A DNA stretch of 64,000 bases, taken from Desulfobulbaceae bacterium (GTDB lineage: Bacteria > Desulfobacterota > Desulfobulbia > Desulfobulbales > Desulfocapsaceae). Shown here piece after piece: positions 1 through 64,000 of this stretch. A program made the translations under genes and the position numbers. Location of the stretch: positions 1 to 64,000 of the forward strand of contig JAABSV010000020.1 in NCBI GenBank assembly GCA_011390165.1. The letters are read 5' to 3'. Under the pieces are notes generated by a model. The model was not told where the DNA came from. It did no database searches and saw nothing but the letters and a program-made list of their open reading frames with translations. The stretch's first letter is position 1, and each line of letters begins with the position of its first letter.

Positions 1-957
1 TGGGCCGCTGATGACTGCAGCAACCGGGGCACCCTGGACGAACTGTACTGCGACGAGGACATGGATCTTGTCGCCGACCCCCCCAAGGACCCCAAGGAGT
101 GGAAGGATCCGAGCACCCTGGTTTTCACCTACACCCCGGTCGAGGATCCGGCGGTGTACAAGGATGCCTTTTCCGACTTCCAGGCCTACCTGGAAAAGGC
201 CACCGGCAAAAAGGTCATCTACTATACCGTCCAATCAAACGCCGCCGAGGTTGAGGCAATGCGTTCCGGCCGGCTCCACATCGCCGGCTTTTCCACCGGC
301 CCTACCGGTTTCGGGGTCAACCTGGCCGGCTATGTGCCCATCGCCGTCAAGGGGGACGCTGAGGCCTTCCAGGGCTACAACCTGATCGTAGTCACCAAAA
401 AGGACAGTGACATCAAGACGATCAGCGATCTGAAGGGAAAACGGGTGGCCCACACCTCCGCCTCTTCCAACTCCGGCAATCTGGCGCCGCGGGCCCTCTT
501 CCCGAAGCTTGGTCTGGTCCCCGACAAGGATTACACCGTCCTCTACTCCGGCAAGCATGACCAGTCGATCCTTGGCGTGGTCCATGGCGACTACGATGCC
601 GCCCCGGTCGCCTCCGACGTCTACAACCGGATGGCCGAGGCCGGCCGGGTCAACCCGGATGAACTGCGCATCGTCTACACCAGTGCCCGTTTCCCCACCT
701 CCTCCTTCGGCTACGCCCACAACCTCCACCCCGACCTGGTGAAAAAGATCGTCGATGCCTTCTACTCCTACCGCTTCACCCCGACGATGATCGAGACCTT
801 CGGCGGTGCCGACCGTTTCTTCCCGGTCACCTTCAAAGAAGACTGGCAGGTTATTCGTGATATCGCCGAGGCCACCGGCACCTCCTACAATCAGGCCGGT
901 TTGAAAAAAGCGGCGGAGAAAGAGGCCGCTGCCGCCGAGGCCAAGAAGAAAAAGTAA
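1..957 (+). CDS. phnD: Phosphonate/phosphite-type ABC transporter substrate-binding protein, 5'-truncated
   Basis: The reading frame is open from base 1, so the N-terminus, including any signal peptide, lies outside the window. The visible 318 codons form a PhnD-type periplasmic binding protein of the type II fold. They include the [10 protein letters not shown] opening strand, a [13 protein letters not shown] stretch around the ligand pocket, and a [17 protein letters not shown] segment typical of phosphate/phosphite/phosphonate binders. The protein ends in an Ala/Glu/Lys-rich tail (AEAKKKK). It is followed by an ATPase and two permeases in the same direction, so it delivers a phosphonate, phosphite or similar oxyanion to that transporter. 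No phosphonate lyase or phosphite dehydrogenase gene is present, so the exact substrate is open. Confidence 0.9.
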
Positions 958-982
958 AACCGTCACCTGTCTGGCACAACAA

Positions 983-1015
983 CCGGCCCTGCCCCTCACC
1001 CGGCGGCAGGGCCGG
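983..1015 (+). terminator. Intercistronic hairpin between phnD and phnC
   Basis: Perfect 11-bp inverted repeat, CCGGCCCTGCC at 983-993 and GGCAGGGCCGG at 1005-1015, with an 11-nt loop and no following T-run. The position directly after the binding-protein gene fits a 3'-stabilising or partial-termination hairpin that keeps binding protein in excess over membrane components. The role is inferred; the repeat is seen directly. Confidence 0.6.
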
Positions 1016-1063
1016 CCCCTGGCCGAACGGCTTCCCCCCCGTACCCCGAGTCGTACATTTTTT

Positions 1064-1852
1064 ATGTCTACCAGCCCTCAGCAACCGGAGCAACCGGCGA
1101 GATCCCTGCAGGTCGACCGTTTGACCAAGGAGTACGTGGCCGGCAAACCGATTCTCAGCAATATCAGTTTCGAGGTCTCAGGCCGCAGCAGCGTGGCAAT
1201 CATCGGCCCTTCCGGGACCGGAAAAAGCACCCTGATCCGCTGTGTCAACAAGTTGATCCCACCCACATCCGGAAATATCTACGTCAGTGGCGAGAACATC
1301 ACCGTCCTGCACGGCGCTCGGCTCCGCCGGGCACGGCGAAAAATCGGCATGGTCTTTCAGGAGTTCAACCTGGTGGAACGGCTGACGGTAATGGAGAATG
1401 TCCTCTGCGGCCGGCTCGGCTACGTCTCCTCCCTGCGGGCCTGGCTGCGCCGCTACCCGCAGCGGGACATTGAGATGGCCTTCTCCCTGCTCGAATCCAT
1501 CGGCCTGCTCGACTTCACCCGCCAGCGCGCCGACAGCCTCTCCGGCGGCCAGCGCCAGCGGGTCGGCATCGCCCGGGCCATCATGCAGGAGCCGCACGTA
1601 CTCCTCGCCGACGAACCGACCTCCTCGCTTGACCCGAAGACCAGCGTCGAGATCATGGAACTGCTGGTGTCTCTGACCGAAACCCACCAGATTCCCCTCT
1701 TGATCAACATCCACGACGTGGAACTGGCCAAACGCTTCACCAATCGGGTGATCGGCATTGCCCGTGGTGGTATCGTCTTTGACGGCCCTCCCGCCGAGTT
1801 GAGCAACGACCACCTGAAAGATATCTACGGCGGGGAGAACTGGCTACAATGA
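1064..1852 (+). CDS. phnC: Phosphonate-type ABC transporter ATP-binding protein PhnC
   Basis: 262-residue ABC ATPase that powers import at the inner membrane. Walker [10 protein letters not shown] is at residues 48-56, the Q-loop in MVFQEF near 97-101, the signature LSGGQRQRV at 159-167, and Walker B with the catalytic glutamate [11 protein letters not shown] at about 180-190. Length and the [19 protein letters not shown] context match PhnC. Its stop overlaps the next start as ATGA, indicating translational coupling to the first permease. A roughly 110-nt gap with a strong hairpin separates it from phnD. Confidence 0.93.
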
Positions 1853-2634
1853 GCGGGGGAACAACAACTCGCCGCCCCTTCCAGACCAACTGGCTGGCCC
1901 GGGCCGGCTGGCTGCTCGCCTTCCTCTATGCCCTCTATGCCGCCAACCTTCTCGATATCTCCTGGGAGCGGTTCCTGATCGGCCTCGACAACGGAGCAAA
2001 ATTCATCGGCGAGATGGTTCCGCCCAACTTCTCCCGCTGGCAACTGCTGCTTGGCAACCTCATCGAAACCATCGAGATCGCCATCATCGCCTCGGCCTTC
2101 GGGGTGTTCATCTCCCTGCCGGTCGGCCTCCTTGCCGCCCGCAACCTGATGCCGGCCTGGGTCACCTGGCCGTTTCGCACCTTCATTGCCCTCTGCCGCT
2201 CCTTCCACCCGGTGATTTTTGCCATTCTCTTTGTCAAGGCGGTCGGTTTCGGCCCCCTGGCCGGCATCCTCACCCTGATTTTCGCCTCCATCGGCTTCAT
2301 CGGCAAGCTCTTTGCCGAGGCGATCGAAGAGATCTCGCTCAAACCGGTTGAGGCCCTGCGTGCCACCGGGGCACCCTTCATGAGCGTCATCGTCTATGCG
2401 GTCCTCCCCCAGGTGCTCAACCGCTTTATCGGTTTCTCCTCCTACCAGCTCGACGCCAACCTGCGCAACTCCACCATGGTGGGGATCGTCGGAGCCGGCG
2501 GTATCGGCGGCACCCTCTTTTCCGCCTTCCAGCGCTTTGACTACGATTTCCTGGCGGCAATCCTCATCTCGATCATCGCCCTGGTGATGGTCAGCGAGTA
2601 TATCTCCACCCAGGTCAAGAAGGTGTTCCAATGA
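1849..2634 (+). CDS. phnE: Phosphonate-type ABC transporter permease PhnE (first copy)
   Basis: 261-residue inner-membrane permease of the BPD transport family. An N-terminal membrane segment lies near residues 15-35 and further hydrophobic segments fill the protein. The cytoplasmic EAA-like loop ([16 protein letters not shown]) couples to the ATPase, and the C-terminal [11 protein letters not shown] motif is typical of PhnE. The ATG overlaps the phnC stop by 4 nt, and its own stop overlaps the second permease in the same way. It most likely forms a heterodimer with the next protein. Confidence 0.92.
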
Positions 2635-3425
2635 TCCAGGAAAAACTCTGGCAGCGCTTCACCTTCGCTGAGCGGCTCAGTCGATTCGCCGTCTTTCTTG
2701 GTTTTGCCGTCGCCCTGGCGCTCTCCATGCGCACCGTGCAGATCATCCCCGAGTTCCTCTACGATGCCCCCACCCAGGTCGCCGACCTGCTCGGACGGAT
2801 GTGGCCAATGGATTTCGACTACTACCCGCAGGGAGTGCACGCGACAATGATGGAGACGCTGCACATCGCCAGTCTCGGCACCCTGCTCTCCATCTTCATG
2901 GCCGTTCCGGTGGGTATCCTCGGCGCCAACAACATCGTCCGCCAGCCGCTGCTGCACTGGCTCTCCAAACTGATCCTGGTCTCCTCCCGCTCGGTGAACA
3001 CCCTGGTCTGGGCCCTGCTCTTCGTGGCGGTGTTCGGCCCCGGCGCCCTGGCCGGGACCATCTGCATCGCCTTCCGTTCGGTGGGCTTTGTCGGCAAGCT
3101 GTTTGCCGAGGCCCTGGAGGAGTGCAATCCCGGACCGATCGAGGCCCTGCAGGCAGCCGGAGCCCCCTGGCTGAGTCTTTTTCTCAAAGGATACTGGCCC
3201 CAGGTTGCCCCGGCCTTCTGGGGGATCTTCCTCTTCCGCTGGGACATCAACGTCCGCGAGTCGGCGGTGATCGGCCTGGTCGGCGCCGGCGGCATCGGCA
3301 TGGTCTTGGACGACGCCCTCAACCTCTTCTTCTGGGACCGGGTGGCGGTGATCCTGCTCAGCATCTTCACCGTGGTGATCGTCGCCGAACTGCTGGTCAC
3401 CGCCATCCGCAAGCGGATCATCTGA
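2631..3425 (+). CDS. phnE: Phosphonate-type ABC transporter permease PhnE (second copy)
   Basis: 264-residue second BPD-type permease. It has the same layout as the preceding gene: EAA loop around EECNPGPIEALQAAGAPW and the VGAGGIGMVLDDAL motif near the C-terminus. The start overlaps the upstream stop as ATGA. Two different PhnE subunits are a common arrangement (phnDCE1E2) in phosphonate and phosphite transporters. It is the last transporter gene; the next gene is a small cupin after 14 nt. Confidence 0.92.
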   Translation: MIQEKLWQRFTFAERLSRFAVFLGFAVALALSMRTVQIIPEFLYDAPTQVADLLGRMWPMDFDYYPQGVHATMMETLHIASLGTLLSIFMAVPVGILGANNIVRQPLLHWLSKLILVSSRSVNTLVWALLFVAVFGPGALAGTICIAFRSVGFVGKLFAEALEECNPGPIEALQAAGAPWLSLFLKGYWPQVAPAFWGIFLFRWDINVRESAVIGLVGAGGIGMVLDDALNLFFWDRVAVILLSIFTVVIVAELLVTAIRKRII

Positions 3426-3439
3426 GCCGGTTAAGCGAC

Positions 3440-3829
3440 ATGGTGGCGAACAATCTCTTCACTGCATCACTGGCGGCGGCGACGGAGGAAGAGAGCACAA
3501 TACTGGCCCGGGGAGCGAAGACCCGGGTCGAGAGGATCGTCTCCTGGGGACAGGCTTCACCGCCGGGATTCTGGTACGATCAGGACGAAGGGGAGTGGGT
3601 GGCGGTACTCCAGGGGCGGGCCGGTTTGTGCCTTCTTGAACCGGATGAGCAGATCGTTCTCGGCCCGGGAGACTGGCTGTGGTTGGCCCCGCACCGGCGG
3701 CATCGGGTGGAGTGGACCGAGGCCGGGGTGGCAACGGTCTGGCTGGCGGTCTTCATGGAGATAGAGGCGAGCGGCTCCCGCCTGGAGGAAGACAGCTCCC
3801 GGCCGGAGGGGAGCATCTCCAGTCGCTAG
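3440..3829 (+). CDS. Small cupin-domain protein
   Basis: 129-residue protein with one cupin barrel. The two conserved motifs are visible as GEWVAVLQGRAGLCL and LGPGDWLWLAPHRRHRVEWT, about residues 50-95, followed by a strand ending WLAVF. The ATG at 3440 begins 14 nt after the last permease stop, so it is probably co-transcribed with the transporter. Small single-domain cupins of this type are often annotated only as cupin proteins, and a substrate cannot be inferred. Its TAG stop shares a CTAG tetranucleotide with the stop of the convergent ABC-F gene. Confidence 0.75.
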   Translation: MVANNLFTASLAAATEEESTILARGAKTRVERIVSWGQASPPGFWYDQDEGEWVAVLQGRAGLCLLEPDEQIVLGPGDWLWLAPHRRHRVEWTEAGVATVWLAVFMEIEASGSRLEEDSSRPEGSISSR

Positions 3830-5829
3830 CCGGCCAGCTCCGCATCGATCTGGTCGATCTTTTCCTGCGCCGTTTCCCACTTGTCATACCAGCGCTCGAG
3901 ATGGCGCTTGCAGTCGGCGTACTCCTTGCCGGCCTCGGCCCAGCCGTTTTCGTCGGCGTAGAGGCCCGGGTCGGCCATCTTCCTCTCCAACGCCTCCTTC
4001 TGCTGTTCCAAGCCCTCCACCTTCTCCTCCGCCTCGGCCAGCTGCCTGAGCCAAGGTCCGGCCCGGCGGCTCCGCTCCTGGCGCCGTTCCGCCTCCAGCC
4101 GCTTTTTCTCCTTGCGGCTCTCGCTCGTGTCGCCGCCGCCTCCCTTGCCGCCGCCGTTACCGGCGACCTCGCGGCCGACCTCGCGGCTCTCCTGGCGTCG
4201 CTGCAGTTCCACCTCGGCGCGCAGTTCCTCCTGCTTGAGCAGGTACTCGGCAATGTTGCCCTCATAGAGGGTCAGCCGGCCATCCTTGACCTCCAGCACC
4301 TTGTTGACGAAACCGTCAAGGAAGTATCGATTGTGGGAGACCACCACAATGGTTCCGTCATACTGGGCCATCGCCGCCTGCAGCACCTCCTGGGAGCTGA
4401 TATCGAGATGGTTGGTCGGCTCGTCGAGGAGCATGCAGTTGGCCGGGGTGGCGATCATCCTGGCCAGAGCAAGACGGCTTTTCTCGCCACCGGAGAGCAC
4501 CGACACCTTCTTGTCGACATCCTCGCCTCGGAAGAGGAAGGCGCCGAGCAGGGAGCGGGTGCGGGTGATGGTGAGCTCCTCGCCGGCCATAGCCATGGTT
4601 TCCAGGACAGTGAACTGCGGTGCCAGTTCCTGGGCCTGGTGCTGTCCGAAATAGGTGAGCAGGACGTTGGTGCCGATCCGGACCACGCCACTGTCCCGGT
4701 CGGTCTGGCCGGCCAGGAGTTTCAGGAAGGTGGACTTGCCGGCACCGTTCACCCCGACCACCGCCACCTTGTCACCCCGGCTGAAAAGCAGATTGACCTC
4801 GGTAAAGACCACCTTGTCGCCATACTTTTTGCTCACCTCCTCCACCCGCAGCACATCCCGCCCGCAGGGAGGGGCCGGCGGGAAGGTGAAACGGACCTGC
4901 ATCTCCTCTTCGGAAAGTTCCACCCGTTCGAGCTTTTCCAGCTGTTTCACCCGGCTCTGTACCTGCCTAGCCTTGGTTGCCTTGGCCCGAAATTTCTCGA
5001 CAAAGCGCATGGTCTGCCTGATCTTCGCCTGCTGGTTGTCGTAGGCCCCCTTCTCAATCGCCCGCCGTTCCACCTTCTCCTGGGTGTAATAGCTGTAGTT
5101 ACCCTTGTAGACCTCCAACCGACCCAGACTGATCTCCCAGGTGATCTCGGTCACCCGGTCGAGGAAGGTGCGGTCATGGGAGATGATCACCATGGCACTT
5201 TTCGAGTTTCGTAAAAACTGCTCCAGCCAGGTAAGCGAATCGAGATCGAGATGGTTGGTCGGCTCGTCGAGGAGGAGCAGGGAGGGCTCTTCAAGCAGCA
5301 TCTTGGCCAGTTTCACCCGCATCTGCCAACCGCCGGAGAAGGAGGAAACCGGCCGAGTCATCTCCTCACGACCAAAACCGAGGCCAACCAGGATTTTTTC
5401 AATTTTTCCGTCGATGGTATAGAGTTCACTGGCATCAAGAAGATGCTGGATCTCCCCCTGACGAAGAAGGAGCTGGGCAAAATCCGCCCCCTCGTGGTCC
5501 ATCCCCTCCATCCGCTGGTGCAGTCGGTTCAGCTCCTCCTGCAGGGCAAGCAGGGGGGCAAAGGCGGTGCGGGCCTCCTGGTACAGGGTGTTGGCGGAGA
5601 AGAGTTCTGCCGACTCCTGGGCAAGATAGCCGATGGTAAAGTTTTTCGCCTGGCTGACCACCCCGTCATCGGCCGCTGCCACCCCGGCCATTATTTTCAA
5701 CAGGGTGGTCTTGCCGGCCCCGTTCACCCCGACCAGGCCGACCCGGTTGCCGGGATAGAGCTGAATCGAGACATCCTTGAACAGATGCTTGTCGCCGTAG
5801 CGGATATCAAGATGGTTTACTGCAAGCAT
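3826..5829 (-). CDS. ABC-F family ATPase (ribosome-associated type)
   Basis: 667-residue soluble protein with two ABC domains in tandem and no membrane segment, the hallmark of ABC-F translation factors (EttA, Uup, YheS group). The first Walker A GVNGAGKTT is at residues 34-42, with signature SFSGGWQMRVKLA and Walker B LLLLDEPTNHLDLDS. The second domain has GVNGAGKST, LSGGEKSRLALARM and LLDEPTNHLDISS. A charged, Gly-rich linker follows, then a C-terminal coiled coil (about residues 590-665). I chose the ATG at 5829 because the ABC fold starts at once (MLAVNHLDIRYG) and a GGGGAAG ribosome site precedes it. An upstream in-frame ATG at 5949 would add 40 residues unlike the family. It overlaps the end of the radical SAM gene by 23 nt. 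Confidence 0.9.
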   Translation of the reverse strand: MLAVNHLDIRYGDKHLFKDVSIQLYPGNRVGLVGVNGAGKTTLLKIMAGVAAADDGVVSQAKNFTIGYLAQESAELFSANTLYQEARTAFAPLLALQEELNRLHQRMEGMDHEGADFAQLLLRQGEIQHLLDASELYTIDGKIEKILVGLGFGREEMTRPVSSFSGGWQMRVKLAKMLLEEPSLLLLDEPTNHLDLDSLTWLEQFLRNSKSAMVIISHDRTFLDRVTEITWEISLGRLEVYKGNYSYYTQEKVERRAIEKGAYDNQQAKIRQTMRFVEKFRAKATKARQVQSRVKQLEKLERVELSEEEMQVRFTFPPAPPCGRDVLRVEEVSKKYGDKVVFTEVNLLFSRGDKVAVVGVNGAGKSTFLKLLAGQTDRDSGVVRIGTNVLLTYFGQHQAQELAPQFTVLETMAMAGEELTITRTRSLLGAFLFRGEDVDKKVSVLSGGEKSRLALARMIATPANCMLLDEPTNHLDISSQEVLQAAMAQYDGTIVVVSHNRYFLDGFVNKVLEVKDGRLTLYEGNIAEYLLKQEELRAEVELQRRQESREVGREVAGNGGGKGGGGDTSESRKEKKRLEAERRQERSRRAGPWLRQLAEAEEKVEGLEQQKEALERKMADPGLYADENGWAEAGKEYADCKRHLERWYDKWETAQEKIDQIDAELAG

Positions 5830-6838
5830 AACGAATACTTCCCCGTTCAAGAGTTCTGTCACTGATGACCTGCAGACGGCCGGCAAAGCCAAGTTCGGCC
5901 AGCCGTCGGCGGTTACTGCCACCCATCCCTTCCAGGGCCGAGCGGTCACGATGGGAAACCTGGACTGTCAGGGTCTCCCCCGGTCGAAGCTGTGCCAGCC
6001 CGGCCCGCAGCCGGCGCAGCCAGATCCTGGCCAGAACCAGTTCACCAAAGGCCGGATGAAAGGGGCCGGCCACCAGGGCCGCGGCCAGGGCCGGGGTCGG
6101 CTGCAGCCCCATCCGCGCCACCTTGATCCCGGCGGCGGTCAGCCGCTGGTGGCTTTTTGCCACCAGGACCACCGCCATCCCCAGACTGAGAGGCCGGTAG
6201 GCCCCTTGCTGATAGAGCCGGGCGAGAGCGGAACCGGCCACCACCAGCACCGGGTAGAGGCGGACAAAATCGGGGCGCAGCCGGGCCACCTCATCCACCC
6301 CGCGCAGAAAGGAGCGCCTGCTCTCCCCGGGCAGCCCCGGCATGAGCTGCAGGCCGACGGCAAGACCGGCGGCGCGGAGCATCGCCACTGCCTCCCGGCT
6401 CTGCTCGGCGGTGTGGCCCCGGCAGCTGGCGGCAAGAACGGCGTCGCTCAGCGACTGCACGCCGAGTTCCACCACCGCCACCCCCTGCTGCCGCAGCCAC
6501 CGGCAAATCCCGGGATCGAGGCAGTCGGGGCGGGTGGAAATGCGGATGGCATCGACTGTCCCGGCTGCCAACGCCGGTTGCACCGCTGTGAGCAGGGTTT
6601 GCTGTTCCGCCTTCGGCAGGCAGGTGAAGGAACCACCATAAAAGGCCACCTGCACCCCACCCGCACACCGCTCTGGCACCGCCCGGGCCAGCCAGCTGTC
6701 GATGGTGGCGGCAACCCCCTCCCCACCGCCGACACTGTCCTCCCCGGCGATCTGCCGCTGGTTGCAGAAGAGGCAGGCATGGGGACAACCACGATGGGAG
6801 ATGAAGATTGGAACAACCAGAGGGGCATTACCGCCCAT
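5807..6838 (-). CDS. Radical SAM protein, Elp3/MiaB-like
   Basis: 343-residue radical SAM enzyme. The 4Fe-4S ligand motif is at the N-terminus, RGCPHACLFCNQ with Cys18, Cys22 and Cys25 (CX3CX2C). It is followed by a YGGSFTCLP strand, STRPDCLD and LGVQSLSD motifs typical of Elp3/MiaB/NifB-type TIM barrels. It lacks the acetyltransferase part of true Elp3. It starts only 2 nt after the rnc stop, so it is co-transcribed with RNase III and ABC-F. The linkage suggests an RNA- or translation-related job, but the substrate is unknown. Confidence 0.85.
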   Translation of the reverse strand: MGGNAPLVVPIFISHRGCPHACLFCNQRQIAGEDSVGGGEGVAATIDSWLARAVPERCAGGVQVAFYGGSFTCLPKAEQQTLLTAVQPALAAGTVDAIRISTRPDCLDPGICRWLRQQGVAVVELGVQSLSDAVLAASCRGHTAEQSREAVAMLRAAGLAVGLQLMPGLPGESRRSFLRGVDEVARLRPDFVRLYPVLVVAGSALARLYQQGAYRPLSLGMAVVLVAKSHQRLTAAGIKVARMGLQPTPALAAALVAGPFHPAFGELVLARIWLRRLRAGLAQLRPGETLTVQVSHRDRSALEGMGGSNRRRLAELGFAGRLQVISDRTLERGSIRYACSKPS

Positions 6839-6840
6839 GC

Positions 6841-7566
6841 TCAGACCCCGAGCAGGTTCTGCAGGGCGGTTGCGGCGGCCCGCTGCTCCGCCTCCTTCTT
6901 CGAACCGGCGGTGCCGGTGGCGAGTACCTGTTCGCGGAAGCAGACGGCGATGGTAAATACCTTGAGATGGGCTGGCCCATCTTCTCCCTCCATTCGATAG
7001 GTCGGCGCTTCATTGTGCTTCTCCTGGAGGATCTCCTGCAACCGGCTCTTGGCGTCGGCGATCAGCAGCCCCTGCATCTTGCCGTCGATGACCGGCAGAA
7101 AAAAGCCTTCTACCAGATCCGCCACCGCCTGGTAGCCGCCGTCGACAAAGACCGCCCCGATAAGCGCCTCGTAGGCGCAGGAGAGGATGGAGGGCTTGGC
7201 CCGCCCCTGGGAGGCATCTTCTCCCCGACCCAGTTCCAGGTAGCGGCCGAGTTCGATCTCCCGAGCCATCCTGGCGAGAAACTGTTCGTTGACCAGGGAG
7301 GCCCGCAACCTGGTCAACTCCCCCTCGCGCATCTTCTCGTAGCGGTTGAAGAGCAGGTGGCCGATTACCAGATCAAGGACTGCGTCACCAACAAATTCTA
7401 GTTTTTCGTTATCTTCCCCACCCTGCACCTGTTCAAATGCGTAAGAGGCGTGGACCAGCGCCCGTTGCAACAGGCGAAGATCGGTAAAACGATAGCCAAG
7501 TGAACTTTCCAGTTCCGCCAGGGTGGCCTTGTTCTGCCGGGCCAGCGAGGCAATATCGAGAGCCAT
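6841..7566 (-). CDS. rnc: Ribonuclease III
   Basis: 241-residue double-strand-specific endoribonuclease for rRNA and mRNA processing. The RNase III signature NEKLEFVGDAVL is at residues 53-64, with catalytic Glu57 and Asp61. The second acidic patch is AYEALIGAVFVDGG, with Glu133. The C-terminal double-stranded-RNA-binding domain spans about 168-241, ending with GSKKEAEQRAAATALQNLL. The position equivalent to E. coli Asp114 is cysteine here (Cys130, ILSCAYEAL instead of the usual ILADxxEAL), although other acidic ligands are kept. Start at 7566 gives the standard length; an upstream extension into the tRNA region is not credible. First gene of the rnc-radical SAM-ABC-F operon. Confidence 0.92.
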   Translation of the reverse strand: MALDIASLARQNKATLAELESSLGYRFTDLRLLQRALVHASYAFEQVQGGEDNEKLEFVGDAVLDLVIGHLLFNRYEKMREGELTRLRASLVNEQFLARMAREIELGRYLELGRGEDASQGRAKPSILSCAYEALIGAVFVDGGYQAVADLVEGFFLPVIDGKMQGLLIADAKSRLQEILQEKHNEAPTYRMEGEDGPAHLKVFTIAVCFREQVLATGTAGSKKEAEQRAAATALQNLLGV

Positions 7567-7579
7567 GAAAATATTTTCC

Positions 7580-7607
7580 TTGTCAAAAATTCCTGCCGTG
7601 GTATAAA
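7580..7607 (+). promoter_or_regulatory. Sigma70-like promoter for tRNA-Cys
   Basis: TTGTCA at 7580-7585 and TATAAA at 7602-7607 are separated by 16 nt, and lie 18 nt before the tRNA 5' end. The site falls in the divergent space between the rnc start at 7566 and the tRNA. Seen by eye; the transcription start is not proven. Confidence 0.55.
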
Positions 7608-7625
7608 AATGTCCTCCAAAGTTGA

Positions 7626-7701
7626 GGCGGCGTAGCCAAGTGGCCAAGGCAGTGGTCTGCAAAACCATTATTCATCGGTTCGACTCCGATCGCCGCCTCC
7701 A
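7626..7701 (+). tRNA. tRNA-Cys (anticodon GCA), CCA encoded
   Basis: Full cloverleaf. Acceptor stem GGCGGCG at 7626-7632 pairs with CGCCGCC at 7691-7697, then discriminator T and encoded CCA (7699-7701). The anticodon stem 7652-7656/7664-7668 encloses the loop CTGCAAA with anticodon GCA at 7659-7661. The T arm holds TTCGACT between paired ATCGG and CCGAT. No intron or CCA defect. Confidence 0.96.
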
Positions 7702-7709
7702 GCAATTTC

Positions 7710-7751
7710 AAAGGGATTACAGCAGCCCTCCGGCCGCTGTAATCCCTTTTT
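7710..7751 (+). terminator. Rho-independent terminator after tRNA-Cys
   Basis: AAGGGATTACAGC (7711-7723) pairs with GCTGTAATCCCTT (7736-7748); the loop is about 12 nt and the stem runs into TTTTT. It lies 9 nt after the tRNA CCA end. The stem could also act on the opposite strand for glycogen phosphorylase transcripts, but the T-run is better on the plus strand. Confidence 0.85.
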
Positions 7752-7889
7752 CGTTTTCCGCCCCCCTGTACACCCGCCGACCGGGGTAGCCCGACAGCTA
7801 CAGGGTGGCCTGTAGATACCCGAAATCGCCGATCAGGTCAAGGAGGATGGCAAGGCTGGCGAGCAGGCGCAACCGACTGCCGCCCCCCT

Positions 7890-10388
7890 CTATTCCACTG
7901 GAATTCCCCATATCTCTTCAGCGTACTGGCGGATGGTGCGGTCGGTGGAGAACTTGCCCATCCTGGCAACGTTGAGGATCGCCTTGCGCGTCCAGGTGGC
8001 AGTGTCCTGAAAGGCCTCGCCAACCAGCTTCTGGCAGTTGAGATAGGAGTCCAGATCGAGCAGCAGCAGATAAGGGTCGTGCCGGTTCATCAGGCTGTCG
8101 TAGATTGGCCGGAACAACTCCTGGTCGCCGCCGGCAAACGAACCATCGGCAATACTCTCCAGCACCTCGCCGATTTCCGGGTTCTCCCGGCAGATCTGCT
8201 CCGGGGTCCGACTGGGGTTCTTCCGCTCGAACTCGGCCTCCTCGGCGGTAAAGCCGAAGATAAAGAAATTCTCCTCACCCACCTCTTCGCGAATCTCCAC
8301 ATTGGCGCCGTCAAGGGTGCCGATGGTCAGGGCACCGTTCAACGAAAACTTCATATTGCCGGTTCCGGAGGCCTCGGTGCCGGCGGTGGAGATCTGTTCC
8401 GACAGATCGGCGGCCGGCATGACGATCTCGGCCTGGGAGACGTTGTAGTTGGGCAGGAAGACCACCTTCAGCCGGTCTCGTACCCGCGGGTCGTTGTTCA
8501 CCACCTCGCCGATGGAGGTGATCAACTTGATGATCAGCTTGGCCCGCCAGTAGGAGGGGGCTGCCTTACCGGCAAAGACCGCGGTACGCGGGGTGACCCC
8601 CTCCGCCTGGCCGTGGACGATACGGTGGTAGAGGTGGATGAGATGGAGGGCGTTGAGCAGCTGCCGCTTGTATTCATGGATCCGCTTCACCTGGATATCG
8701 AACATCGAGGCCGGGTTCACCGCGACATCGGTGGTGCGGAGGATATAGGCGGCCAGATGCTCCTTGTTACGCATTTTGATCTCCTGCCAGCGCCGGCAGA
8801 ACTCCGGGTCGTCTACCGCCCCCTCCAGCCCGCGCAGCTGGTCGAGATCGGTGATCCAGCCCGCTCCGATCCGTTCGCTGATCAGTGCCGACAGCTCCGG
8901 GTTGATATCGAGGAGCCAGCGCCGAGGGGTGATACCGTTGGTCTTGGAGTTGAACCGGCCGGGGAAAAATTCATTGAAGCCGGGGAAAATCTTATCTTTG
9001 AGCAGCTGCGAGTGGAGCTCTGCCACCCCATTGACACTGTGGCTGCCGATCACCGCCAGATGGGCCATCCGCACCATCTTCGGGGAACCCTCCTCAATGA
9101 TCGACAGATCCCGCAGCCGCCGATCGTTACCCGGGTAGCGCTGGGCCACCTCGTTGAGGAAGCGGCGGTTGATCTCGAAGATGATCTCCAGATGGCGGGG
9201 AAGGACCCGGCCGATCATATCCACCGGCCAGCGTTCCAGGGCCTCGGGCATCAGGGTGTGGTTGGTGAAGGCAAAGGTGTTCACGCAGATATGCCAGGCT
9301 TTGGCCCACTCCAGCCCCTCCAGATCGAGGAGGATCCGCATCAGCTCGGGGATGGCGATGGCCGGGTGGGTATCGTTCAGCTGTACCGCCACTCTTTCGG
9401 TGAACTTGTCGAACGCCTTGTGTTTCTTCTTGAAACGGCGCATGATGTCCTGGAAGGTGGCGGCGACAAAGAAGTACTGCTGCTTCAGACGGAGCTCCTG
9501 CCCGGCATAGTTGTGGTCGGGGGGGTAGAGGACCTTGGAGATGGTCTCCGAACTCACCTTCGATTCCACCGCCTTGATGTAGTCGCCGCGGCTGAAGTCG
9601 GCGAGATCGAGTTCCCTGGAAGAGTGGGCCGACCAGAGCCGCATGTTGATCACATGGTCGTTCATGAAGCCGGGGACCATGATATCGCTGGCCCGAGCCA
9701 TCACGTCCCGGGTGTTGACCCACTTTGCCCGGTAGTGGCCGTTCTCGTCGACATAGCTGCTGACATTGCCGAAAAACTGCACCCGGAACACCGGCATGGT
9801 CCGCTCGAACTCCCAGGGTGTACCGTTCTGCAGCCAGTTGTCCGGCCCCTCCACCTGGTAGCCGTCCACCAGTTCCTGGAAGAAGAGACCGTACTCATAG
9901 CGGATTCCGTAGCCGTAGGCGGGGATCTTCAGGGTGGCGATGGAGTCCATGAAGCAGGCGGCCAGCCGGCCAAGGCCGCCGTTGCCGAGGGCGGCATCCT
10001 CCTCCTGATCACGGATCTCCGCCATATCGAAACCGAGTTCCTCCACGGCCTGCCGGGCATCTTCAAGAATCCCCAGGTTGGTCATGCTGTTGCCGAGGGA
10101 GCGGCCGATGAGAAACTCCAAAGAGAGATAGTAGACCCGCTTTTTCTCCTTGGCATAATAGTTCTTCTGGGTGGAGATCCACTTCTGCACCAGGATGTCG
10201 CGCATGGTGTAGGCCAGGGCCTTGTAGACATCCCGGGCCCCGGAACGCTCCGGATCCCGTCCCTGGAAACTCATCAGGTGGTGGATGATATTTTCCTTGA
10301 TCGCCTGTACCGTCGAGGGAAAGGCCACCGCCGGCCAGGCCGTTCCGTTACCATTTGTCTGACTGACTACCTTCTCCAACACCTTCAT
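7890..10388 (-). CDS. glgP: Glycogen/starch phosphorylase
   Basis: 832-residue alpha-glucan phosphorylase that releases glucose 1-phosphate from glycogen, using PLP. The family core starts with VYYLSLEFLIGRSL. The active-site region includes DAALGNGGLGRLAACFMDS and AYGYGIRYEYGLFFQ. The PLP lysine is Lys680 in EASGTGNMKFSLNG, followed by LTIGTLDGANVEI. Length is normal. The ATG at 10388 has GGGAGG 8 nt upstream; the ATG at 10394 is too close to that site, and a still earlier frame start at 10436 lacks support. It stands alone, with no other glycogen gene in the window. Confidence 0.95.
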   Translation of the reverse strand: MKVLEKVVSQTNGNGTAWPAVAFPSTVQAIKENIIHHLMSFQGRDPERSGARDVYKALAYTMRDILVQKWISTQKNYYAKEKKRVYYLSLEFLIGRSLGNSMTNLGILEDARQAVEELGFDMAEIRDQEEDAALGNGGLGRLAACFMDSIATLKIPAYGYGIRYEYGLFFQELVDGYQVEGPDNWLQNGTPWEFERTMPVFRVQFFGNVSSYVDENGHYRAKWVNTRDVMARASDIMVPGFMNDHVINMRLWSAHSSRELDLADFSRGDYIKAVESKVSSETISKVLYPPDHNYAGQELRLKQQYFFVAATFQDIMRRFKKKHKAFDKFTERVAVQLNDTHPAIAIPELMRILLDLEGLEWAKAWHICVNTFAFTNHTLMPEALERWPVDMIGRVLPRHLEIIFEINRRFLNEVAQRYPGNDRRLRDLSIIEEGSPKMVRMAHLAVIGSHSVNGVAELHSQLLKDKIFPGFNEFFPGRFNSKTNGITPRRWLLDINPELSALISERIGAGWITDLDQLRGLEGAVDDPEFCRRWQEIKMRNKEHLAAYILRTTDVAVNPASMFDIQVKRIHEYKRQLLNALHLIHLYHRIVHGQAEGVTPRTAVFAGKAAPSYWRAKLIIKLITSIGEVVNNDPRVRDRLKVVFLPNYNVSQAEIVMPAADLSEQISTAGTEASGTGNMKFSLNGALTIGTLDGANVEIREEVGEENFFIFGFTAEEAEFERKNPSRTPEQICRENPEIGEVLESIADGSFAGGDQELFRPIYDSLMNRHDPYLLLLDLDSYLNCQKLVGEAFQDTATWTRKAILNVARMGKFSTDRTIRQYAEEIWGIPVE

Positions 10389-10436
10389 TTCCATGCCCTC
10401 CCGGCAACAATGTCGATTCTGGATCCCCCCGGACAA

Positions 10437-10828
10437 CCCCGCCTCCCGGGGGGGAAACTGGCCAGACGGCCGACAATCTGCGCCGCACTGGACAAAAGGT
10501 CAAAGCCGATGTATCTGTACTGCATCCGCCCGGCCTGGTGGCACTTCTACCAGATACTGCCAGGCCAGCCGATTCATGGCATGTAACTGCAGAGCTTCAC
10601 AGTCAGAGCATCTTACTACAGGGCGCTCTTTTTCACCACCCCTGATGGCAAGGCACTTTTTTTGCCTTGCCCGGTACACCACACAGTGGTACAAGGGCGG
10701 CAGAATGACCTGGCCGGGGCAATTATCCACCGGGGTCATCGCCGGCCAAGCGGAACGGCCCCGGCTCGACCGGCAGGCAATTGCCCGCCGGCCGGGGAAG
10801 GCTGCCCCCCTTGACAACATGAGGCTGC
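10437..10828. other. Intergenic region upstream of glgP, no gene seen
   Basis: No convincing coding region. The only notable structure is a stem of 8 bp, GGCAAGGC at 10647-10654 and GCCTTGCC at 10664-10671, with a T-rich loop. It is hairpin-like but has no T-run after the stem. Small open frames here have no family features and no ribosome sites. Confidence 0.5.
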
Positions 10829-10975
10829 CTTGAAAAATTCGAATTTCCGTTCAAAATCAAGGCGAAAGAAAACAATTTGCCGCAGGCATATAGTTGATAT
10901 TCCGAGGACAAATTGTTTCGTTCAACGCAGAGGTTGGGCGGAAATACAATTTTTCATGGTGGCCATGAGATAACA
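10829..10975 (+). repeat. Structured non-coding element upstream of metY
   Basis: AT-richer block in a GC-rich intergenic space. It opens with a 12-bp palindrome AAATTCGAATTT at 10835-10846. A 10-bp inverted repeat follows, AAACAATTTG at 10870-10879 and CAAATTGTTT at 10909-10918, with a 29-nt loop. Beyond lies a second A/T tract near 10940-10955. The layout looks like an intergenic repeat or structured RNA rather than coding sequence. It also lies in the leader region of metY, so a regulatory role is possible. No known riboswitch class is recognised. Confidence 0.4.
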
Positions 10976-11031
10976 GGCGCAGGGCGGGGCAGTTAGCCCG
11001 ACCGGCGCATTTTTCGAAAAAGGAGCCCGCA

Positions 11032-12309
11032 ATGCACTTTGAAACCCTCGCCCTCCACGCCGGCCAGAAAGTCGACCAGGATACCCTCTCCCGGGGGGTG
11101 CCGCTCTACCGGACCGCCGCCTACATGTTCAAGGACACCGCCCACGCCGCCGACCTCTTCGCCCTCCGTCAACTGGGCAACATCTACACCCGGCTGGGCA
11201 ACCCGACCCAGGCGGTCCTCGAGGAGCGGATGGCCGCCCTGGAGGGTGGGGCCGCGGCCCTGGCTCTCGCCTCTGGGACCTCGGCGATATTCTATACCAT
11301 CATCAACATCTGCGCCCACGGCGACGAGGTGGTCTCGGCCAACAACCTCTATGGCGGCACCTTCATCCAGTTTGCCTCGATCCTGCCGCAGTTGGGCATC
11401 CGGGTACGGCTGGTCGACCCGAGCGACCCGGACAACTTCCGCAAAGCGATCAACGATCGGACCCGGGCCATCTATTGCGAGACCCTCGGCAACCCCTCGC
11501 TGAACATGACCGACCTGGAGGCAATAGCGGCAATCGCCCGGGAGCACCACCTGCCCCTGGTCGTCGATTCCACCTTCACCCCCCCTTGTCTGCTGCGGCC
11601 CATCGAACACGGGGCCAATGTGGTGATCCACTCGCTGACCAAGTGGATCGGCGGCCACGGCACCAGTATCGGCGGCATCGTCGTCGATGCCGGCAATTTT
11701 TCCTGGCAGGATCCGAAGTTCACCCTCTACAACGAACCGGACGACTCCTACCACGGGCTGCGCTACGCCCACGACCTGGGCGAGCTCAACCCGGTCGCCT
11801 TTGCCCTGCGGATGCGGCTGGTGCCCCTGCGCAATCTCGGTGCGGCGATCAGCCCGGACAACTGCTGGGCCTTCCTGCAGGGGATAGAGACCCTCAGCCT
11901 GCGGTTGGAGCGGCATTGTGCCAACGCCCTGAAGGTGGTCGATTTCCTCGACAACCACCCCGGGGTGGCATGGGTCCACTACCCCGGCCACCCCGGCTCC
12001 CCCGGCTACAGCACGGCAGCCCGCTACCTGCGCAACGGCTTTGGCGGCATGGTCGCCTTTGGGATCGGCGGTGGCCTCGAGGCCGGCCGGCGCTTCATTG
12101 ACAACCTGCAACTGGTCTCGCACCTGGCCAACGTCGGCGACGCCAAGTCGCTGGCCATCCACCCGGCCTCCACCACCCACTCCCAACTCTCCCCGGAACA
12201 ATTGCGGGCCGGCGGCATCGACGAGGGGCTGGTGCGCCTTTCGGTGGGGATCGAGCACCACGAGGATATCCTCGCCGATCTCGACCAGGCCCTGGCCAAG
12301 GCCGGCTGA
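11032..12309 (+). CDS. metY: O-acetylhomoserine sulfhydrylase (Cys/Met metabolism PLP enzyme)
   Basis: 425-residue PLP enzyme of the Cys/Met metabolism family. It makes homocysteine from O-acetylhomoserine and sulfide. The N-terminal FETLALHAGQ and YTRLGNPTQAVLEERMAALEGG are typical of the O-acetylhomoserine (thiol)-lyase branch, as is the 425-residue length; cystathionine synthases are near 390. The PLP lysine is Lys204 in SLTKWIGGHG. AAAGGAG stands 6 nt before the ATG. It is followed 19 nt later by metX, which makes its substrate, so the two steps are encoded together. Confidence 0.92.
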   Translation: MHFETLALHAGQKVDQDTLSRGVPLYRTAAYMFKDTAHAADLFALRQLGNIYTRLGNPTQAVLEERMAALEGGAAALALASGTSAIFYTIINICAHGDEVVSANNLYGGTFIQFASILPQLGIRVRLVDPSDPDNFRKAINDRTRAIYCETLGNPSLNMTDLEAIAAIAREHHLPLVVDSTFTPPCLLRPIEHGANVVIHSLTKWIGGHGTSIGGIVVDAGNFSWQDPKFTLYNEPDDSYHGLRYAHDLGELNPVAFALRMRLVPLRNLGAAISPDNCWAFLQGIETLSLRLERHCANALKVVDFLDNHPGVAWVHYPGHPGSPGYSTAARYLRNGFGGMVAFGIGGGLEAGRRFIDNLQLVSHLANVGDAKSLAIHPASTTHSQLSPEQLRAGGIDEGLVRLSVGIEHHEDILADLDQALAKAG

Positions 12310-12328
12310 TCGGGGCTGGAGTTCGTCG

Positions 12329-13477
12329 ATGCCCACCCTGCCCGGAGAATCGGTCGGTACCGTCGAAAAACAGTACCACACCTTTGCCCGGCCGCCGCAA
12401 CCTCTCGTTCTGGAGAGCGGTGCCCGGCTCGGCCCGGTGACCGTTGCCTACGAGACCTACGGCCGGCTCAACGCCGCCGGCGACAACGCCATACTGGTGG
12501 CCCACGCCTTCTCCGGCGACTCCCACGCCGCCGGCCGCTACCCCGGGGAAACCGAGGCGGAGAAGCCGGGCTGGTGGGACTTCATGATCGGTCCCGGCAA
12601 GGGTCTTGATACCAACCGGTACTGGGTCATCTGTGCCAACATCCTCGGCAGCTGCATGGGTACCACCGGACCGGGTTCCGCCAACCCGGCCACCGGCCGC
12701 CCCTACGGGCTGGAGTTCCCGATGATGACCATCGGCGACATGGTCAACACCCAGAAGATGCTCCTCGACCACCTCGGGGTCTCCCGGCTGCAGGCGGTGG
12801 TTGGCGGTTCGGTGGGGGGGATGCAGGTGCTGGAGTGGTCTCTCCGCTATCCGGAGATGGTCCGGGCGGCCATCCCCATCGCCAGCACCATGCGCCACTC
12901 CGCCCTGGCCATCGCCTTCAACGAGATCGCCCGTCAGGCGATCATGGCCGACCCCAACTGGCGACAGGGCAACTACTATGACGGCGACAAGCCGGCCATG
13001 GGGCTGGCGGTGGCGCGGATGGTCGGCCACGTCACCTACCTCTCCGACCAGGCGATGCGCCGCAAGTTCGGCCGACGGCTGCAGAACAAGGAGAAGTTTT
13101 CCTTCGGCTTCGCCGGTGATTTTCAGGTGGAGAGCTACCTCCGCCACCAGGGTTCCAAGTTTGTCCAGCGCTTTGACGCCAATTCGGTGCTCTACATCAC
13201 CAAGGCGGCCGACTACTTCGATGCCGTCGACCGACTTGGTGGCATGTCGCCACCACCTTCGGGAAGTCAGGCCAGGATGAAATATCTGGTGGTCTCCTAC
13301 AGCTCGGACTGGCTCTACCCCACCTACCAAGCCAAAGAGCTGGTCCAGACCCTGAAGCGGAGCGGCCAGGATGTCAGCTTCTGCGAAATCGAGGCGGACT
13401 GCGGCCACGACGCCTTCCTCATCCCCGACCCGCGCCTGACCAACCTGCTGAGAGGCTTCCTCGATGGTCTCGGCTGA
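12329..13477 (+). CDS. metX: Homoserine O-acetyltransferase
   Basis: 382-residue alpha/beta-hydrolase that acylates homoserine for direct sulfhydrylation. The nucleophile is Ser161 in GGSVGGMQ; the other triad residues are Asp327 in SSDWLYP and His360 in DCGHDAFL. The family opening PLVLESGARLGPVTVAYETYG and the HAFSGDSHAAG segment are clear. Start ATG at 12329, 19 nt after metY. The 3' end overlaps metW by 14 nt, the usual metX-metW coupling. Confidence 0.94.
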   Translation: MPTLPGESVGTVEKQYHTFARPPQPLVLESGARLGPVTVAYETYGRLNAAGDNAILVAHAFSGDSHAAGRYPGETEAEKPGWWDFMIGPGKGLDTNRYWVICANILGSCMGTTGPGSANPATGRPYGLEFPMMTIGDMVNTQKMLLDHLGVSRLQAVVGGSVGGMQVLEWSLRYPEMVRAAIPIASTMRHSALAIAFNEIARQAIMADPNWRQGNYYDGDKPAMGLAVARMVGHVTYLSDQAMRRKFGRRLQNKEKFSFGFAGDFQVESYLRHQGSKFVQRFDANSVLYITKAADYFDAVDRLGGMSPPPSGSQARMKYLVVSYSSDWLYPTYQAKELVQTLKRSGQDVSFCEIEADCGHDAFLIPDPRLTNLLRGFLDGLG

Positions 13478-14126
13478 ACATGCACCGATCCGCTTCGATC
13501 TGCGGATCATCGCCGGCAGCATCGAACCGGGCAGCCGGGTGCTCGACCTCGGCTGCGGCAGCGGCGACCTGCTCGCCTGGCTGGTGGTCCATAAGGGGGT
13601 GGTCGGCACCGGCATTGAACTGGACAAGAACAAGGCGGCCCACTGCATCGCCCGGGGTCTCAGCGTCCTGCAGGGTGACCTGAACAGCGAGGTGGACGAT
13701 TACCCGGATGGCAGCTTCGACTACGTCATCCTCAGCCAGACCCTGCAGCAGGTCTTCGCCCCGGCCAGACTGCTGCAGGGGCTCTCCCGGATCGGCCGAC
13801 GGGTGATCGTCAGCTTCCCCAACTTCAGCCATTACTCCATCCGTCTGCAGCTTCTCCTTGGCGGTGCCGCCCCGAAAAACGACCAGCTCCCCTACTCCTG
13901 GTTCGACACCCCCAATATCCGGGTGATCACCCTGAAGGATTTTCGCCACTTCGCCCGCGACGTCGGCTACACCATCGTCCGGGAGATCGCCATCGCCACC
14001 GACCGGGGGGGGACGGAGGGGAGGATCATCTCCCGGCTGCCCAACCTCCTGGCCACCTACGGGATCTATATCATCGAAAAATCTGCTTCGCCGGCGACCA
14101 TGCCGCCGGCGGCAACCAGGGGATGA
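13464..14126 (+). CDS. metW: MetW methionine biosynthesis protein
   Basis: 220-residue class I SAM-methyltransferase-fold protein. Motif I VLDLGCGSG is at residues 26-34, followed by GTGIELDKNK, LSQTLQQV and VSFPNFSHY, all characteristic of MetW. MetW works with MetX in homoserine acylation, and its gene overlaps metX here by 14 nt. A short extension after IYIIEK (Ala/Pro-rich, about 14 residues) is probably unstructured. Confidence 0.92.
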   Translation: MVSAEHAPIRFDLRIIAGSIEPGSRVLDLGCGSGDLLAWLVVHKGVVGTGIELDKNKAAHCIARGLSVLQGDLNSEVDDYPDGSFDYVILSQTLQQVFAPARLLQGLSRIGRRVIVSFPNFSHYSIRLQLLLGGAAPKNDQLPYSWFDTPNIRVITLKDFRHFARDVGYTIVREIAIATDRGGTEGRIISRLPNLLATYGIYIIEKSASPATMPPAATRG

Positions 14127-14129
14127 ACC

Positions 14130-15098
14130 ATGTCAGCGCCCACCAACCCGAGTCTCACCATCGCCCCACCCTGCGACCACCTGGAAATAGACAACAGCAG
14201 CCGGCACGAAGAGGTGCCGAAGGTGGTCAAGGAGTTACTCTCCTCCTGGGCGAGCAAGGAGTGTTACGAACATATCAGTCTGGTATCGATGCCCTCCCAG
14301 GAAAAGGTCATCGCCATGGTCGAGCAGGCCAAGCGGGTCCTCTTCCCAGGCTATTTCACCCGCAGCAAGCTGCATGCCGCCAACCTCGAGTACTATATCG
14401 GCAAGCAGACCACCGATCTCTACGAGCAGACCGCCGAACAGATCACCATGGCCATCCGCCATAACTGCCGCCGCGACGAGATGCCCTGCACCAATTGCGA
14501 GGGGCGGGGGCACCGCATGGCCCTGGCCTTTATCCAGGCGCTGCCGAAGGTGGCGGCGATCCTCGCCACCGACGTGCGCGCCGCCCTGCAGGGCGACCCG
14601 GCCACCAAGAGCCCGGACGAGGTGATCTTCTGCTACCCCGGCCTGCTGGCGACAATCATCTTCCGCCTGGCCCACGAGCTCTATCTGCTGGGGGTGCCGA
14701 TCATCCCGCGGATCATGACCGAATATGCCCACAACCAGACCGGTATCGACATCCATCCCGGCGCCACCATCGGCTCCTCCTTCTTCATCGACCACGGCAC
14801 CGGGGTGGTGATCGGCGAGACCACGGTCATTGGCGACAACGTCCGGATCTACCAGGGGGTGACCCTCGGCGCCCTCTCCCTGCCCCGTGATGCCGGCGAG
14901 AAGATGCGCAACAAAAAGCGCCACCCGACCATCGAGGACGACGTCATCGTCTACTCCAACACCACCATTCTCGGCGGCGACACGGTGATCGGTGCGGGTT
15001 CGGTGATCGGTGGCAATATCTGGCTGACCGAAAGCGTCGCCCCCGGCACCAAGGTGCTGCTGAAACGGCCGGAGCTGATCTACGCCAACTCCCTCTAA
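14130..15098 (+). CDS. cysE: Serine O-acetyltransferase (EpsC/CysE type)
   Basis: 322-residue enzyme that makes O-acetylserine for cysteine synthesis. A long helical N-terminal part (to about residue 190) precedes a left-handed beta-helix hexapeptide domain. Acetyl-CoA and serine-site residues lie in TGIDIHPGATIG, FFIDHGTGVVIGET and GDNVRIYQGVTLG. The long N-terminus fits the EpsC type rather than the shorter enterobacterial CysE. It begins 3 nt after the metW stop, tying cysteine to methionine synthesis in one operon. Confidence 0.93.
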   Translation: MSAPTNPSLTIAPPCDHLEIDNSSRHEEVPKVVKELLSSWASKECYEHISLVSMPSQEKVIAMVEQAKRVLFPGYFTRSKLHAANLEYYIGKQTTDLYEQTAEQITMAIRHNCRRDEMPCTNCEGRGHRMALAFIQALPKVAAILATDVRAALQGDPATKSPDEVIFCYPGLLATIIFRLAHELYLLGVPIIPRIMTEYAHNQTGIDIHPGATIGSSFFIDHGTGVVIGETTVIGDNVRIYQGVTLGALSLPRDAGEKMRNKKRHPTIEDDVIVYSNTTILGGDTVIGAGSVIGGNIWLTESVAPGTKVLLKRPELIYANSL

Positions 15099-15108
15099 AG
15101 CCCATCCC

Positions 15109-15129
15109 CGGGCCGCCCCGGGCGGCCCG
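15109..15129 (+). terminator. GC hairpin between cysE and cysK
   Basis: Perfect 9-bp inverted repeat CGGGCCGCC (15109-15117) and GGCGGCCCG (15121-15129) with a 3-nt loop, 10 nt after the cysE stop and with no T-run. It could trim or partly terminate the transcript between the acetyltransferase and cysK. Function inferred. Confidence 0.5.
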
Positions 15130-15154
15130 TCACCCCCCAAAAGCGGAGACCGAC

Positions 15155-16084
15155 ATGGCAACCACCATCATCGACAGCATCGGCAACACCCCCCTGCTCA
15201 CCCTGGCCAGATTCGCCGCCGACAGCGGCGCCGTGCTCCTGGCCAAACAGGAGTCCCGCAACCCCATGGGCAGCGTCAAGTGCCGGATCGCCGCCGCCAT
15301 GATCGAGGCCGGCGAACGGGACGGCGTGATCGGCCCGGAGAGCACGATCATCGAACCGACCAGCGGCAACACCGGTATCGGCCTGGCCTTTGTCTGCGCC
15401 CACAAGGGCTTGCGGCTCATTCTCACCATGCCGGAAAGCATGAGTATCGAGCGCCGCCAGCTCCTCGGCCACCTCGGCGCGGAGCTGGTTCTCACCCCGG
15501 CGGCAGAGGGGATGAAGGGGGCCATCGCCCGGGCCCGGGAGATCCACGCCGCCACCCCGGGCAGCGTTCTCCCCGACCAGTTCAGCAACCCGGCCAACCC
15601 GGAGATCCACCGACGGACCACCGCTGCCGAGATCTGGCGGGATTGCCACGGCCGGGTCGACATCCTGGTCGCCGGGGTCGGTACCGGCGGCACGATCACC
15701 GGGGTGGGCGAGGTGCTCAAGGCCCACAACCCGCACCTGCAGGTGGTGGCGGTGGAGCCGAAGGACTCGCCGGTCCTCTCCGGCGGCAGCCCGGGGCCAC
15801 ACAAAATTCAGGGGATCGGTGCCGGCTTTGTCCCGGCGGTGCTCAACCGGGCGATCATCGACGAGATCGTCCAGGTGGGCAACGACGAGGCCTTCGCCAC
15901 GGCCAGGGAACTGGCGCGCAGCGAGGGGATATTCTGCGGCATCTCCTGTGGCGCTGCCGGCTGGGCGGCCCGAGAGGTGGCCCGACGGGCGGAGAATCGG
16001 GGCAAAACCATCGTCTTCATCCTCCCCGATACCGGTGAACGCTACCTGAGCACGCCGCTGCTGGCGGTGGCACAGGCCGGCTGA
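15155..16084 (+). CDS. cysK: Cysteine synthase (O-acetylserine sulfhydrylase)
   Basis: 309-residue PLP enzyme of fold type II that joins sulfide with O-acetylserine. The PLP lysine lies in NPMGSVKCRI, matching the SVKCRI form of CysK. PTSGNTGIGLA binds the substrate carboxylate, and GVGTGGTITG binds the PLP phosphate. Normal length. It sits directly after serine acetyltransferase, with which CysK usually forms the cysteine synthase complex, and 59 nt before a LysR regulator. Confidence 0.94.
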   Translation: MATTIIDSIGNTPLLTLARFAADSGAVLLAKQESRNPMGSVKCRIAAAMIEAGERDGVIGPESTIIEPTSGNTGIGLAFVCAHKGLRLILTMPESMSIERRQLLGHLGAELVLTPAAEGMKGAIARAREIHAATPGSVLPDQFSNPANPEIHRRTTAAEIWRDCHGRVDILVAGVGTGGTITGVGEVLKAHNPHLQVVAVEPKDSPVLSGGSPGPHKIQGIGAGFVPAVLNRAIIDEIVQVGNDEAFATARELARSEGIFCGISCGAAGWAAREVARRAENRGKTIVFILPDTGERYLSTPLLAVAQAG

Positions 16085-16143
16085 GTGCGCTGACCGCCGG
16101 CAAGACGAGGCGATCAAATACCCGGCGGGAAGGAGAAAACGGC

Positions 16144-17031
16144 ATGGAAACCAGACACTTGAAGATCTTCGTTGCGGTCTACCGCGAACGGAGCTTCACC
16201 AAAGCAGCGGAAAGCCTCTTCACCAGCCAGCCGACGGTCAGCGAACATATCCAGAATCTCGAGGCCCAGCTGAACTGCCGGCTCTTCGACCGTCTCGGCC
16301 GCTCCATCCTCCCCACCGCCCAGGCCGACCTCCTCTACCCCCGGGCCCGGGGAATTCTCGACGATCTGCAGCGGCTGAAAGAGGACCTGGCCAGTGCCGA
16401 GCAAGGGGTGGCCGGGGAACTCTTGATCGGTGCGAGCAGCATCCCCGGGGCCTATATCCTGCCGCAGCTGGCCGCCGGCTTCAAGCAGCGCTTTCCAAAG
16501 ATCTCCTTTGAAATCCGCATCAAGGATTCAGCGGCCATCACCGCGGCCGTCGCCGCCAACGAACTGCTGCTCGGGGTGGTTGGCGCAAAGATTGCCGAAG
16601 GCCGGGTGGCCTTCCACCCCTTTGTCGAGGACGAACTGATCCTGGCTGCGGCGGACGCCACCCCCCTGCCGGAGGAGATCGACATCGCCCGGCTGGAAGA
16701 GCTCCCCTACCTTGTCCGGGAAAAGGGCTCGGGGACCCGCAAAAGCAGTGAACTGCAGCTCCTCGACAGCGGCTCCGCCCTCGCCCGGCTCAATATCGTT
16801 GCCACCCTCGGCTCCGGCGCGGCGGTTCTCGAGGCGATCAAGGCCGGCCTCGGGGTGTCGATGCTCTCCCGCCTGGCGGTCCGTGACGAGCTGCAGAGCG
16901 GCAGGTTGCGGGAGATACGGGTAAGGGGCCTGGAGAAAAAACGCGCCTTCTACCTGGTCACCTCACCTCGCCGCTCCCTGCCCCGACACTACCGGGAGTT
17001 TTTCGCCTGGCTGCAGGAACACTGCGAGTAA
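16144..17031 (+). CDS. LysR-family transcriptional regulator
   Basis: 295 residues. The N-terminal winged helix-turn-helix (about 1-60) contains FTKAAESLFTSQPTVSEHIQNLEAQL, and the effector domain starts near residue 90 (GELLIGASSIPGAYILP). The GASSIPG-to-VGAK layout resembles the LysR group linked with sulfur and selenium metabolism in delta-proteobacteria; this is a family impression, not proof. AAGGAG lies 9 nt before the ATG. Its place after cysK suggests control of the met-cys genes, perhaps sensing O-acetylserine or a sulfur compound. Confidence 0.88.
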   Translation: METRHLKIFVAVYRERSFTKAAESLFTSQPTVSEHIQNLEAQLNCRLFDRLGRSILPTAQADLLYPRARGILDDLQRLKEDLASAEQGVAGELLIGASSIPGAYILPQLAAGFKQRFPKISFEIRIKDSAAITAAVAANELLLGVVGAKIAEGRVAFHPFVEDELILAAADATPLPEEIDIARLEELPYLVREKGSGTRKSSELQLLDSGSALARLNIVATLGSGAAVLEAIKAGLGVSMLSRLAVRDELQSGRLREIRVRGLEKKRAFYLVTSPRRSLPRHYREFFAWLQEHCE

Positions 17032-17043
17032 AAAGGCTACCGA

Positions 17044-18639
17044 TCAGGCCTGGGTAACCCGGTACACCTCCTCGATGGTGGTAACCCCCCGAACCACCTT
17101 GTCGGCACCATCCCGGCGCAGGGAGACCATCCCCGCCGCCACCGCCAGCCGTCTGATCTGGTTGGCGTCGGCGGTCTCCAGCACCAGCGACTTCAGTTCC
17201 TCGCTCATCAGCAGCAGCTCATAGATACCGCAGCGCCCCCGGTAGCCGGTGTGCAGGCAGGCCGGGCAGCCCCGGCCGCGAAAGACCATGCCATCCCGGC
17301 AGTCAGCGGGGTGCAGGTCGATTTTTGCCAGCATCGCCTCGGTCGGCCGGTAGGACTCCCGACACTCCGGGCAGATCATCCGCACCAGCCGCTGGGCGAG
17401 AATGGCGTTCACTGACGAGGCGATCAGAAATGGTTCAATGCCCATATCGCGCAGCCTGGTGATCGCCCCGGCCGAGTCGTTGGTGTGCAGGGTGGAGAAG
17501 ACCAGATGGCCGGTGAGCGCCGACTGGATGGCGATCTCGGCGGTCTCACTGTCGCGGATCTCCCCCACCAGGATGACATCCGGGTCCTGCCGGACGATGG
17601 AGCGCAGGCCGGTGGCGAAGGTGAGGTTGATCTTCGCGTTGACCTGCATCTGGCCAATGCCGTCGATGCGGTACTCGATGGGGTCTTCGACGGTAATGAT
17701 ATTGATATCGGTGCTGTTGATCGCCGACAGAGCGGCGTAGAGGGTGGTGGTCTTGCCGGAGCCGGTGGGGCCGGTGACCAGGACAATGCCGTTGGCGGCA
17801 CGGATTTCCCGATCGAAGTGGTGGAGGCGATCGGCCGGCATCCCCAGGCCGCTGAGGGAGATCATGGCCGCCGTTTTGCGCAGGAGGCGCAGGACCACCC
17901 GCTCGCCGAAGGCGGTGGGCAGGGTGGAGACGCGGACATCGATCTCCCGGTCGGCAATCTTCAACTCGATCCGCCCGTCCTGGGGCAGCCTCCTTTCGGC
18001 GATGTTCAGCCTGGCCATGATTTTGATCCGCGAGACCAGCGCCGCCTGGACATGGCGGGGCGGGGTGAGCATGTCGTAGAGTATCCCGTCCAGCCGCTGG
18101 CGGATCTTCAGGCTGTTCTGGTAGGGCTCGATATGGATATCGGAGGCATTGTCCCGTACCGCCTGGGCAAACATCAGGTTGACCAGGCGGATCACCGGCG
18201 AGTCGCTGGTGTCGTCAAGCAGGTCGCCAACCTCCTCGATTTCCGTGAACAGCCGCTCGGCATCCTCGGCGCCGATATCCTCCATCAGCGCATCGGCGGA
18301 GCCCCCCCGGCTGTCGTAGGCGTGGTTGATCGCCTTGATGATCTGCCGGGCCGGAACCAGCACCTGCGGGACGTTGGCGAGGCCGAGAAGACGGCAGAGC
18401 GCGTCGCAGGCCTGAAAGGAGCTCGGGTCGTTGACGGCGATGAAGTTCTCCTCCCGGGTTCGGACCGGGACCAGCCGGTGCTGCTTGAGAAAGGCGATGG
18501 GCAGACGTTCGGCAAAGTCGGTACGGATTTCAGCCGGCAACTGCCGGCGTACCGCCATGCCGTACTGCCGCGCCAACCCCTCCAGCCGGGAAAACTCGTC
18601 CTCGGCATCCCTGCCGGGCAGCTCACTTTCCTGCCGCAT
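17044..18639 (-). CDS. gspE: Type II secretion ATPase GspE
   Basis: 531-residue cytoplasmic hexameric ATPase that drives pseudopilus assembly. An N-terminal regulatory region with an MshEN-like fold covers about residues 10-110. Walker A GPTGSGKTT is at 290-298, followed by the Asp box (ITVEDPIEY), Walker B DVILVGEIRD and the His box (HLVFSTLHTND). The two CxxC pairs of the zinc domain are CPEC and CPAC in the C-terminal third. Start ATG at 18639 overlaps the gspD end by 17 nt. An upstream in-frame extension to 18780 is low-complexity Arg/Pro sequence inside gspD and was not used. Last gene of the operon. Confidence 0.94.
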   Translation of the reverse strand: MRQESELPGRDAEDEFSRLEGLARQYGMAVRRQLPAEIRTDFAERLPIAFLKQHRLVPVRTREENFIAVNDPSSFQACDALCRLLGLANVPQVLVPARQIIKAINHAYDSRGGSADALMEDIGAEDAERLFTEIEEVGDLLDDTSDSPVIRLVNLMFAQAVRDNASDIHIEPYQNSLKIRQRLDGILYDMLTPPRHVQAALVSRIKIMARLNIAERRLPQDGRIELKIADREIDVRVSTLPTAFGERVVLRLLRKTAAMISLSGLGMPADRLHHFDREIRAANGIVLVTGPTGSGKTTTLYAALSAINSTDINIITVEDPIEYRIDGIGQMQVNAKINLTFATGLRSIVRQDPDVILVGEIRDSETAEIAIQSALTGHLVFSTLHTNDSAGAITRLRDMGIEPFLIASSVNAILAQRLVRMICPECRESYRPTEAMLAKIDLHPADCRDGMVFRGRGCPACLHTGYRGRCGIYELLLMSEELKSLVLETADANQIRRLAVAAGMVSLRRDGADKVVRGVTTIEEVYRVTQA

Positions 18640-20920
18640 CCTGCCCGTCCCGGTCTCGCTCTTCCTCTTCCGCCGCCCCGGCCAGCCTCTCCAGGGCCTC
18701 CCGGGCCACCTGCAGGAGGGGCACCCCGACCCGGTCGGCAGCGCTTGCCTTCTCCGCCAGGGCGGCCGTCCCGCCGGCAATCACCGCCTGGTACATGGCC
18801 GCCGCCTGCCGCGGATTTCCCTCCTTTTCCAGAATCGCCCCCATATTGATCAGGGCATAGGGATTGCTCGGATCGACGGCCAGAACCTCGGCAAAGTATT
18901 CGCGGGCGGCATTGCTCTGGCCGGCACGCAGCTTCTCATAGCCCTGGCGGACCAGACGGCTGGTCTGTTCCGGGTCGGCCGCCGGTGGCAGCTCCGCCGT
19001 GGTAGCGGGAAGGAGACTCTCCTTCTCCCTGCTCATTGCTGCCAGTTCCACCGGGTTGCGGACGATCCGCGGGGTAACGAAGATGAACATATTGGTCTTG
19101 GTGCTGGCGGTGGTCCGGGTCTTGAACAACCAGCCCAAGAGCGGAATATCGCCCAACAGGGGCACTTTCCACTCGCTCTCGGTGGCGTCGTGGCCGATTA
19201 TGCCGCCGATGACGATGGTATCGCGGTCATTGAGGACCACCGTGGTGGTGGCGGTCCGTTTGTAGGTGGTGGGGGTGTCGCTGTTGCCGCCGCCCTTTAT
19301 CCGCACCACCTCGGTCTCGATCTCCAGCCTCAGGGTGTCGGCCTGATTGATATGGGGGACAATCGAGAGTTTGGTGGCCACATCACGGTACTCGTACTGG
19401 CTGTAGTCCTGTTCCGTACTGGTGGTGTTGCGGCTGGTGATGTAGGGGACGTTCTCGCCGACGGAAATCTCCGCCTTCTTGTTATCGGTGGTGAGAATCT
19501 GCGGGGTGGAGATGATATTGATGGACGAATCGGTCTTGTAGGCCCGGAGAATGGCGGCGATGTTCGGAAAGGTGACCCCGCCGATGCGGATTCCCTGCTT
19601 GAGGAGACCAAGGGAGTACCCGGAGGGCAGGGTCGGGTCGTCACCGCTGATTCCGGGGAGGAGATCGAAGCCGGAGGAGCCGCTGAAACCGGTAACCAGC
19701 TGACCACTGCCGCCATCGAAGGCACCGGCGGCGGCCCACTGTACGCCGACATCGAAGCTCTTGTCGGCATCCACCTCCATGATCAGTGCCTCGAGATAAA
19801 CCATCCGCCTGGGGATATCGAGCTTGCCGATCACCTCCTCCAGCACCAGGTACTCCTCCGGGGAGGCGGTAATAATCAGCGCATTGGTCTCCTCGTCGGC
19901 CATCACCCGGACATTTTTTGAAATTTCCGCCGCCTGAGCGCCCTTCTCCTCTTCCGCCTGGCCCGTATCCGGCAGAAGGCTGAGCACCTTGACCAGTTCG
20001 GCGGCGGTGGCGTTCTGCAGGTAATAGACATGGATATTGCCTGCCGCTCTCGGGGCCTCGGTATCAAGCATCGCCACCAGTTGGCGCAGGCGCCCAAGTT
20101 CGGTGGCGCTGGCCAGAAGAATGAGGGCATTGCCCTGCTCATAGGGTACAATGATGGTCTCGCCGGCAGCAGCCTCCGCCTGCGGTGGTACCGTGCTTTG
20201 CCGGCTGATGGAGGTAAGGATTCTGGCCAGGTCGGCGGCTTTTGCCTTCTCCAGTTTGAGTACAGCCACCTCCTTCTCCCGGGACTCGACGTCCAGCTGA
20301 GCGATGATGCCGAGGAGCTTTTGGATGTTGGCCCGGGTGTCGGTGATGAGCAGCATGGCGGAGGGGGAATGGGCGATGAGCAGCGAGGTCTGGGCGACAA
20401 GGGGGGTGAGGACCCGTTTCATCTCTTCCGGCGAGGCGTGCAGCAACGGCACCAGCTGGGTGACCACCCGGTCTTCCGGGCGGTCCGAACCACCATCCTG
20501 GAAGAGCTGCAGATTCTGGGAACGGGCCCGGGCCGAGGGGAGAATCTTGGTCACCGCCCCGGCCGGGACGGTGGTATAGCCGTACACTTCCAATACCGAC
20601 TCGAATACCCGGTACGCCTCCTCCTCCGATATCCGGGTGGGTGAGAGGATGGTTACGTTCCCCTGCACGGCCCGGTCAACGACAAAGTTCCTGCCGGTCA
20701 GTTCGCTGATATATTTTATGAAGAGATTGATATCAACACTGTCGAAATCGATGGTGATGGAGCGCTCCGAGGCCGTTCCGACCGGGATTCCGGCAGCCGC
20801 TGGTGGTTGGGCCGCCGCCGGCGCCACCGAGGCGACGGCAAGGAGGAGGGTGAAGGCAACGACTCCGGCAACAGCATGGACCCTCCGCCACGCCTGACAA
20901 AAACTCGGCAAACTGGTCAT
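18623..20920 (-). CDS. gspD: Type II secretion outer-membrane secretin GspD
   Basis: 765-residue secretin forming the outer-membrane channel. A signal sequence (hydrophobic run VVAFTLLLAVASVAPAAA) is followed by the N0 domain (ITIDFDSVDINLFIKYISE) and N1-N3 repeats. The secretin domain contains NIISTPQILTTDNKKAEISVGENVPY and IVIGGIIGHDATESEWKVPLLGDIPLLGWLF. Unusually, the last 110 residues form a TPR-like region (GYEKLRAGQSNAAREYFAEV and the following helix pair) rather than a short S-domain tail. ATG at 20920 overlaps the gspC stop by one base (TGATG); the TTG one codon earlier is a weaker option. Confidence 0.93.
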   Translation of the reverse strand: MTSLPSFCQAWRRVHAVAGVVAFTLLLAVASVAPAAAQPPAAAGIPVGTASERSITIDFDSVDINLFIKYISELTGRNFVVDRAVQGNVTILSPTRISEEEAYRVFESVLEVYGYTTVPAGAVTKILPSARARSQNLQLFQDGGSDRPEDRVVTQLVPLLHASPEEMKRVLTPLVAQTSLLIAHSPSAMLLITDTRANIQKLLGIIAQLDVESREKEVAVLKLEKAKAADLARILTSISRQSTVPPQAEAAAGETIIVPYEQGNALILLASATELGRLRQLVAMLDTEAPRAAGNIHVYYLQNATAAELVKVLSLLPDTGQAEEEKGAQAAEISKNVRVMADEETNALIITASPEEYLVLEEVIGKLDIPRRMVYLEALIMEVDADKSFDVGVQWAAAGAFDGGSGQLVTGFSGSSGFDLLPGISGDDPTLPSGYSLGLLKQGIRIGGVTFPNIAAILRAYKTDSSINIISTPQILTTDNKKAEISVGENVPYITSRNTTSTEQDYSQYEYRDVATKLSIVPHINQADTLRLEIETEVVRIKGGGNSDTPTTYKRTATTTVVLNDRDTIVIGGIIGHDATESEWKVPLLGDIPLLGWLFKTRTTASTKTNMFIFVTPRIVRNPVELAAMSREKESLLPATTAELPPAADPEQTSRLVRQGYEKLRAGQSNAAREYFAEVLAVDPSNPYALINMGAILEKEGNPRQAAAMYQAVIAGGTAALAEKASAADRVGVPLLQVAREALERLAGAAEEEERDRDGQDAAGK

Positions 20921-21633
20921 CAATCTCTTCCCCCGACACCATCGTTACCAACAACACTCTCTGGATCTCTTGTCCGGGCCGGACTGACCAGGCGGACCAC
21001 TCTCGGCCTGTCGTCGGCCGTCGGCAGAAGACCATCCCCGGCCGGTTGCGCCCCGGACTCCGCCGCCACCGGGGAAAAATCCACCGGCTGGGAGACCACC
21101 GCCACCGGCGGCAAAGCTGCACTCTCCCCTGCTGACGGTAAGGAGGGGCGGATTGTCGCCGCCTCCCGCCAATCGAGGACCTCTTCCCGCCCCTGCCGGA
21201 AGACAACCACCTCGCCTCGGCGAATCTCCCTGATCACCGCATCCTCAATGGTTTCACCGAGCGAATAGAGCTGCTGTCGCTGGCTTTTTTTATCGAAAAA
21301 GACTGCCCTCGGGATATCCCCGCCAACCGTCCCAAGCAAAACGATGTCCAGTCCACTTCCCTCTCCCGACTCCCGCCGGGGGGAGCTAGGCGTCAGCGCC
21401 GTGCCACCTTCCGGCAACCAGCCACCGAACAGGTTGCGTTGGAGGATGATCCGGTGGTCATACCCCTCCCCCTCGCCAACCACAACCGGCACCGGCCCGG
21501 CAGCGCTGACCGGAGCGGCTTTGCCTGGCTCTCGAAGCAGCAGGTACTCAAGAGCCAGATAGCCCCCTTCCACCACACCGACAGAAAAGAGGGTCACCAC
21601 CAGCAGAGAGAAAAGGGTACGCCGGTCAAACAT
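20920..21633 (-). CDS. gspC: Type II secretion inner-membrane linker GspC-like
   Basis: 237-residue bitopic protein: short cytoplasmic start, one membrane helix (LFSLLVVTLFSVGVVEGGYLA), a Pro/Val linker and the GspC homology region (IILQRNLFGG followed by LLGTVGGDIPRAVFFDKKS and LGETIEDAVIREI). GspC links the inner-membrane platform to the secretin. No PDZ or coiled-coil domain follows; the C-terminus is about 90 residues rich in Ala/Pro/Val. It lies between gspN and gspD, with its stop touching the gspD start. Confidence 0.82.
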   Translation of the reverse strand: MFDRRTLFSLLVVTLFSVGVVEGGYLALEYLLLREPGKAAPVSAAGPVPVVVGEGEGYDHRIILQRNLFGGWLPEGGTALTPSSPRRESGEGSGLDIVLLGTVGGDIPRAVFFDKKSQRQQLYSLGETIEDAVIREIRRGEVVVFRQGREEVLDWREAATIRPSLPSAGESAALPPVAVVSQPVDFSPVAAESGAQPAGDGLLPTADDRPRVVRLVSPARTRDPESVVGNDGVGGRD

Positions 21634-21636
21634 CGC

Positions 21637-22557
21637 TTAGCCCCTCCCCAGGCGAAAGGTCGGTCGGGAGAGCGTCCCCCCCACCTGGAAGGGGAGGGCC
21701 CTGCTGGAGTGCTGTTGCAGCCGTTCCTCGGGCAGCTGCAGGCCACCGAAACTCTGCCCGCCGGCCCCACTCCGGGGGGGGGAACCAGCGGCGGCGCGGA
21801 GAAGGGTCTCGTCGGGAGTCAGCTCCCCATCCAGGGAAAGCGCCGATGCCGATAACGGCGTGGCCAACCGTACCGTCCCGCGGAAATCGGCATCAATCTC
21901 GCCACCACGCAGTACGCCACCGGCCAGTTGCAGGTCGCCACCGGCAAAAACGACCGCCGCTTCCACCCTGGAATAGGAGACCGCGGTCAGGGAAAGAACC
22001 GGTTCCAGCAAAGAAAATTTGCCGGCACCCAGCTGCAGACGGCCGCTTCCCCGCCCCCCCGGAGGCTGCTCGCCGGCGGCCTGATAGCTGCCGCTGAGGC
22101 CAAGATGACCGACAATCTCCCGCCGACCGGCAAGCAGGGCGGTGGACAATCGCCCCAGATCAACCTCTGCCAGGGAAAACCTGGCGACAAGCTCTCCCGC
22201 GCCGATACGGGGAAGAGGGAGGGCAAGTTCGGCCCTGAACCGGCCGCCATAGAGCTCGGCGGTAACCAGCAGAGCCCGATGCGGCGGCCAGCCGGTGGCT
22301 GTCAGAGTCAGCCGGTCAAGGTAGAGGCTTGACGTCTCTCCGTCAAAAGTTCCACTCAGCCCGACGCCACCGGCAACAATCGAAGCCGGTGGCTGGAAAT
22401 CGATGGTATCTATCCGGGCCGTCGACCAGCCGGGAAACACCGCCGCCAGTTGCCGTTCACAGAAGAGCCGGAAGGGCTCCGCTGGAAACCTCAGATAGAG
22501 CAGGGTGGCAATGAGGAGCAGGGGGTAGACCCCGTACAGGAAAACGCGTCGGGCCAT
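21637..22557 (-). CDS. gspN: Type II secretion protein GspN
   Basis: 306 residues with an N-terminal membrane helix (VFLYGVYPLLLIATLLYL), then a periplasmic beta-rich part built of GspN/AsmA-like strands (IDTIDFQPPASIVAGGVGLSG and LYLDRLTLTAT). ATG at 22557 stands one base after the gspM stop. Earlier in-frame codons inside gspM give an Arg/Ser/Pro-rich extension and were rejected. GspN is an accessory T2SS component found mainly in Proteobacteria with long gsp operons. Confidence 0.82.
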   Translation of the reverse strand: MARRVFLYGVYPLLLIATLLYLRFPAEPFRLFCERQLAAVFPGWSTARIDTIDFQPPASIVAGGVGLSGTFDGETSSLYLDRLTLTATGWPPHRALLVTAELYGGRFRAELALPLPRIGAGELVARFSLAEVDLGRLSTALLAGRREIVGHLGLSGSYQAAGEQPPGGRGSGRLQLGAGKFSLLEPVLSLTAVSYSRVEAAVVFAGGDLQLAGGVLRGGEIDADFRGTVRLATPLSASALSLDGELTPDETLLRAAAGSPPRSGAGGQSFGGLQLPEERLQQHSSRALPFQVGGTLSRPTFRLGRG

Positions 22558-22558
22558 T

Positions 22559-23128
22559 TTACCCCTTCCTGGTAAAGGTGACAACCTGGAGGGTGACGTC
22601 GAGCAGCCCCGAGTCCCGTCCCTGGATGGTAATCCGCCGGACAAACACCACCTTTTCGCTGGACTCCAGCAGGAGGAGAAAGTCAACCAGTCCGGCCAGG
22701 CCGACCTGCTGCAGATTGACCTCGACCATCACCTCCGCCAGATTGCCTTCGCCTTCGCTGCGCGAGGGCTTCATCGAACTGATCTGCCGCTTCACCCTGC
22801 TTTTTTCGGCCTGCCGGTCGAGAAAGGTGAAGAGACTGAAGTCCGGCTGCCGCCGGTCAACCCCGGCCTCGATCCCCCCCTCCTCTTCTTTCAGGGCCAG
22901 ATACTCCTGGCGCAGTCGTTTCATATCAGAAAGTTCGGCCTCACGACGGAGGATCGACTGCTCGAGAGCGGACCTCGCCTCAACAAAGGGCATGACCAGC
23001 AGCTGGACGAGGAGAAATGCGCCGACAAAAAGCAGCCCCCCCAGCAGTACCTTCTTCTCCCGGCTGTCGAGGGTGGTAAAGCCGGAGAGACGGAGCAGCC
23101 GGCGCAGGGAGGAGAGCATTGCGTTCAC
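22559..23128 (-). CDS. gspM: Type II secretion protein GspM-like (PilO fold)
   Basis: 189 residues. A cytoplasmic N-terminus with SREKKVLLGGLL leads into a single membrane helix, then a coiled coil (about 50-85) and a ferredoxin-like periplasmic domain ending in RITIQGRDSGLLDVTLQVVTF. The GTG at 23128 overlaps the gspL stop as GTGA, which I take as the coupled start; an ATG at 23119 is the alternative. GspM partners GspL in the inner-membrane platform. Confidence 0.82.
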   Translation of the reverse strand: MNAMLSSLRRLLRLSGFTTLDSREKKVLLGGLLFVGAFLLVQLLVMPFVEARSALEQSILRREAELSDMKRLRQEYLALKEEEGGIEAGVDRRQPDFSLFTFLDRQAEKSRVKRQISSMKPSRSEGEGNLAEVMVEVNLQQVGLAGLVDFLLLLESSEKVVFVRRITIQGRDSGLLDVTLQVVTFTRKG

Positions 23129-24555
23129 CGTCGGGCCAGGGTCAGTTTCAGTTCGAAACGAACCAGATCATCCTGCAGGGACTGGCTGGCCGAGTTTATT
23201 GTCACCCCCTGAAAGAGAGGGGATTTGGCCAACTCTTTCTGCACCGAATCGACAGTGTTGAAGTCACCGGTCACTCCCCGCAGCTGGACGGCACCACTGT
23301 CCACCTGCAGGCGGCTGATCCGCATCGGCAGAGTGGCCGGGATTCGGGCCGAGAGTTCGCTGAGCAGCTGGAGGACGGTGGCCCGGCCGCCGCCCTCCCC
23401 ACCAGGCCGGTAGGTGCGGCGCAACTCGTTGTTGACCACCTGCAGCTGGCGAACAGGATCGACAATCCGGGTGGTCCCGGGGAGTGTCTGCCTGAAGAGG
23501 CTGGCAATCTCCTGCTGCAAGGCCTCCTGATGGGAAAGGGCGGTGGCGTAGTCCCGGCCAAGCGAGGCGACCAGCAGCAACAGGGCCACGGCCAGGGAGA
23601 CTGCCGCCAGCTTCAGAAGCCGGCGCCGGCGTGGCGTCAGGCGGCGGAGACGGGACTGTCCGGGGAGAAATTCAAGTTGTGGCCCCCTGCCTTCCAGGGC
23701 AGCAAGCCCATGGGCGACAGCCCGTTCCATCAATTCCGGCCGGTACCCGGCCCGGGCCTCCCGGCTCATCTTCACAAGCGGCAAACCAGGCAGGCGATTG
23801 GCCGGGGGAAGGCCGGCCAGGGCATTGATCAGCACCATCTGGAGCGACTCGGGGCAGCCGGCCCCAAGCAGATGCCGCAGCGAGGAGAGGTCGACGCCGC
23901 TGCTGCCGGTCCAGCTGAGGATGGTCTGGCGAAAGGCGCTGGCAAAGTCTGCCTGGCCGCTGCCGCCCTCGCCGGCAGGCAGAGGGAGGCCTCGGATCAG
24001 AGAAATCCGCCCACCCCGGCCGAGAAAGAGGGTCACCCGGTCGCCGGCGCCATCCACCAGAAGAAATGGCCGCGGGTCAGCCGCCACCCACCCGGCAAGG
24101 GCGAGCCCGCTCAGACTGACCGAATCGACCTCGATGCCACCGGCCTGCAGGGCAGCCAACCGTTCGTCGAGGAATTCGCGGGGGAGCAGGAGGGCAAGAA
24201 CTTCACTTCCGCCAGTACTCCTGGCGGTGGTGAGAAAATCGACCTGCAGGGCCTCGATGGGCAGGGGGAGTTGTTCCGCCAGCTCAAAGGGGAGCACCTG
24301 AGCCACCTGCCGCCGTCTGCTGAAGGGGAGGGCCAGATTGGCAAAGAAAAAGGGGGTGGAGCCCAGACAGAGGCGCACCTCCTGCGGCAGGGGGGCTGCC
24401 AGTCGCCGCAACTCGGCCGCCGCCTCGGCCAGCGGGCGGTCGCGGCAGTCAACCGTGACACAACCGGTGACCGTGCTCACCCGGCCGGTGCGCCGCAATG
24501 AGACGGCCGCAAGCGTTTCTTCGCCCAGTTCCAGGCACAACAGGGAATCGGCCAT
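23125..24555 (-). CDS. gspL: Type II secretion protein GspL (PilM-PilN-like)
   Basis: 476 residues. The cytoplasmic actin-like part (about 1-310) contains LCLGSTPFFFANLALPFS and a FLLVDGAGDRVTLFL stretch. It is followed by a membrane helix (LKLAAVSLAVALLLLVASLG) and a periplasmic PilN-like domain (LPMRISRLQVDSGAVQLRG). GspL anchors GspE to the membrane. The ATG at 24555 lies 3 nt after the gspK stop. All boundaries agree with the tightly packed operon. Confidence 0.88.
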   Translation of the reverse strand: MADSLLCLELGEETLAAVSLRRTGRVSTVTGCVTVDCRDRPLAEAAAELRRLAAPLPQEVRLCLGSTPFFFANLALPFSRRRQVAQVLPFELAEQLPLPIEALQVDFLTTARSTGGSEVLALLLPREFLDERLAALQAGGIEVDSVSLSGLALAGWVAADPRPFLLVDGAGDRVTLFLGRGGRISLIRGLPLPAGEGGSGQADFASAFRQTILSWTGSSGVDLSSLRHLLGAGCPESLQMVLINALAGLPPANRLPGLPLVKMSREARAGYRPELMERAVAHGLAALEGRGPQLEFLPGQSRLRRLTPRRRRLLKLAAVSLAVALLLLVASLGRDYATALSHQEALQQEIASLFRQTLPGTTRIVDPVRQLQVVNNELRRTYRPGGEGGGRATVLQLLSELSARIPATLPMRISRLQVDSGAVQLRGVTGDFNTVDSVQKELAKSPLFQGVTINSASQSLQDDLVRFELKLTLARR

Positions 24556-24558
24556 GCT

Positions 24559-25575
24559 CTATTCCACCCTTTTCTGCACTACCACTTTTCCGTCCCGTCG
24601 GCGCATATCCACCACCTGCCGGCGGCCCTGGCCGGCGAAGAGGGCCTCGCTGGCAAGCCGGAACCGGCCACTCCTGACGGTCAGCATCCTCTCGTCGAGG
24701 GCCAGATCGGCCGGCCAGCCGGGAATCTGCCGGTACCAGCCGGGCCTGGCCAGCTGATCGGCATTTTCCGGCTGCCGTCGATAGAAGTCCATCACCCTGG
24801 CCAGCTCTGCATCGATTCGTCCATCGAGGCTCTGCAGCAGGAGGGGCGGGGCAGTGTTGAGGTTGATCCGCCGCTCCCCATCGTGGATGGATACCAGCTC
24901 CAAGAGCCCCTGCCGTTCGCCATCACCGTAGAGCAGGGCCGGGGTAACCCCCTTCACCAGCAGGAGTTCGGCCTCGCTGTGCGCCGGCCCGTTGCGGCTG
25001 CGGTAGGGCCGCGGCAGGGATGCGTAATAGCCGCTCTCAACCCCATCCCGCCGTTCCTGCTCATCGCCATCCAACCAGTCGGCAAGAGAATCGACTATGG
25101 TTCCGGGCTCCTCCTCCAGGGCAAAGGCACCACTCTCCAGGAGACGCTGGAGAACCGCCCGAAAAGCCGCGGCCAACCGGCGTTGTGCCGGGCTGGCGTC
25201 GCCATCGGCCGGCACCACCAGGGCCTGCAGGGGGAATCGGCCGTTCAGGTCCACCAGCCGCAGCTGCAGTTCGGCCCGGGGAAAAGGCTCGGTGAGGGAA
25301 AGCGGCGCGGCCCAAATATCGAGAAAGCTGTCACTGCTGTTGCGATCAGCGGCGAGAAGTGCCGCCCCGATACCGATCCCGGAACCAGCCACTACATCCA
25401 GTCTACTGTTTTCCTTAAAGATACTTGAGATCGCCAAACTATGCCAGACTCTTTTCTGGAAGTGCAGGGTAGCCACCACCAGCAGGCTGACCACCAGCAG
25501 GGTAAGGAGCAGGGCCATCCCCTCCTCATTGGCCAGGGGGGAGTCACCTCGCCCCTCTTTTGCCGGCAGCCTCAC
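24559..25575 (-). CDS. gspK: Type II secretion minor pseudopilin GspK
   Basis: 338 residues, the long minor pseudopilin at the pilus tip. The prepilin site is NEEG followed by MALLLTLLVVSLLVVATL. As expected for GspK, the glutamate normally at position +5 is missing. A large globular domain follows, with VDLNGRFPLQ, SLADWLDGDEQER and INLNTAPPLLLQSL, the last a GspK hallmark. The GTG start at 25575 overlaps gspJ as GTGA; no better ATG exists before the pseudopilin helix. Confidence 0.92.
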   Translation of the reverse strand: MRLPAKEGRGDSPLANEEGMALLLTLLVVSLLVVATLHFQKRVWHSLAISSIFKENSRLDVVAGSGIGIGAALLAADRNSSDSFLDIWAAPLSLTEPFPRAELQLRLVDLNGRFPLQALVVPADGDASPAQRRLAAAFRAVLQRLLESGAFALEEEPGTIVDSLADWLDGDEQERRDGVESGYYASLPRPYRSRNGPAHSEAELLLVKGVTPALLYGDGERQGLLELVSIHDGERRINLNTAPPLLLQSLDGRIDAELARVMDFYRRQPENADQLARPGWYRQIPGWPADLALDERMLTVRSGRFRLASEALFAGQGRRQVVDMRRRDGKVVVQKRVE

Positions 25576-26282
25576 CGGCTACCCCTTCCTTCGACCGCAA
25601 CATCCGACTGCGGCAGGAGGAACGCGGTCCGCAACGGCAGGCTGTCGGCTGCTGCCCCCGTCGGTTCGGCCGGAAAGCGCAGTTCGGCTGCCACGACCAG
25701 CGGCAATCGCCCCTCTTCTTTCGACTCCGACTGCCAGGCAGCGCTCTCCGTGGGCTGGCTCGACCAGCTGTCGTGGCTTTTTCCCGCCTCGTCGAGATAG
25801 GCCAGGCGAACCTCCCGCAACCCGGCACAGAGCAGATGTCTCGTGCCGGTGCCGACATAGAGCCCCTGCCTTCCCGGCAGTAGTGTGGTACTGCGGCGGT
25901 AGAGGTTCAAAAGACCGCTGCCGGCATCCTCTTCGACACTGTACTCAATGAGACTGGCGCCAAGCGGATAGTCGTTCCGCCGCAGGGGGAGGTGGACCGC
26001 CGACACAAAGGCCAGGCCATCTCCCCGACCTGTGGCCAGCTGCTGCGTACTCCCCAGGAGATGGCCCTCCACCCCGGTCACCAGCAACTGGAGATCTTCG
26101 CCGAGACGTTCCAGGGCCTCCCGGCCGGCAGCAACGGCGGTCAATTGCTTCAGAGAGCCGGAGACCACCCGCAGGGTAGTCCGCTGGACACTGTAGAGCA
26201 GCGACAGGATAACGGCCAGCAGCACCCCGGCAACCAACACCTCGAGCAGGGTAAAGCCGCTCTCTGCACGACGGTTCATCAT
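25572..26282 (-). CDS. gspJ: Type II secretion minor pseudopilin GspJ
   Basis: 236 residues. Prepilin motif AESG|FTLLEVLVAGVLLAVILSLL with Phe at +1 and Glu at +5, followed by the GspJ-type beta domain (LTAVAAGREALERLGEDLQLL and LREVRLAYLDEAG). The first of two adjacent ATGs (26282) overlaps the gspI stop as ATGA. Forms the tip complex with GspI and GspK. Confidence 0.9.
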   Translation of the reverse strand: MMNRRAESGFTLLEVLVAGVLLAVILSLLYSVQRTTLRVVSGSLKQLTAVAAGREALERLGEDLQLLVTGVEGHLLGSTQQLATGRGDGLAFVSAVHLPLRRNDYPLGASLIEYSVEEDAGSGLLNLYRRSTTLLPGRQGLYVGTGTRHLLCAGLREVRLAYLDEAGKSHDSWSSQPTESAAWQSESKEEGRLPLVVAAELRFPAEPTGAAADSLPLRTAFLLPQSDVAVEGRGSR

Positions 26283-26692
26283 CGCCCCCCCGCCATGCCA
26301 TACCACACCAGGGTGTACCTGTGGCCGGGGATACCGTTCTCGACCAGCAGTTCCAGACGAAGAAAGGGCTCGGCCAAGGGGCGATCTGCGACAAGGTCGG
26401 TGGCAGGGGTCTCGCTTACCAGCAACTGCCAGCGATAGCCGGGAAAGTCCTCGCCAAAGTCGCCCCTGTCGCTCAGCGTTGGGGCCACGGCCAACTCGGC
26501 CAGTTTGCCGGCGGCCAGCAAGGGTGCGGTATTGTTAAACCGTGCCTCAAGAAGGAGGGCCAGGGAGCGGGCCTGCACCCCGTGCAGGGTAACGAGGACT
26601 ATGGAGATAATTGCCAGGGCAAGCATCACCTCGAGCAGGGTGAACCCGGTAAAGCCGGCAGGGGTGCCGGTTCTTGGCGAAAAAGGGGCCAC
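26279..26692 (-). CDS. gspI: Type II secretion minor pseudopilin GspI
   Basis: 137 residues. Prepilin site AGFTG|FTLLEVMLALAIISIVLVTL, then the GspI domain (AAGKLAELAV and PGYRWQLLVSETP). The start is a GTG at 26690-26692, 9 nt after the gspH stop; no ATG precedes the prepilin motif. The length is typical for the family. Confidence 0.88.
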   Translation of the reverse strand: MAPFSPRTGTPAGFTGFTLLEVMLALAIISIVLVTLHGVQARSLALLLEARFNNTAPLLAAGKLAELAVAPTLSDRGDFGEDFPGYRWQLLVSETPATDLVADRPLAEPFLRLELLVENGIPGHRYTLVWYGMAGGR

Positions 26693-26701
26693 CGAAACGC
26701 C

Positions 26702-27262
26702 TCAACCTTCCCCGGCCGCTTGACCGGGAACTTGACCGGAAAATTGACCGGTAACCTGGCCGGAAACCGTCACCTCGTCCTGAAAGGGGGAAAAGTGGAG
26801 CACCACCTTCCGCCGCTCGCTGTCCTCCAGTTCAAGGTGCATCTCTTCCAGATGGCCGCGGCCACTTATCCATATCTCCGGCTGCGCAGAGAGCGACAGA
26901 GCCGTACCGCTGATGGTCAAGCCGGCCAGACGAACCGTCGGCGGCAATTGCACTCTCTTCAGGCAGTCGGCGGTAGCTTCACTGCCGGCGGCGTCGGGTC
27001 GGCTGCAAAATCGCCCCCTCTCCCGGTCAATTTCGATGCGCCAGGGCTGCCGGGCAAACCGGGCTTCATGGCGGGCACCCTGAACCAGCCAGATCAGCTG
27101 ACGGGCCGCCGTGTTCAGCGAGTTGTCGGCACTCTGCGGCCGCAGTGCCGGCATGGCCACGACCAGGAAAGTGGCAATGAGCGCACAGACCACCACCATT
27201 TCGATCAGCGTGTAGCCACCCTGACAACCGCCCTGCTCGCTCTGTTTTGGAGAAGAGGCCAT
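26702..27262 (-). CDS. gspH: Type II secretion minor pseudopilin GspH
   Basis: 186 residues. Prepilin site CQGG|YTLIEMVVVCALIATFLVV: Tyr replaces the usual Phe at +1, while Glu at +5 is kept. The GspH beta domain follows (QLIWLVQGARHEARFARQPWRIEIDRERG). The C-terminus ends in a run of GQ-containing tetrapeptides encoded by four 12-nt repeats. I chose the ATG at 27262; a TTG at 27271 that overlaps the gspG stop as TTGA is a reasonable alternative. Confidence 0.85.
   Translation of the reverse strand: MASSPKQSEQGGCQGGYTLIEMVVVCALIATFLVVAMPALRPQSADNSLNTAARQLIWLVQGARHEARFARQPWRIEIDRERGRFCSRPDAAGSEATADCLKRVQLPPTVRLAGLTISGTALSLSAQPEIWISGRGHLEEMHLELEDSERRKVVLHFSPFQDEVTVSGQVTGQFSGQVPGQAAGEG
26720..26767. 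repeat. Four 12-nt tandem repeats in the 3' end of gspH
   Basis: Units TTGACCGGGAAC, TTGACCGGAAAA, TTGACCGGTAAC and CTGGCCGGAAAC lie head to tail. The repeat length is a multiple of three, so copy changes would keep the gspH frame and vary only the number of tetrapeptides before the stop. Confidence 0.8.
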
Positions 27263-27267
27263 GCCGG

Positions 27268-27720
27268 TCAATCGAGTTGCCAGTTGTTGGTGTCCCGGGC
27301 ATCCCCCTCGCCACCGACCTCACCGTCGGAGCCGTAGGAGCTGAGATCAAAATCACCATGCAAACCGGGGTGAAGATAGACAAAAGGCCTGCCCCAGGGG
27401 TCGTCGGGCAGACGATTCTTGTCCAGATAACCACCGGCCCGCCATTTCGGGGCCAGCCGGCCGGTGGCCGGTGGCTCAATGAGGGCCTGCAGGCCTTGTT
27501 CGGTGCTCGGGTAGCTGCCGTTATCGAGCCGGTAGATCTCCAGGGCTGTTTCGATTCCCCTGATCTGCAGGGCAGCCTTGGTCCGCCTCGCCTCTTCCGG
27601 GTGGCCGATGATCTTCGGGCCGATATAGCCGGCAAGTATACCGATGATCACCAGAACCACCAGCAGTTCAATGAGGGTGAAACCGGCCGAGGCCGCCACC
27701 TTGCAATCCGTCCTCTCCAT
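27268..27720 (-). CDS. gspG: Type II secretion major pseudopilin GspG
   Basis: 150 residues. Prepilin site ASAG|FTLIELLVVLVIIGILAGY, then the major pseudopilin domain with LEIYRLDNGSYPSTEQGLQAL, LDKNRLPDDPWGRPF and the YGSDGEVGGEGDARD calcium loop near the C-terminus. This is the most conserved signature of a T2SS. The ATG at 27720 is used; a GTG one codon upstream is also possible. Confidence 0.95.
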   Translation of the reverse strand: MERTDCKVAASAGFTLIELLVVLVIIGILAGYIGPKIIGHPEEARRTKAALQIRGIETALEIYRLDNGSYPSTEQGLQALIEPPATGRLAPKWRAGGYLDKNRLPDDPWGRPFVYLHPGLHGDFDLSSYGSDGEVGGEGDARDTNNWQLD

Positions 27721-27805
27721 CACTTCCCACTCCGCGACGGCCGTACAGCGAGCCTTCGCTGGTAAAGATTGTTTGCCGGCGCACTCTGCTGCCGGGCCAC
27801 GATGG

Positions 27806-29029
27806 CTAGCCGACCAGCTGGTTCATCTCGAAAATGGGCAGCAGGATCGACAGCACGACAAAGCCCACCGCCAGCCCCATGGCCAGGATGAGCAGGGGCT
27901 CGAGCAGCGAGGTCAGGCCGAGAATCGCCGCCTCCACTTCCAGCTCATAGGCGCCGGCGACCTTTTTCAGCATCTCGTCGAGGGCGCCGCTCTGCTCGCC
28001 GGCGGCAACCATCTGCAGAAACATCGGCGGAAACCAGGGGGAATCGGCCAGCGCCCCGGTCATGCTCCGCCCTGTCTGGATCCGCGCCATGGCCGCATCG
28101 ACAACCTTGGCGACATGGACGTTGTCCACCAGGGTACGGACGATCTCCATGGCGCTGAGGAGACCCACCCCGCTGGCCAGCAGGCTGCCCAGGGTCGAGG
28201 CGAAACGGGCCAGGATGCTTTTCTGCACCACCGGCCCGATGACCGGCAGGCGCAACCTGAGCAGGTCGACAAACGAGCGGCCGAAGGGGCGGCGAAGAAG
28301 GCTCCGCACCCCGGCGGCCGCGAGCAGCAGAACAAGGAGAAGGAGCCACCAGGAGCTGCGCAGCAGGTCGCTGAGGTCGATCAGCAACCTGGTCGGCAGG
28401 GGGAGGAGCCGGTCCAGATCAGTGAAAACCTCGGTGATGGTCGGGACGATGGCGGTGAGCAGAAAGACCAGCACCGCAACGCCGATCACCGCCATAAACA
28501 GGGGGTAGATGAGGGCTGCCCGCAGCCGATTGCGCAGGGCCGCCTCTTTTTCGGAGAAATCGGCCAGCCTGGCGAGGACGATATCCAGGGAGCCGGAGGC
28601 CTCGCCGGCCCGAACCATGTTGACAAAGAGGGGAGTGAACATTTTCGGGTGTTCGGCCAAGGCCACAGTGAGGGTGCTCCCCTCGTTGACTGCCCCCTTC
28701 ACCTCGGCCAGCACCCTTTTCAGGGTGGCATTGCCGCTCTGCTCGCCGATGGTGCCCAGGGCCGGCACCAGGGGGATGCCGGCGGCAAGCAGGGTAGCCA
28801 GTTGGCGGGTGACAACGTTCAGTTCGGCGAGCGCTGCCGAGCGAAAGAGGGTCGGCCAGTGGCGGGCAAAGCCACCCGTTGCCCGCCGCCCGCGGCTCTC
28901 GACCACGGCGACCAGATATCTTCCCTGGGCACGCAGCCTGCTGCGCAGCTGCGCCAGGCTGTCGGCCTCGAGGATCCCCTTCACCTCTTTGCCCCGGCTG
29001 TTCAGGGCCCGGTATTCAAAGACTGGCAT
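27806..29029 (-). CDS. gspF: Type II secretion inner-membrane platform protein GspF
   Basis: 407 residues. N-terminal MPVFEYRALNSRGKEVKGIL is a GspF hallmark. Two T2SSF domains (about 70-195 and 275-400) each end in membrane helices; motifs include PLVPALGTIGEQSGN, MVRAGEASGSLDIVL, VAAGEQSGALDEML and the final LLPIFEMNQLVG. AAAGGA is 5 nt before the ATG. It is the promoter-proximal gene of the operon, separated by about 85 nt from gspG. Confidence 0.94.
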   Translation of the reverse strand: MPVFEYRALNSRGKEVKGILEADSLAQLRSRLRAQGRYLVAVVESRGRRATGGFARHWPTLFRSAALAELNVVTRQLATLLAAGIPLVPALGTIGEQSGNATLKRVLAEVKGAVNEGSTLTVALAEHPKMFTPLFVNMVRAGEASGSLDIVLARLADFSEKEAALRNRLRAALIYPLFMAVIGVAVLVFLLTAIVPTITEVFTDLDRLLPLPTRLLIDLSDLLRSSWWLLLLVLLLAAAGVRSLLRRPFGRSFVDLLRLRLPVIGPVVQKSILARFASTLGSLLASGVGLLSAMEIVRTLVDNVHVAKVVDAAMARIQTGRSMTGALADSPWFPPMFLQMVAAGEQSGALDEMLKKVAGAYELEVEAAILGLTSLLEPLLILAMGLAVGFVVLSILLPIFEMNQLVG

Positions 29030-29609
29030 CTGTTCCTTTCAAAGCCTTTCCACGGGGAACGCCCACTATTCCTTCCATCTGCTCCGCCTGCCTCAACCTG
29101 TCTCCTGCCTCAACCTGCCACCGCTTCTATCTTCCGGCAATGGCCTCAGCCGGCCACCTTCGCGTTGCCCTCCGACAGGCCGTCGGCAGAACTCCGACAG
29201 ACCACTGTCAGACCACAGGCAGGCCACCGACAGACCACCAAAACTCCCTGCGTAATTTCACCGGCAACCATGGTAGGAACATTTCCTGAGAAACACAACC
29301 ACAAAGCGCAGGTTGGGGCGAGCGGCAAGGTGAAGGTTCGACCATCCTGCCACCCACACTCCCCCTCGACACTCGGCCAGCAGCGGCGGGGATGCTCGGG
29401 GCGGCGTCGAAACGATGGCAGTCGCCCGGCGGCAAAGATGTTGGCAAATACTTCCATTCCACCGTATACTGTGCCGGAAGCGGTGGAGAAAATGGTCCGG
29501 GCCTGTGTCCGCCCCCCTCCACGGCGACCAGCCAGAGCGTCGGGCAAGGCCCTCGAGCCGAATCGTCGAGGAAAATCTTCAAGCCAAGCCGTACAGCCAA
29601 GTCGATACC
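29030..29609. promoter_or_regulatory. Divergent control region between gspF and gspA, with direct repeats
   Basis: About 580 nt without a credible gene, between the two halves of the secretion cluster. It contains a 14-nt direct repeat CCTGCCTCAACCTG (29087-29100 and 29104-29117) and the sequence CAGACCAC three times (29198, 29209, 29231), twice inside the longer CCGACAGACCAC. A sigma70-like promoter points to gspA. Direct repeats at a divergent promoter suggest a regulator binding site, but no specific factor is recognised. Confidence 0.45.
29441..29470 (+). promoter_or_regulatory. Sigma70-like promoter for gspAB
   Basis: TTGGCA at 29441-29446 and TATACT at 29465-29470, each matching five of six consensus bases, with 18-nt spacing. 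It lies 140 nt before the gspA-like start and on the same strand. Confidence 0.5.
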
Positions 29610-30617
29610 ATGTACAGAGACTACTTCGGCCTGCGCGAAAAGCCCTTCGCCATCGCCCCCAACCCGCGCTACCTCTACCTCAGCGAGTTGCACCGCGAGG
29701 CCCTTGCCCACCTGCTCTACGGAATCAGCAACGAAGGGTGCATCATCCTCCTCACCGGCGAGGTGGGAACCGGCAAGACCACCATCTGCCGCTGTCTGCT
29801 CGAGCAGCTGCCGGAGAATACCCAGGTGGCCATGGTGCTCAATCCGAAACTGACCATAGAGGAACTGCTGCAGACCATCTGCGAAGAGCTGGGGATCAGC
29901 ACCGGCAAGCAGCCTCCTTCGAGCAAAGAGTCCATCGACCGGCTGAACGCCGCTCTTCTTGCCGCCCACGCCCGGGGAGAGAATACCGCCCTGATCATCG
30001 ACGAGGCTCAGAACCTCAGTGTCGACCTCCTCGAACAGCTTCGCCTGCTCACCAACCTCGAGACCAACAGCCATAAGCTCCTGCAGATTGTCCTCATCGG
30101 CCAGCCGGAGTTGCGGCGGATTCTCGACATTGCCGAACTGGCCCAGCTCAGGCAGCGGATCACCACCCGCTACCACCTCCAGCCCCTCAGTGCCGGCCAG
30201 GTGGGAGGCTACATCCGCCACCGCCTGGCGGTGGCCGGTGCCAGTGGTCCGCGCCCCCTCTTCTCACCGGCGGCGGTACGGGAGGTGGCCAGGGTGAGCA
30301 AGGGGATCCCCCGGGTGATCAATATCCTCTGCGACCGGGCCCTCCTCGGGGCCTACGCCGAAGACCGGGAGGAGGTAGACGGCAGGACGGTACGGCGGGC
30401 GGCAAAGGAACTCTTTGCTAGACAGGCGAGGCAGAGAGGCCTCGGCGGCCGCCGGCGAAGTCTGGCCACCCTCCTCATCCTGCTGGCGCTGGCCATTCCC
30501 CTGGGCCTCTACCTGGCCCTTCCGGCGGACAGCCTCCCCTTGCCGCGTCTCTTCCTGCCTTTGCTGGAAACCGGCCGGGAGCTGTGGCAGCATCTCACCC
30601 CGGGCGGGGCGCAATAA
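29610..30617 (+). CDS. ExeA/GspA-like AAA ATPase
   Basis: 335 residues. The opening MYRDYFGLREKPFAIAPNP is the standard start of ExeA/GspA proteins. AAA core: Walker A GEVGTGKTT at 50-58, Walker B ALIIDEAQNLS, sensor-like IVLIGQPELR and the KGIPRVINILCDRALLGAY segment. A membrane helix is near residues 285-304 with a short periplasmic tail, and no peptidoglycan-binding domain follows. ExeA with ExeB assembles the secretin through peptidoglycan. Earlier in-frame codons give an Arg/Pro-rich extension and were rejected. It is followed 15 nt later by gspB. Confidence 0.88.
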   Translation: MYRDYFGLREKPFAIAPNPRYLYLSELHREALAHLLYGISNEGCIILLTGEVGTGKTTICRCLLEQLPENTQVAMVLNPKLTIEELLQTICEELGISTGKQPPSSKESIDRLNAALLAAHARGENTALIIDEAQNLSVDLLEQLRLLTNLETNSHKLLQIVLIGQPELRRILDIAELAQLRQRITTRYHLQPLSAGQVGGYIRHRLAVAGASGPRPLFSPAAVREVARVSKGIPRVINILCDRALLGAYAEDREEVDGRTVRRAAKELFARQARQRGLGGRRRSLATLLILLALAIPLGLYLALPADSLPLPRLFLPLLETGRELWQHLTPGGAQ

Positions 30618-30632
30618 AAGAGGCGCGGCGGG

Positions 30633-31342
30633 ATGTCCTATATCCTTGAAGCACTGAAAAAATCGGCACAGGAACGGCGGCAGGGCAGCTCTCCCCGGCT
30701 CGCCGACCTGCCCCTTGAGCCGCCGGCCTTTGCCGGCCGCCGCCCGGCCAATCGTTTCGACGTTCGGCTCCTTGCCGGCCTGCTCCTGCTGCTGAGCGTC
30801 GTCCTCCTTTTGGCAACCTTCCGGCTCTGGCCGACCGACGAAGAAAAAGACACCGTGCCTGTGGCGACGGACGCTCCGCGGGCGCCGGCCGGGCAGACGG
30901 AAATCGCATCCCCTCCGGCTACTGCCCCGGCAACTGCCGACGCCACGGCGGCCGACGCCGGCGATGCGGCTGGGGCCATGGCCACGGAACTGACAGAACA
31001 GGGAGAGTTTAGAGAGCTCAGGGAACTCAGGGAACGCAGGGAATTGAGCGAACCGGCGGCAAAAGGGGAACAAGCGGCAGAGCAGGGAGAGATGCCGGCG
31101 ACAGCGGCAGTGCGGAAGATCACCGGGCCGGCGAAGAAGCGTCTCAGTCCCCCGCCGCCTCTGGCGGAACTGCGCTTCGCCGGCCACACTTATGCCCTGG
31201 AACCGGCCCGGCGGCTGATCATCGTCAACAACCGGATCATCCGGGAAGGGGAGTGGATCGGCGAGGAACTCCGCCTGCAGGAGATCACCTGGGAGGGTGT
31301 GGTGGTCGACTACCAGGGGACCCTCTACCCGCTGCCGAGCCG

Positions 31343-31346
<4 letters not shown>
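30633..31346 (+). CDS. gspB: General secretion pathway protein B-like (GspB)
   Basis: 237 residues. MSYILEALKKSAQERRQG at the N-terminus is diagnostic of GspB/ExeB. A membrane helix (LLAGLLLLLSVVLLLATF) follows near residue 45. The middle is an Ala/Pro- and Glu/Arg-rich linker. The C-terminal GspB domain (about 175-237) contains RLIIVNNRIIREGEWIGEEL and ends YPLPSR. The linker includes a short tandem array at 31018-31050. The TAG stop shares CTAG with the stop of the convergent histidine kinase gene. Confidence 0.88.
31015..31050 (+). repeat. 9-nt tandem repeats in the gspB linker
   Basis: Four consecutive 9-nt units of the pattern GANCTCAGG (GAGCTCAGG, GAACTCAGG, GAACGCAGG, GAATTGAGC) encode ELR, ELR, ERR, ELS triplets. 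In-frame, low-complexity expansion of a periplasmic linker. Confidence 0.65.
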
Positions 31347-35815
<4,469 letters not shown>

Positions 35816-36049
35816 TGTGGAGGATTGACTTCCACCTGCACTATACCCGCAGGAGATTTCCCCTGGCAAGCCGGAACAGGCCGCCCGACAGGGATTTTTC
35901 CCGGGCCGAACCGCTTGCCCAGTAAAAAAAAGCTCGCCTGCCGGCGACGAATGGGTGATAGAGAGAGGGCATCGATCACTGCCGCCGGACCACACCACCT
36001 TGCAGCGCAATTTTCCGCCTGGACAAACCGGGTACAAGACGACGTGAAC

Positions 36050-37303
36050 ATGAGATCATCCTTCCACTACGCCTGGGTCATCGCCGCCACCGGGGTGCTC
36101 GTTCTCTTCTCCTGCATCGGCCTCGCCCGCTTCGGCTATACTGTCCTGATTCCGGGGATGCAGGCCGGGCTGCAGCTTAGCTACCAGAGCATGGGGTATA
36201 TCGGCACCAGTAACTTTGCCGGCTATCTCCTGGCCGTCTGCTGCGCCCCCGCCCTGATCAGCCGCATTCAGCCCCGGGCGACGGTGGTGGTCGGGCTTCT
36301 CCTCCTCGCCACCACCATGCTGCTGCTGAGCCGCGCCACAAGCCTGCCGGGCGTCTGCCTGCTCTACAGCCTCACCGGAGTGGGCACTGGCCTTGCCAAC
36401 ATCCCGATGATGGCCCTCACCACCAGATGGTTCGGCAGGGCCAGCCGTGGCCGGGCCGCCGGGCTGGTGGTGGGCGGCAATGGAATCGGCATAATCTTTG
36501 TCGGCTTCGCCATCCCGCTCCTCGGCCGGCTCTTTGCCGCCGACGGCTGGCGGGCCGGCTGGCTGCTTCTTGGCCTGCTCTCCCTGACGGTGGCCCTCAT
36601 CGCCGCCCTCTCTCTCCGCAACGAGCCGGCGGCAATGGGGCTGGAACCGTTCGGAGAAAACCGTATCACCCGACAAACCGCAGCCACAGAACGGCCGGCC
36701 ACCGTCGGTGAGGAGCGCCACTTCCTCCTTCGGCTTGGCCTCCTCTACTGTATCTTCGGCACCACCTTCATGATCTACGGCACCTTCATCGTCACCTCGA
36801 TGGTCAATGAGTACGGGTTCAGTGAGCAAACCGCTGGGCTGTACTGGTCCTGGGTCGGCCTCTTCAGCCTCTTCTCGGGGATCGGCTTTGGCACCATTTC
36901 CGACCGAATCGGCAGAAGGTACGGGATGATGCTGGTCTTTACCGTGCAGACCATCGCCTATCTGCTGGCCGGGGCGAAACTGGGGCAGGGCTGGCTGCTG
37001 CTCTCCATCACCCTGTACGGGCTGGCGGTCTTTGCCGCGCCGGCAATAGTCACCGCGGCCATCGGTGACTACTTCGCCCCGGAAAAGGTGGCCCGCTCCT
37101 TCGCCACCGCCACCCTCTTCTTCGCCGTCGGCCAGACCGCCGGACCGGCCTTTGCCGGCCTGATCGGTGGCGCTGACGGCTCCTTCACCACCGCCTACCT
37201 GCTGGCGGCGCTCCTTACCGCCCTGGCCGCGGCCCTCTCCCTCAGCCTGCCCGGCGGCAGGGACAACACCACAACACTTGTTGGCGACCGGAAAAGGGGG
37301 TAG
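36050..37303 (+). CDS. MFS transporter
   Basis: 417 residues with 12 predicted hydrophobic helices. The N-terminal half opens HYAWVIAATGVLVLFSCIGLARFGYTVLIP. A cytoplasmic loop with TRWFGRASRGRAAGL is the MFS loop 2-3-type signature, and the second half contains ISDRIGRRYGMM, the matching motif between helices 8 and 9. Substrate unknown. It starts about 235 nt from the divergent kinase gene and is followed 35 nt later by an unrecognised gene, which may be co-transcribed. Confidence 0.85.
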   Translation: MRSSFHYAWVIAATGVLVLFSCIGLARFGYTVLIPGMQAGLQLSYQSMGYIGTSNFAGYLLAVCCAPALISRIQPRATVVVGLLLLATTMLLLSRATSLPGVCLLYSLTGVGTGLANIPMMALTTRWFGRASRGRAAGLVVGGNGIGIIFVGFAIPLLGRLFAADGWRAGWLLLGLLSLTVALIAALSLRNEPAAMGLEPFGENRITRQTAATERPATVGEERHFLLRLGLLYCIFGTTFMIYGTFIVTSMVNEYGFSEQTAGLYWSWVGLFSLFSGIGFGTISDRIGRRYGMMLVFTVQTIAYLLAGAKLGQGWLLLSITLYGLAVFAAPAIVTAAIGDYFAPEKVARSFATATLFFAVGQTAGPAFAGLIGGADGSFTTAYLLAALLTALAAALSLSLPGGRDNTTTLVGDRKRG

Positions 37304-37338
37304 AGTGGCGATGAAGTACTGCAACAGAGGAGAACGAA

Positions 37339-37923
37339 ATGGAATCAGGGCAAAGGGAAGTAACCCTCTACACCCCAGGCAAGATGTACACCGGCCACAT
37401 GGACATGGCCAACGACTCGGTACGCACCACCGATTTCTTCAACAGTTCGAACATCTACTGGAAAAATCCGGCCGAACGGAGCTTTGAGGATGCAGTCCTC
37501 CTCCATAACGCCAGGGTCGTCCTCGATGGCGACGTCAAGCTGAGTGACTTCAACAAGGTTCAGGTCCGCCTGAGCGAAGTGGTCTTCTTTTTCGACGGAC
37601 TGGCCCGCTCCGGCGACAAGACCGAGCAACTCCGGGCGGCCACTCTGCTCGCCAAGACCAAGGAGGAGACCTCGCGAATCCACCTGATGACCCGCAGCCA
37701 CGGTTCCAGTTTCTTCTACATCAGCGGCAATTTTTACGGCCTGTTCAAAAGCAAGACATCCCTCCGCTTCATAGCCATCACCGAGGCAACGGTCACCCAT
37801 TTCAGCCAGCTGGGAGAGAAGTGGCAGAAGCGGCCGATCACCATCGACCACGCCTTCGTCGGCGCCAGCGTCCGCCATATCGAGTCCTGCACCTTCTCGG
37901 CAAAACCGGTGACCAGGCCCTGA
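37339..37923 (+). CDS. Conserved-looking protein of unknown function
   Basis: 194 residues, no signal peptide or membrane helix. GAGGAG stands 6 nt before the ATG and codon use matches the neighbours, so it is very likely a real gene. The N-terminal third (LYTPGKMYTGHMDMANDSVR and TTDFFNSSNIYWKNPAERSF) looks conserved in character, with a beta-rich middle (ARVVLDGDVKLSDFNKVQVR). I do not recognise a family. It follows the MFS gene and faces the umuC gene tail to tail, 14 nt apart. Confidence 0.7.
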   Translation: MESGQREVTLYTPGKMYTGHMDMANDSVRTTDFFNSSNIYWKNPAERSFEDAVLLHNARVVLDGDVKLSDFNKVQVRLSEVVFFFDGLARSGDKTEQLRAATLLAKTKEETSRIHLMTRSHGSSFFYISGNFYGLFKSKTSLRFIAITEATVTHFSQLGEKWQKRPITIDHAFVGASVRHIESCTFSAKPVTRP

Positions 37924-37937
37924 AGGGGGCTGCCCGG

Positions 37938-39227
37938 CTACTCCGCCTTCACCACCGCCACATCCTCCCATTTGGAAGTATACGCCGGTGACCGCCGCCC
38001 CTGCTGCATCCCCCAGGGCTTGTCGGCCTCGGCGGTCATCCCGTACTGGATGGTCTGCCGGCCCCATTTGCCGTTGATGGTGTCGAGGGCGGCCATCAGT
38101 TTTCGGTCGTCGCGGGCTGGCTGCGGCGGGGCAAAGAGGTCGACCGGCCGGTAGCCCGGCTTGATCAGGCCGGTGAGCATCACCCCCGCCTTGCGGTAAC
38201 GGGGGCCCTGCCGGTAGATGGCCTTCAGGACGCGCAGGGCGGCCGCGATCAGCTGGGCGGTAGAGGCTGTCGGTTGGGGCAGGGTGACGGTCTGGCTGGC
38301 GCTGTAGGAGGAGTCGCGGGCAAAGGGGCCGGTGGTGATGAAGAGGTGCAGGCAGTCCGCCTCCAGCCCCTGGCGGCGGAGTTTTTCCGCCACCATGGAG
38401 GTGTAGCTGATCACCGCCTCGCGCAGCTGCTCAAAGTCGGCCACCGGCCGGCCGAAGGAGCGGGAGGTGACCATCGACTTCGGCGACGGCGGCGACAGCT
38501 CAAGGGGGATGCAGGGGATGCCGTGCAGCTCCAGCCGGGTCCGCGCCCCGGTGACGGTGAGCAGCTTGCGCACCAGTTTCTCGTCGGCCTGCTTCAGGTC
38601 GAGGGCGGTGACGATGCCGCGCAGGTTGAGCTTTTCCGTGGAGCGGCGGCCGATCCCCCAGATATCCGCCACCTCCACCCCGGCGAGGATCGAGTCCAGT
38701 TGCCCCTCGGCCGCCTCCAAGTCGAAGACCCCCCGGTAGTGGGGGTTCTTCTTGGCGATGCGGTTGGCCACCTTGGCCAGGGTCTTGGTGCGGGCAACAC
38801 CAATGGAGACCGGAATCCCCACCTCCTTCAGAATCTGGGCGCGGAGGCCGAGCAGATAGCCGAGACGATCCCAGCCGCCAGCCACCGGCAGCGACAGAAA
38901 GGCCTCGTCGATGGAGTAGACCTCGACATGGTACTCGTTCTGCCGGAGGAGTTCCATCACCCGGTAGGAGAGGTCGCCATAGAGGGCAAAATTCGACGAG
39001 AAGACCTCAACCCGGTGCCGGTCAAGGAGAGCACGGACCTTGAAGAGCGGCGCCCCCATCGGGATGCCGAGCGCCTTCGCCTCGTTGGAACGGGCAATCA
39101 CACAGCCATCGTTGTTGGAAAGGACGACAATGGGCTTGCCCTCGAGATCGGGCCGGAACAACCGCTCGCAGGAGGCGTAGAAGTTGTTGCAGTCGACCAG
39201 GGCGAAGAGTTTGTTGGTTGTTGGCAT
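37938..39227 (-). CDS. umuC: UmuC-type Y-family DNA polymerase subunit
   Basis: 429 residues. The catalytic acidic residues sit in FALVDCNNFYASCERLF (Asp12) and YSIDEAF (Asp107, Glu108). The finger motif is VVLSNNDGCVIARSNEAK, the UmuC version. Helix-hairpin-helix WGIGRRSTEKL and the little-finger domain follow, and the C-terminal UmuC extension includes RKAGVMLTGL. Error-prone translesion polymerase V activity would need UmuD; no umuD is adjacent on either side. Start ATG at 39227 with AAGGA upstream; the in-frame extension to 39332 is not family-like. Confidence 0.92.
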   Translation of the reverse strand: MPTTNKLFALVDCNNFYASCERLFRPDLEGKPIVVLSNNDGCVIARSNEAKALGIPMGAPLFKVRALLDRHRVEVFSSNFALYGDLSYRVMELLRQNEYHVEVYSIDEAFLSLPVAGGWDRLGYLLGLRAQILKEVGIPVSIGVARTKTLAKVANRIAKKNPHYRGVFDLEAAEGQLDSILAGVEVADIWGIGRRSTEKLNLRGIVTALDLKQADEKLVRKLLTVTGARTRLELHGIPCIPLELSPPSPKSMVTSRSFGRPVADFEQLREAVISYTSMVAEKLRRQGLEADCLHLFITTGPFARDSSYSASQTVTLPQPTASTAQLIAAALRVLKAIYRQGPRYRKAGVMLTGLIKPGYRPVDLFAPPQPARDDRKLMAALDTINGKWGRQTIQYGMTAEADKPWGMQQGRRSPAYTSKWEDVAVVKAE

Positions 39228-39428
39228 ACATCCTTCCCTGCTGGTTGAACCCGCAGACTTGAACATAAAGAGGCATGGAGAGCAAGCGGCAAATCCCTTC
39301 TCCGGGCACGAAGGGTGGGCGGTACAGACCACCAGAACTGCTCATTGCTTGACAGAAGAAACGGGATCGGGCACCCTCATACGAGTCTTTTGTCATAAGA
39401 GCCCATCCCGGCCGCAGTGGAGAGAACC

Positions 39429-41900
39429 ATGTCCCAGAGATATCGGCATACACCTTCCCGCCAGATCCCCCTACCCCACGAACAGGGGGGCCTCGCCAGT
39501 GGCTGGCGGCGGCAACTGCCCATCGGGGCGGGGCCGGGCCGGCACAGCGGTGCTCTCTTCGCCTGGCTGTTGCCACTCGCCCTGGTCGTCATTCTTTTTG
39601 CCCCCGGCGGCAGCCCACTCCTGGCCCAGACCACCGACAGCCGCGAAGGGGAGGTCAGAACCCTCATCGCCCGCGCTGAGAAAATCCTGCAGTCGCAGGA
39701 GAGCACTCCCCTGGAGACCCTCAAAGAACTGCGCCAGCAGCTTGCCACTCTGCGCGACACTTCCCAGGATCTGGTCGAACAGGGAAGCGTCGAAGGGCTG
39801 ACCCTCCGGGCACGCCTGGAGAGTCTCGGGCCACTCCCAGGCGAGGGCCTGAGCGAATCGGAAGAGATTGCCGACCGACGGACGGAACTGCTCGCCGAAC
39901 TGGGCAAGGTGGAAGAACCGATCCGCATGGCCAACGAGGTTCTTCAGCAGTCGGAGGTTCTTATCCGGGAGATCGACCAACAAATCCGCAACCGGCAGAC
40001 CCAGGTGCTGCTGCACCGATTCCCCAGCCCACTGTTCCCGACAGTCTGGCTCACCGCGGCAACAGAGCTGAGCGAGTACAACGGCCATCTTGTCAAACAG
40101 GGCAGACGTTCCCTAGAGCAGCCGGGGGAGACCGCCAGGCTAAAGGAAAACCTCCCCACCATGCTGGTCCTGGCCCTCTTCGGCCTGGCGGTTCTGTTGG
40201 TCGGTCGACCGCTGATCCTCCGTCGCCTCGAGCAGATAGCCACCGACAGCAGATGGTCCCGCTGGCTGCTGGTGGTTATGAAAAATCTCTCCCGGCTGGC
40301 CCTGCCGGCCCTGGGGGTGGCCCCCTTTCTGCTGATCGTCAAGCTGCTGCAGGTTGATGCCTTCTTTGTTCCGGCCATGACCCTGTCGCTCATGGCGGCG
40401 GTGGTGATCGCCGCCTCCTGGTTGGGCCATACCATCTTTGCCCCAGCCAACCGAGAGGAACGCCTCCTCCCCCTTGCCGACCACAGTGCCCGAAGCGGCT
40501 TCCGCCTCTGTCTCGGCCTCGGAGTGGTCCTCGCCCTCGAACTGCTGGTCGAGGCCATGGGACAAAACTATTTTTTTGCCCGGGAGACCATCTCGGTGCT
40601 GCTGACCCCCCTTATCCTCTATTCCTGCCTTCTCCTCTGGCAGATGGGGCGGCTACTGCTCGCCTCCACCAGGAATATCGCCAGCTCCGACCAGGCGGAC
40701 GCAGATGGCGAAAGGCAGTCCCTCGATTCCGGGTTTCTCGCCATGCTGTCGCGGGTGATGCAGGGGGCGGCGCTGGTTGTCCCGGTCTTTGCCCTCCTCG
40801 GTTTCAGCAAATTTTCCCAGGAGGCGGTGGATGCGATCGTTCTCACCGTCGTGCTCCTCGGCCTTGCCCTCCTTCTCTACAATGTCATTGTCAAGGTTTT
40901 CCAGGCACTCCTGGCCACCGGCCAACAAGAGGAGCACAAACCGCTTTCCCTCCTGCCGGTCTGCGTCATCTGCCTGCTGGCGATCGCCTTCGCCCCCCTT
41001 CTGGCCATGGCCTGGGGGGCAAGCCCCGCCGATCTCGGCGAGATCTGGCGGCTGCTCACCGACGGTGTGCAACTTGGCGAAATCCGCCTTTCCCTCGATA
41101 TGGTGGTGACGCTGGTGATCATCTTCACCATCGGCGTCTTTCTTACCCGCTGGCTGCAGCGGCTGCTCCGCGTCTCGGTGTTGCCGCGCACCAAACTGGA
41201 CCGGGGGGCCCAGACGGCCCTGGTCACCGGAATCAGCTATATCGGTTTGACCCTCACCGCACTCATTGCCGTCTCTTCAGTCGGCCTCAACCTCTCCAAC
41301 CTGGCGGTGGTGGCCGGCGCTCTGTCGGTGGGGATCGGCTTTGGCCTGCAGACCATTGTCTCCAACTTCGTCTCCGGTATCATCCTCCTCGTCGAACGGC
41401 CGATCAAAGAGGGGGACTGGATCGAGGTCTCCGGCTACTCCGGGGTGGTGCGGAAGATATCGGTGCGCTCCACCCGTATCGAGACCTTCGACCGCCACGA
41501 TGTCATTTTGCCCAATTCCGACCTGATCAGCGGCACCGTCAAGAATATGACCCTCTCCAGCCTGACCGGTCGGCTGATTGTCCCGGTCGGGGTGGCCTAC
41601 GGCAGCGACCTGGAAAAAACCCGGGAGGTACTTCTCCAGGCAGCCAGGGACCACCATTCCGTCTATTCCTACCCTGCCGCCACCGTCCTTTTCACCGGCC
41701 TCGGGGAGAGCTCCCTCGATTTTGAGCTGCGCTGCTTCCTGCGCGATATCGGGGAAATCCTCGTTGTGAAAAGCGATCTGCTTTTTGCCATTTATGGCGG
41801 CTTGAGACGGGAAGGCATCGAAATTCCCTTTCCCCAGCGCGACATCAACCTGCGGGATATTGACCGACTGGTTGGAGCGATCGAAAAACGCCCCTCCTGA
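39429..41900 (+). CDS. Large mechanosensitive channel protein (DUF3772 + MscS)
   Basis: 823 residues. N-terminal signal/anchor (FAWLLPLALVVILFAPGG), then a periplasmic helical region with the DUF3772-like segment (LLHRFPSPLFPTVW) and many membrane helices from about residue 230. The MscS core near the C-terminus has VVAGALSVGIGFGLQTIVSN (pore helix TM3) and the beta domain IKEGDWIEVSGYSGVVRKIS, ending in the alpha/beta vestibule. It gates in response to membrane tension during osmotic downshift. ATG at 39429 preceded by GGAGAG. Confidence 0.88.
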   Translation: MSQRYRHTPSRQIPLPHEQGGLASGWRRQLPIGAGPGRHSGALFAWLLPLALVVILFAPGGSPLLAQTTDSREGEVRTLIARAEKILQSQESTPLETLKELRQQLATLRDTSQDLVEQGSVEGLTLRARLESLGPLPGEGLSESEEIADRRTELLAELGKVEEPIRMANEVLQQSEVLIREIDQQIRNRQTQVLLHRFPSPLFPTVWLTAATELSEYNGHLVKQGRRSLEQPGETARLKENLPTMLVLALFGLAVLLVGRPLILRRLEQIATDSRWSRWLLVVMKNLSRLALPALGVAPFLLIVKLLQVDAFFVPAMTLSLMAAVVIAASWLGHTIFAPANREERLLPLADHSARSGFRLCLGLGVVLALELLVEAMGQNYFFARETISVLLTPLILYSCLLLWQMGRLLLASTRNIASSDQADADGERQSLDSGFLAMLSRVMQGAALVVPVFALLGFSKFSQEAVDAIVLTVVLLGLALLLYNVIVKVFQALLATGQQEEHKPLSLLPVCVICLLAIAFAPLLAMAWGASPADLGEIWRLLTDGVQLGEIRLSLDMVVTLVIIFTIGVFLTRWLQRLLRVSVLPRTKLDRGAQTALVTGISYIGLTLTALIAVSSVGLNLSNLAVVAGALSVGIGFGLQTIVSNFVSGIILLVERPIKEGDWIEVSGYSGVVRKISVRSTRIETFDRHDVILPNSDLISGTVKNMTLSSLTGRLIVPVGVAYGSDLEKTREVLLQAARDHHSVYSYPAATVLFTGLGESSLDFELRCFLRDIGEILVVKSDLLFAIYGGLRREGIEIPFPQRDINLRDIDRLVGAIEKRPS

Positions 41901-41908
41901 GCGGGCAA

Positions 41909-41940
41909 AACTCCTCTCGCCAACGTCCTGTTCAGGAGTT
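41909..41940 (+). promoter_or_regulatory. Hairpin covering the ribosome site of the TauE/SafE gene
   Basis: AACTCCT (41909-41915) can pair with AGGAGTT (41934-41940), 18-nt loop. The AGGAG within the second arm is the ribosome-binding site for the ATG at 41945, so pairing would hide it. It lies 8 nt after the mechanosensitive channel stop, where ribosomes finishing that gene could open it. Confidence 0.4.
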
Positions 41941-41944
41941 GAGA

Positions 41945-42691
41945 ATGCTCACCACTCTTGACCCACTCTCCTGGTTTGTCGTGCTCACCTCGGTCCTCGT
42001 CGCGGCTCTCGTCAGGGGATACAGTGGGTTCGGCTTTGCGATGATTGCCGTAACCGGCTTCTCCCTCGTCCTTCCCCCCTCCCGGGCGGTACCGCTGGTT
42101 CTTATTCTGGAGGTGCTGGCCAGTATCCAACTGCTGCCCCAGATCCGCCGGCAGGTCGACTGGCCGTCGCTCCGCTGGCTGCTGGCCGGGGCAGTGCCGG
42201 CGACCCCCCTCGGGGTCTATCTGCTGGCATCGATACCAGCGGCACCGCTGCAGATCGCCATTGCCCTCATTGTCCTCACCCTGGCCATCACTCTCCTCTC
42301 CGGCTGGGCATGGCAGCAGATGCCGGGGAGGACCCTCACCTTCGCCACCGGCACGGCATGCGGTCTGCTGAACGGGGCTGCCGCCATCGGTGGTCCGCCG
42401 GTGATCATCTTCTACCTCTCCTCACCAGCCGGGGTCGCCGTATCACGGGCCTCGATCATCGCCTATTTTTTCGGCATCGACCTGTTCAGCCTGGCAATCG
42501 TTTCCCTGCAGGGACTGATCTTCAGGGAGACTGCCCTCATCGCCATGGCCGCTCTGCCGCCTCTCTTTGTCGGGGTTGGCTTGGGCAAGCGCCTGTTCAG
42601 CAGAACCGACCCGGAACGTTTCCGACGTGGCGTCCTGATCCTGTTGATGGCCATGTCCTGTGCCGTTCTGCTGCGCAACCTCTCTGTCTGA
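41945..42691 (+). CDS. TauE/SafE family membrane permease
   Basis: 248 residues with about eight hydrophobic helices. The repeated family motif appears as GYSGFGFAMIAVTGF in the first half and GLLNGAAAIGGPPVIIFYL in the second. The family exports sulfite, sulfoacetate or related anions from the cytoplasm. AGGAG precedes the ATG at 41945; a TTG two codons earlier was passed over. It is convergent with a class III aminotransferase gene, 15 nt apart, so a sulfonate link is possible but unproven. Confidence 0.85.
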   Translation: MLTTLDPLSWFVVLTSVLVAALVRGYSGFGFAMIAVTGFSLVLPPSRAVPLVLILEVLASIQLLPQIRRQVDWPSLRWLLAGAVPATPLGVYLLASIPAAPLQIAIALIVLTLAITLLSGWAWQQMPGRTLTFATGTACGLLNGAAAIGGPPVIIFYLSSPAGVAVSRASIIAYFFGIDLFSLAIVSLQGLIFRETALIAMAALPPLFVGVGLGKRLFSRTDPERFRRGVLILLMAMSCAVLLRNLSV

Positions 42692-42706
42692 TAGTATTAC
42701 GGCACG

Positions 42707-44050
42707 TTAACTCGCTCTGACCCCCATCGCTTTCTCCTCTTCGGCGATACACTCCTCGATCACCCGCAGGGCAAAATCAATCTCCTCCCGGGTGATGGTC
42801 AGCGGTGGGGCAAACTCCAGCGCCAGCCCCATGGTTTTGGTGATTACCCCTTTCTCCTTGGCCCGAACCAAGAGGTTCATCAGGTTGGCCTGGGGGAAGG
42901 GTGCGCGCGTTTTTTTATCGCTAACGAAATCTATGGCCAGCCATAGGCCGGTGCCGCGAACCTCGCCGACGGAGGGGTATTTGGTTAGTTGCTGCAGACC
43001 TTGAAGGAAGTAGTCCCCCATGGCGGCGCTGTTGTCGATGAGACGGTCGCGCTGAAGGATCTCGATATTCTTCAGGCCGACGGCGCAGGGAACCGGGTGG
43101 TTGGCGTAGGTATGCAGATGATTGAGCACCTCGATGGGCGCCATCACTGCATCGGTACAGCCCACCGCCCCTAGCGGCAGGTAGCCGCTGGTCAGCCCTT
43201 TGGCCATGGTCAAGAGATCCGGCTGCAGATCGAACTGTTCGGTGGCAAACATTGTGCCGGTGCGGCCGAATCCACAGATCACCTCGTCGATGATGAGCAG
43301 GATGCCATGCTGTCTGCAGATCTCGGCGATGATCGGCCAATACTCGACCGGCGGCTTGTAGGCACCAAACGCCTGTTGCAGGGGTTCGCCGATAAAGGCG
43401 GAAACCTGGTCCGGACCTTCGAACTCGAGGATCCTTTGCAGATCACGGGCACAGGCCATGTCGCAGTGTTCCGGCGACATCCGGAACGGGCAGCGATAGC
43501 AATAAGGTGATTCAACAAAGACGGCACCCGGCGCCAGCGGTTCCATGACCTGGCGCATCGGCATTACCGAGCCGAGGGCCCGCAGGCCGATACCGTTGAC
43601 CCCATGGTAGGCGCCACGCCGAGAGACGATTTTGAAACGACCCTTATCGCCCCGATAGTAATGGTAGTGGCGGGCCAGTTTCATGGCCGTTTCCACCGCA
43701 TCCGAGCCGCCTGTCTCGAAGGTGAAGCGATTGATGCCGGCCGGTGTGATGTCGGCAAGCTTATCGGCAAGTTCCATGGCTGGGACGTTGGCATAGCCCA
43801 TCGGTGTGTAGTAGGCCAGTTGGCACATCTGCGCATGGGCGGTATCGGCCAGTTCCCGGCAGCCGTGTCCCACATGTACCGGCCTAGTCATGCCGGCGTC
43901 CAGATCCAGGTAGCGCCTGCCGTCCTGATCGTACACCCAGGCCCCTTCACCCTTGACGATGACTGTGATGCCGTTGCCAATTTCACTCTTTGCCGTTCGG
44001 TGCAAGATCAAACGAGAGGTCGAATCCATTTTTCGTACCGATTTTTCCAT
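42707..44050 (-). CDS. Class III PLP-dependent aminotransferase
   Basis: 447 residues, fold type I. PLP lysine is Lys284 in TMAKGLTSGYLPLGA; the conserved Asp255 lies in LLIIDEVICGFGRTG, and TFETGGSDAVETAMKLAR binds cofactor phosphate. A four-cysteine insert (Cys184, 187, 196, 200 in SPYCYRCPFR and HCDMACARD) also occurs in some class III aspartate/omega-aminotransferase-like enzymes. AAGGAG is 6 nt before the ATG. Possible substrates include beta- or omega-amino acids or taurine; the adjacent TauE-like gene hints at taurine but does not prove it. Confidence 0.85.
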   Translation of the reverse strand: MEKSVRKMDSTSRLILHRTAKSEIGNGITVIVKGEGAWVYDQDGRRYLDLDAGMTRPVHVGHGCRELADTAHAQMCQLAYYTPMGYANVPAMELADKLADITPAGINRFTFETGGSDAVETAMKLARHYHYYRGDKGRFKIVSRRGAYHGVNGIGLRALGSVMPMRQVMEPLAPGAVFVESPYCYRCPFRMSPEHCDMACARDLQRILEFEGPDQVSAFIGEPLQQAFGAYKPPVEYWPIIAEICRQHGILLIIDEVICGFGRTGTMFATEQFDLQPDLLTMAKGLTSGYLPLGAVGCTDAVMAPIEVLNHLHTYANHPVPCAVGLKNIEILQRDRLIDNSAAMGDYFLQGLQQLTKYPSVGEVRGTGLWLAIDFVSDKKTRAPFPQANLMNLLVRAKEKGVITKTMGLALEFAPPLTITREEIDFALRVIEECIAEEEKAMGVRAS

Positions 44051-44114
44051 GCCAGGCTCCTTCACACAGTAAGCATTTGATTTTTTTATAATTATTCAAC
44101 TAGGAAGAGATCAG

Positions 44115-47100
44115 TCAGGAGAGGACCTCCCGTACTTTTTCTGCCAAGCTTTTAACATCAAAAGGCTTTTGAATAAACTGTATTTTTTCATCAAGGATAC
44201 CGTGCTCAGATATTACATCGGCCGTATAGCCGGACATATAAAGAATTTTGATATCTGGCATAATCTCCAAGAGTTTATTTTTCAAGTCTCGACCATTCAT
44301 TTCAGGCATAATAATATCGGTGATTAACAAGTGAATTGTGCCTTCAAAATGGGCGGCTATAGTGATCGCTTCCTCAGGCCTAGATGCACCGAGAACATGG
44401 TAACCCAGGTCTTCAAGAATCAGCGTAGTCATCTGCAAAATCATTTCTTCGTCTTCAACGAGAAGAATGGTTTCTGAAACCGGTTCGGTATGAATGATTT
44501 CGTCGTCAACGGTGGGCTGATCGACACTACCGGTGTACATGGGCAAATAGATAGCAAATGTAGATCCTTTCCCAAGTTCACTGTCAACTGTGATAAAACC
44601 GTTGTTCTGTTTAACAATACCAAAGACTGTAGCCAGACCGAGGCCGGTGCCTTTATTCGTATCTTTGGTAGTGAAAAATGGTTCAAAAATGTTGGCCTGT
44701 GCCTCCTGATCCATTCCGCAGCCAGTATCGCGTACAGTCAGGGTGATGTACGGCCCGGGTGCACAGTCAGTTTGGCTGGCGCAAAATTGCGTATCAAGAA
44801 ACACTTCGCTGGTTGCAATGCTGATGGTACCAGTGCCATCGATTGCATCTCGAGCGTTAACACAAAGATTGACAAGGATCTGATCGACCTGCGTAGGGTC
44901 AATTTTCACCATTGCCGGAGTTGCCCCAGGTCGCCATAAGAGTTCGATGTCCTCACCGATCAACCGCTGCAACATGGTGAGCATTGCCTCCATGGTTTGG
45001 TTGAGTTCGAGGACCCGAGGGGCAACCGTCTGTTTTCGAGCAAACGCCAACAATTGCCGTGTAAGGTCGGCAGAGCGCCTGGCCGCCTCTTGAATCCCCT
45101 GCAGAGCCCTATAGTTTACTGGCTCGTCATCGACCTGCTCGAGAAGCAGTTCGCTGTACCCAAGAATAACACCGAGCATATTGTTGAAATCATGCGCCAC
45201 TCCCCCAGCCAGGCGCCCTACGGATTCCATTTTTTGAGCGAGTTGGAGCTGCACCTGCATTTCCTTTTGTTGGCTAATGTCAACAGAGACCCCGATGACC
45301 CCAGTCAGATTTCCATCTTCGTCATAAATAGGTGTGTCGGTAACGAACAAGGGAATTATTTTTCCGTCTTTTCTTTTAACCGTAAACTCGCCACTCCAGG
45401 ATTGCCCGGAAATAATCTTCTTCATAATTCTGTCCGCTTCAGAAACATCTTCAGACATAATATACGGAATGTTCTTCCCAAGCGCCTCTTCCGCTGACCA
45501 ACCAAAGATCTGTTCAGCTATCTTGTTCCAATAGATAACCAATCCATCTTTGTCTGTAGCAATAACCGATTGGCCAATAGAATTAAGTAATTTAGCTTGA
45601 AATTCTATTTTTTCTTGAGCGTTTTTCCGGTTACTAATGTTGTCGACATACAGAATCACATGATATGCATCAACAAAGGTTATTCGAAATAAAATCCAAT
45701 TATATTCACCTTTGAATCTGTTCTTGTAATAATACTCAAACTCGACAGTTTTCTGCTCTGTATAACATTCAGAAAGCTTCTCTCGAATAATCGGCAAATC
45801 TGCATATATTTTTTTTGCCTGTAGGCCGACATAATCTTTTGCCCTATTTTCAGTAAGTTTTTGGGCGGCTTTGTTCACCGCGACAAGAGTGAAATCGCCA
45901 TCATGGAATTCCCAAACAAATGTTGCACTCGGGCTACTGTCGAAAAGAACCTCAAACTTTTGATTACTCTCCCGCTCGTTTTCCTCTGCTTGCTTGCGCT
46001 TGGTAATATCGTGAAAGGTGCCGAGGATACCGCAGATATCCGTATCGTGAAGCAGGTTCACTCCGGTAAAATTAATCCACTTGTACTGCCCATTCCTGCA
46101 CCGGTACCGGCATTCGATGGAACCCGTCGCATTAGGTTCATTTTTCAAGGTGTTAAAAAAATCCTTTGTCCGCTCAATGTCCTCACTATGCACATTATCC
46201 CATACGCATTTCCCGACCAGCTCATCGGCATTCCAGCCGAAAAGCTTGACAATATTAGGGCTTTCATACCTATTGATATCATTTTGGTCTATTATGACAA
46301 TGACATCTCCAATATTTGATATGAATTTTCTGGTCAGGGTTTCGCTCGTTTTCAGTTCGCCTTCGGCGATCCTTCGCAAATGTAATTCATTTTGCATCTC
46401 TGTCGTTCTTGCTTTAACCTTACTGCGTAAAAATATATTACCAGTTAAAAGCAGGAGAGCTACACCAAGGGTAATCGATGCTACCCACACAAGCCAGACT
46501 GGTACTCTCTCCGTACTCGTTGGAGACATAGCCAACCAGTGTTCCAGCGAATTGTAATAGACTGATTCTTTATCTTCCTTATGGATACTAATGTGTTTAT
46601 CAAGAGCCTTTAAAAGTCCTGCCGGATCTCCTTTCGGAACGGCATATTTTATCTGTATAGGATTAAATACAATTGGTGTTTGCTTAATATCGTATTTCTC
46701 TGAAAGCTGTTTAGCGGCAATATAATTAATAACTCCTGCATCCAGCCTGCCCTCTTCCAGCGCTTCGAGCATTTCATCATAATCTCCGATGACAATATCT
46801 TCATAGGTTATCAATAAATCTGACAGCAACCGGTGAAAGTAATCTCCATGGGCATCATTCCTTAATGTCGCGATTTTTTTCCCGGCAAGATTTTGAATTG
46901 ATTCTAATTCAAGTTCTTTTTTAACATAAACCTGACCCCAATTTGCAAGTATTGTCTGGTTATTGTAATTAACATCTTTCAGCCGTGATTCGACGAAAGC
47001 AACTCCTGGAAGTATATCGATTTTCTGGTTAACAAGGAGAGCATAAACGTCAACCCATTTCCCATAACGGTAGCGAATTTCCCACCCTTCAGCTTTGGCT

Positions 47101-47291
47101 ATCTCTTCGAGAATGTCTATGTAAATCCCTTGCGGACCAGCTTCAGACATGAATATCAGTGGCTTGTTGTCGTAGACACCGACTTGGATTTCTTTCGGGT
47201 TGGCTGAAAGTTCAAGAGGAATAACCGCAATAAGTATAGCGGACAGAAGAATATTCCAAAAAATTCGAGGAACTGTATTTTGTGAATTCAT
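44115..47291 (-). CDS. Hybrid histidine kinase with SBP-like periplasmic sensor
   Basis: 1058 residues. N-terminal membrane/signal segment, a bacterial extracellular solute-binding domain of family 3 type (about 30-270, with QVGVYDNKPLIF and GIYIDILEEIAKAEGW), then a second helix (VWLVWVASITLGVALLLLTG). Three PAS domains follow, the phosphoacceptor His in [14 protein letters not shown], an HATPase ([17 protein letters not shown]) and one receiver (LLITDIIMPEMNG). Lower GC than its neighbours, most clearly in the 5' sensor half. The ATG at 47291 starts the signal segment; a TTG 72 nt upstream was rejected. No adjacent regulator gene. Confidence 0.9.
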   Translation of the reverse strand: MNSQNTVPRIFWNILLSAILIAVIPLELSANPKEIQVGVYDNKPLIFMSEAGPQGIYIDILEEIAKAEGWEIRYRYGKWVDVYALLVNQKIDILPGVAFVESRLKDVNYNNQTILANWGQVYVKKELELESIQNLAGKKIATLRNDAHGDYFHRLLSDLLITYEDIVIGDYDEMLEALEEGRLDAGVINYIAAKQLSEKYDIKQTPIVFNPIQIKYAVPKGDPAGLLKALDKHISIHKEDKESVYYNSLEHWLAMSPTSTERVPVWLVWVASITLGVALLLLTGNIFLRSKVKARTTEMQNELHLRRIAEGELKTSETLTRKFISNIGDVIVIIDQNDINRYESPNIVKLFGWNADELVGKCVWDNVHSEDIERTKDFFNTLKNEPNATGSIECRYRCRNGQYKWINFTGVNLLHDTDICGILGTFHDITKRKQAEENERESNQKFEVLFDSSPSATFVWEFHDGDFTLVAVNKAAQKLTENRAKDYVGLQAKKIYADLPIIREKLSECYTEQKTVEFEYYYKNRFKGEYNWILFRITFVDAYHVILYVDNISNRKNAQEKIEFQAKLLNSIGQSVIATDKDGLVIYWNKIAEQIFGWSAEEALGKNIPYIMSEDVSEADRIMKKIISGQSWSGEFTVKRKDGKIIPLFVTDTPIYDEDGNLTGVIGVSVDISQQKEMQVQLQLAQKMESVGRLAGGVAHDFNNMLGVILGYSELLLEQVDDEPVNYRALQGIQEAARRSADLTRQLLAFARKQTVAPRVLELNQTMEAMLTMLQRLIGEDIELLWRPGATPAMVKIDPTQVDQILVNLCVNARDAIDGTGTISIATSEVFLDTQFCASQTDCAPGPYITLTVRDTGCGMDQEAQANIFEPFFTTKDTNKGTGLGLATVFGIVKQNNGFITVDSELGKGSTFAIYLPMYTGSVDQPTVDDEIIHTEPVSETILLVEDEEMILQMTTLILEDLGYHVLGASRPEEAITIAAHFEGTIHLLITDIIMPEMNGRDLKNKLLEIMPDIKILYMSGYTADVISEHGILDEKIQFIQKPFDVKSLAEKVREVLS

Positions 47292-47688
47292 TGGATACCC
47301 AAGTATTAAGGATAAAAGAACTACCCGGCCAATCAATGTGCAAATGCCATAAACATGATGCAAATCCTTCGAGCATTGTGCACCAGGGAACGGAAAATTT
47401 CTTTTTTTTATATCATTTCAGGATTATACGCCTTAGAAGAAACAATACGAAGTTACCCACAATGTGATACTACACCCACTGTCCACTAAACTCAAAGCTG
47501 AATTTCACACATCATACAATGGCTACAATCCGGCATCCCATTTAAAGCATACCGTCAACAATCAAGATACCAACAAGGATAATAGTCGAATATCCAGACC
47601 GGCGAAGAGATATCGGCTATGGATCGTGGCCGTAAAAGATGGTTACGGCAAGGCGGGATGTGCTGGATATCTTTTTTGCATTTGCATT
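47292..47688. other. AT-rich gap between the two kinase genes
   Basis: About 400 nt, clearly lower in GC than the flanking 47.7-51.3 kb. On the minus strand a perfect TATAAT (47428 to 47423) has a weak TTCGTA 17 nt upstream, a candidate promoter for the 44.1-47.3 kb kinase gene. Open frames here lack ribosome sites and family features. I see no other gene or terminator. Confidence 0.4.
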
Positions 47689-50600
47689 CTAGCTTTCCAA
47701 AACCACACGCAGCTTCGCACCAAGTTCCTTCAGCGTGAAGGGCTTCTGGATGAAATGCACCCCTTCGTCCAGCACCCCGTGGTGGGCGATGACGTTGGCC
47801 GTGTATCCGGACATGAACAACCTCCGGAGGTCCGGATAGATGGAGAGCAGGTTTCTGCCCAGATCACGGCCGTTCATCTCGGGCATGACCACATCGGTCA
47901 TAAGCAGATCGATGCGGCCGGAGTGTTCCCGAGCCAGGTGAATGGCCGCACCGGGAGTGCCAGCGGCCAGTACGGTGTAGCCCATCCTCTGCAGCATCAT
48001 CGTGGCCATGGTCAGGATCGCCGGCTCGTCCTCCACCAACAAAACGGTCTCGCTGCCCCGCGCCGCCGCTTCCGGCCGGTTTCCCTCAGTTTCAATCTCG
48101 GCTTTCACCGCATGGCGCGGCAGGTAGATCCTGAAGGTGGTGCCCTGACCCGGCTCGCTGTAGACGGTGACGATGCCATTGTTCTGTTTGACCACGCCGT
48201 AAACCGTAGCCAGACCCAGTCCGGTACCCTTGCCCAACTCTTTGGTGGTGAAGAAGGGCTCAAATATCTGTGACTGCGTCTCGGCGTCCATACCGCAGCC
48301 GTTGTCGCTGACCGCCAACAGCACGTAATCACCGGTCATAGCGCCTGCGTTCCGGGCGCAGTACTCGGCATCGAACACCGCGTTGGACGTCTCGATGGTC
48401 ACTTTGCCCACGCCGGCGATGGCATCACGGGAGTTGACGACGAGATTGGCCAGGATTTTATTGAGCTGGGCGGTGTCCATCTTGATCGGCCAGACCCCCT
48501 GGCCCGGCCGCCAGGAGAGGTCGATGTCCTCGCCGATAAGACGCCGCAGCAGCTTAAGCATCTTCTCAACCGTATCGTTGATGTCGACCACCCTTGGGGC
48601 CACGACCTGCTGGCGGGCATAGGCCAGCAATTGTTGGGTGAGGTCGGCTGAGTGCTGGGCTGCCTCCTGGATCGCCTCCAGGCCGGCATGCAAAGGTTCC
48701 TCCGGGGGGATCTGATCCAGAGCCATCTCCGTGTGGCCCAGGATAACCATCAGCATGTTGTTGAAGTCGTGAGCTACGCCACCGGCCAGGCGGCCGACTG
48801 ATTCCATTTTCTGAGCCTGGGCGAGTTGGGCCTGGAGTTTTTCCCGTTCGGCCGCAGATTTTTTGCGTTCGGTGATGTCCTGGAAGATGCTGGCAAATTG
48901 GCCGGCGATGGGGCAGAAGGCTGTCACCTCGAAATGCTTGCCGAGTTCAACGAAGTAGTGTTCGAAGAACACCGGTTCGCCGGAGAGCGCCACATTGCCG
49001 TACGTTCCAATCAAGTGTTTATCCGTGCCGGGTAGAATTTCCAGAGCGGTGCGGCCAAGAACAGTCTCAGCCTTCAGGCCGGTCAGGCGTTCGAAGGCCG
49101 GGTTGACCGCAAGGTAGCGGTAATCAACCGGCCTCCCCGCCGGATCGCAGATGATCTCGTGCAGGGCGAAACCGTTGAGCATCTCACGGAACAGGGTCTT
49201 GTATTCCATCTCGGCTTGACGATGGGCGGTAATATTGCGGCTGATGGAGAGCACCGAAGAGACCGCTCCCTGCCCGTCCCGTTCGGGGATAAGCCGCCAG
49301 TTGAAGATGGCGACACCGGCCTTGCCCTCGAAAGTGAATTCGGTTTCGAAGGGCTCCCCACTGTCGAGCACCCGCTGGATCGAGTCATCCCAGAAGCGGC
49401 ACTTGGCCTCGGGAAAACCGAGTTCGGTGTGGGTTTTGCCGATGAACTCCGCCGCCTCGATGTCCAGCACCTTACGGTTTTCGGAGACGAACAGATGCCG
49501 TCCCTCGCGGTCAAAGCGCATAACCGTATCGGGCAAGCCAGAAACCAGTGCCCGGTGTGTTTCCTCGCTCGCCCGCAGCGCCGCCTCTGCCTGCTTGAGT
49601 TTAGTGATGTCAACATGGCACCCGACCATACGGATTGCCGATCCATCGTCGGCCCATTCGATAACCCGTCCCGCGCAGATAACCCAGACAGTGGAACCGT
49701 CCCGATGCCGATAGCGGACCTCGTTATAGAAAGGTGCCAGGCCACGGCTCTTGACGTGTCGATCAAACACTTCAAGTACGCCGGGCAAATCCTCAGGGAA
49801 GATCATCTTCTGCCAGACATCTGGCGAGTTCTCCATTTCATGATCTTCATACCCGAACATTTGCTTGAAGGTTGGGCTCAGGTATTCGGTGTTGTCCACA
49901 AGATTCCAATCCCAGAATCCGGAAAGCGAGCTTTCCACAATTTCTTTCAGGAGCTCCACGCTCTCACGCAGCGCATTCTCCGCCTGGTGTTGGGCGGACA
50001 TATCGATGGCCGAAGCAGCGATACATTGAGGGTTACCGTGATCGTCCTTGACAAGGATGCCGCTCATCAGCATAGGGAATATCCTGCCATCCTGGTGGCG
50101 ATGCCAGACGGTGGTGGGCGTGAAATGCCCCTCGCGAATTATGGCGGCAACGAGACGGTCCACCGTTTCCATTTGTTCCTGGCTGTGAAGCAGGGATAAA
50201 TGGCGTCCAGCCAGATACTCCGGACTGTATCCGTGGATGTCGGCAAAGAAGTGGTTTACATAGAGCAGATTGCCTTCCAGATCGGCGATTGCCTTACCGT
50301 ACAGAGCATTGTCGGTAATAGTCCTGAATCTTCTGTTTTCCTCCTCCGCTCGTTTCAGTTCGGTGATGTCCTGAATTGCAAAAACGACCCGGTCTATACG
50401 ACCTTGTTCATCATGCAGCGGCGCTCCGTTGATACTGAGTATTTTCCTGGCGGCACCGGGCGTGCTTATCGCATGTAGGACGTTGTAGACGGCCCGACCG
50501 GTCAACATGATCTGGCTAAACGGCAACCGTTCATCGGGGAGAGGAGCGCCGTCAACATCGGTGATCAGCCACTCCGGCGCATTGTAGCCGAGGGCTTCGA

Positions 50601-51318
50601 TAGTGGGCTTTTTCAAACCTAAGAGATCTTCTGCCTGACTATTGGCAAAAACAATCTTCCCGTTACTGTCTACCTGGGTGATAGCCACCGGGCCATCTTC
50701 AATAATGCGCTCGGAGAGTTCCCTCTCTATTCGCAGTTCTTCTTCGTGTCGCTTGAGCGTGGTAATATCGGTCAACACCACACGGCATAAAGGCGCAGCC
50801 TCTTCCGAATGAACGGCATTTCCCGTCAGATGTGCCCAGAGAAGTGTACCATCGCTTTTGATCAGCCGGAGAATACATTCCTGTGGTTCGCCCGTTTCCA
50901 AAAGCTGCTTGCGGTGCAGTGAGCAGATATCCTGGTCATCACTGTGGATAAAACGGGAAAACAGGTGCATGACCAGTGCGCCTCTTGTCTCCCCCAGCAG
51001 CGTGGCGGCGGTGCGGTTGGCCTCCAGGATCACCCCATGCTCGGACAGGGTACAATAGCCCACAGGGGCCTGGTCATAGAGCTCGAAATAGCGCCTTCGC
51101 CCGGCTTCGATCTGGTCCTGGGCCGTGCGAAATTCCTCTTTCTGCATCTCCAGTTCAATCTGGTCCACGCGCAGTTCGTGGATCATCTGCTGGATCTCTT
51201 CAGGTGTCCGTGCGGACAGGGAAATCGGCCCCATGGCCCGGGCCTGTTCCTCGGCCCGTTTGCGCAGTGCCAATGCGTCGGTGGACATCTGTTTGTGATC
51301 GTACTGTCGGTTACCCAT
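47689..51318 (-). CDS. Soluble multi-PAS hybrid histidine kinase
   Basis: 1209 residues with no membrane segment. It opens with a coiled-coil region, followed by about six PAS/PAC domains (repeating [18 protein letters not shown]-type and [11 protein letters not shown] linkers). The kinase core has [20 protein letters not shown] (phosphoacceptor His), HATPase [18 protein letters not shown] and one receiver ([13 protein letters not shown]). The C-terminal kinase-receiver half is closely similar in order and motifs to the preceding gene product, so the two look like paralogues with different sensors. AGAGGT precedes the ATG at 51318. Likely cytoplasmic, sensing redox or small ligands through PAS domains. 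Confidence 0.9.
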
Positions 51319-51680
51319 AGTGTACCTCTTCCCGCTTGTCCGAGGATTGCATGAAAAGACAACACCTACCACTAACGGATAATATCCTGTAAGGCAAGGC
51401 AGATTCACCGGTGCAGGGCTTTGCATGCTCGGCAGGCGCCCATCTGGGCATATTTGTCAATGCTGGTCGAGGGAGCAGAAGCTTTCAGTTCAGGAGGTTC
51501 CCAGTATCGTCTGGTTACGCTATGGGGAAAATCGTCAGATGTCCAGGAAGGTATGTGCACCCCGGCGTGGGTTAGCTGTTTTTCTATGGAATGTACTTGA
51601 GCAGATGAACAACCAAGTCAGCGTTATTTCTAGCCACGGTTGCGAGAAAATGAGGTGCTGATGAACTGGTACGAATTTTC
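51319..51680. other. Intergenic region, nothing recognised
   Basis: About 360 nt between the PAS kinase start and the CDF gene end. No credible gene, no inverted repeat with a T-run, no tRNA. It must hold the promoter of the kinase gene on the minus strand, but I could not place it. Confidence 0.4.
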
Positions 51681-52607
51681 TCAAGGAACGCTTGGTTGGT
51701 TCGGTGCGACAACTGGCACTGGTTCGGCTGAGGGCAACGGAATCAGGGTGAAGCGAATATCTTCGAAGAGTTCCTGAAGATCTTTTTCGATGGCCAGGCG
51801 CAGTGCGGCGACTTCCCGTATGTCGGTGTTTGACGGCAGAACGAGTTCCAATTCGACGAAGCGGGTACGGCCACTCGACATGGTATAGAGGTTTCCGATG
51901 TTGTCGTATTTGTCAAAGTTACGGGCCAGGACGGACATGATTTTCAATTGGTCCGATTCCGGCAGGGGCAGGTTGATCAACGATTTGAAATTTGCAACCA
52001 GTAGTCGGCAACCGTGATAGAGCATGTAGACACCGATGATGAGCGAGAAAACCGGGTCAATATAGTTGGCGATTCGGGCCATGTCCCATTGCACCAGGAG
52101 AAAGGCGAAAAAGAATGCGACCAGAATGGTCAAATCGGAAACGAGTGCGACATGGAAGTTGGTATGATACGACTCCAGCATCGGTGACGGAGTTTTCTCT
52201 TTTCGAATCAATCTGCTTGCCGCCACTAACAGTATAAGACTCCGGAGGAACTGCGGGATTGTCGAGACTTGCGTCATGCCGAAGTTGATGTCGGTTGGTG
52301 GCGAAAAGAATCGCGAAATAGAGAAATAGAGAATGAACAGTGACGTCGGGATCATCAGCGAACCGTACAGAAAACTTGAAAAATTTTCAAGTTTTCCAGT
52401 TCCGTAGGGAAAACTGAAAACGTTTTGTTGCAGGACGACCCGAATCGAGTAGAAAGCGAAGTAGGAAACGATGAGCGACAGGCCGCTGTCGATCGCTACA
52501 GTGAGAATGGTCAGGGAATCGGAAAGAAGTCCGGCGGCCAGAGAGAGCAGGGTCAGTGGGATGAGGGAATAAAATGCCCAGTCGATCAGTCGTTTCAGGT
52601 CGTTCAT
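51681..52607 (-). CDS. Cation diffusion facilitator-like transporter
   Basis: 308 residues. Six hydrophobic helices are followed by a cytoplasmic C-terminal domain (about 215-300, with a ferredoxin-like pattern ending RLAIEKDLQELFEDIRFTLI). Metal-site residues of the family are suggested by AIDSGLSLIVSYF (Asp40) in helix 2 and HVALVSDLTILVAFF in helix 5. CDF proteins export divalent metals by proton antiport. The metal cannot be assigned. ATG at 52607; the upstream in-frame extension lacks support. Confidence 0.75.
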   Translation of the reverse strand: MNDLKRLIDWAFYSLIPLTLLSLAAGLLSDSLTILTVAIDSGLSLIVSYFAFYSIRVVLQQNVFSFPYGTGKLENFSSFLYGSLMIPTSLFILYFSISRFFSPPTDINFGMTQVSTIPQFLRSLILLVAASRLIRKEKTPSPMLESYHTNFHVALVSDLTILVAFFFAFLLVQWDMARIANYIDPVFSLIIGVYMLYHGCRLLVANFKSLINLPLPESDQLKIMSVLARNFDKYDNIGNLYTMSSGRTRFVELELVLPSNTDIREVAALRLAIEKDLQELFEDIRFTLIPLPSAEPVPVVAPNQPSVP

Positions 52608-52730
52608 CGCTATGCCCCGAAGGATACCTTTATTTTCACGCGCGACCGCCAAACAGTTTCCGAAGGAAATGCCTGAAGCCAGTAAAGGATATTGATTTTG
52701 CTAACGTAACATATCAACACGGAGGGAATT

Positions 52731-53207
52731 ATGAAAAAAGCTGCTGTTGTGATGACCTTTTTTTTGACCATTGGAGTTTCCGCCTTTCCTGCCCAAGCTG
52801 ACCTCGACACCTTCCTCAACGGCCTCAATTCTCGAGCCGGTACCGATCTGAATGGCTTCGGTGTCTCCCTAAGCGCCCAGTTCTCCATCCCCGTGCCGGA
52901 AGTGCATGCAATACTGAAAAGAGTAGATTTGCCAGGCGATGCATTCCTCTGTCTCCAACTCAGTCTGATGACCGGTCAACCAATCGAAACTGTTATAAAA
53001 ACATACCAAAGGCAGAAGGGTAACGGCTGGGGGGCCATCGCCAAGGAACTCGGCATAAAGCCAGGTTCAAGTGAATTCCATGCCCTCAAGAATGGTACTT
53101 TTAGGCTCACTGGTTCACAGAAGGGAAAGGCCAGCCACGGGCAAGGTCCGGGTAAAGGAAATAATAAGGGAAATGACAAAAGCAAGGGGAAGGGCCATAA
53201 CAAATGA
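52731..53207 (+). CDS. Small secreted protein with Gly/Lys/Asn-rich tail
   Basis: 158 residues. Clear signal peptide (MKKAAVVMTFFLTIGVSAFP, likely cleaved after QA near residue 23), so periplasmic or exported. A helical domain about 24-110 includes IPVPEVHAILKRVD and GWGAIAKELGIKPGSSEFH. The tail from about 125 is Gly, Lys and Asn rich (KGKASHGQGPGKGNNKGND), basic and disordered. GGAGG precedes the ATG. I do not recognise a named family. It is divergent from the cation transporter by 123 nt, so metal binding or envelope stress is a guess. Confidence 0.75.
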   Translation: MKKAAVVMTFFLTIGVSAFPAQADLDTFLNGLNSRAGTDLNGFGVSLSAQFSIPVPEVHAILKRVDLPGDAFLCLQLSLMTGQPIETVIKTYQRQKGNGWGAIAKELGIKPGSSEFHALKNGTFRLTGSQKGKASHGQGPGKGNNKGNDKSKGKGHNK

Positions 53208-53212
53208 GCAAA

Positions 53213-54457
53213 TTATGACGGTGCCTTGTCTTCGCTGGCGTGAACCGGCGGCAAGGCCCTCGTCATGACCATCAACACCACGGCCACAAGGCTCAGGGCA
53301 GCACAGAGCTGATAGATGGTCGCATATCCCCACTGCGCCAGGACAGGTGCGCCGATGATCGGCCCGAGAAAAAAGCCGGCCTGGAACATCTGGGCGCCAA
53401 GATTGATATTGAATGCCCGAAAACGCTGGGGCGACACGTCAAATATCAGGCTGTTGAACACCGGCATGGCGATCCCCCAGCCAAGGCCAAAGAACAGGCC
53501 GAGTGCCAGGAGGAGGAATTTCCCGCTCAGATGCGCCAGGACCAGATAGCAAAGAGACAGGCCCAGCATGGTCCAGATGGCCAGGCGGTTTTTGTCGACC
53601 CGATCGAAAACCGATCCGGCAATCACCCGAACCCCGATCTCACCGACCGTGGAAAGAGTAAGGAAGAGCCCGGCAAAGGCCATGCCGATCGATCGCCCGT
53701 AACCGTCGAGAAAGAAGAAAACCAGCGCATGGCAGCTATACAGCAGCAGCATAGACAGAAGCAGAAGGATAATGCGCGGATTTCGTAGATTTTTGCCAAT
53801 CTCGGCAAGCGTCAGGCTGCGTGCCTGCTGTCTGCCATCATGGCGGGCACCCTTGCCATCCACTGCCCAGACCAGGGGAAACATGAACAGGGTCAGGACG
53901 GCAAAAGCCAACAGAATGTTATTGAAGCCGCCCAGCAGGGTATCGAGAAAAGGCAGAAACGGTGGCACCAGGGTATTGGGAATGAGCGTCACAACGGCAA
54001 TATACCCGAAAAACTGGGCGCTGCGGTTGGTGGGAATGACATCAACGATAAGGGTCATCAGGGCGGCGCCGACCACGGCGAAGGAAATGCCGTGCAGGAC
54101 ACGGACCAGGAAAAGCCCCCAGAACCCTTCGGCCAGGGAATAGGCGGCAAGCGAACCGGCCGCCAAAAAGGTCCCCAGAAAGAGCAGCGGCCGGGCATTG
54201 CCGGCATGAAAAAACGGGCTGATCAGCGGCCGCAGCACCAGGGCGGTTGCGGCCAGGGCTCCGATCAGCAGACCGTAATCCCCCGGATCGATGGCCATGG
54301 TGCGCAGGTGATCGTAAAAACCGAAAAACACTGAAATATTCGCATACGCCAAAAAGGCGGCACCCATAAGACAAAAAAACTTTCGGGAGTGGAGGAGGCT
54401 GGCAAAGGTTCTGCCGGGTTCCTCACCACCTTCCGGCTGTCGACCGGTCTCTCTCAA
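53213..54457 (-). CDS. MFS transporter following the molybdenum hydroxylase
   Basis: 414 residues, 12 hydrophobic helices. Helix 1 begins near KFFCLMGAAFLAYANISVFF; loop motifs include VIPTNRSAQFFGY and SVFDRVDKNRLAIW. I place the start at TTG 54457, which overlaps the upstream stop as TTGA and has GGGGAGGA 6 nt before it. The first ATG (54367) would cut into helix 1, and a GTG at 54505 lies deep in the upstream gene. Co-transcription with the hydroxylase suggests import of its substrate or export of its product. Confidence 0.82.
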   Translation of the reverse strand: MRETGRQPEGGEEPGRTFASLLHSRKFFCLMGAAFLAYANISVFFGFYDHLRTMAIDPGDYGLLIGALAATALVLRPLISPFFHAGNARPLLFLGTFLAAGSLAAYSLAEGFWGLFLVRVLHGISFAVVGAALMTLIVDVIPTNRSAQFFGYIAVVTLIPNTLVPPFLPFLDTLLGGFNNILLAFAVLTLFMFPLVWAVDGKGARHDGRQQARSLTLAEIGKNLRNPRIILLLLSMLLLYSCHALVFFFLDGYGRSIGMAFAGLFLTLSTVGEIGVRVIAGSVFDRVDKNRLAIWTMLGLSLCYLVLAHLSGKFLLLALGLFFGLGWGIAMPVFNSLIFDVSPQRFRAFNINLGAQMFQAGFFLGPIIGAPVLAQWGYATIYQLCAALSLVAVVLMVMTRALPPVHASEDKAPS

Positions 54458-55878
54458 CGGTCTTCCTCCCCGGAGAATTCCTGGGCAGCATCCGGAAAAC
54501 AGCACCAGTCGGAGTGCAGGAGGCGCAGCAGCAGATTGCCGGCAACCATTCGCCGATACTCGCCACTCGCCCGGACATCGTCAATGGGAGCAATCGCATT
54601 TCTGACCAGCGGGATGAGCTTTTCCAGCGTTTCTCGATTGAGGGTGCTGCCGATCAGGGCGGCCTCGACTGCGGCGATTCTCTCCACCGTCGGACCGACA
54701 CTGCCCCAGGCCATCCGCGCCGACGTGACCACAGAATCGGCATTGACCTCGAGGACTGCGGCTAAACTGGCCACCGAGCAGGCCAGGGCATTGCGCAAAC
54801 CGACCTTCTCGTAATGGTGAACCAACCCTGCCGGCGGGCGGGGCAGGATGATTGCCGAGAGGATTTCACCGGCGGCGAGAGCGGTTGTGCCGGGACCGAG
54901 GATGAAACCGGCAATCGGCAAACGCCTGCTGCCGGCAGCCGAACTCAGTTCGACCTCGGCGCCGAGCACATACAGAGGCGGCAGGCTGTCGCCCGCAGGA
55001 GAGGCGGTAACGATGTTGCCGCCGATTGTTCCCATGCGGCGGATATGGGGTGAACCGAGAGAAAGCAGGGCCTTTCTCAGCACCGGAAAAAACTCGTTGG
55101 TGCACGGATGGTCAAGCAACTGGGCGTGACTGGTCAGCGCGCCGACCCGTACCGCGTCGGAGCTTTCGCTGATGCCCCGCAGGCCATCGATGTTGCCGAG
55201 ATCAATCAGGCCTGGCGGGTCGATGCGCCGGTTCCTGAGCCATACCAGCAGATCGGTGCCTCCGGCAATGAGCTGCGCTTTCGGGTTCTCGGCGCTGATC
55301 GCCCACAATTCCGACAAACTTTTTGGCGAATAGACCGGTCGCCCCGCCACAGAACTCGTTGAAACGAAAGTGCCGGCAAACGGCCCTGCCGGCGCCGGCA
55401 AACACGGGTTCAAAGTGGCAGCAGGTGCCCTCCCCTCCTCCATGGCATCAAGAATCTTGCCATAGCCGGTGCAGCGGCAAAGATTGCCACTGATCGCCTC
55501 GGCCATTTCCTGACGGTCGGCCCGCGGACGCCGGGCGAGAAACTCGCCGGCGGTAATGACCATCCCGGGAGTGCAGAATCCGCACTGCACCGCCCCCTTG
55601 TCGACAAAGGCCTGCTGGAGGGGGTGCAGTGCTTCCGGGCCGGGGGCCATTCCTTCAATGGTGGTGACCTGTGTACCGGCAAGGCGGCCGGCAAGCGTCA
55701 GGCAGGACAACCTTGGCTCCCCATCGACCAGGATCGTGCAGGCCCCGCATTCGCCGGTACCGCACCCTTCCTTGGTGCCAGTCAAGGCAAGGTCTTCGCG
55801 CAGCACATCGACAGCCCGGCGATCGGCGGCGACCGTCAACTCCACCTCATGACCATTGACGACAAAGGGGAGCTTCAT
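54454..55878 (-). CDS. Molybdenum hydroxylase, fused [2Fe-2S] and FAD subunit
   Basis: 474 residues. The N-terminal two [2Fe-2S] domains carry GCGTGECGACTILVDG (plant-type ferredoxin cluster) and QCGFCTPGM with CRCTGY (second cluster), about residues 1-155. A linker follows, then an FAD domain of the CO dehydrogenase flavoprotein/xanthine dehydrogenase type (AQLIAGGTDLLVWLRN and RRMGTIGGNIVTASPAGDSL). In many relatives the two parts are separate genes, so this is a fused small-medium subunit as in XdhA. GGAGGTAACCG precedes the ATG. It takes electrons from the large subunit, whose stop overlaps its start as ATGA. Confidence 0.9.
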   Translation of the reverse strand: MKLPFVVNGHEVELTVAADRRAVDVLREDLALTGTKEGCGTGECGACTILVDGEPRLSCLTLAGRLAGTQVTTIEGMAPGPEALHPLQQAFVDKGAVQCGFCTPGMVITAGEFLARRPRADRQEMAEAISGNLCRCTGYGKILDAMEEGRAPAATLNPCLPAPAGPFAGTFVSTSSVAGRPVYSPKSLSELWAISAENPKAQLIAGGTDLLVWLRNRRIDPPGLIDLGNIDGLRGISESSDAVRVGALTSHAQLLDHPCTNEFFPVLRKALLSLGSPHIRRMGTIGGNIVTASPAGDSLPPLYVLGAEVELSSAAGSRRLPIAGFILGPGTTALAAGEILSAIILPRPPAGLVHHYEKVGLRNALACSVASLAAVLEVNADSVVTSARMAWGSVGPTVERIAAVEAALIGSTLNRETLEKLIPLVRNAIAPIDDVRASGEYRRMVAGNLLLRLLHSDWCCFPDAAQEFSGEEDR

Positions 55879-58175
55879 CGGTTACCTCCAGCCGAAAGGG
55901 CCCTCAGCACCCGCTCGGCGGTCAGGGGAAAAATGGTGAGCCGATGACCGCAGGCGTCGGCCACCGCGTTGGCGACCGCCGGAGCGGGTCCGTCGATACC
56001 GATTTCGCCGGCGCCCTTCATACCGTAGGGTCCGCTTCGTTCAGGCAGTGTCACCGCGATGGTGTCGATTTCCGGGACATCGACGGCCGTGGGGATGATA
56101 TAGGTGGTGAAATCGGCATTGTGCATCCGCCCCGAAGCGCACCGCAGTTCCTCGGACAGGGCGTACCCCAGACCCTGGACGACGCCGCCTTCCTGCTGCC
56201 CGGCAAAGAGAACGGGATTGATGATGCAGCCGCAGTCACTGACCGTGAGATACTTGACCACGGTCACCCGGCCAGTCAGTTCATCCACCTCGACACTGGC
56301 GAGGTGGACGGCAAAGGAAAAGATGGCGTGGGGAAAGCCGTGGATCCGAAGATTTGCCTCGCACCCCGCCATCTCCCGGGAAACCGCCGCCCGGAAATGG
56401 TTGGTGGCGCTTCGTTCCGCCGGCTGGAGCATGCCGCCAAACAGAGTGAGCGGTACTTCCCGGCCGCTGGGCAGGTGGCGGATTCCGCCCGGCACGAGGG
56501 CCATCTCGGCCCGATCCCCGGCCATCAGGATGTCGGCAGCCCTGGCCAACAACCGCTCTTTCAGGGCCTCGGTCGCGCCGATCAGGGCGTTGCCGAAGGT
56601 GTAGGTCGTTCTGCTGGCGGAAGAGGAGCCGGAGGGAAAGGTCCGGGCGGTATCCGGCAGCACCAGTTCCAGAGAACCCGGGCACTGGCAGAGGATGTCG
56701 CCGGCGATCTGCAGATAGGTGGCGCCGTTTCCCTGGCCCATGTCAACGACGCCGCCAAGAACGCGAAACACCCCCTGTTCGGTCAGTTCAATACCTGCCG
56801 TCGCCGAATCCGGCACCACCGGCCCATAGCCCATGCCGTGCCAGACGCAGGCCAGCCCGGTTCCCCGCCGGGTAAACGGGCCGGCAGCCTCCTTCCAGGC
56901 CGAGCGCTGCCGCCACAGGGGGTGCGCCGCCACCTTCTGCAAACAGTCGGCAAGGCCGATCGAGCCGTGGCGGGTGACCCCGGCCGGACAGCGATCCCCC
57001 CGCACCAGAGCATTTCTGGTGCGGATCTGCAGCGGCGAAAGTTGCAGGCGTTCCGCCAGGATATCCATCATCGACTCGATGGCGGCGGCGACCTGCGGTA
57101 CGCCGAAGCCACGAAAGGCACCGGACAGCGGGTTGTTGGTATACACCGCCCACACTTCAAGGCGGGAGTGGGGTATGCGGTACGGTCCGCCGGCATGTTC
57201 CAGGCCCAAGGTCGCCGCCGCGCCTCCCAGATGGTCATAGGGGCCGGTATCGTAGTAGATCCGGGCGGATAGCGCCTGCAAACGGCCATCGCCACCAGCG
57301 CCAAGCTTGTAGTACAAACGGGCGGGATGGCGTTTGGATCCAGCCAGAAAACTTTCTTCCCGGCTCCAACTCATCTTGATGGCTCTGCCGGGACAGTGCA
57401 GGGCGGCAAGGGCCAGGAGGCTTTGCACGGTAATTCCGTCCTTGCCGCCGAAGGCCCCGCCGCAGAACGGAGCGACAATACGGATTCGCCGCGCCTCAAT
57501 GCCGATGGCTTCAGCCACCTCAAAACGGTCCCGGAAGGGGGTCTGCGTCGATACGACAATTTCCAGGCTGCCATCCGCATGGGCAATGGCCCTGCCGTTT
57601 TCCGTTTCAAGAAAGGCATGGGCCTGACGCGGCAACTCAAATTCGGCTTCGACGATCTCAGCGCAGTCGGCAAAACCATCTTCCCCCACCCCTGTCACAT
57701 GGCAGGCATGGAAAAGGGCATTGCCCTGAGGGTGGTCGGCATGGAGGATGGGCGCCTGCGGCTGCAACGCCTCCTCCGGGTCAAAGACCGCCGGCAGGAT
57801 CTCCAGGTCGGTGGAAATCAAGGCCAAGGCGGCGGCCAGGGCGGCTTTGCTTTCGGCGACCACCAAGGCCAGCGCATCGCCGCAATGCCGTACCCGGTCA
57901 TCGGCCAGCACCGGCTGGTCCTTGCGGAGAACGCCCTGCCGGTTGCTGCCGACGACATCTGCCGCGGTCAGCACGGCGACCACTCCGGCAACCTGTCTTG
58001 CCGCCTGGCAATCAATGGCCCGGATCAGCGCATGCGCGACACCAGCCCGTTTGACTCCGGCCCAGAGCAGATCGGAGCCATACCAGTCGGCGGCAAAGCG
58101 CTCGACCCCGGTAACCTTGGTGGCGGCATCAGGTTTCGGCATACCCTCACCGACCTGGTACACTCTATCTTTCAT
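55875..58175 (-). CDS. Molybdenum hydroxylase large (molybdopterin) subunit
   Basis: 766 residues of the xanthine dehydrogenase/aldehyde oxidase type. Domain 1 starts VGEGMPKPDAATKVTGVERFAADW; the Moco-binding part contains FCGGAFGGKDG and SGAFRGFGVPQVAAAIE. The base-catalyst glutamate is in GMKGAGEIGIDGPAPAVANA near the C-terminus. The CODH-specific CSFR loop is absent, so this is a hydroxylase for an N-heterocycle or aldehyde rather than CO. It forms the operon with the Fe-S/FAD subunit and MFS carrier, and is divergent from the GNAT/ligase-lyase genes. Confidence 0.9.
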   Translation of the reverse strand: MKDRVYQVGEGMPKPDAATKVTGVERFAADWYGSDLLWAGVKRAGVAHALIRAIDCQAARQVAGVVAVLTAADVVGSNRQGVLRKDQPVLADDRVRHCGDALALVVAESKAALAAALALISTDLEILPAVFDPEEALQPQAPILHADHPQGNALFHACHVTGVGEDGFADCAEIVEAEFELPRQAHAFLETENGRAIAHADGSLEIVVSTQTPFRDRFEVAEAIGIEARRIRIVAPFCGGAFGGKDGITVQSLLALAALHCPGRAIKMSWSREESFLAGSKRHPARLYYKLGAGGDGRLQALSARIYYDTGPYDHLGGAAATLGLEHAGGPYRIPHSRLEVWAVYTNNPLSGAFRGFGVPQVAAAIESMMDILAERLQLSPLQIRTRNALVRGDRCPAGVTRHGSIGLADCLQKVAAHPLWRQRSAWKEAAGPFTRRGTGLACVWHGMGYGPVVPDSATAGIELTEQGVFRVLGGVVDMGQGNGATYLQIAGDILCQCPGSLELVLPDTARTFPSGSSSASRTTYTFGNALIGATEALKERLLARAADILMAGDRAEMALVPGGIRHLPSGREVPLTLFGGMLQPAERSATNHFRAAVSREMAGCEANLRIHGFPHAIFSFAVHLASVEVDELTGRVTVVKYLTVSDCGCIINPVLFAGQQEGGVVQGLGYALSEELRCASGRMHNADFTTYIIPTAVDVPEIDTIAVTLPERSGPYGMKGAGEIGIDGPAPAVANAVADACGHRLTIFPLTAERVLRALSAGGNR

Positions 58176-58316
58176 GGGAATTCATCTCTGCCGGTGCGCC
58201 TCCATACACCTCCACACTGACCACCCGGGCCGACACGGCCGGCAAGCAGTGGGGAACTTTTCCTTGCCGGCACGACTATAGCAAACTCTTTTTAAAAAAA
58301 GGGAAATTTCTCCAAC

Positions 58317-58346
58317 TTGACGAACCCACTTGCTATGCAATACTAT
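58317..58346 (+). promoter_or_regulatory. Sigma70-like promoter for the GNAT and ligase-lyase genes
   Basis: TTGACG at 58317-58322 and TACTAT at 58341-58346 with 18-nt spacing, about 130 nt before the GNAT-like gene and on its strand. A perfect 9-bp-arm palindrome follows 60 nt downstream. Confidence 0.45.
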
Positions 58347-58406
58347 CGCGTATCCTGTGGGCACAGTAGCGAGAATGGGACAAGGCCGTTTTTCATCAGG
58401 GTTGTT

Positions 58407-58429
58407 CTCGCCGACCTCGAGTCGGCGAG
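58407..58429. promoter_or_regulatory. Palindrome in the divergent control region (candidate operator or leader hairpin)
   Basis: CTCGCCGAC (58407-58415) and GTCGGCGAG (58421-58429) form a perfect inverted repeat around CTCGA. It lies 45 nt before the GNAT-like start and has no T-run, so a repressor site or an mRNA leader hairpin is more likely than a terminator. Confidence 0.5.
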
Positions 58430-58474
58430 GGAAAGCAAATAGTTCAGTGAAGCCAAAAGTATGGGGAAGGCAGA

Positions 58475-59533
58475 ATGGACACGGCAAGAGAAACGTGTTT
58501 GACGGCACTGCGAAGTGCACCGTATACCATTGAGCCCGGCCAAAAGTACACCGTCGACGATTTTCAGCCAGGCGACGCCTTGGGAGTTGCGAGGCTGTAC
58601 CACGTGGTATATGGCGAGATGTTTCCCATTGATTCAGTCTATGATCCCAGCGAGTTGGTGCGGCTCAATGCCGGAATGGACCAGCACCAGGTGGTCGGAC
58701 GTACGGACAAGGGCGACATCATCGGCCTCTACGGTATCTTTCGCAACCCGCCTGGGCGGCACATTATGGAAGGCGGCTCCTGGCTCGTCCACCCGGCCTA
58801 TCGCAAAACGCCCCTGGCCATGCGCATGGCCGAGAGGCTGCACCTGCATCCACCGGAGTATCTCGGTCTTGATGTCATGTTCGGGCAGAGTGTCACCGAC
58901 CACCGGATCACCCAGAAAATGGCCGATAAGTTTCACAGTCTGTCCTGCGCCCTGGAGATTGAAGCCATGCCGCCCCGGCCGGAACGTGAAGAAGGCTGGT
59001 CGACCGGCCGCATTTCCCTGCTTGATGGCTTCATGATCTATCATGACCGCCCGCACACCGTCTTTCTTCCCCGTTTCTATGCCGACACCCTGCGCTCCCT
59101 CTATGCCGCGCGGGGCGTCGATCGCCGATTTTCCGAGGATCGCCCCCCGGAGCAACCGCGAACGCAGGGGACGATACAACTCGTCGACAATGCCGGCTTG
59201 CTGAAAACCACCATAGAACAACCTGGGTCCGATGCTGCCGAATACCTGACTGACCTTGAATCCCGTTACCCGGGCCGCCATGTCTATCAGCTTATCCTGC
59301 CCCTCTCGCGCCCGGGAAGTTCCCTGGTTGTGGAGGCGGCCCGTTCTGCCGGCTACTTTTTCGGCGGTCTGCTCCCTCTGTGGTTCGATCAAGACGGTTT
59401 CTTGCTGCAAAAGGTTGCCGGCGATCCGGATTTTACACAAATCAAGCTCTTTACCGAGGAAGCCAAAACCCTTTTGCGTCTCATCGTTGCCGATCGACAA
59501 GCCCTGCCCTCCCCCGCCGGGCAGTGCTCATAA
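58475..59533 (+). CDS. Two-part GNAT-like protein, stand-alone homologue of the fusion's middle region
   Basis: 352 residues, cytoplasmic. The first half (about 20-165) has a GNAT-like pattern: YTVDDFQPGDALGVARLYHVVYG, then a strand DIIGLYGIFR and a WLVHPAYRKTPLAMRMAERL helix where acyl-CoA would bind. A second conserved part (about 265-340) ends GYFFGGLLPLWFDQDGFLLQKV. The same two blocks, in the same order, occur in the middle of the next protein (HPAYRSSRVALALQEHI and GYFFGGLLPRWFDDDGLLMQRV). GGGGAAGG precedes the ATG. 86 nt separate it from the fusion gene; co-transcription is likely. Acetyl/acyl transfer is inferred from fold only. Confidence 0.75.
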   Translation: MDTARETCLTALRSAPYTIEPGQKYTVDDFQPGDALGVARLYHVVYGEMFPIDSVYDPSELVRLNAGMDQHQVVGRTDKGDIIGLYGIFRNPPGRHIMEGGSWLVHPAYRKTPLAMRMAERLHLHPPEYLGLDVMFGQSVTDHRITQKMADKFHSLSCALEIEAMPPRPEREEGWSTGRISLLDGFMIYHDRPHTVFLPRFYADTLRSLYAARGVDRRFSEDRPPEQPRTQGTIQLVDNAGLLKTTIEQPGSDAAEYLTDLESRYPGRHVYQLILPLSRPGSSLVVEAARSAGYFFGGLLPLWFDQDGFLLQKVAGDPDFTQIKLFTEEAKTLLRLIVADRQALPSPAGQCS

Positions 59534-59619
59534 AAGCCCGGCGGCAAGCGGCGGGCGTTTTGCCCCTCTGCAAACTCTACCCCCCTTTATTCACTTCAGG
59601 TGCATTGACAAGGAGACCT

Positions 59620-62600
59620 ATGATGGAGCAGCTTTTTCTTGATTTCGATGATTTTTTCGTCGTCAGCCGCGGCCTGGTCTTTGCCGAGATCAAAAAAATC
59701 CGGAAAATCTCCGATGTCTTCGGCGATGAGTTGCAGCTGTCGCCGGACAGTGCCTTCGGCACCGATATCCTGGCGGCAAGCAGCGAACAAATGGCTGAAA
59801 TAGCCGCTCGAGTCGCCGGTTTCTTCGGCCTTGACCGGGAAGAATCCGCCGAGTTGACCGGCCTGCCGAGCCTCGGCCGCTGGGCGCAGCACCTGCAGGA
59901 GCAGGTGGGCTCGCGACCGAAGATCATCACCTTCCATACCTCCGGCAGCACCGGCGAGCCGAAACCGATTGTCCGCGACTATTATTTTCTCGAGCAGGAC
60001 GCCATCCATCTCGGGGAGATGCTGCGGGGAAGCAGACACGTCATCGGTCTGGTGCCGCCGCACCATATTTACGGTTTCATCTATACCGTCCTCATCCCCA
60101 AGGTTTTGCAGGCACGGCGCAGTGACCAGCGTTTCCGGCGACCGGCAGCGATCATGAGAGATCTCGAACCGGGCGATGCAGTGATCGGCTTTCCCCATAT
60201 CTGGCAGCTCTGTGCCAAAACCAAGGAACGTTTTCCGGCCTCCGTCATCGGCACGACCTCGACCGGGCCCTGCCCACCGGAGATTATCCGCACCCTGAGG
60301 CGCCAGGGCCTGCAGACGATGATCGAGATCTACGGCTCCTCGGAGAGCGGCGCCATGGGCTATCGTACCAGCCCCGACGATCCGCTCACCCTGATGTCCA
60401 CCTGGCAGCGCTTGGCTGACGACCGCTTTGTCCGTCAGCTTGAAGATGGCGGCCAATCCGCACCCTTTGCCTTCCAGGATGTGCTGGAGTGGGAGGACGA
60501 GACCCATTTTCGGGTGCAAAAACGCCTCGACAGTGCCGTACAGGTGGCAGGTATCAATATCTACCCGGCCCGGGTCGATGCGACCCTGCGCCGCCACGCA
60601 ACCGTGGCCGACTGCACGGTGCGGCTGATGCGCCCGGAGGAAGGCGACCGGCTGAAGGCCTTTGTCGTCCTGAAAGAGGGCGTTCCCCCGGGCAGCGGCA
60701 TTACCGACGAACTGCGCACCTTTCTCGCCAAAGAGCTGAGCCATCTGGAACAACCAAAGTCGATTGTCTTTGGCCCGGCTCTGCCGCGCAACGAAATCGG
60801 CAAGCTGGCCGACTGGACCATCGAGGCCAAGACGGTCGCCCTGACCCTTGATCAGGCTCTGGAAAAACTCAAGGCGGAACATCGCCCCGTCCCCGACGGC
60901 CAACCATTCACCGTTGACCTCTTGAAGGCGGAGGACGCCTGGGGAGTGGCCCGGCTCTTTTACGAGGTGTACGGCTCCTCCTTCCCCTTTGCGACCTACT
61001 ATATTCCGGACCGGCTCCTCGAGGAAAACCGCTTGCGCCTGCTTTTCAGCACCGTGGCCCGGACGCCGGCCGGGGACATTGTCGGCTACGGCGGCATGTT
61101 TCGCAGTTCAGCGCCGCATCCGGGGGTCTATGAAATTGGCTCCCACGTCATCCATCCGGCCTACCGCAGTTCCCGCGTCGCCCTCGCCCTGCAGGAACAT
61201 ATCAAGGAGGTGCTCATTCCCCTGCAGAAGGTTGAGATGTCCTTCAGTGAGGCCCCCTGCCATCAGGTGGTCACCCAGAAATTCGCGGCCATGAGCGGCC
61301 TCGTTGAAACGGCGCTGGAGATCGGCCTGATGCCGGCCGGCGCCTATGGGCCGTCTCCGGACTTCCCGGAAGACCGGGTTTCGGCGCTGTTGCTTTTTGG
61401 CAAGACTGCGGACCGGCAGCGTCGCCTGTACCTCCCGGACGTGTACCAGGAGGCCCTGGAATTTCTCCTCGAGGGGCTGGCTGTTGACCGGCTGGCCCTG
61501 CCGGCAGCCGAGCAACCGCCGGCCAGCATCGCCACGCGGGTGGCAACGGAATACTTTGACTTTGCCAAGGTTGCCCGGGTCCATGTGCTGACCATGGGCG
61601 AGGATTTCGCCCGCTCTCTTGCCGGCTTCGAGGCCCAGGCGCTGAAGTCCGGGGCCCGGGTGTTGCAGGTATTCGTCAATCTCGGCGAAGCCTGGTGCGC
61701 CAGCGGTATCCATACCCTGCGGGAGCAGGGATATTTTTTCGGCGGGCTCTTGCCGCGCTGGTTCGATGACGATGGCCTGCTCATGCAGCGTGTCTTCGAC
61801 CTGCCGGACATCGCCTCGATCAAGCTCTATTCGCAACGGTCGCACCGCATCCTTGATCTCATTCGCCGGGATATCGAGTCCAACCCGGCCTGCACGGCAC
61901 TGCACAGGCGGCCGGTGCTCAGGCCGACGGCAAAAGCGCGCTTCACCGCCGCCGACCTCTCCGAGGTCATCCTGTCCGGCGAAGGGCTAACCATCGAGGA
62001 GGTCACGGCCGCAGCCCGCTATGCCCGTCCCGTTTCTCTGACCAGAGACGGGGCCATTCTGGCCCGGGTCGACGGCTCGGCCTCCTTTATCGAATGGGCG
62101 GTGCGAACCGGAGAGCCGATCTACGGGGTCAACACCGGCTTTGGCGGCATGGCCAATGTCATGATAGCCGAAAGTGACCTCTGCGCCCTGCAAAACAACC
62201 TGCTCCGCTTTTTACAGGTCTGTGCCGGCGACTATCTGCCCCTGGAGGACGTCCGCGCCGCCATGCTGCTCCGGGCCAACTCTCACCTGCGCGGGGCTTC
62301 GGGAGTACGGCGCGAACTGATCGAGCGCATCCTGGTCTTTCTCAATAACGGCGTGGTGCCGCTGGTTCGAAGCATGGGGTCGATCGGGGCAAGCGGCGAT
62401 CTGGCGCCACTGGCCTCGATCACCGGGGCGCTGGTCGGCGCCGATGGCTGTTTTCAGGTGAAGATGGGAGAGGAAACCCTAAGCTGTCTGGCCGCCCTGG
62501 AGCGCCTCGGCCTCAAGCCCCTCACTCTCGGCCCGAAAGAAGGGCTGGGCATGGTGAACGGTACGTCGGTGATGACCGGCATCGCTGCCAACTGCCTCTA

Positions 62601-63594
62601 CGACGCTCGCCGGCTGACCGCTCTGGCCCTTGGTTTCCACGCCCTGGTCGTCCAGGCACTGCGCGGCTCGAACCAGTCGTTTCACCCCTTTATCCAGCAA
62701 CTGAAACCGCACCCGGGGCAGATCCTGGCGGCGGAGATAATGCTCGGACTGCTGGACGGCTCGACCATGTGCCGCAACGAGCTCGATGGCCACCACGACG
62801 CCGAAGATGGGCAACCGGTTCAGGACCGCTATTCCCTGCGCTGCCTGCCGCAGTTCGTCGGTCCGGTCCTCGACGGCATGAGGCAGGCCGCAGCGGCGAT
62901 CCAGATCGAAATGAACTCGGCCAACGACAATCCGCTCATCGACGGCGACAACTGCCTCAGTCTGCACAGCGGCAATTTCCTCGGCCAGTATGTGGCGGTG
63001 TCGATGGATCACTTGCGCTACTACCTGGGGCTGATGGCCAAACACATGGATACCCAGATAGCCCTGCTGGTGGCACCGGAGTTCAACTCCGGTCTGCCGC
63101 CGTCCCTGGTCGGCAACCCCGGGAGGCGGGTGAATATGGGCCTGAAGGGCCTGCAGATCGCCGGCAACTCGGTCATGCCGCTGCTCTCCTATTACGGTGC
63201 CCCGATTGCCGACCGTTTTCCGACCCATGCCGAGCAGTTCAATCAGAATATCAATAGCCAGGGCTTCAACTCCGCCAATCTGGCCCGCAAGTCCGTTCAG
63301 GCGCTGGAAACGTATCTGGCCATTTCCCTGATTTTCGGGGTACAGAGCGTTTCCCTGCGGGCCGGGAAGATGACCGGCAACCATGATCCGCGTCCCCTGC
63401 TCTCACCGGCGACCGCGGCACTTTACGAGGCGGTCCTTGCTGTTCTCGGTCACCAACAAAGCGCCGACCGACCATTAATCTACAATGATGACGAGCAATC
63501 GCTGGAGGCCATGATCGAGACCCTGAGCAGAGATATCGCCTGCGACGGGAAAACCGTGAGATCCATGGGACAGGTCATAGCCGGTCTGTGGTAG
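59620..63594 (+). CDS. Fusion of AMP-dependent aryl-CoA ligase, GNAT-like region and phenylalanine ammonia-lyase-like enzyme
   Basis: 1324 residues. 1-410: short acyl-adenylate-forming ligase without the usual large N-terminal lobe. A3 motif TSGSTGEPKP is at 107-116, YGSSESG at 238, the A8-like RLDSAVQVAGINIYP at about 302, and the catalytic A10 Lys395 in PRNEIGKL. The size and layout recall the coumarate-CoA ligases that activate photoactive yellow protein. 425-755: two GNAT-like blocks homologous to the preceding gene. 765-1324: MIO ammonia-lyase with Tyr835 (YGVNTGFGG), MIO triad Ala924-Ser925-Gly926 (GSIGASGDLAPL) and QDRYSLRCLP. Phe864-Leu865 sit where PALs have Phe-Leu and Rhodobacter TAL has His-Leu; HAL has Ser-His. 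AAGGAG precedes two adjacent ATGs (59620, 59623). Predicted to deaminate Phe or Tyr and activate the cinnamate formed. Confidence 0.88.
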   Translation: MMEQLFLDFDDFFVVSRGLVFAEIKKIRKISDVFGDELQLSPDSAFGTDILAASSEQMAEIAARVAGFFGLDREESAELTGLPSLGRWAQHLQEQVGSRPKIITFHTSGSTGEPKPIVRDYYFLEQDAIHLGEMLRGSRHVIGLVPPHHIYGFIYTVLIPKVLQARRSDQRFRRPAAIMRDLEPGDAVIGFPHIWQLCAKTKERFPASVIGTTSTGPCPPEIIRTLRRQGLQTMIEIYGSSESGAMGYRTSPDDPLTLMSTWQRLADDRFVRQLEDGGQSAPFAFQDVLEWEDETHFRVQKRLDSAVQVAGINIYPARVDATLRRHATVADCTVRLMRPEEGDRLKAFVVLKEGVPPGSGITDELRTFLAKELSHLEQPKSIVFGPALPRNEIGKLADWTIEAKTVALTLDQALEKLKAEHRPVPDGQPFTVDLLKAEDAWGVARLFYEVYGSSFPFATYYIPDRLLEENRLRLLFSTVARTPAGDIVGYGGMFRSSAPHPGVYEIGSHVIHPAYRSSRVALALQEHIKEVLIPLQKVEMSFSEAPCHQVVTQKFAAMSGLVETALEIGLMPAGAYGPSPDFPEDRVSALLLFGKTADRQRRLYLPDVYQEALEFLLEGLAVDRLALPAAEQPPASIATRVATEYFDFAKVARVHVLTMGEDFARSLAGFEAQALKSGARVLQVFVNLGEAWCASGIHTLREQGYFFGGLLPRWFDDDGLLMQRVFDLPDIASIKLYSQRSHRILDLIRRDIESNPACTALHRRPVLRPTAKARFTAADLSEVILSGEGLTIEEVTAAARYARPVSLTRDGAILARVDGSASFIEWAVRTGEPIYGVNTGFGGMANVMIAESDLCALQNNLLRFLQVCAGDYLPLEDVRAAMLLRANSHLRGASGVRRELIERILVFLNNGVVPLVRSMGSIGASGDLAPLASITGALVGADGCFQVKMGEETLSCLAALERLGLKPLTLGPKEGLGMVNGTSVMTGIAANCLYDARRLTALALGFHALVVQALRGSNQSFHPFIQQLKPHPGQILAAEIMLGLLDGSTMCRNELDGHHDAEDGQPVQDRYSLRCLPQFVGPVLDGMRQAAAAIQIEMNSANDNPLIDGDNCLSLHSGNFLGQYVAVSMDHLRYYLGLMAKHMDTQIALLVAPEFNSGLPPSLVGNPGRRVNMGLKGLQIAGNSVMPLLSYYGAPIADRFPTHAEQFNQNINSQGFNSANLARKSVQALETYLAISLIFGVQSVSLRAGKMTGNHDPRPLLSPATAALYEAVLAVLGHQQSADRPLIYNDDEQSLEAMIETLSRDIACDGKTVRSMGQVIAGLW

Positions 63595-63721
63595 ATGAGC
63601 ATGATAAAGGTTGATAGAGATTGGCGGGGCTCGCCACCCAGCGTCGCGTAAAACCACACCGTCCGGCAATGCCGGGCGGTAAGAGCAAGATGGAAGATGG
63701 GAAGATGGAGATGTGAAGATG

Positions 63722-63845
63722 GGGTCGGACCAAGCTATTGCTTAAAACCATCATTCCAGGCCAAAAAATGGCCTTCTAAGCTGAAATATGGGGTTGAAAC
63801 AGGGAATATTTCCCTAATAATCGGGATGTTGATTTGGTCCGACCC
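63722..63845. mobile_element. MITE-like element with 12-bp terminal inverted repeats
   Basis: GGGTCGGACCAA at 63722-63733 and its exact reverse complement TTGGTCCGACCC at 63834-63845 enclose 100 nt. The interior has hairpins (AGGCCA with TGGCCT, and AGGGAA with TTCCCT). No transposase is encoded and no clear target duplication is visible. The AT-rich interior contrasts with the flanking gene. Confidence 0.5.
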
Positions 63846-63932
63846 TCGAGGCCCTCGAGGCCCGTTACACATAAAGAGCTGCCGGCCTATGTCGGCTGAC
63901 GACCCGTTACAGACACGTCGGGCTTTCTGCAG

Positions 63933-63975
63933 GTAACTATTTTTGCTGGGAAGAAAAAACGTACTGAATAGTTAC
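63933..63975. repeat. Inverted repeat before the last, partial gene
   Basis: GTAACTATT (63933-63941) and AATAGTTAC (63967-63975) form a perfect 9-bp repeat with 25 nt between. It stands just upstream of the ribosome site of the gene running off the window. It could be an insertion-sequence end or an operator. Confidence 0.45.
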
Positions 63976-63991
63976 GAAAAAGATAAGGAGA

Positions 63992-64000
63992 ATGGCAAAG
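63992..64000 (+). CDS. Start of a gene cut by the window end
   Basis: ATG GCA AAG with AAGGAG (63985-63990) directly upstream. Only three codons (Met-Ala-Lys) are present, so nothing can be said about the product. Confidence 0.4.

Follow-up and report, generated by a model that had tools for sequence, protein, structure and literature searches.

The window, the whole 64,000-nucleotide stretch of Desulfobulbaceae DNA analysed here, carries at positions 59620–63594 of the plus strand a single intact frame of 1324 residues with one terminal stop in translation. The frame begins with Met-Met, with AAGGAG a short way before it; a longer ORF opening at 59380 is mechanical. From the N to the C terminus the protein consists of a short aryl-CoA ligase (residues 1–405, nt 59620–60834; Pfam, TIGR02372 and Foldseek), a GNAT-fold domain (residues ~412–760, nt 60853–61899, with boundaries set by us from the AlphaFold2 model and Foldseek) and a MIO lyase of the phenylalanine ammonia-lyase (PAL) type (residues 783–1324, nt 61966–63591; Pfam and identity to the structure 2nyn). 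Pfam places AMP-binding at residues 103–253, AMP-binding_C at 319–395 and Lyase_aromatic at 790–1272 (E 5.7e-143, 477 bits). The same order of ligase, GNAT-like region and lyase on one polypeptide had been given in a preliminary description of this DNA, and translation, Pfam and fold all confirm it. The motifs named there, TSGSTGEPKP (residues 107–116), A10 Lys395 and the Ala-Ser-Gly triad (924–926), are intact. Only 86 bp before the fusion, on the same strand, lies a gene for a stand-alone GNAT-like protein of 352 residues (58475–59533), absent from the preliminary description, which is 33% identical to fusion residues 414–757. Genes on the minus strand encode the large subunit of a molybdopterin hydroxylase of the xanthine dehydrogenase family (55875–58175; Pfam MoCoBD_1/MoCoBD_2), the Fe-S/FAD small subunit of the hydroxylase (54454–55878; Pfam Fer2, Fer2_2, FAD_binding_5 and CO_deh_flav_C) and an MFS transporter (53213–54505; Pfam MFS_1 for its G019 homologue).

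Full-length fusions are also present in G019 (89% identity, a single-contig genome), in G007 (83%), and in G504 and G501 (69% each), so that the carriers, the window's own genome included, are five genomes of two families. The DNA of the G501 gene is the same as that of the named record L052. The frames are open and the motifs are kept in all five. Whether the fusion might be an assembly artefact had been raised beforehand; it is not, because it is intact in four other genomes, one of them a single contig, and these copies together with the dN/dS values also rule out a chance read-through. Per domain, dN/dS is 0.06–0.28 across all ten pairs, with dS above 1 in many of them, and all three domains are under constraint. 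Among 395 phylum samples the lyase query matched one, the window's own, and TIGR02372 matched five, the other four being free ligases as judged by frame length. Plasmid carriage was rejected: none of 72,556 plasmid records covers 80% of the ligase plus GNAT, and the lyase matches in these records are all below 60% identity (34–38% among the 15 matches listed). Viral contigs were likewise rejected as carriers, having yielded two pattern matches and no relative. The ligase-GNAT-lyase architecture did not turn up in literature searches.

The lyase domain is 59.5% identical (319/536) to 2nyn, the structure of the Anabaena PAL. MIO lyases are tetramers, and the fusion would accordingly be expected to carry its ligase and GNAT parts as arms on a tetrameric lyase core. 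Its MIO triad A924-S925-G926 lies inside GSIGASGD (920–927), and the active-site residues are Y835, F864-L865, N980 and Q1068/Y1071/R1074; the triad and the active-site blocks are conserved in 5/5 fusions. The domain scores 388.8 bits against the TIGR01226 equivalog cut-off of 519.15, with a model that, at 680 positions, is longer than the domain. F864 aligns with the F of 2nyn at the Phe-type selectivity position, which according to PMC3992019 holds F or H in PALs and H in TALs. F864 and the 59.5% identity to the Anabaena PAL point to Phe as the likely substrate, in preference to Tyr or His. The product had earlier been described as cinnamate or coumarate; cinnamate from Phe now appears likely, and the use of Tyr or His less so.

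The ligase motifs, named by the usual A-numbers, are A3 at 59938–59967, an A5-like motif at 60328–60348, A8 at 60538–60567 and the A10 Lys395 codon at 60802–60804, all on the plus strand. Both Pfam AMP-binding and AMP-binding_C are over cut-off. The fold is nearest to benzoate-, anthranilate- and other acyl-CoA ligases, and the best Foldseek matches are benzoate- and anthranilate-CoA ligases (E ~1e-17 to 1e-16). TIGR02372 aligns over positions 13–386 of its 386 (E 2.4e-76), at 256.9 bits against an equivalog cut-off of 334.7; judged from sequence, the ligase thus belongs to the PYP-type family as a sub-cut-off match. The likeness to PYP ligases proposed earlier therefore holds for the family, with that lower score, but not for the closest relatives: the tree groups the fusion ligase (support 100/99) with ligases, mostly of Thermodesulfobacteriota, that we call aryl-polyene-type. 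Several of these were checked, and they adjoin ketosynthase or carrier genes.

The central domain scores 13.6 bits with the GNAT Pfam model (Acetyltransf_1), below the cut-off of 20.7. The AlphaFold2 model of residues 407–777 has a mean pLDDT of 88.3 and matches GNAT structures (best Foldseek E 1.4e-9; among the 50 hits listed, 48 reach a target-length TM-score of at least 0.60), and the GNAT label therefore rests on the fold and not on the Pfam score. Joint prediction of ligase and GNAT gave a pTM of 0.50, with the inter-domain arrangement not predicted. The region contains a predicted base E505, the signature CHQVVTQK (547–554) and a C-terminal YFFGGLLPRWFDDDGLLMQ (705–723). E505 and Q553 are identical in 74/74 rows of the family and E567 in 72/74, and the three residues are kept in all five fusions. 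The classical CoA pyrophosphate loop reads R/Q-x-x-G-x-G/A. The loop of the fused GNAT departs from it, being shortened and, in the window copy, without the usual glycines (YR-SS-RVA), while STAS-linked relatives have a YRGGKGIF-like loop. Acyl-CoA may therefore not be the donor of the fused GNAT.

Phylogeny and gene neighbourhood link this GNAT to ligases. The fused GNATs form one clade (100/99) within a clade of 17 rows (99/95), among whose unfused members 9/12 adjoin an AMP-forming ligase gene; elsewhere, with the upstream partners left out, a ligase neighbour occurs in 1/52 rows (Fisher p 8e-8, with rows treated as independent despite their relatedness). Beside all nine ligase-linked free GNATs (own contig C32; G095 C10; L050, L190, L193, L194, L196, L197 and L199), Pfam also identifies a carrier protein, as a gene or as a domain. 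Seven of the nine sets run ligase, carrier, GNAT along a single strand, with the ligase ahead of the GNAT as in the fusion. In contrast to the free pairs, no carrier domain was found in the fusion and no carrier gene nearby (tblastn).

A GNAT-like homologue stands upstream of the fusion at 5/5 loci. In the tree the free genes L184 and L179 branch between the upstream GNATs of one host family and those of the other, which are thus not mutual closest relatives, and the pairing with the fusion may therefore have arisen more than once. The molybdenum hydroxylase was rejected as a fixed part: only the window locus has the close pair, the G007 fusion has a 31% relative (over residues 8–761) at a distance of ~4 kb, and the 20-kb stretches around the G019, G501 and G504 fusions yielded none. 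An MFS homologue of 76% identity adjoins the G019 fusion, making 2/5 loci in total, and none was found in the G007, G501 and G504 stretches. No acceptor-making gene conserved across the five fusion loci was found. An acceptor from the arginine pathway was considered as well, since in G095 a sister GNAT is flanked by argG and argH and in G641 it adjoins argG; this linkage is only a lead, because G095 and G641 are of one genus.

Taken together, we judge it somewhat probable that the fusion is a trifunctional enzyme of cinnamoyl transfer. From L-Phe, its presumed specific substrate, the C-terminal lyase would release ammonia and form trans-cinnamate. The cinnamate, possibly channelled between the domains, would be activated with ATP by the N-terminal ligase, giving cinnamoyl-AMP and, probably, cinnamoyl-CoA as well. 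In the last step the GNAT-fold domain in the centre would pass on the cinnamoyl group, with E505 predicted to act as base; the small molecule that receives it is most likely an amine or amino acid. The GNAT-like protein encoded upstream probably provides the acceptor or the product, or modifies one of them further. The proposed flow from lyase to ligase to GNAT, suggested before, is supported by the intact domains and motifs, the constraint, the upstream partner at 5/5 loci and the ligase-GNAT association, and gains independent support from phylogeny and gene neighbourhood. Counted against it were the shortened GNAT loop, the inter-domain arrangement that the joint model left unpredicted, the lack of a carrier and of a conserved acceptor-making gene, the NCBIfam scores of lyase and ligase under their cut-offs, and the possible repeated origin of the GNAT pairing.

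Alternatively, the GNAT-fold domain could be regulatory, sensing a ligand or acylating the A10 lysine of the ligase, and control the output of cinnamoyl-CoA for other enzymes. GNATs are known to control acyl-CoA synthetases, the pyrophosphate loop is degenerate, and GNAT relatives sit with STAS, RsbW-like and SpoIIE genes. However, the tree places the STAS/RsbW-linked rows apart from the ligase- and carrier-linked subclade of the fused GNAT (though one member of that subclade, G095 C10, has an NMT1-type gene nearby), and the family-invariant residues are retained, which makes regulation an unlikely role. A sensing module was also rejected as a required partner, as an NMT1-type gene was found in 4/5 fusion genomes and not in the window's own.

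The closest ligase clade raises a rather less likely pathway, in which a pigment of the polyketide type would be built on an aryl starter unit supplied by the fusion, as happens in the synthesis of aryl polyenes or flexirubins. Yet no ketosynthase or carrier match was found around the five fusions (tblastn, three queries each, E 1e-4, stretches of 12–20 kb), the lyase is PAL-like and not TAL-like, and a GNAT is not known to be part of these pathways. Phenylalanine catabolism, with cinnamoyl-CoA degraded via beta-oxidation and a structural GNAT part, appears more improbable again. The host has a second ligase of the fusion-ligase clade, a free one, and a piece of it lies near TRAP transporter genes; TRAP transporters can take part in aromatic-acid uptake; nevertheless, inspection by eye noticed no beta-oxidation genes at the fusion loci, the constraint on the GNAT equals that on the ligase, and the conserved partner is a second GNAT, not a catabolic gene. 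That the fusion provides a photoactive-yellow-like protein with a p-coumaroyl chromophore is very improbable, and this role was rejected, for although the ligase falls within the PYP-type family and PYP-adjacent ligases are common among relatives, the latter lie outside the fusion ligase's clade, the lyase carries the Phe-type residue, and the lack of a PYP noted earlier for the window extends to the ~91%-complete genome (G000, no TIGR02373 match) and to the vicinity of the L052 fusion, where no PYP gene was found.

The trifunctional reading has a wider and much more speculative form, which we regard as a long shot: the fusion may be one polypeptide that makes a cinnamoyl-amide signal or metabolite de novo from phenylalanine, and may derive from an undescribed GNAT family. 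The gene neighbourhoods of that family would join a synthesis side, made up of acyl-activating enzymes, a HisC-like aminotransferase, a molybdenum hydroxylase and an MFS transporter, to a sensing side, the NMT1/STAS/RsbW/SpoIIE module, in a system that differs from LuxI/LuxR. The trifunctional enzyme as proposed would place the opening steps of phenylpropanoid chemistry (lyase, ligase and acyl transfer) in one bacterial protein, in hosts that are Desulfovibrio-type and related anaerobic bacteria. If active, it would offer a natural fusion for producing cinnamoyl conjugates and assign a first function to a GNAT family whose members recur in conserved gene sets that lack an explanation.

Among the closest known systems, the cyanobacterial PALs (Anabaena variabilis 2nyn and 3czo; Nostoc 2nyf) share the MIO triad, the Phe-type F-L pair and the active-site blocks, but their structures are of the lyase alone, 539–567 residues, whereas here the lyase is the C-terminal part of a fusion. 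The stand-alone ligase/carrier/GNAT sets have the same GNAT subfamily with an adjoining AMP-forming ligase; they differ in ligases of ~500 residues where complete, an added carrier protein and no lyase seen. The PYP operons of Halorhodospira and Idiomarina likewise combine a short TIGR02372-family p-coumaryl-CoA ligase with a MIO lyase (TAL), as separate genes in one operon according to PMC12826048. The fusion differs by its lack of a PYP match, a lyase that is PAL-like, an added GNAT and a ligase outside the PYP-adjacent groups. The closest ligase clade is that of the ketosynthase-linked short ligases, with flexirubin FlxA/FlxY, where the starter logic, according to PMC3992019, is also lyase plus ligase; these ligases are free and, where checked, sit near ketosynthase or carrier genes, whereas tblastn found neither at the fusion loci. 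Finally, PMC4659178 describes a ligase combined with RpaI in E. coli that gives cinnamoyl- and coumaroyl-homoserine lactones. This engineered route resembles our proposal in that a CoA ligase acts on an aryl acid and an amine then receives the aryl-acyl group, but it uses separate genes artificially combined and a transferase of the LuxI type.

The fused ligase and GNAT most plausibly act in sequence, and the best evidence is that members of one GNAT subfamily are found with ligases in two forms, as neighbouring genes and as a fusion. In a 74-row tree the fused GNATs form one clade (100/99) within a 17-row group (99/95), and an AMP-forming ligase gene adjoins 9 of the 12 unfused members (L050, L190, L193, L194, L196, L197, L199, contig C32 of the host and contig C10 of G095); L186, L195 and L198 have no adjoining ligase gene. 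Among the 52 remaining rows, a set that excludes the upstream partner GNATs, one has a ligase (L172). Inspection covered 1.5 kb of flank in most cases and less at some loci that end sooner; since many rows are close relatives and the flanks short, the rows are less independent than the Fisher value of 8e-8 implies. All nine ligase-adjoining loci also have a gene or domain for a carrier protein. In seven, ligase, carrier and GNAT follow in that order on one strand; the exceptions are L050, where the GNAT faces the pair, and C32, where it comes first.

At L194:1225–2550, the GNAT apparently carries a carrier-protein domain at its N-terminus (PP-binding, E 1.1e-4); for L197, L198 and L199, whose frames are similarly long, the same fusion is suggested by frame length together with tblastn or by visual inspection. 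In L194, L197 and L199 the long frame lies between genes for a ligase and a Mo-hydroxylase. Sister GNATs also lie between presumed argG and argH (L168:6394–11274, genome G095) and next to presumed argG (L171, genome G641), labels based on sequence likeness; a link to amino-acid N-acyltransferases is possible.

The frame at 59620–63594 (+) was borne out by translation, with all motifs where the preliminary description had placed them. Visual inspection shows a ribosome-binding-like sequence ahead of the start of each of the five fusions. Ligase and lyase score above the Pfam cut-off. The region described as GNAT-like scores below it, but the label is valid by fold, because a PDB search with its predicted model (pLDDT 88.3) retrieves GNAT enzymes (E 1.4e-9). 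For the ligase part the predicted fold is that of acyl-CoA ligases, and its best structural matches include benzoate- and anthranilate-CoA ligases; the joint ligase-GNAT model (pTM 0.50) predicts no domain arrangement. Within the GNAT, E505 and Q553 are identical in 74/74 rows and E567 in 72/74. E505 lies on the fourth strand of the predicted model, where GNAT bases are usually found. Counting against sequential action, the CoA loop is shortened, and tblastn of 12–20 kb stretches round the five loci found no carrier protein in or near the fusion; the donor could therefore be the acyl adenylate, or a CoA ester held some other way.

The fusion architecture is real, and rare yet maintained. Three of 57 genomes (G007, G019 and that of the window) carry a full-length fusion, and the same three carriers are recovered family-wide (3/93). 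In another family 2 of 288 genomes do so (G501 and G504), and a phylum sample of 395, queried with the lyase domain, yields one case, the window itself. Among the best 80 of 177 ligase relatives in named species genomes, a list that may omit records close to the window's genome, the one fusion is that of a Desulfovibrio sp. MAG (L052). This gene is identical over its length to that of G501, so five fusions are known in this analysis. Across all ten pairs dN/dS is 0.12–0.28 for the ligase, 0.11–0.24 for the GNAT and 0.06–0.18 for the lyase, single values being rough because dS exceeds 1 in many pairs. Each single part is already known, and Pfam and NCBIfam scans match single parts only. No plasmid record spans 80% of ligase plus GNAT, and searches of open-licence articles brought up no description of the ligase-GNAT-lyase architecture.

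The suggested likeness to ligases of photoactive yellow protein (PYP) holds in part: TIGR02372 matches nearly full-length with a score under its cut-off, and PYP-adjacent ligases fall outside the fusion clade of a 67-row tree. A profile search found no PYP in the host genome. In that tree the ligases of the five fusions share one clade (100/100) with a free same-genome paralogue (59% identity, partial sequence), and within it separation of the fusions is weakly supported (87/41). This clade unites (100/99) with 18 others, mostly Thermodesulfobacteriota and two labelled Myxococcota; ligases L039, L041 and L054–L057 adjoin ketosynthase or carrier genes by Pfam, and further members by eye. Pieces at the ends of contigs C49 (L043:1–876) and C59 (L044:9474–9728), 59 and 58% identical, may belong to one second, free member of the fusion's ligase clade, interrupted where the contigs stop; the C59 piece has TRAP transporter genes nearby.

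A stand-alone GNAT-like gene, absent from the preliminary description, lies upstream on the same strand at all five loci, gene calls beyond the fusion being simple codon-based picks. The gap to the fusion is 86 bp in the window, 95 in G007, 39 in G501, 54 in G504 and 922 in G019 (L047:8431–9352), where it holds short repeats. The four other copies share 51–80% identity with the window's. In the GNAT tree the upstream copies fall in a 13-row clade well separated from the fused ones; those of the two host families are not grouped, free genes L184 and L179 branching between. Judged from this branching, the pairing may have more than one origin, or free copies may derive from the pair. An MFS homologue occurs at two of the five loci; a close Mo-hydroxylase pair is confined to the window's, and a 31% relative is present some 4 kb away from the G007 fusion.

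Free GNAT relatives recur with genes for a HisC-like aminotransferase, Mo-hydroxylase, MFS, STAS, RsbW-like ATPase, NMT1 binding protein and SpoIIE phosphatase. The set is found at L049:3459–13822 and on the Chromatiaceae plasmid pTs417 of Thiodictyon (L200:2511–14018), and in part at each of L133, L135–L139 and L143. It looks like a synthesis-plus-sensing system, of which a search of open-licence articles found no account. Elsewhere the window carries type II secretion-type genes (GspE-like ATPase and secretin, 17044–20923) and phnC- and phnE-like phosphonate-type ABC transporter genes (1064–3425).

The lyase domain shares 59.5% identity with Anabaena PAL and only 35% with the host's other MIO lyase, and F864 conforms to the PAL type under the selectivity rule in an excerpt of PMC3992019. 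Phe is therefore the likely substrate. Most likely, as far as sequence comparison can indicate, the lyase would convert Phe to cinnamate, the ligase would activate this to cinnamoyl-AMP/CoA, and the GNAT domain would pass the cinnamoyl group to an acceptor amine; the upstream GNAT would probably work on the acceptor or the product. The same logic appears in an excerpt of PMC4659178, where separate, engineered genes yield cinnamoyl-homoserine lactone, whereas the fusion is one natural polypeptide.
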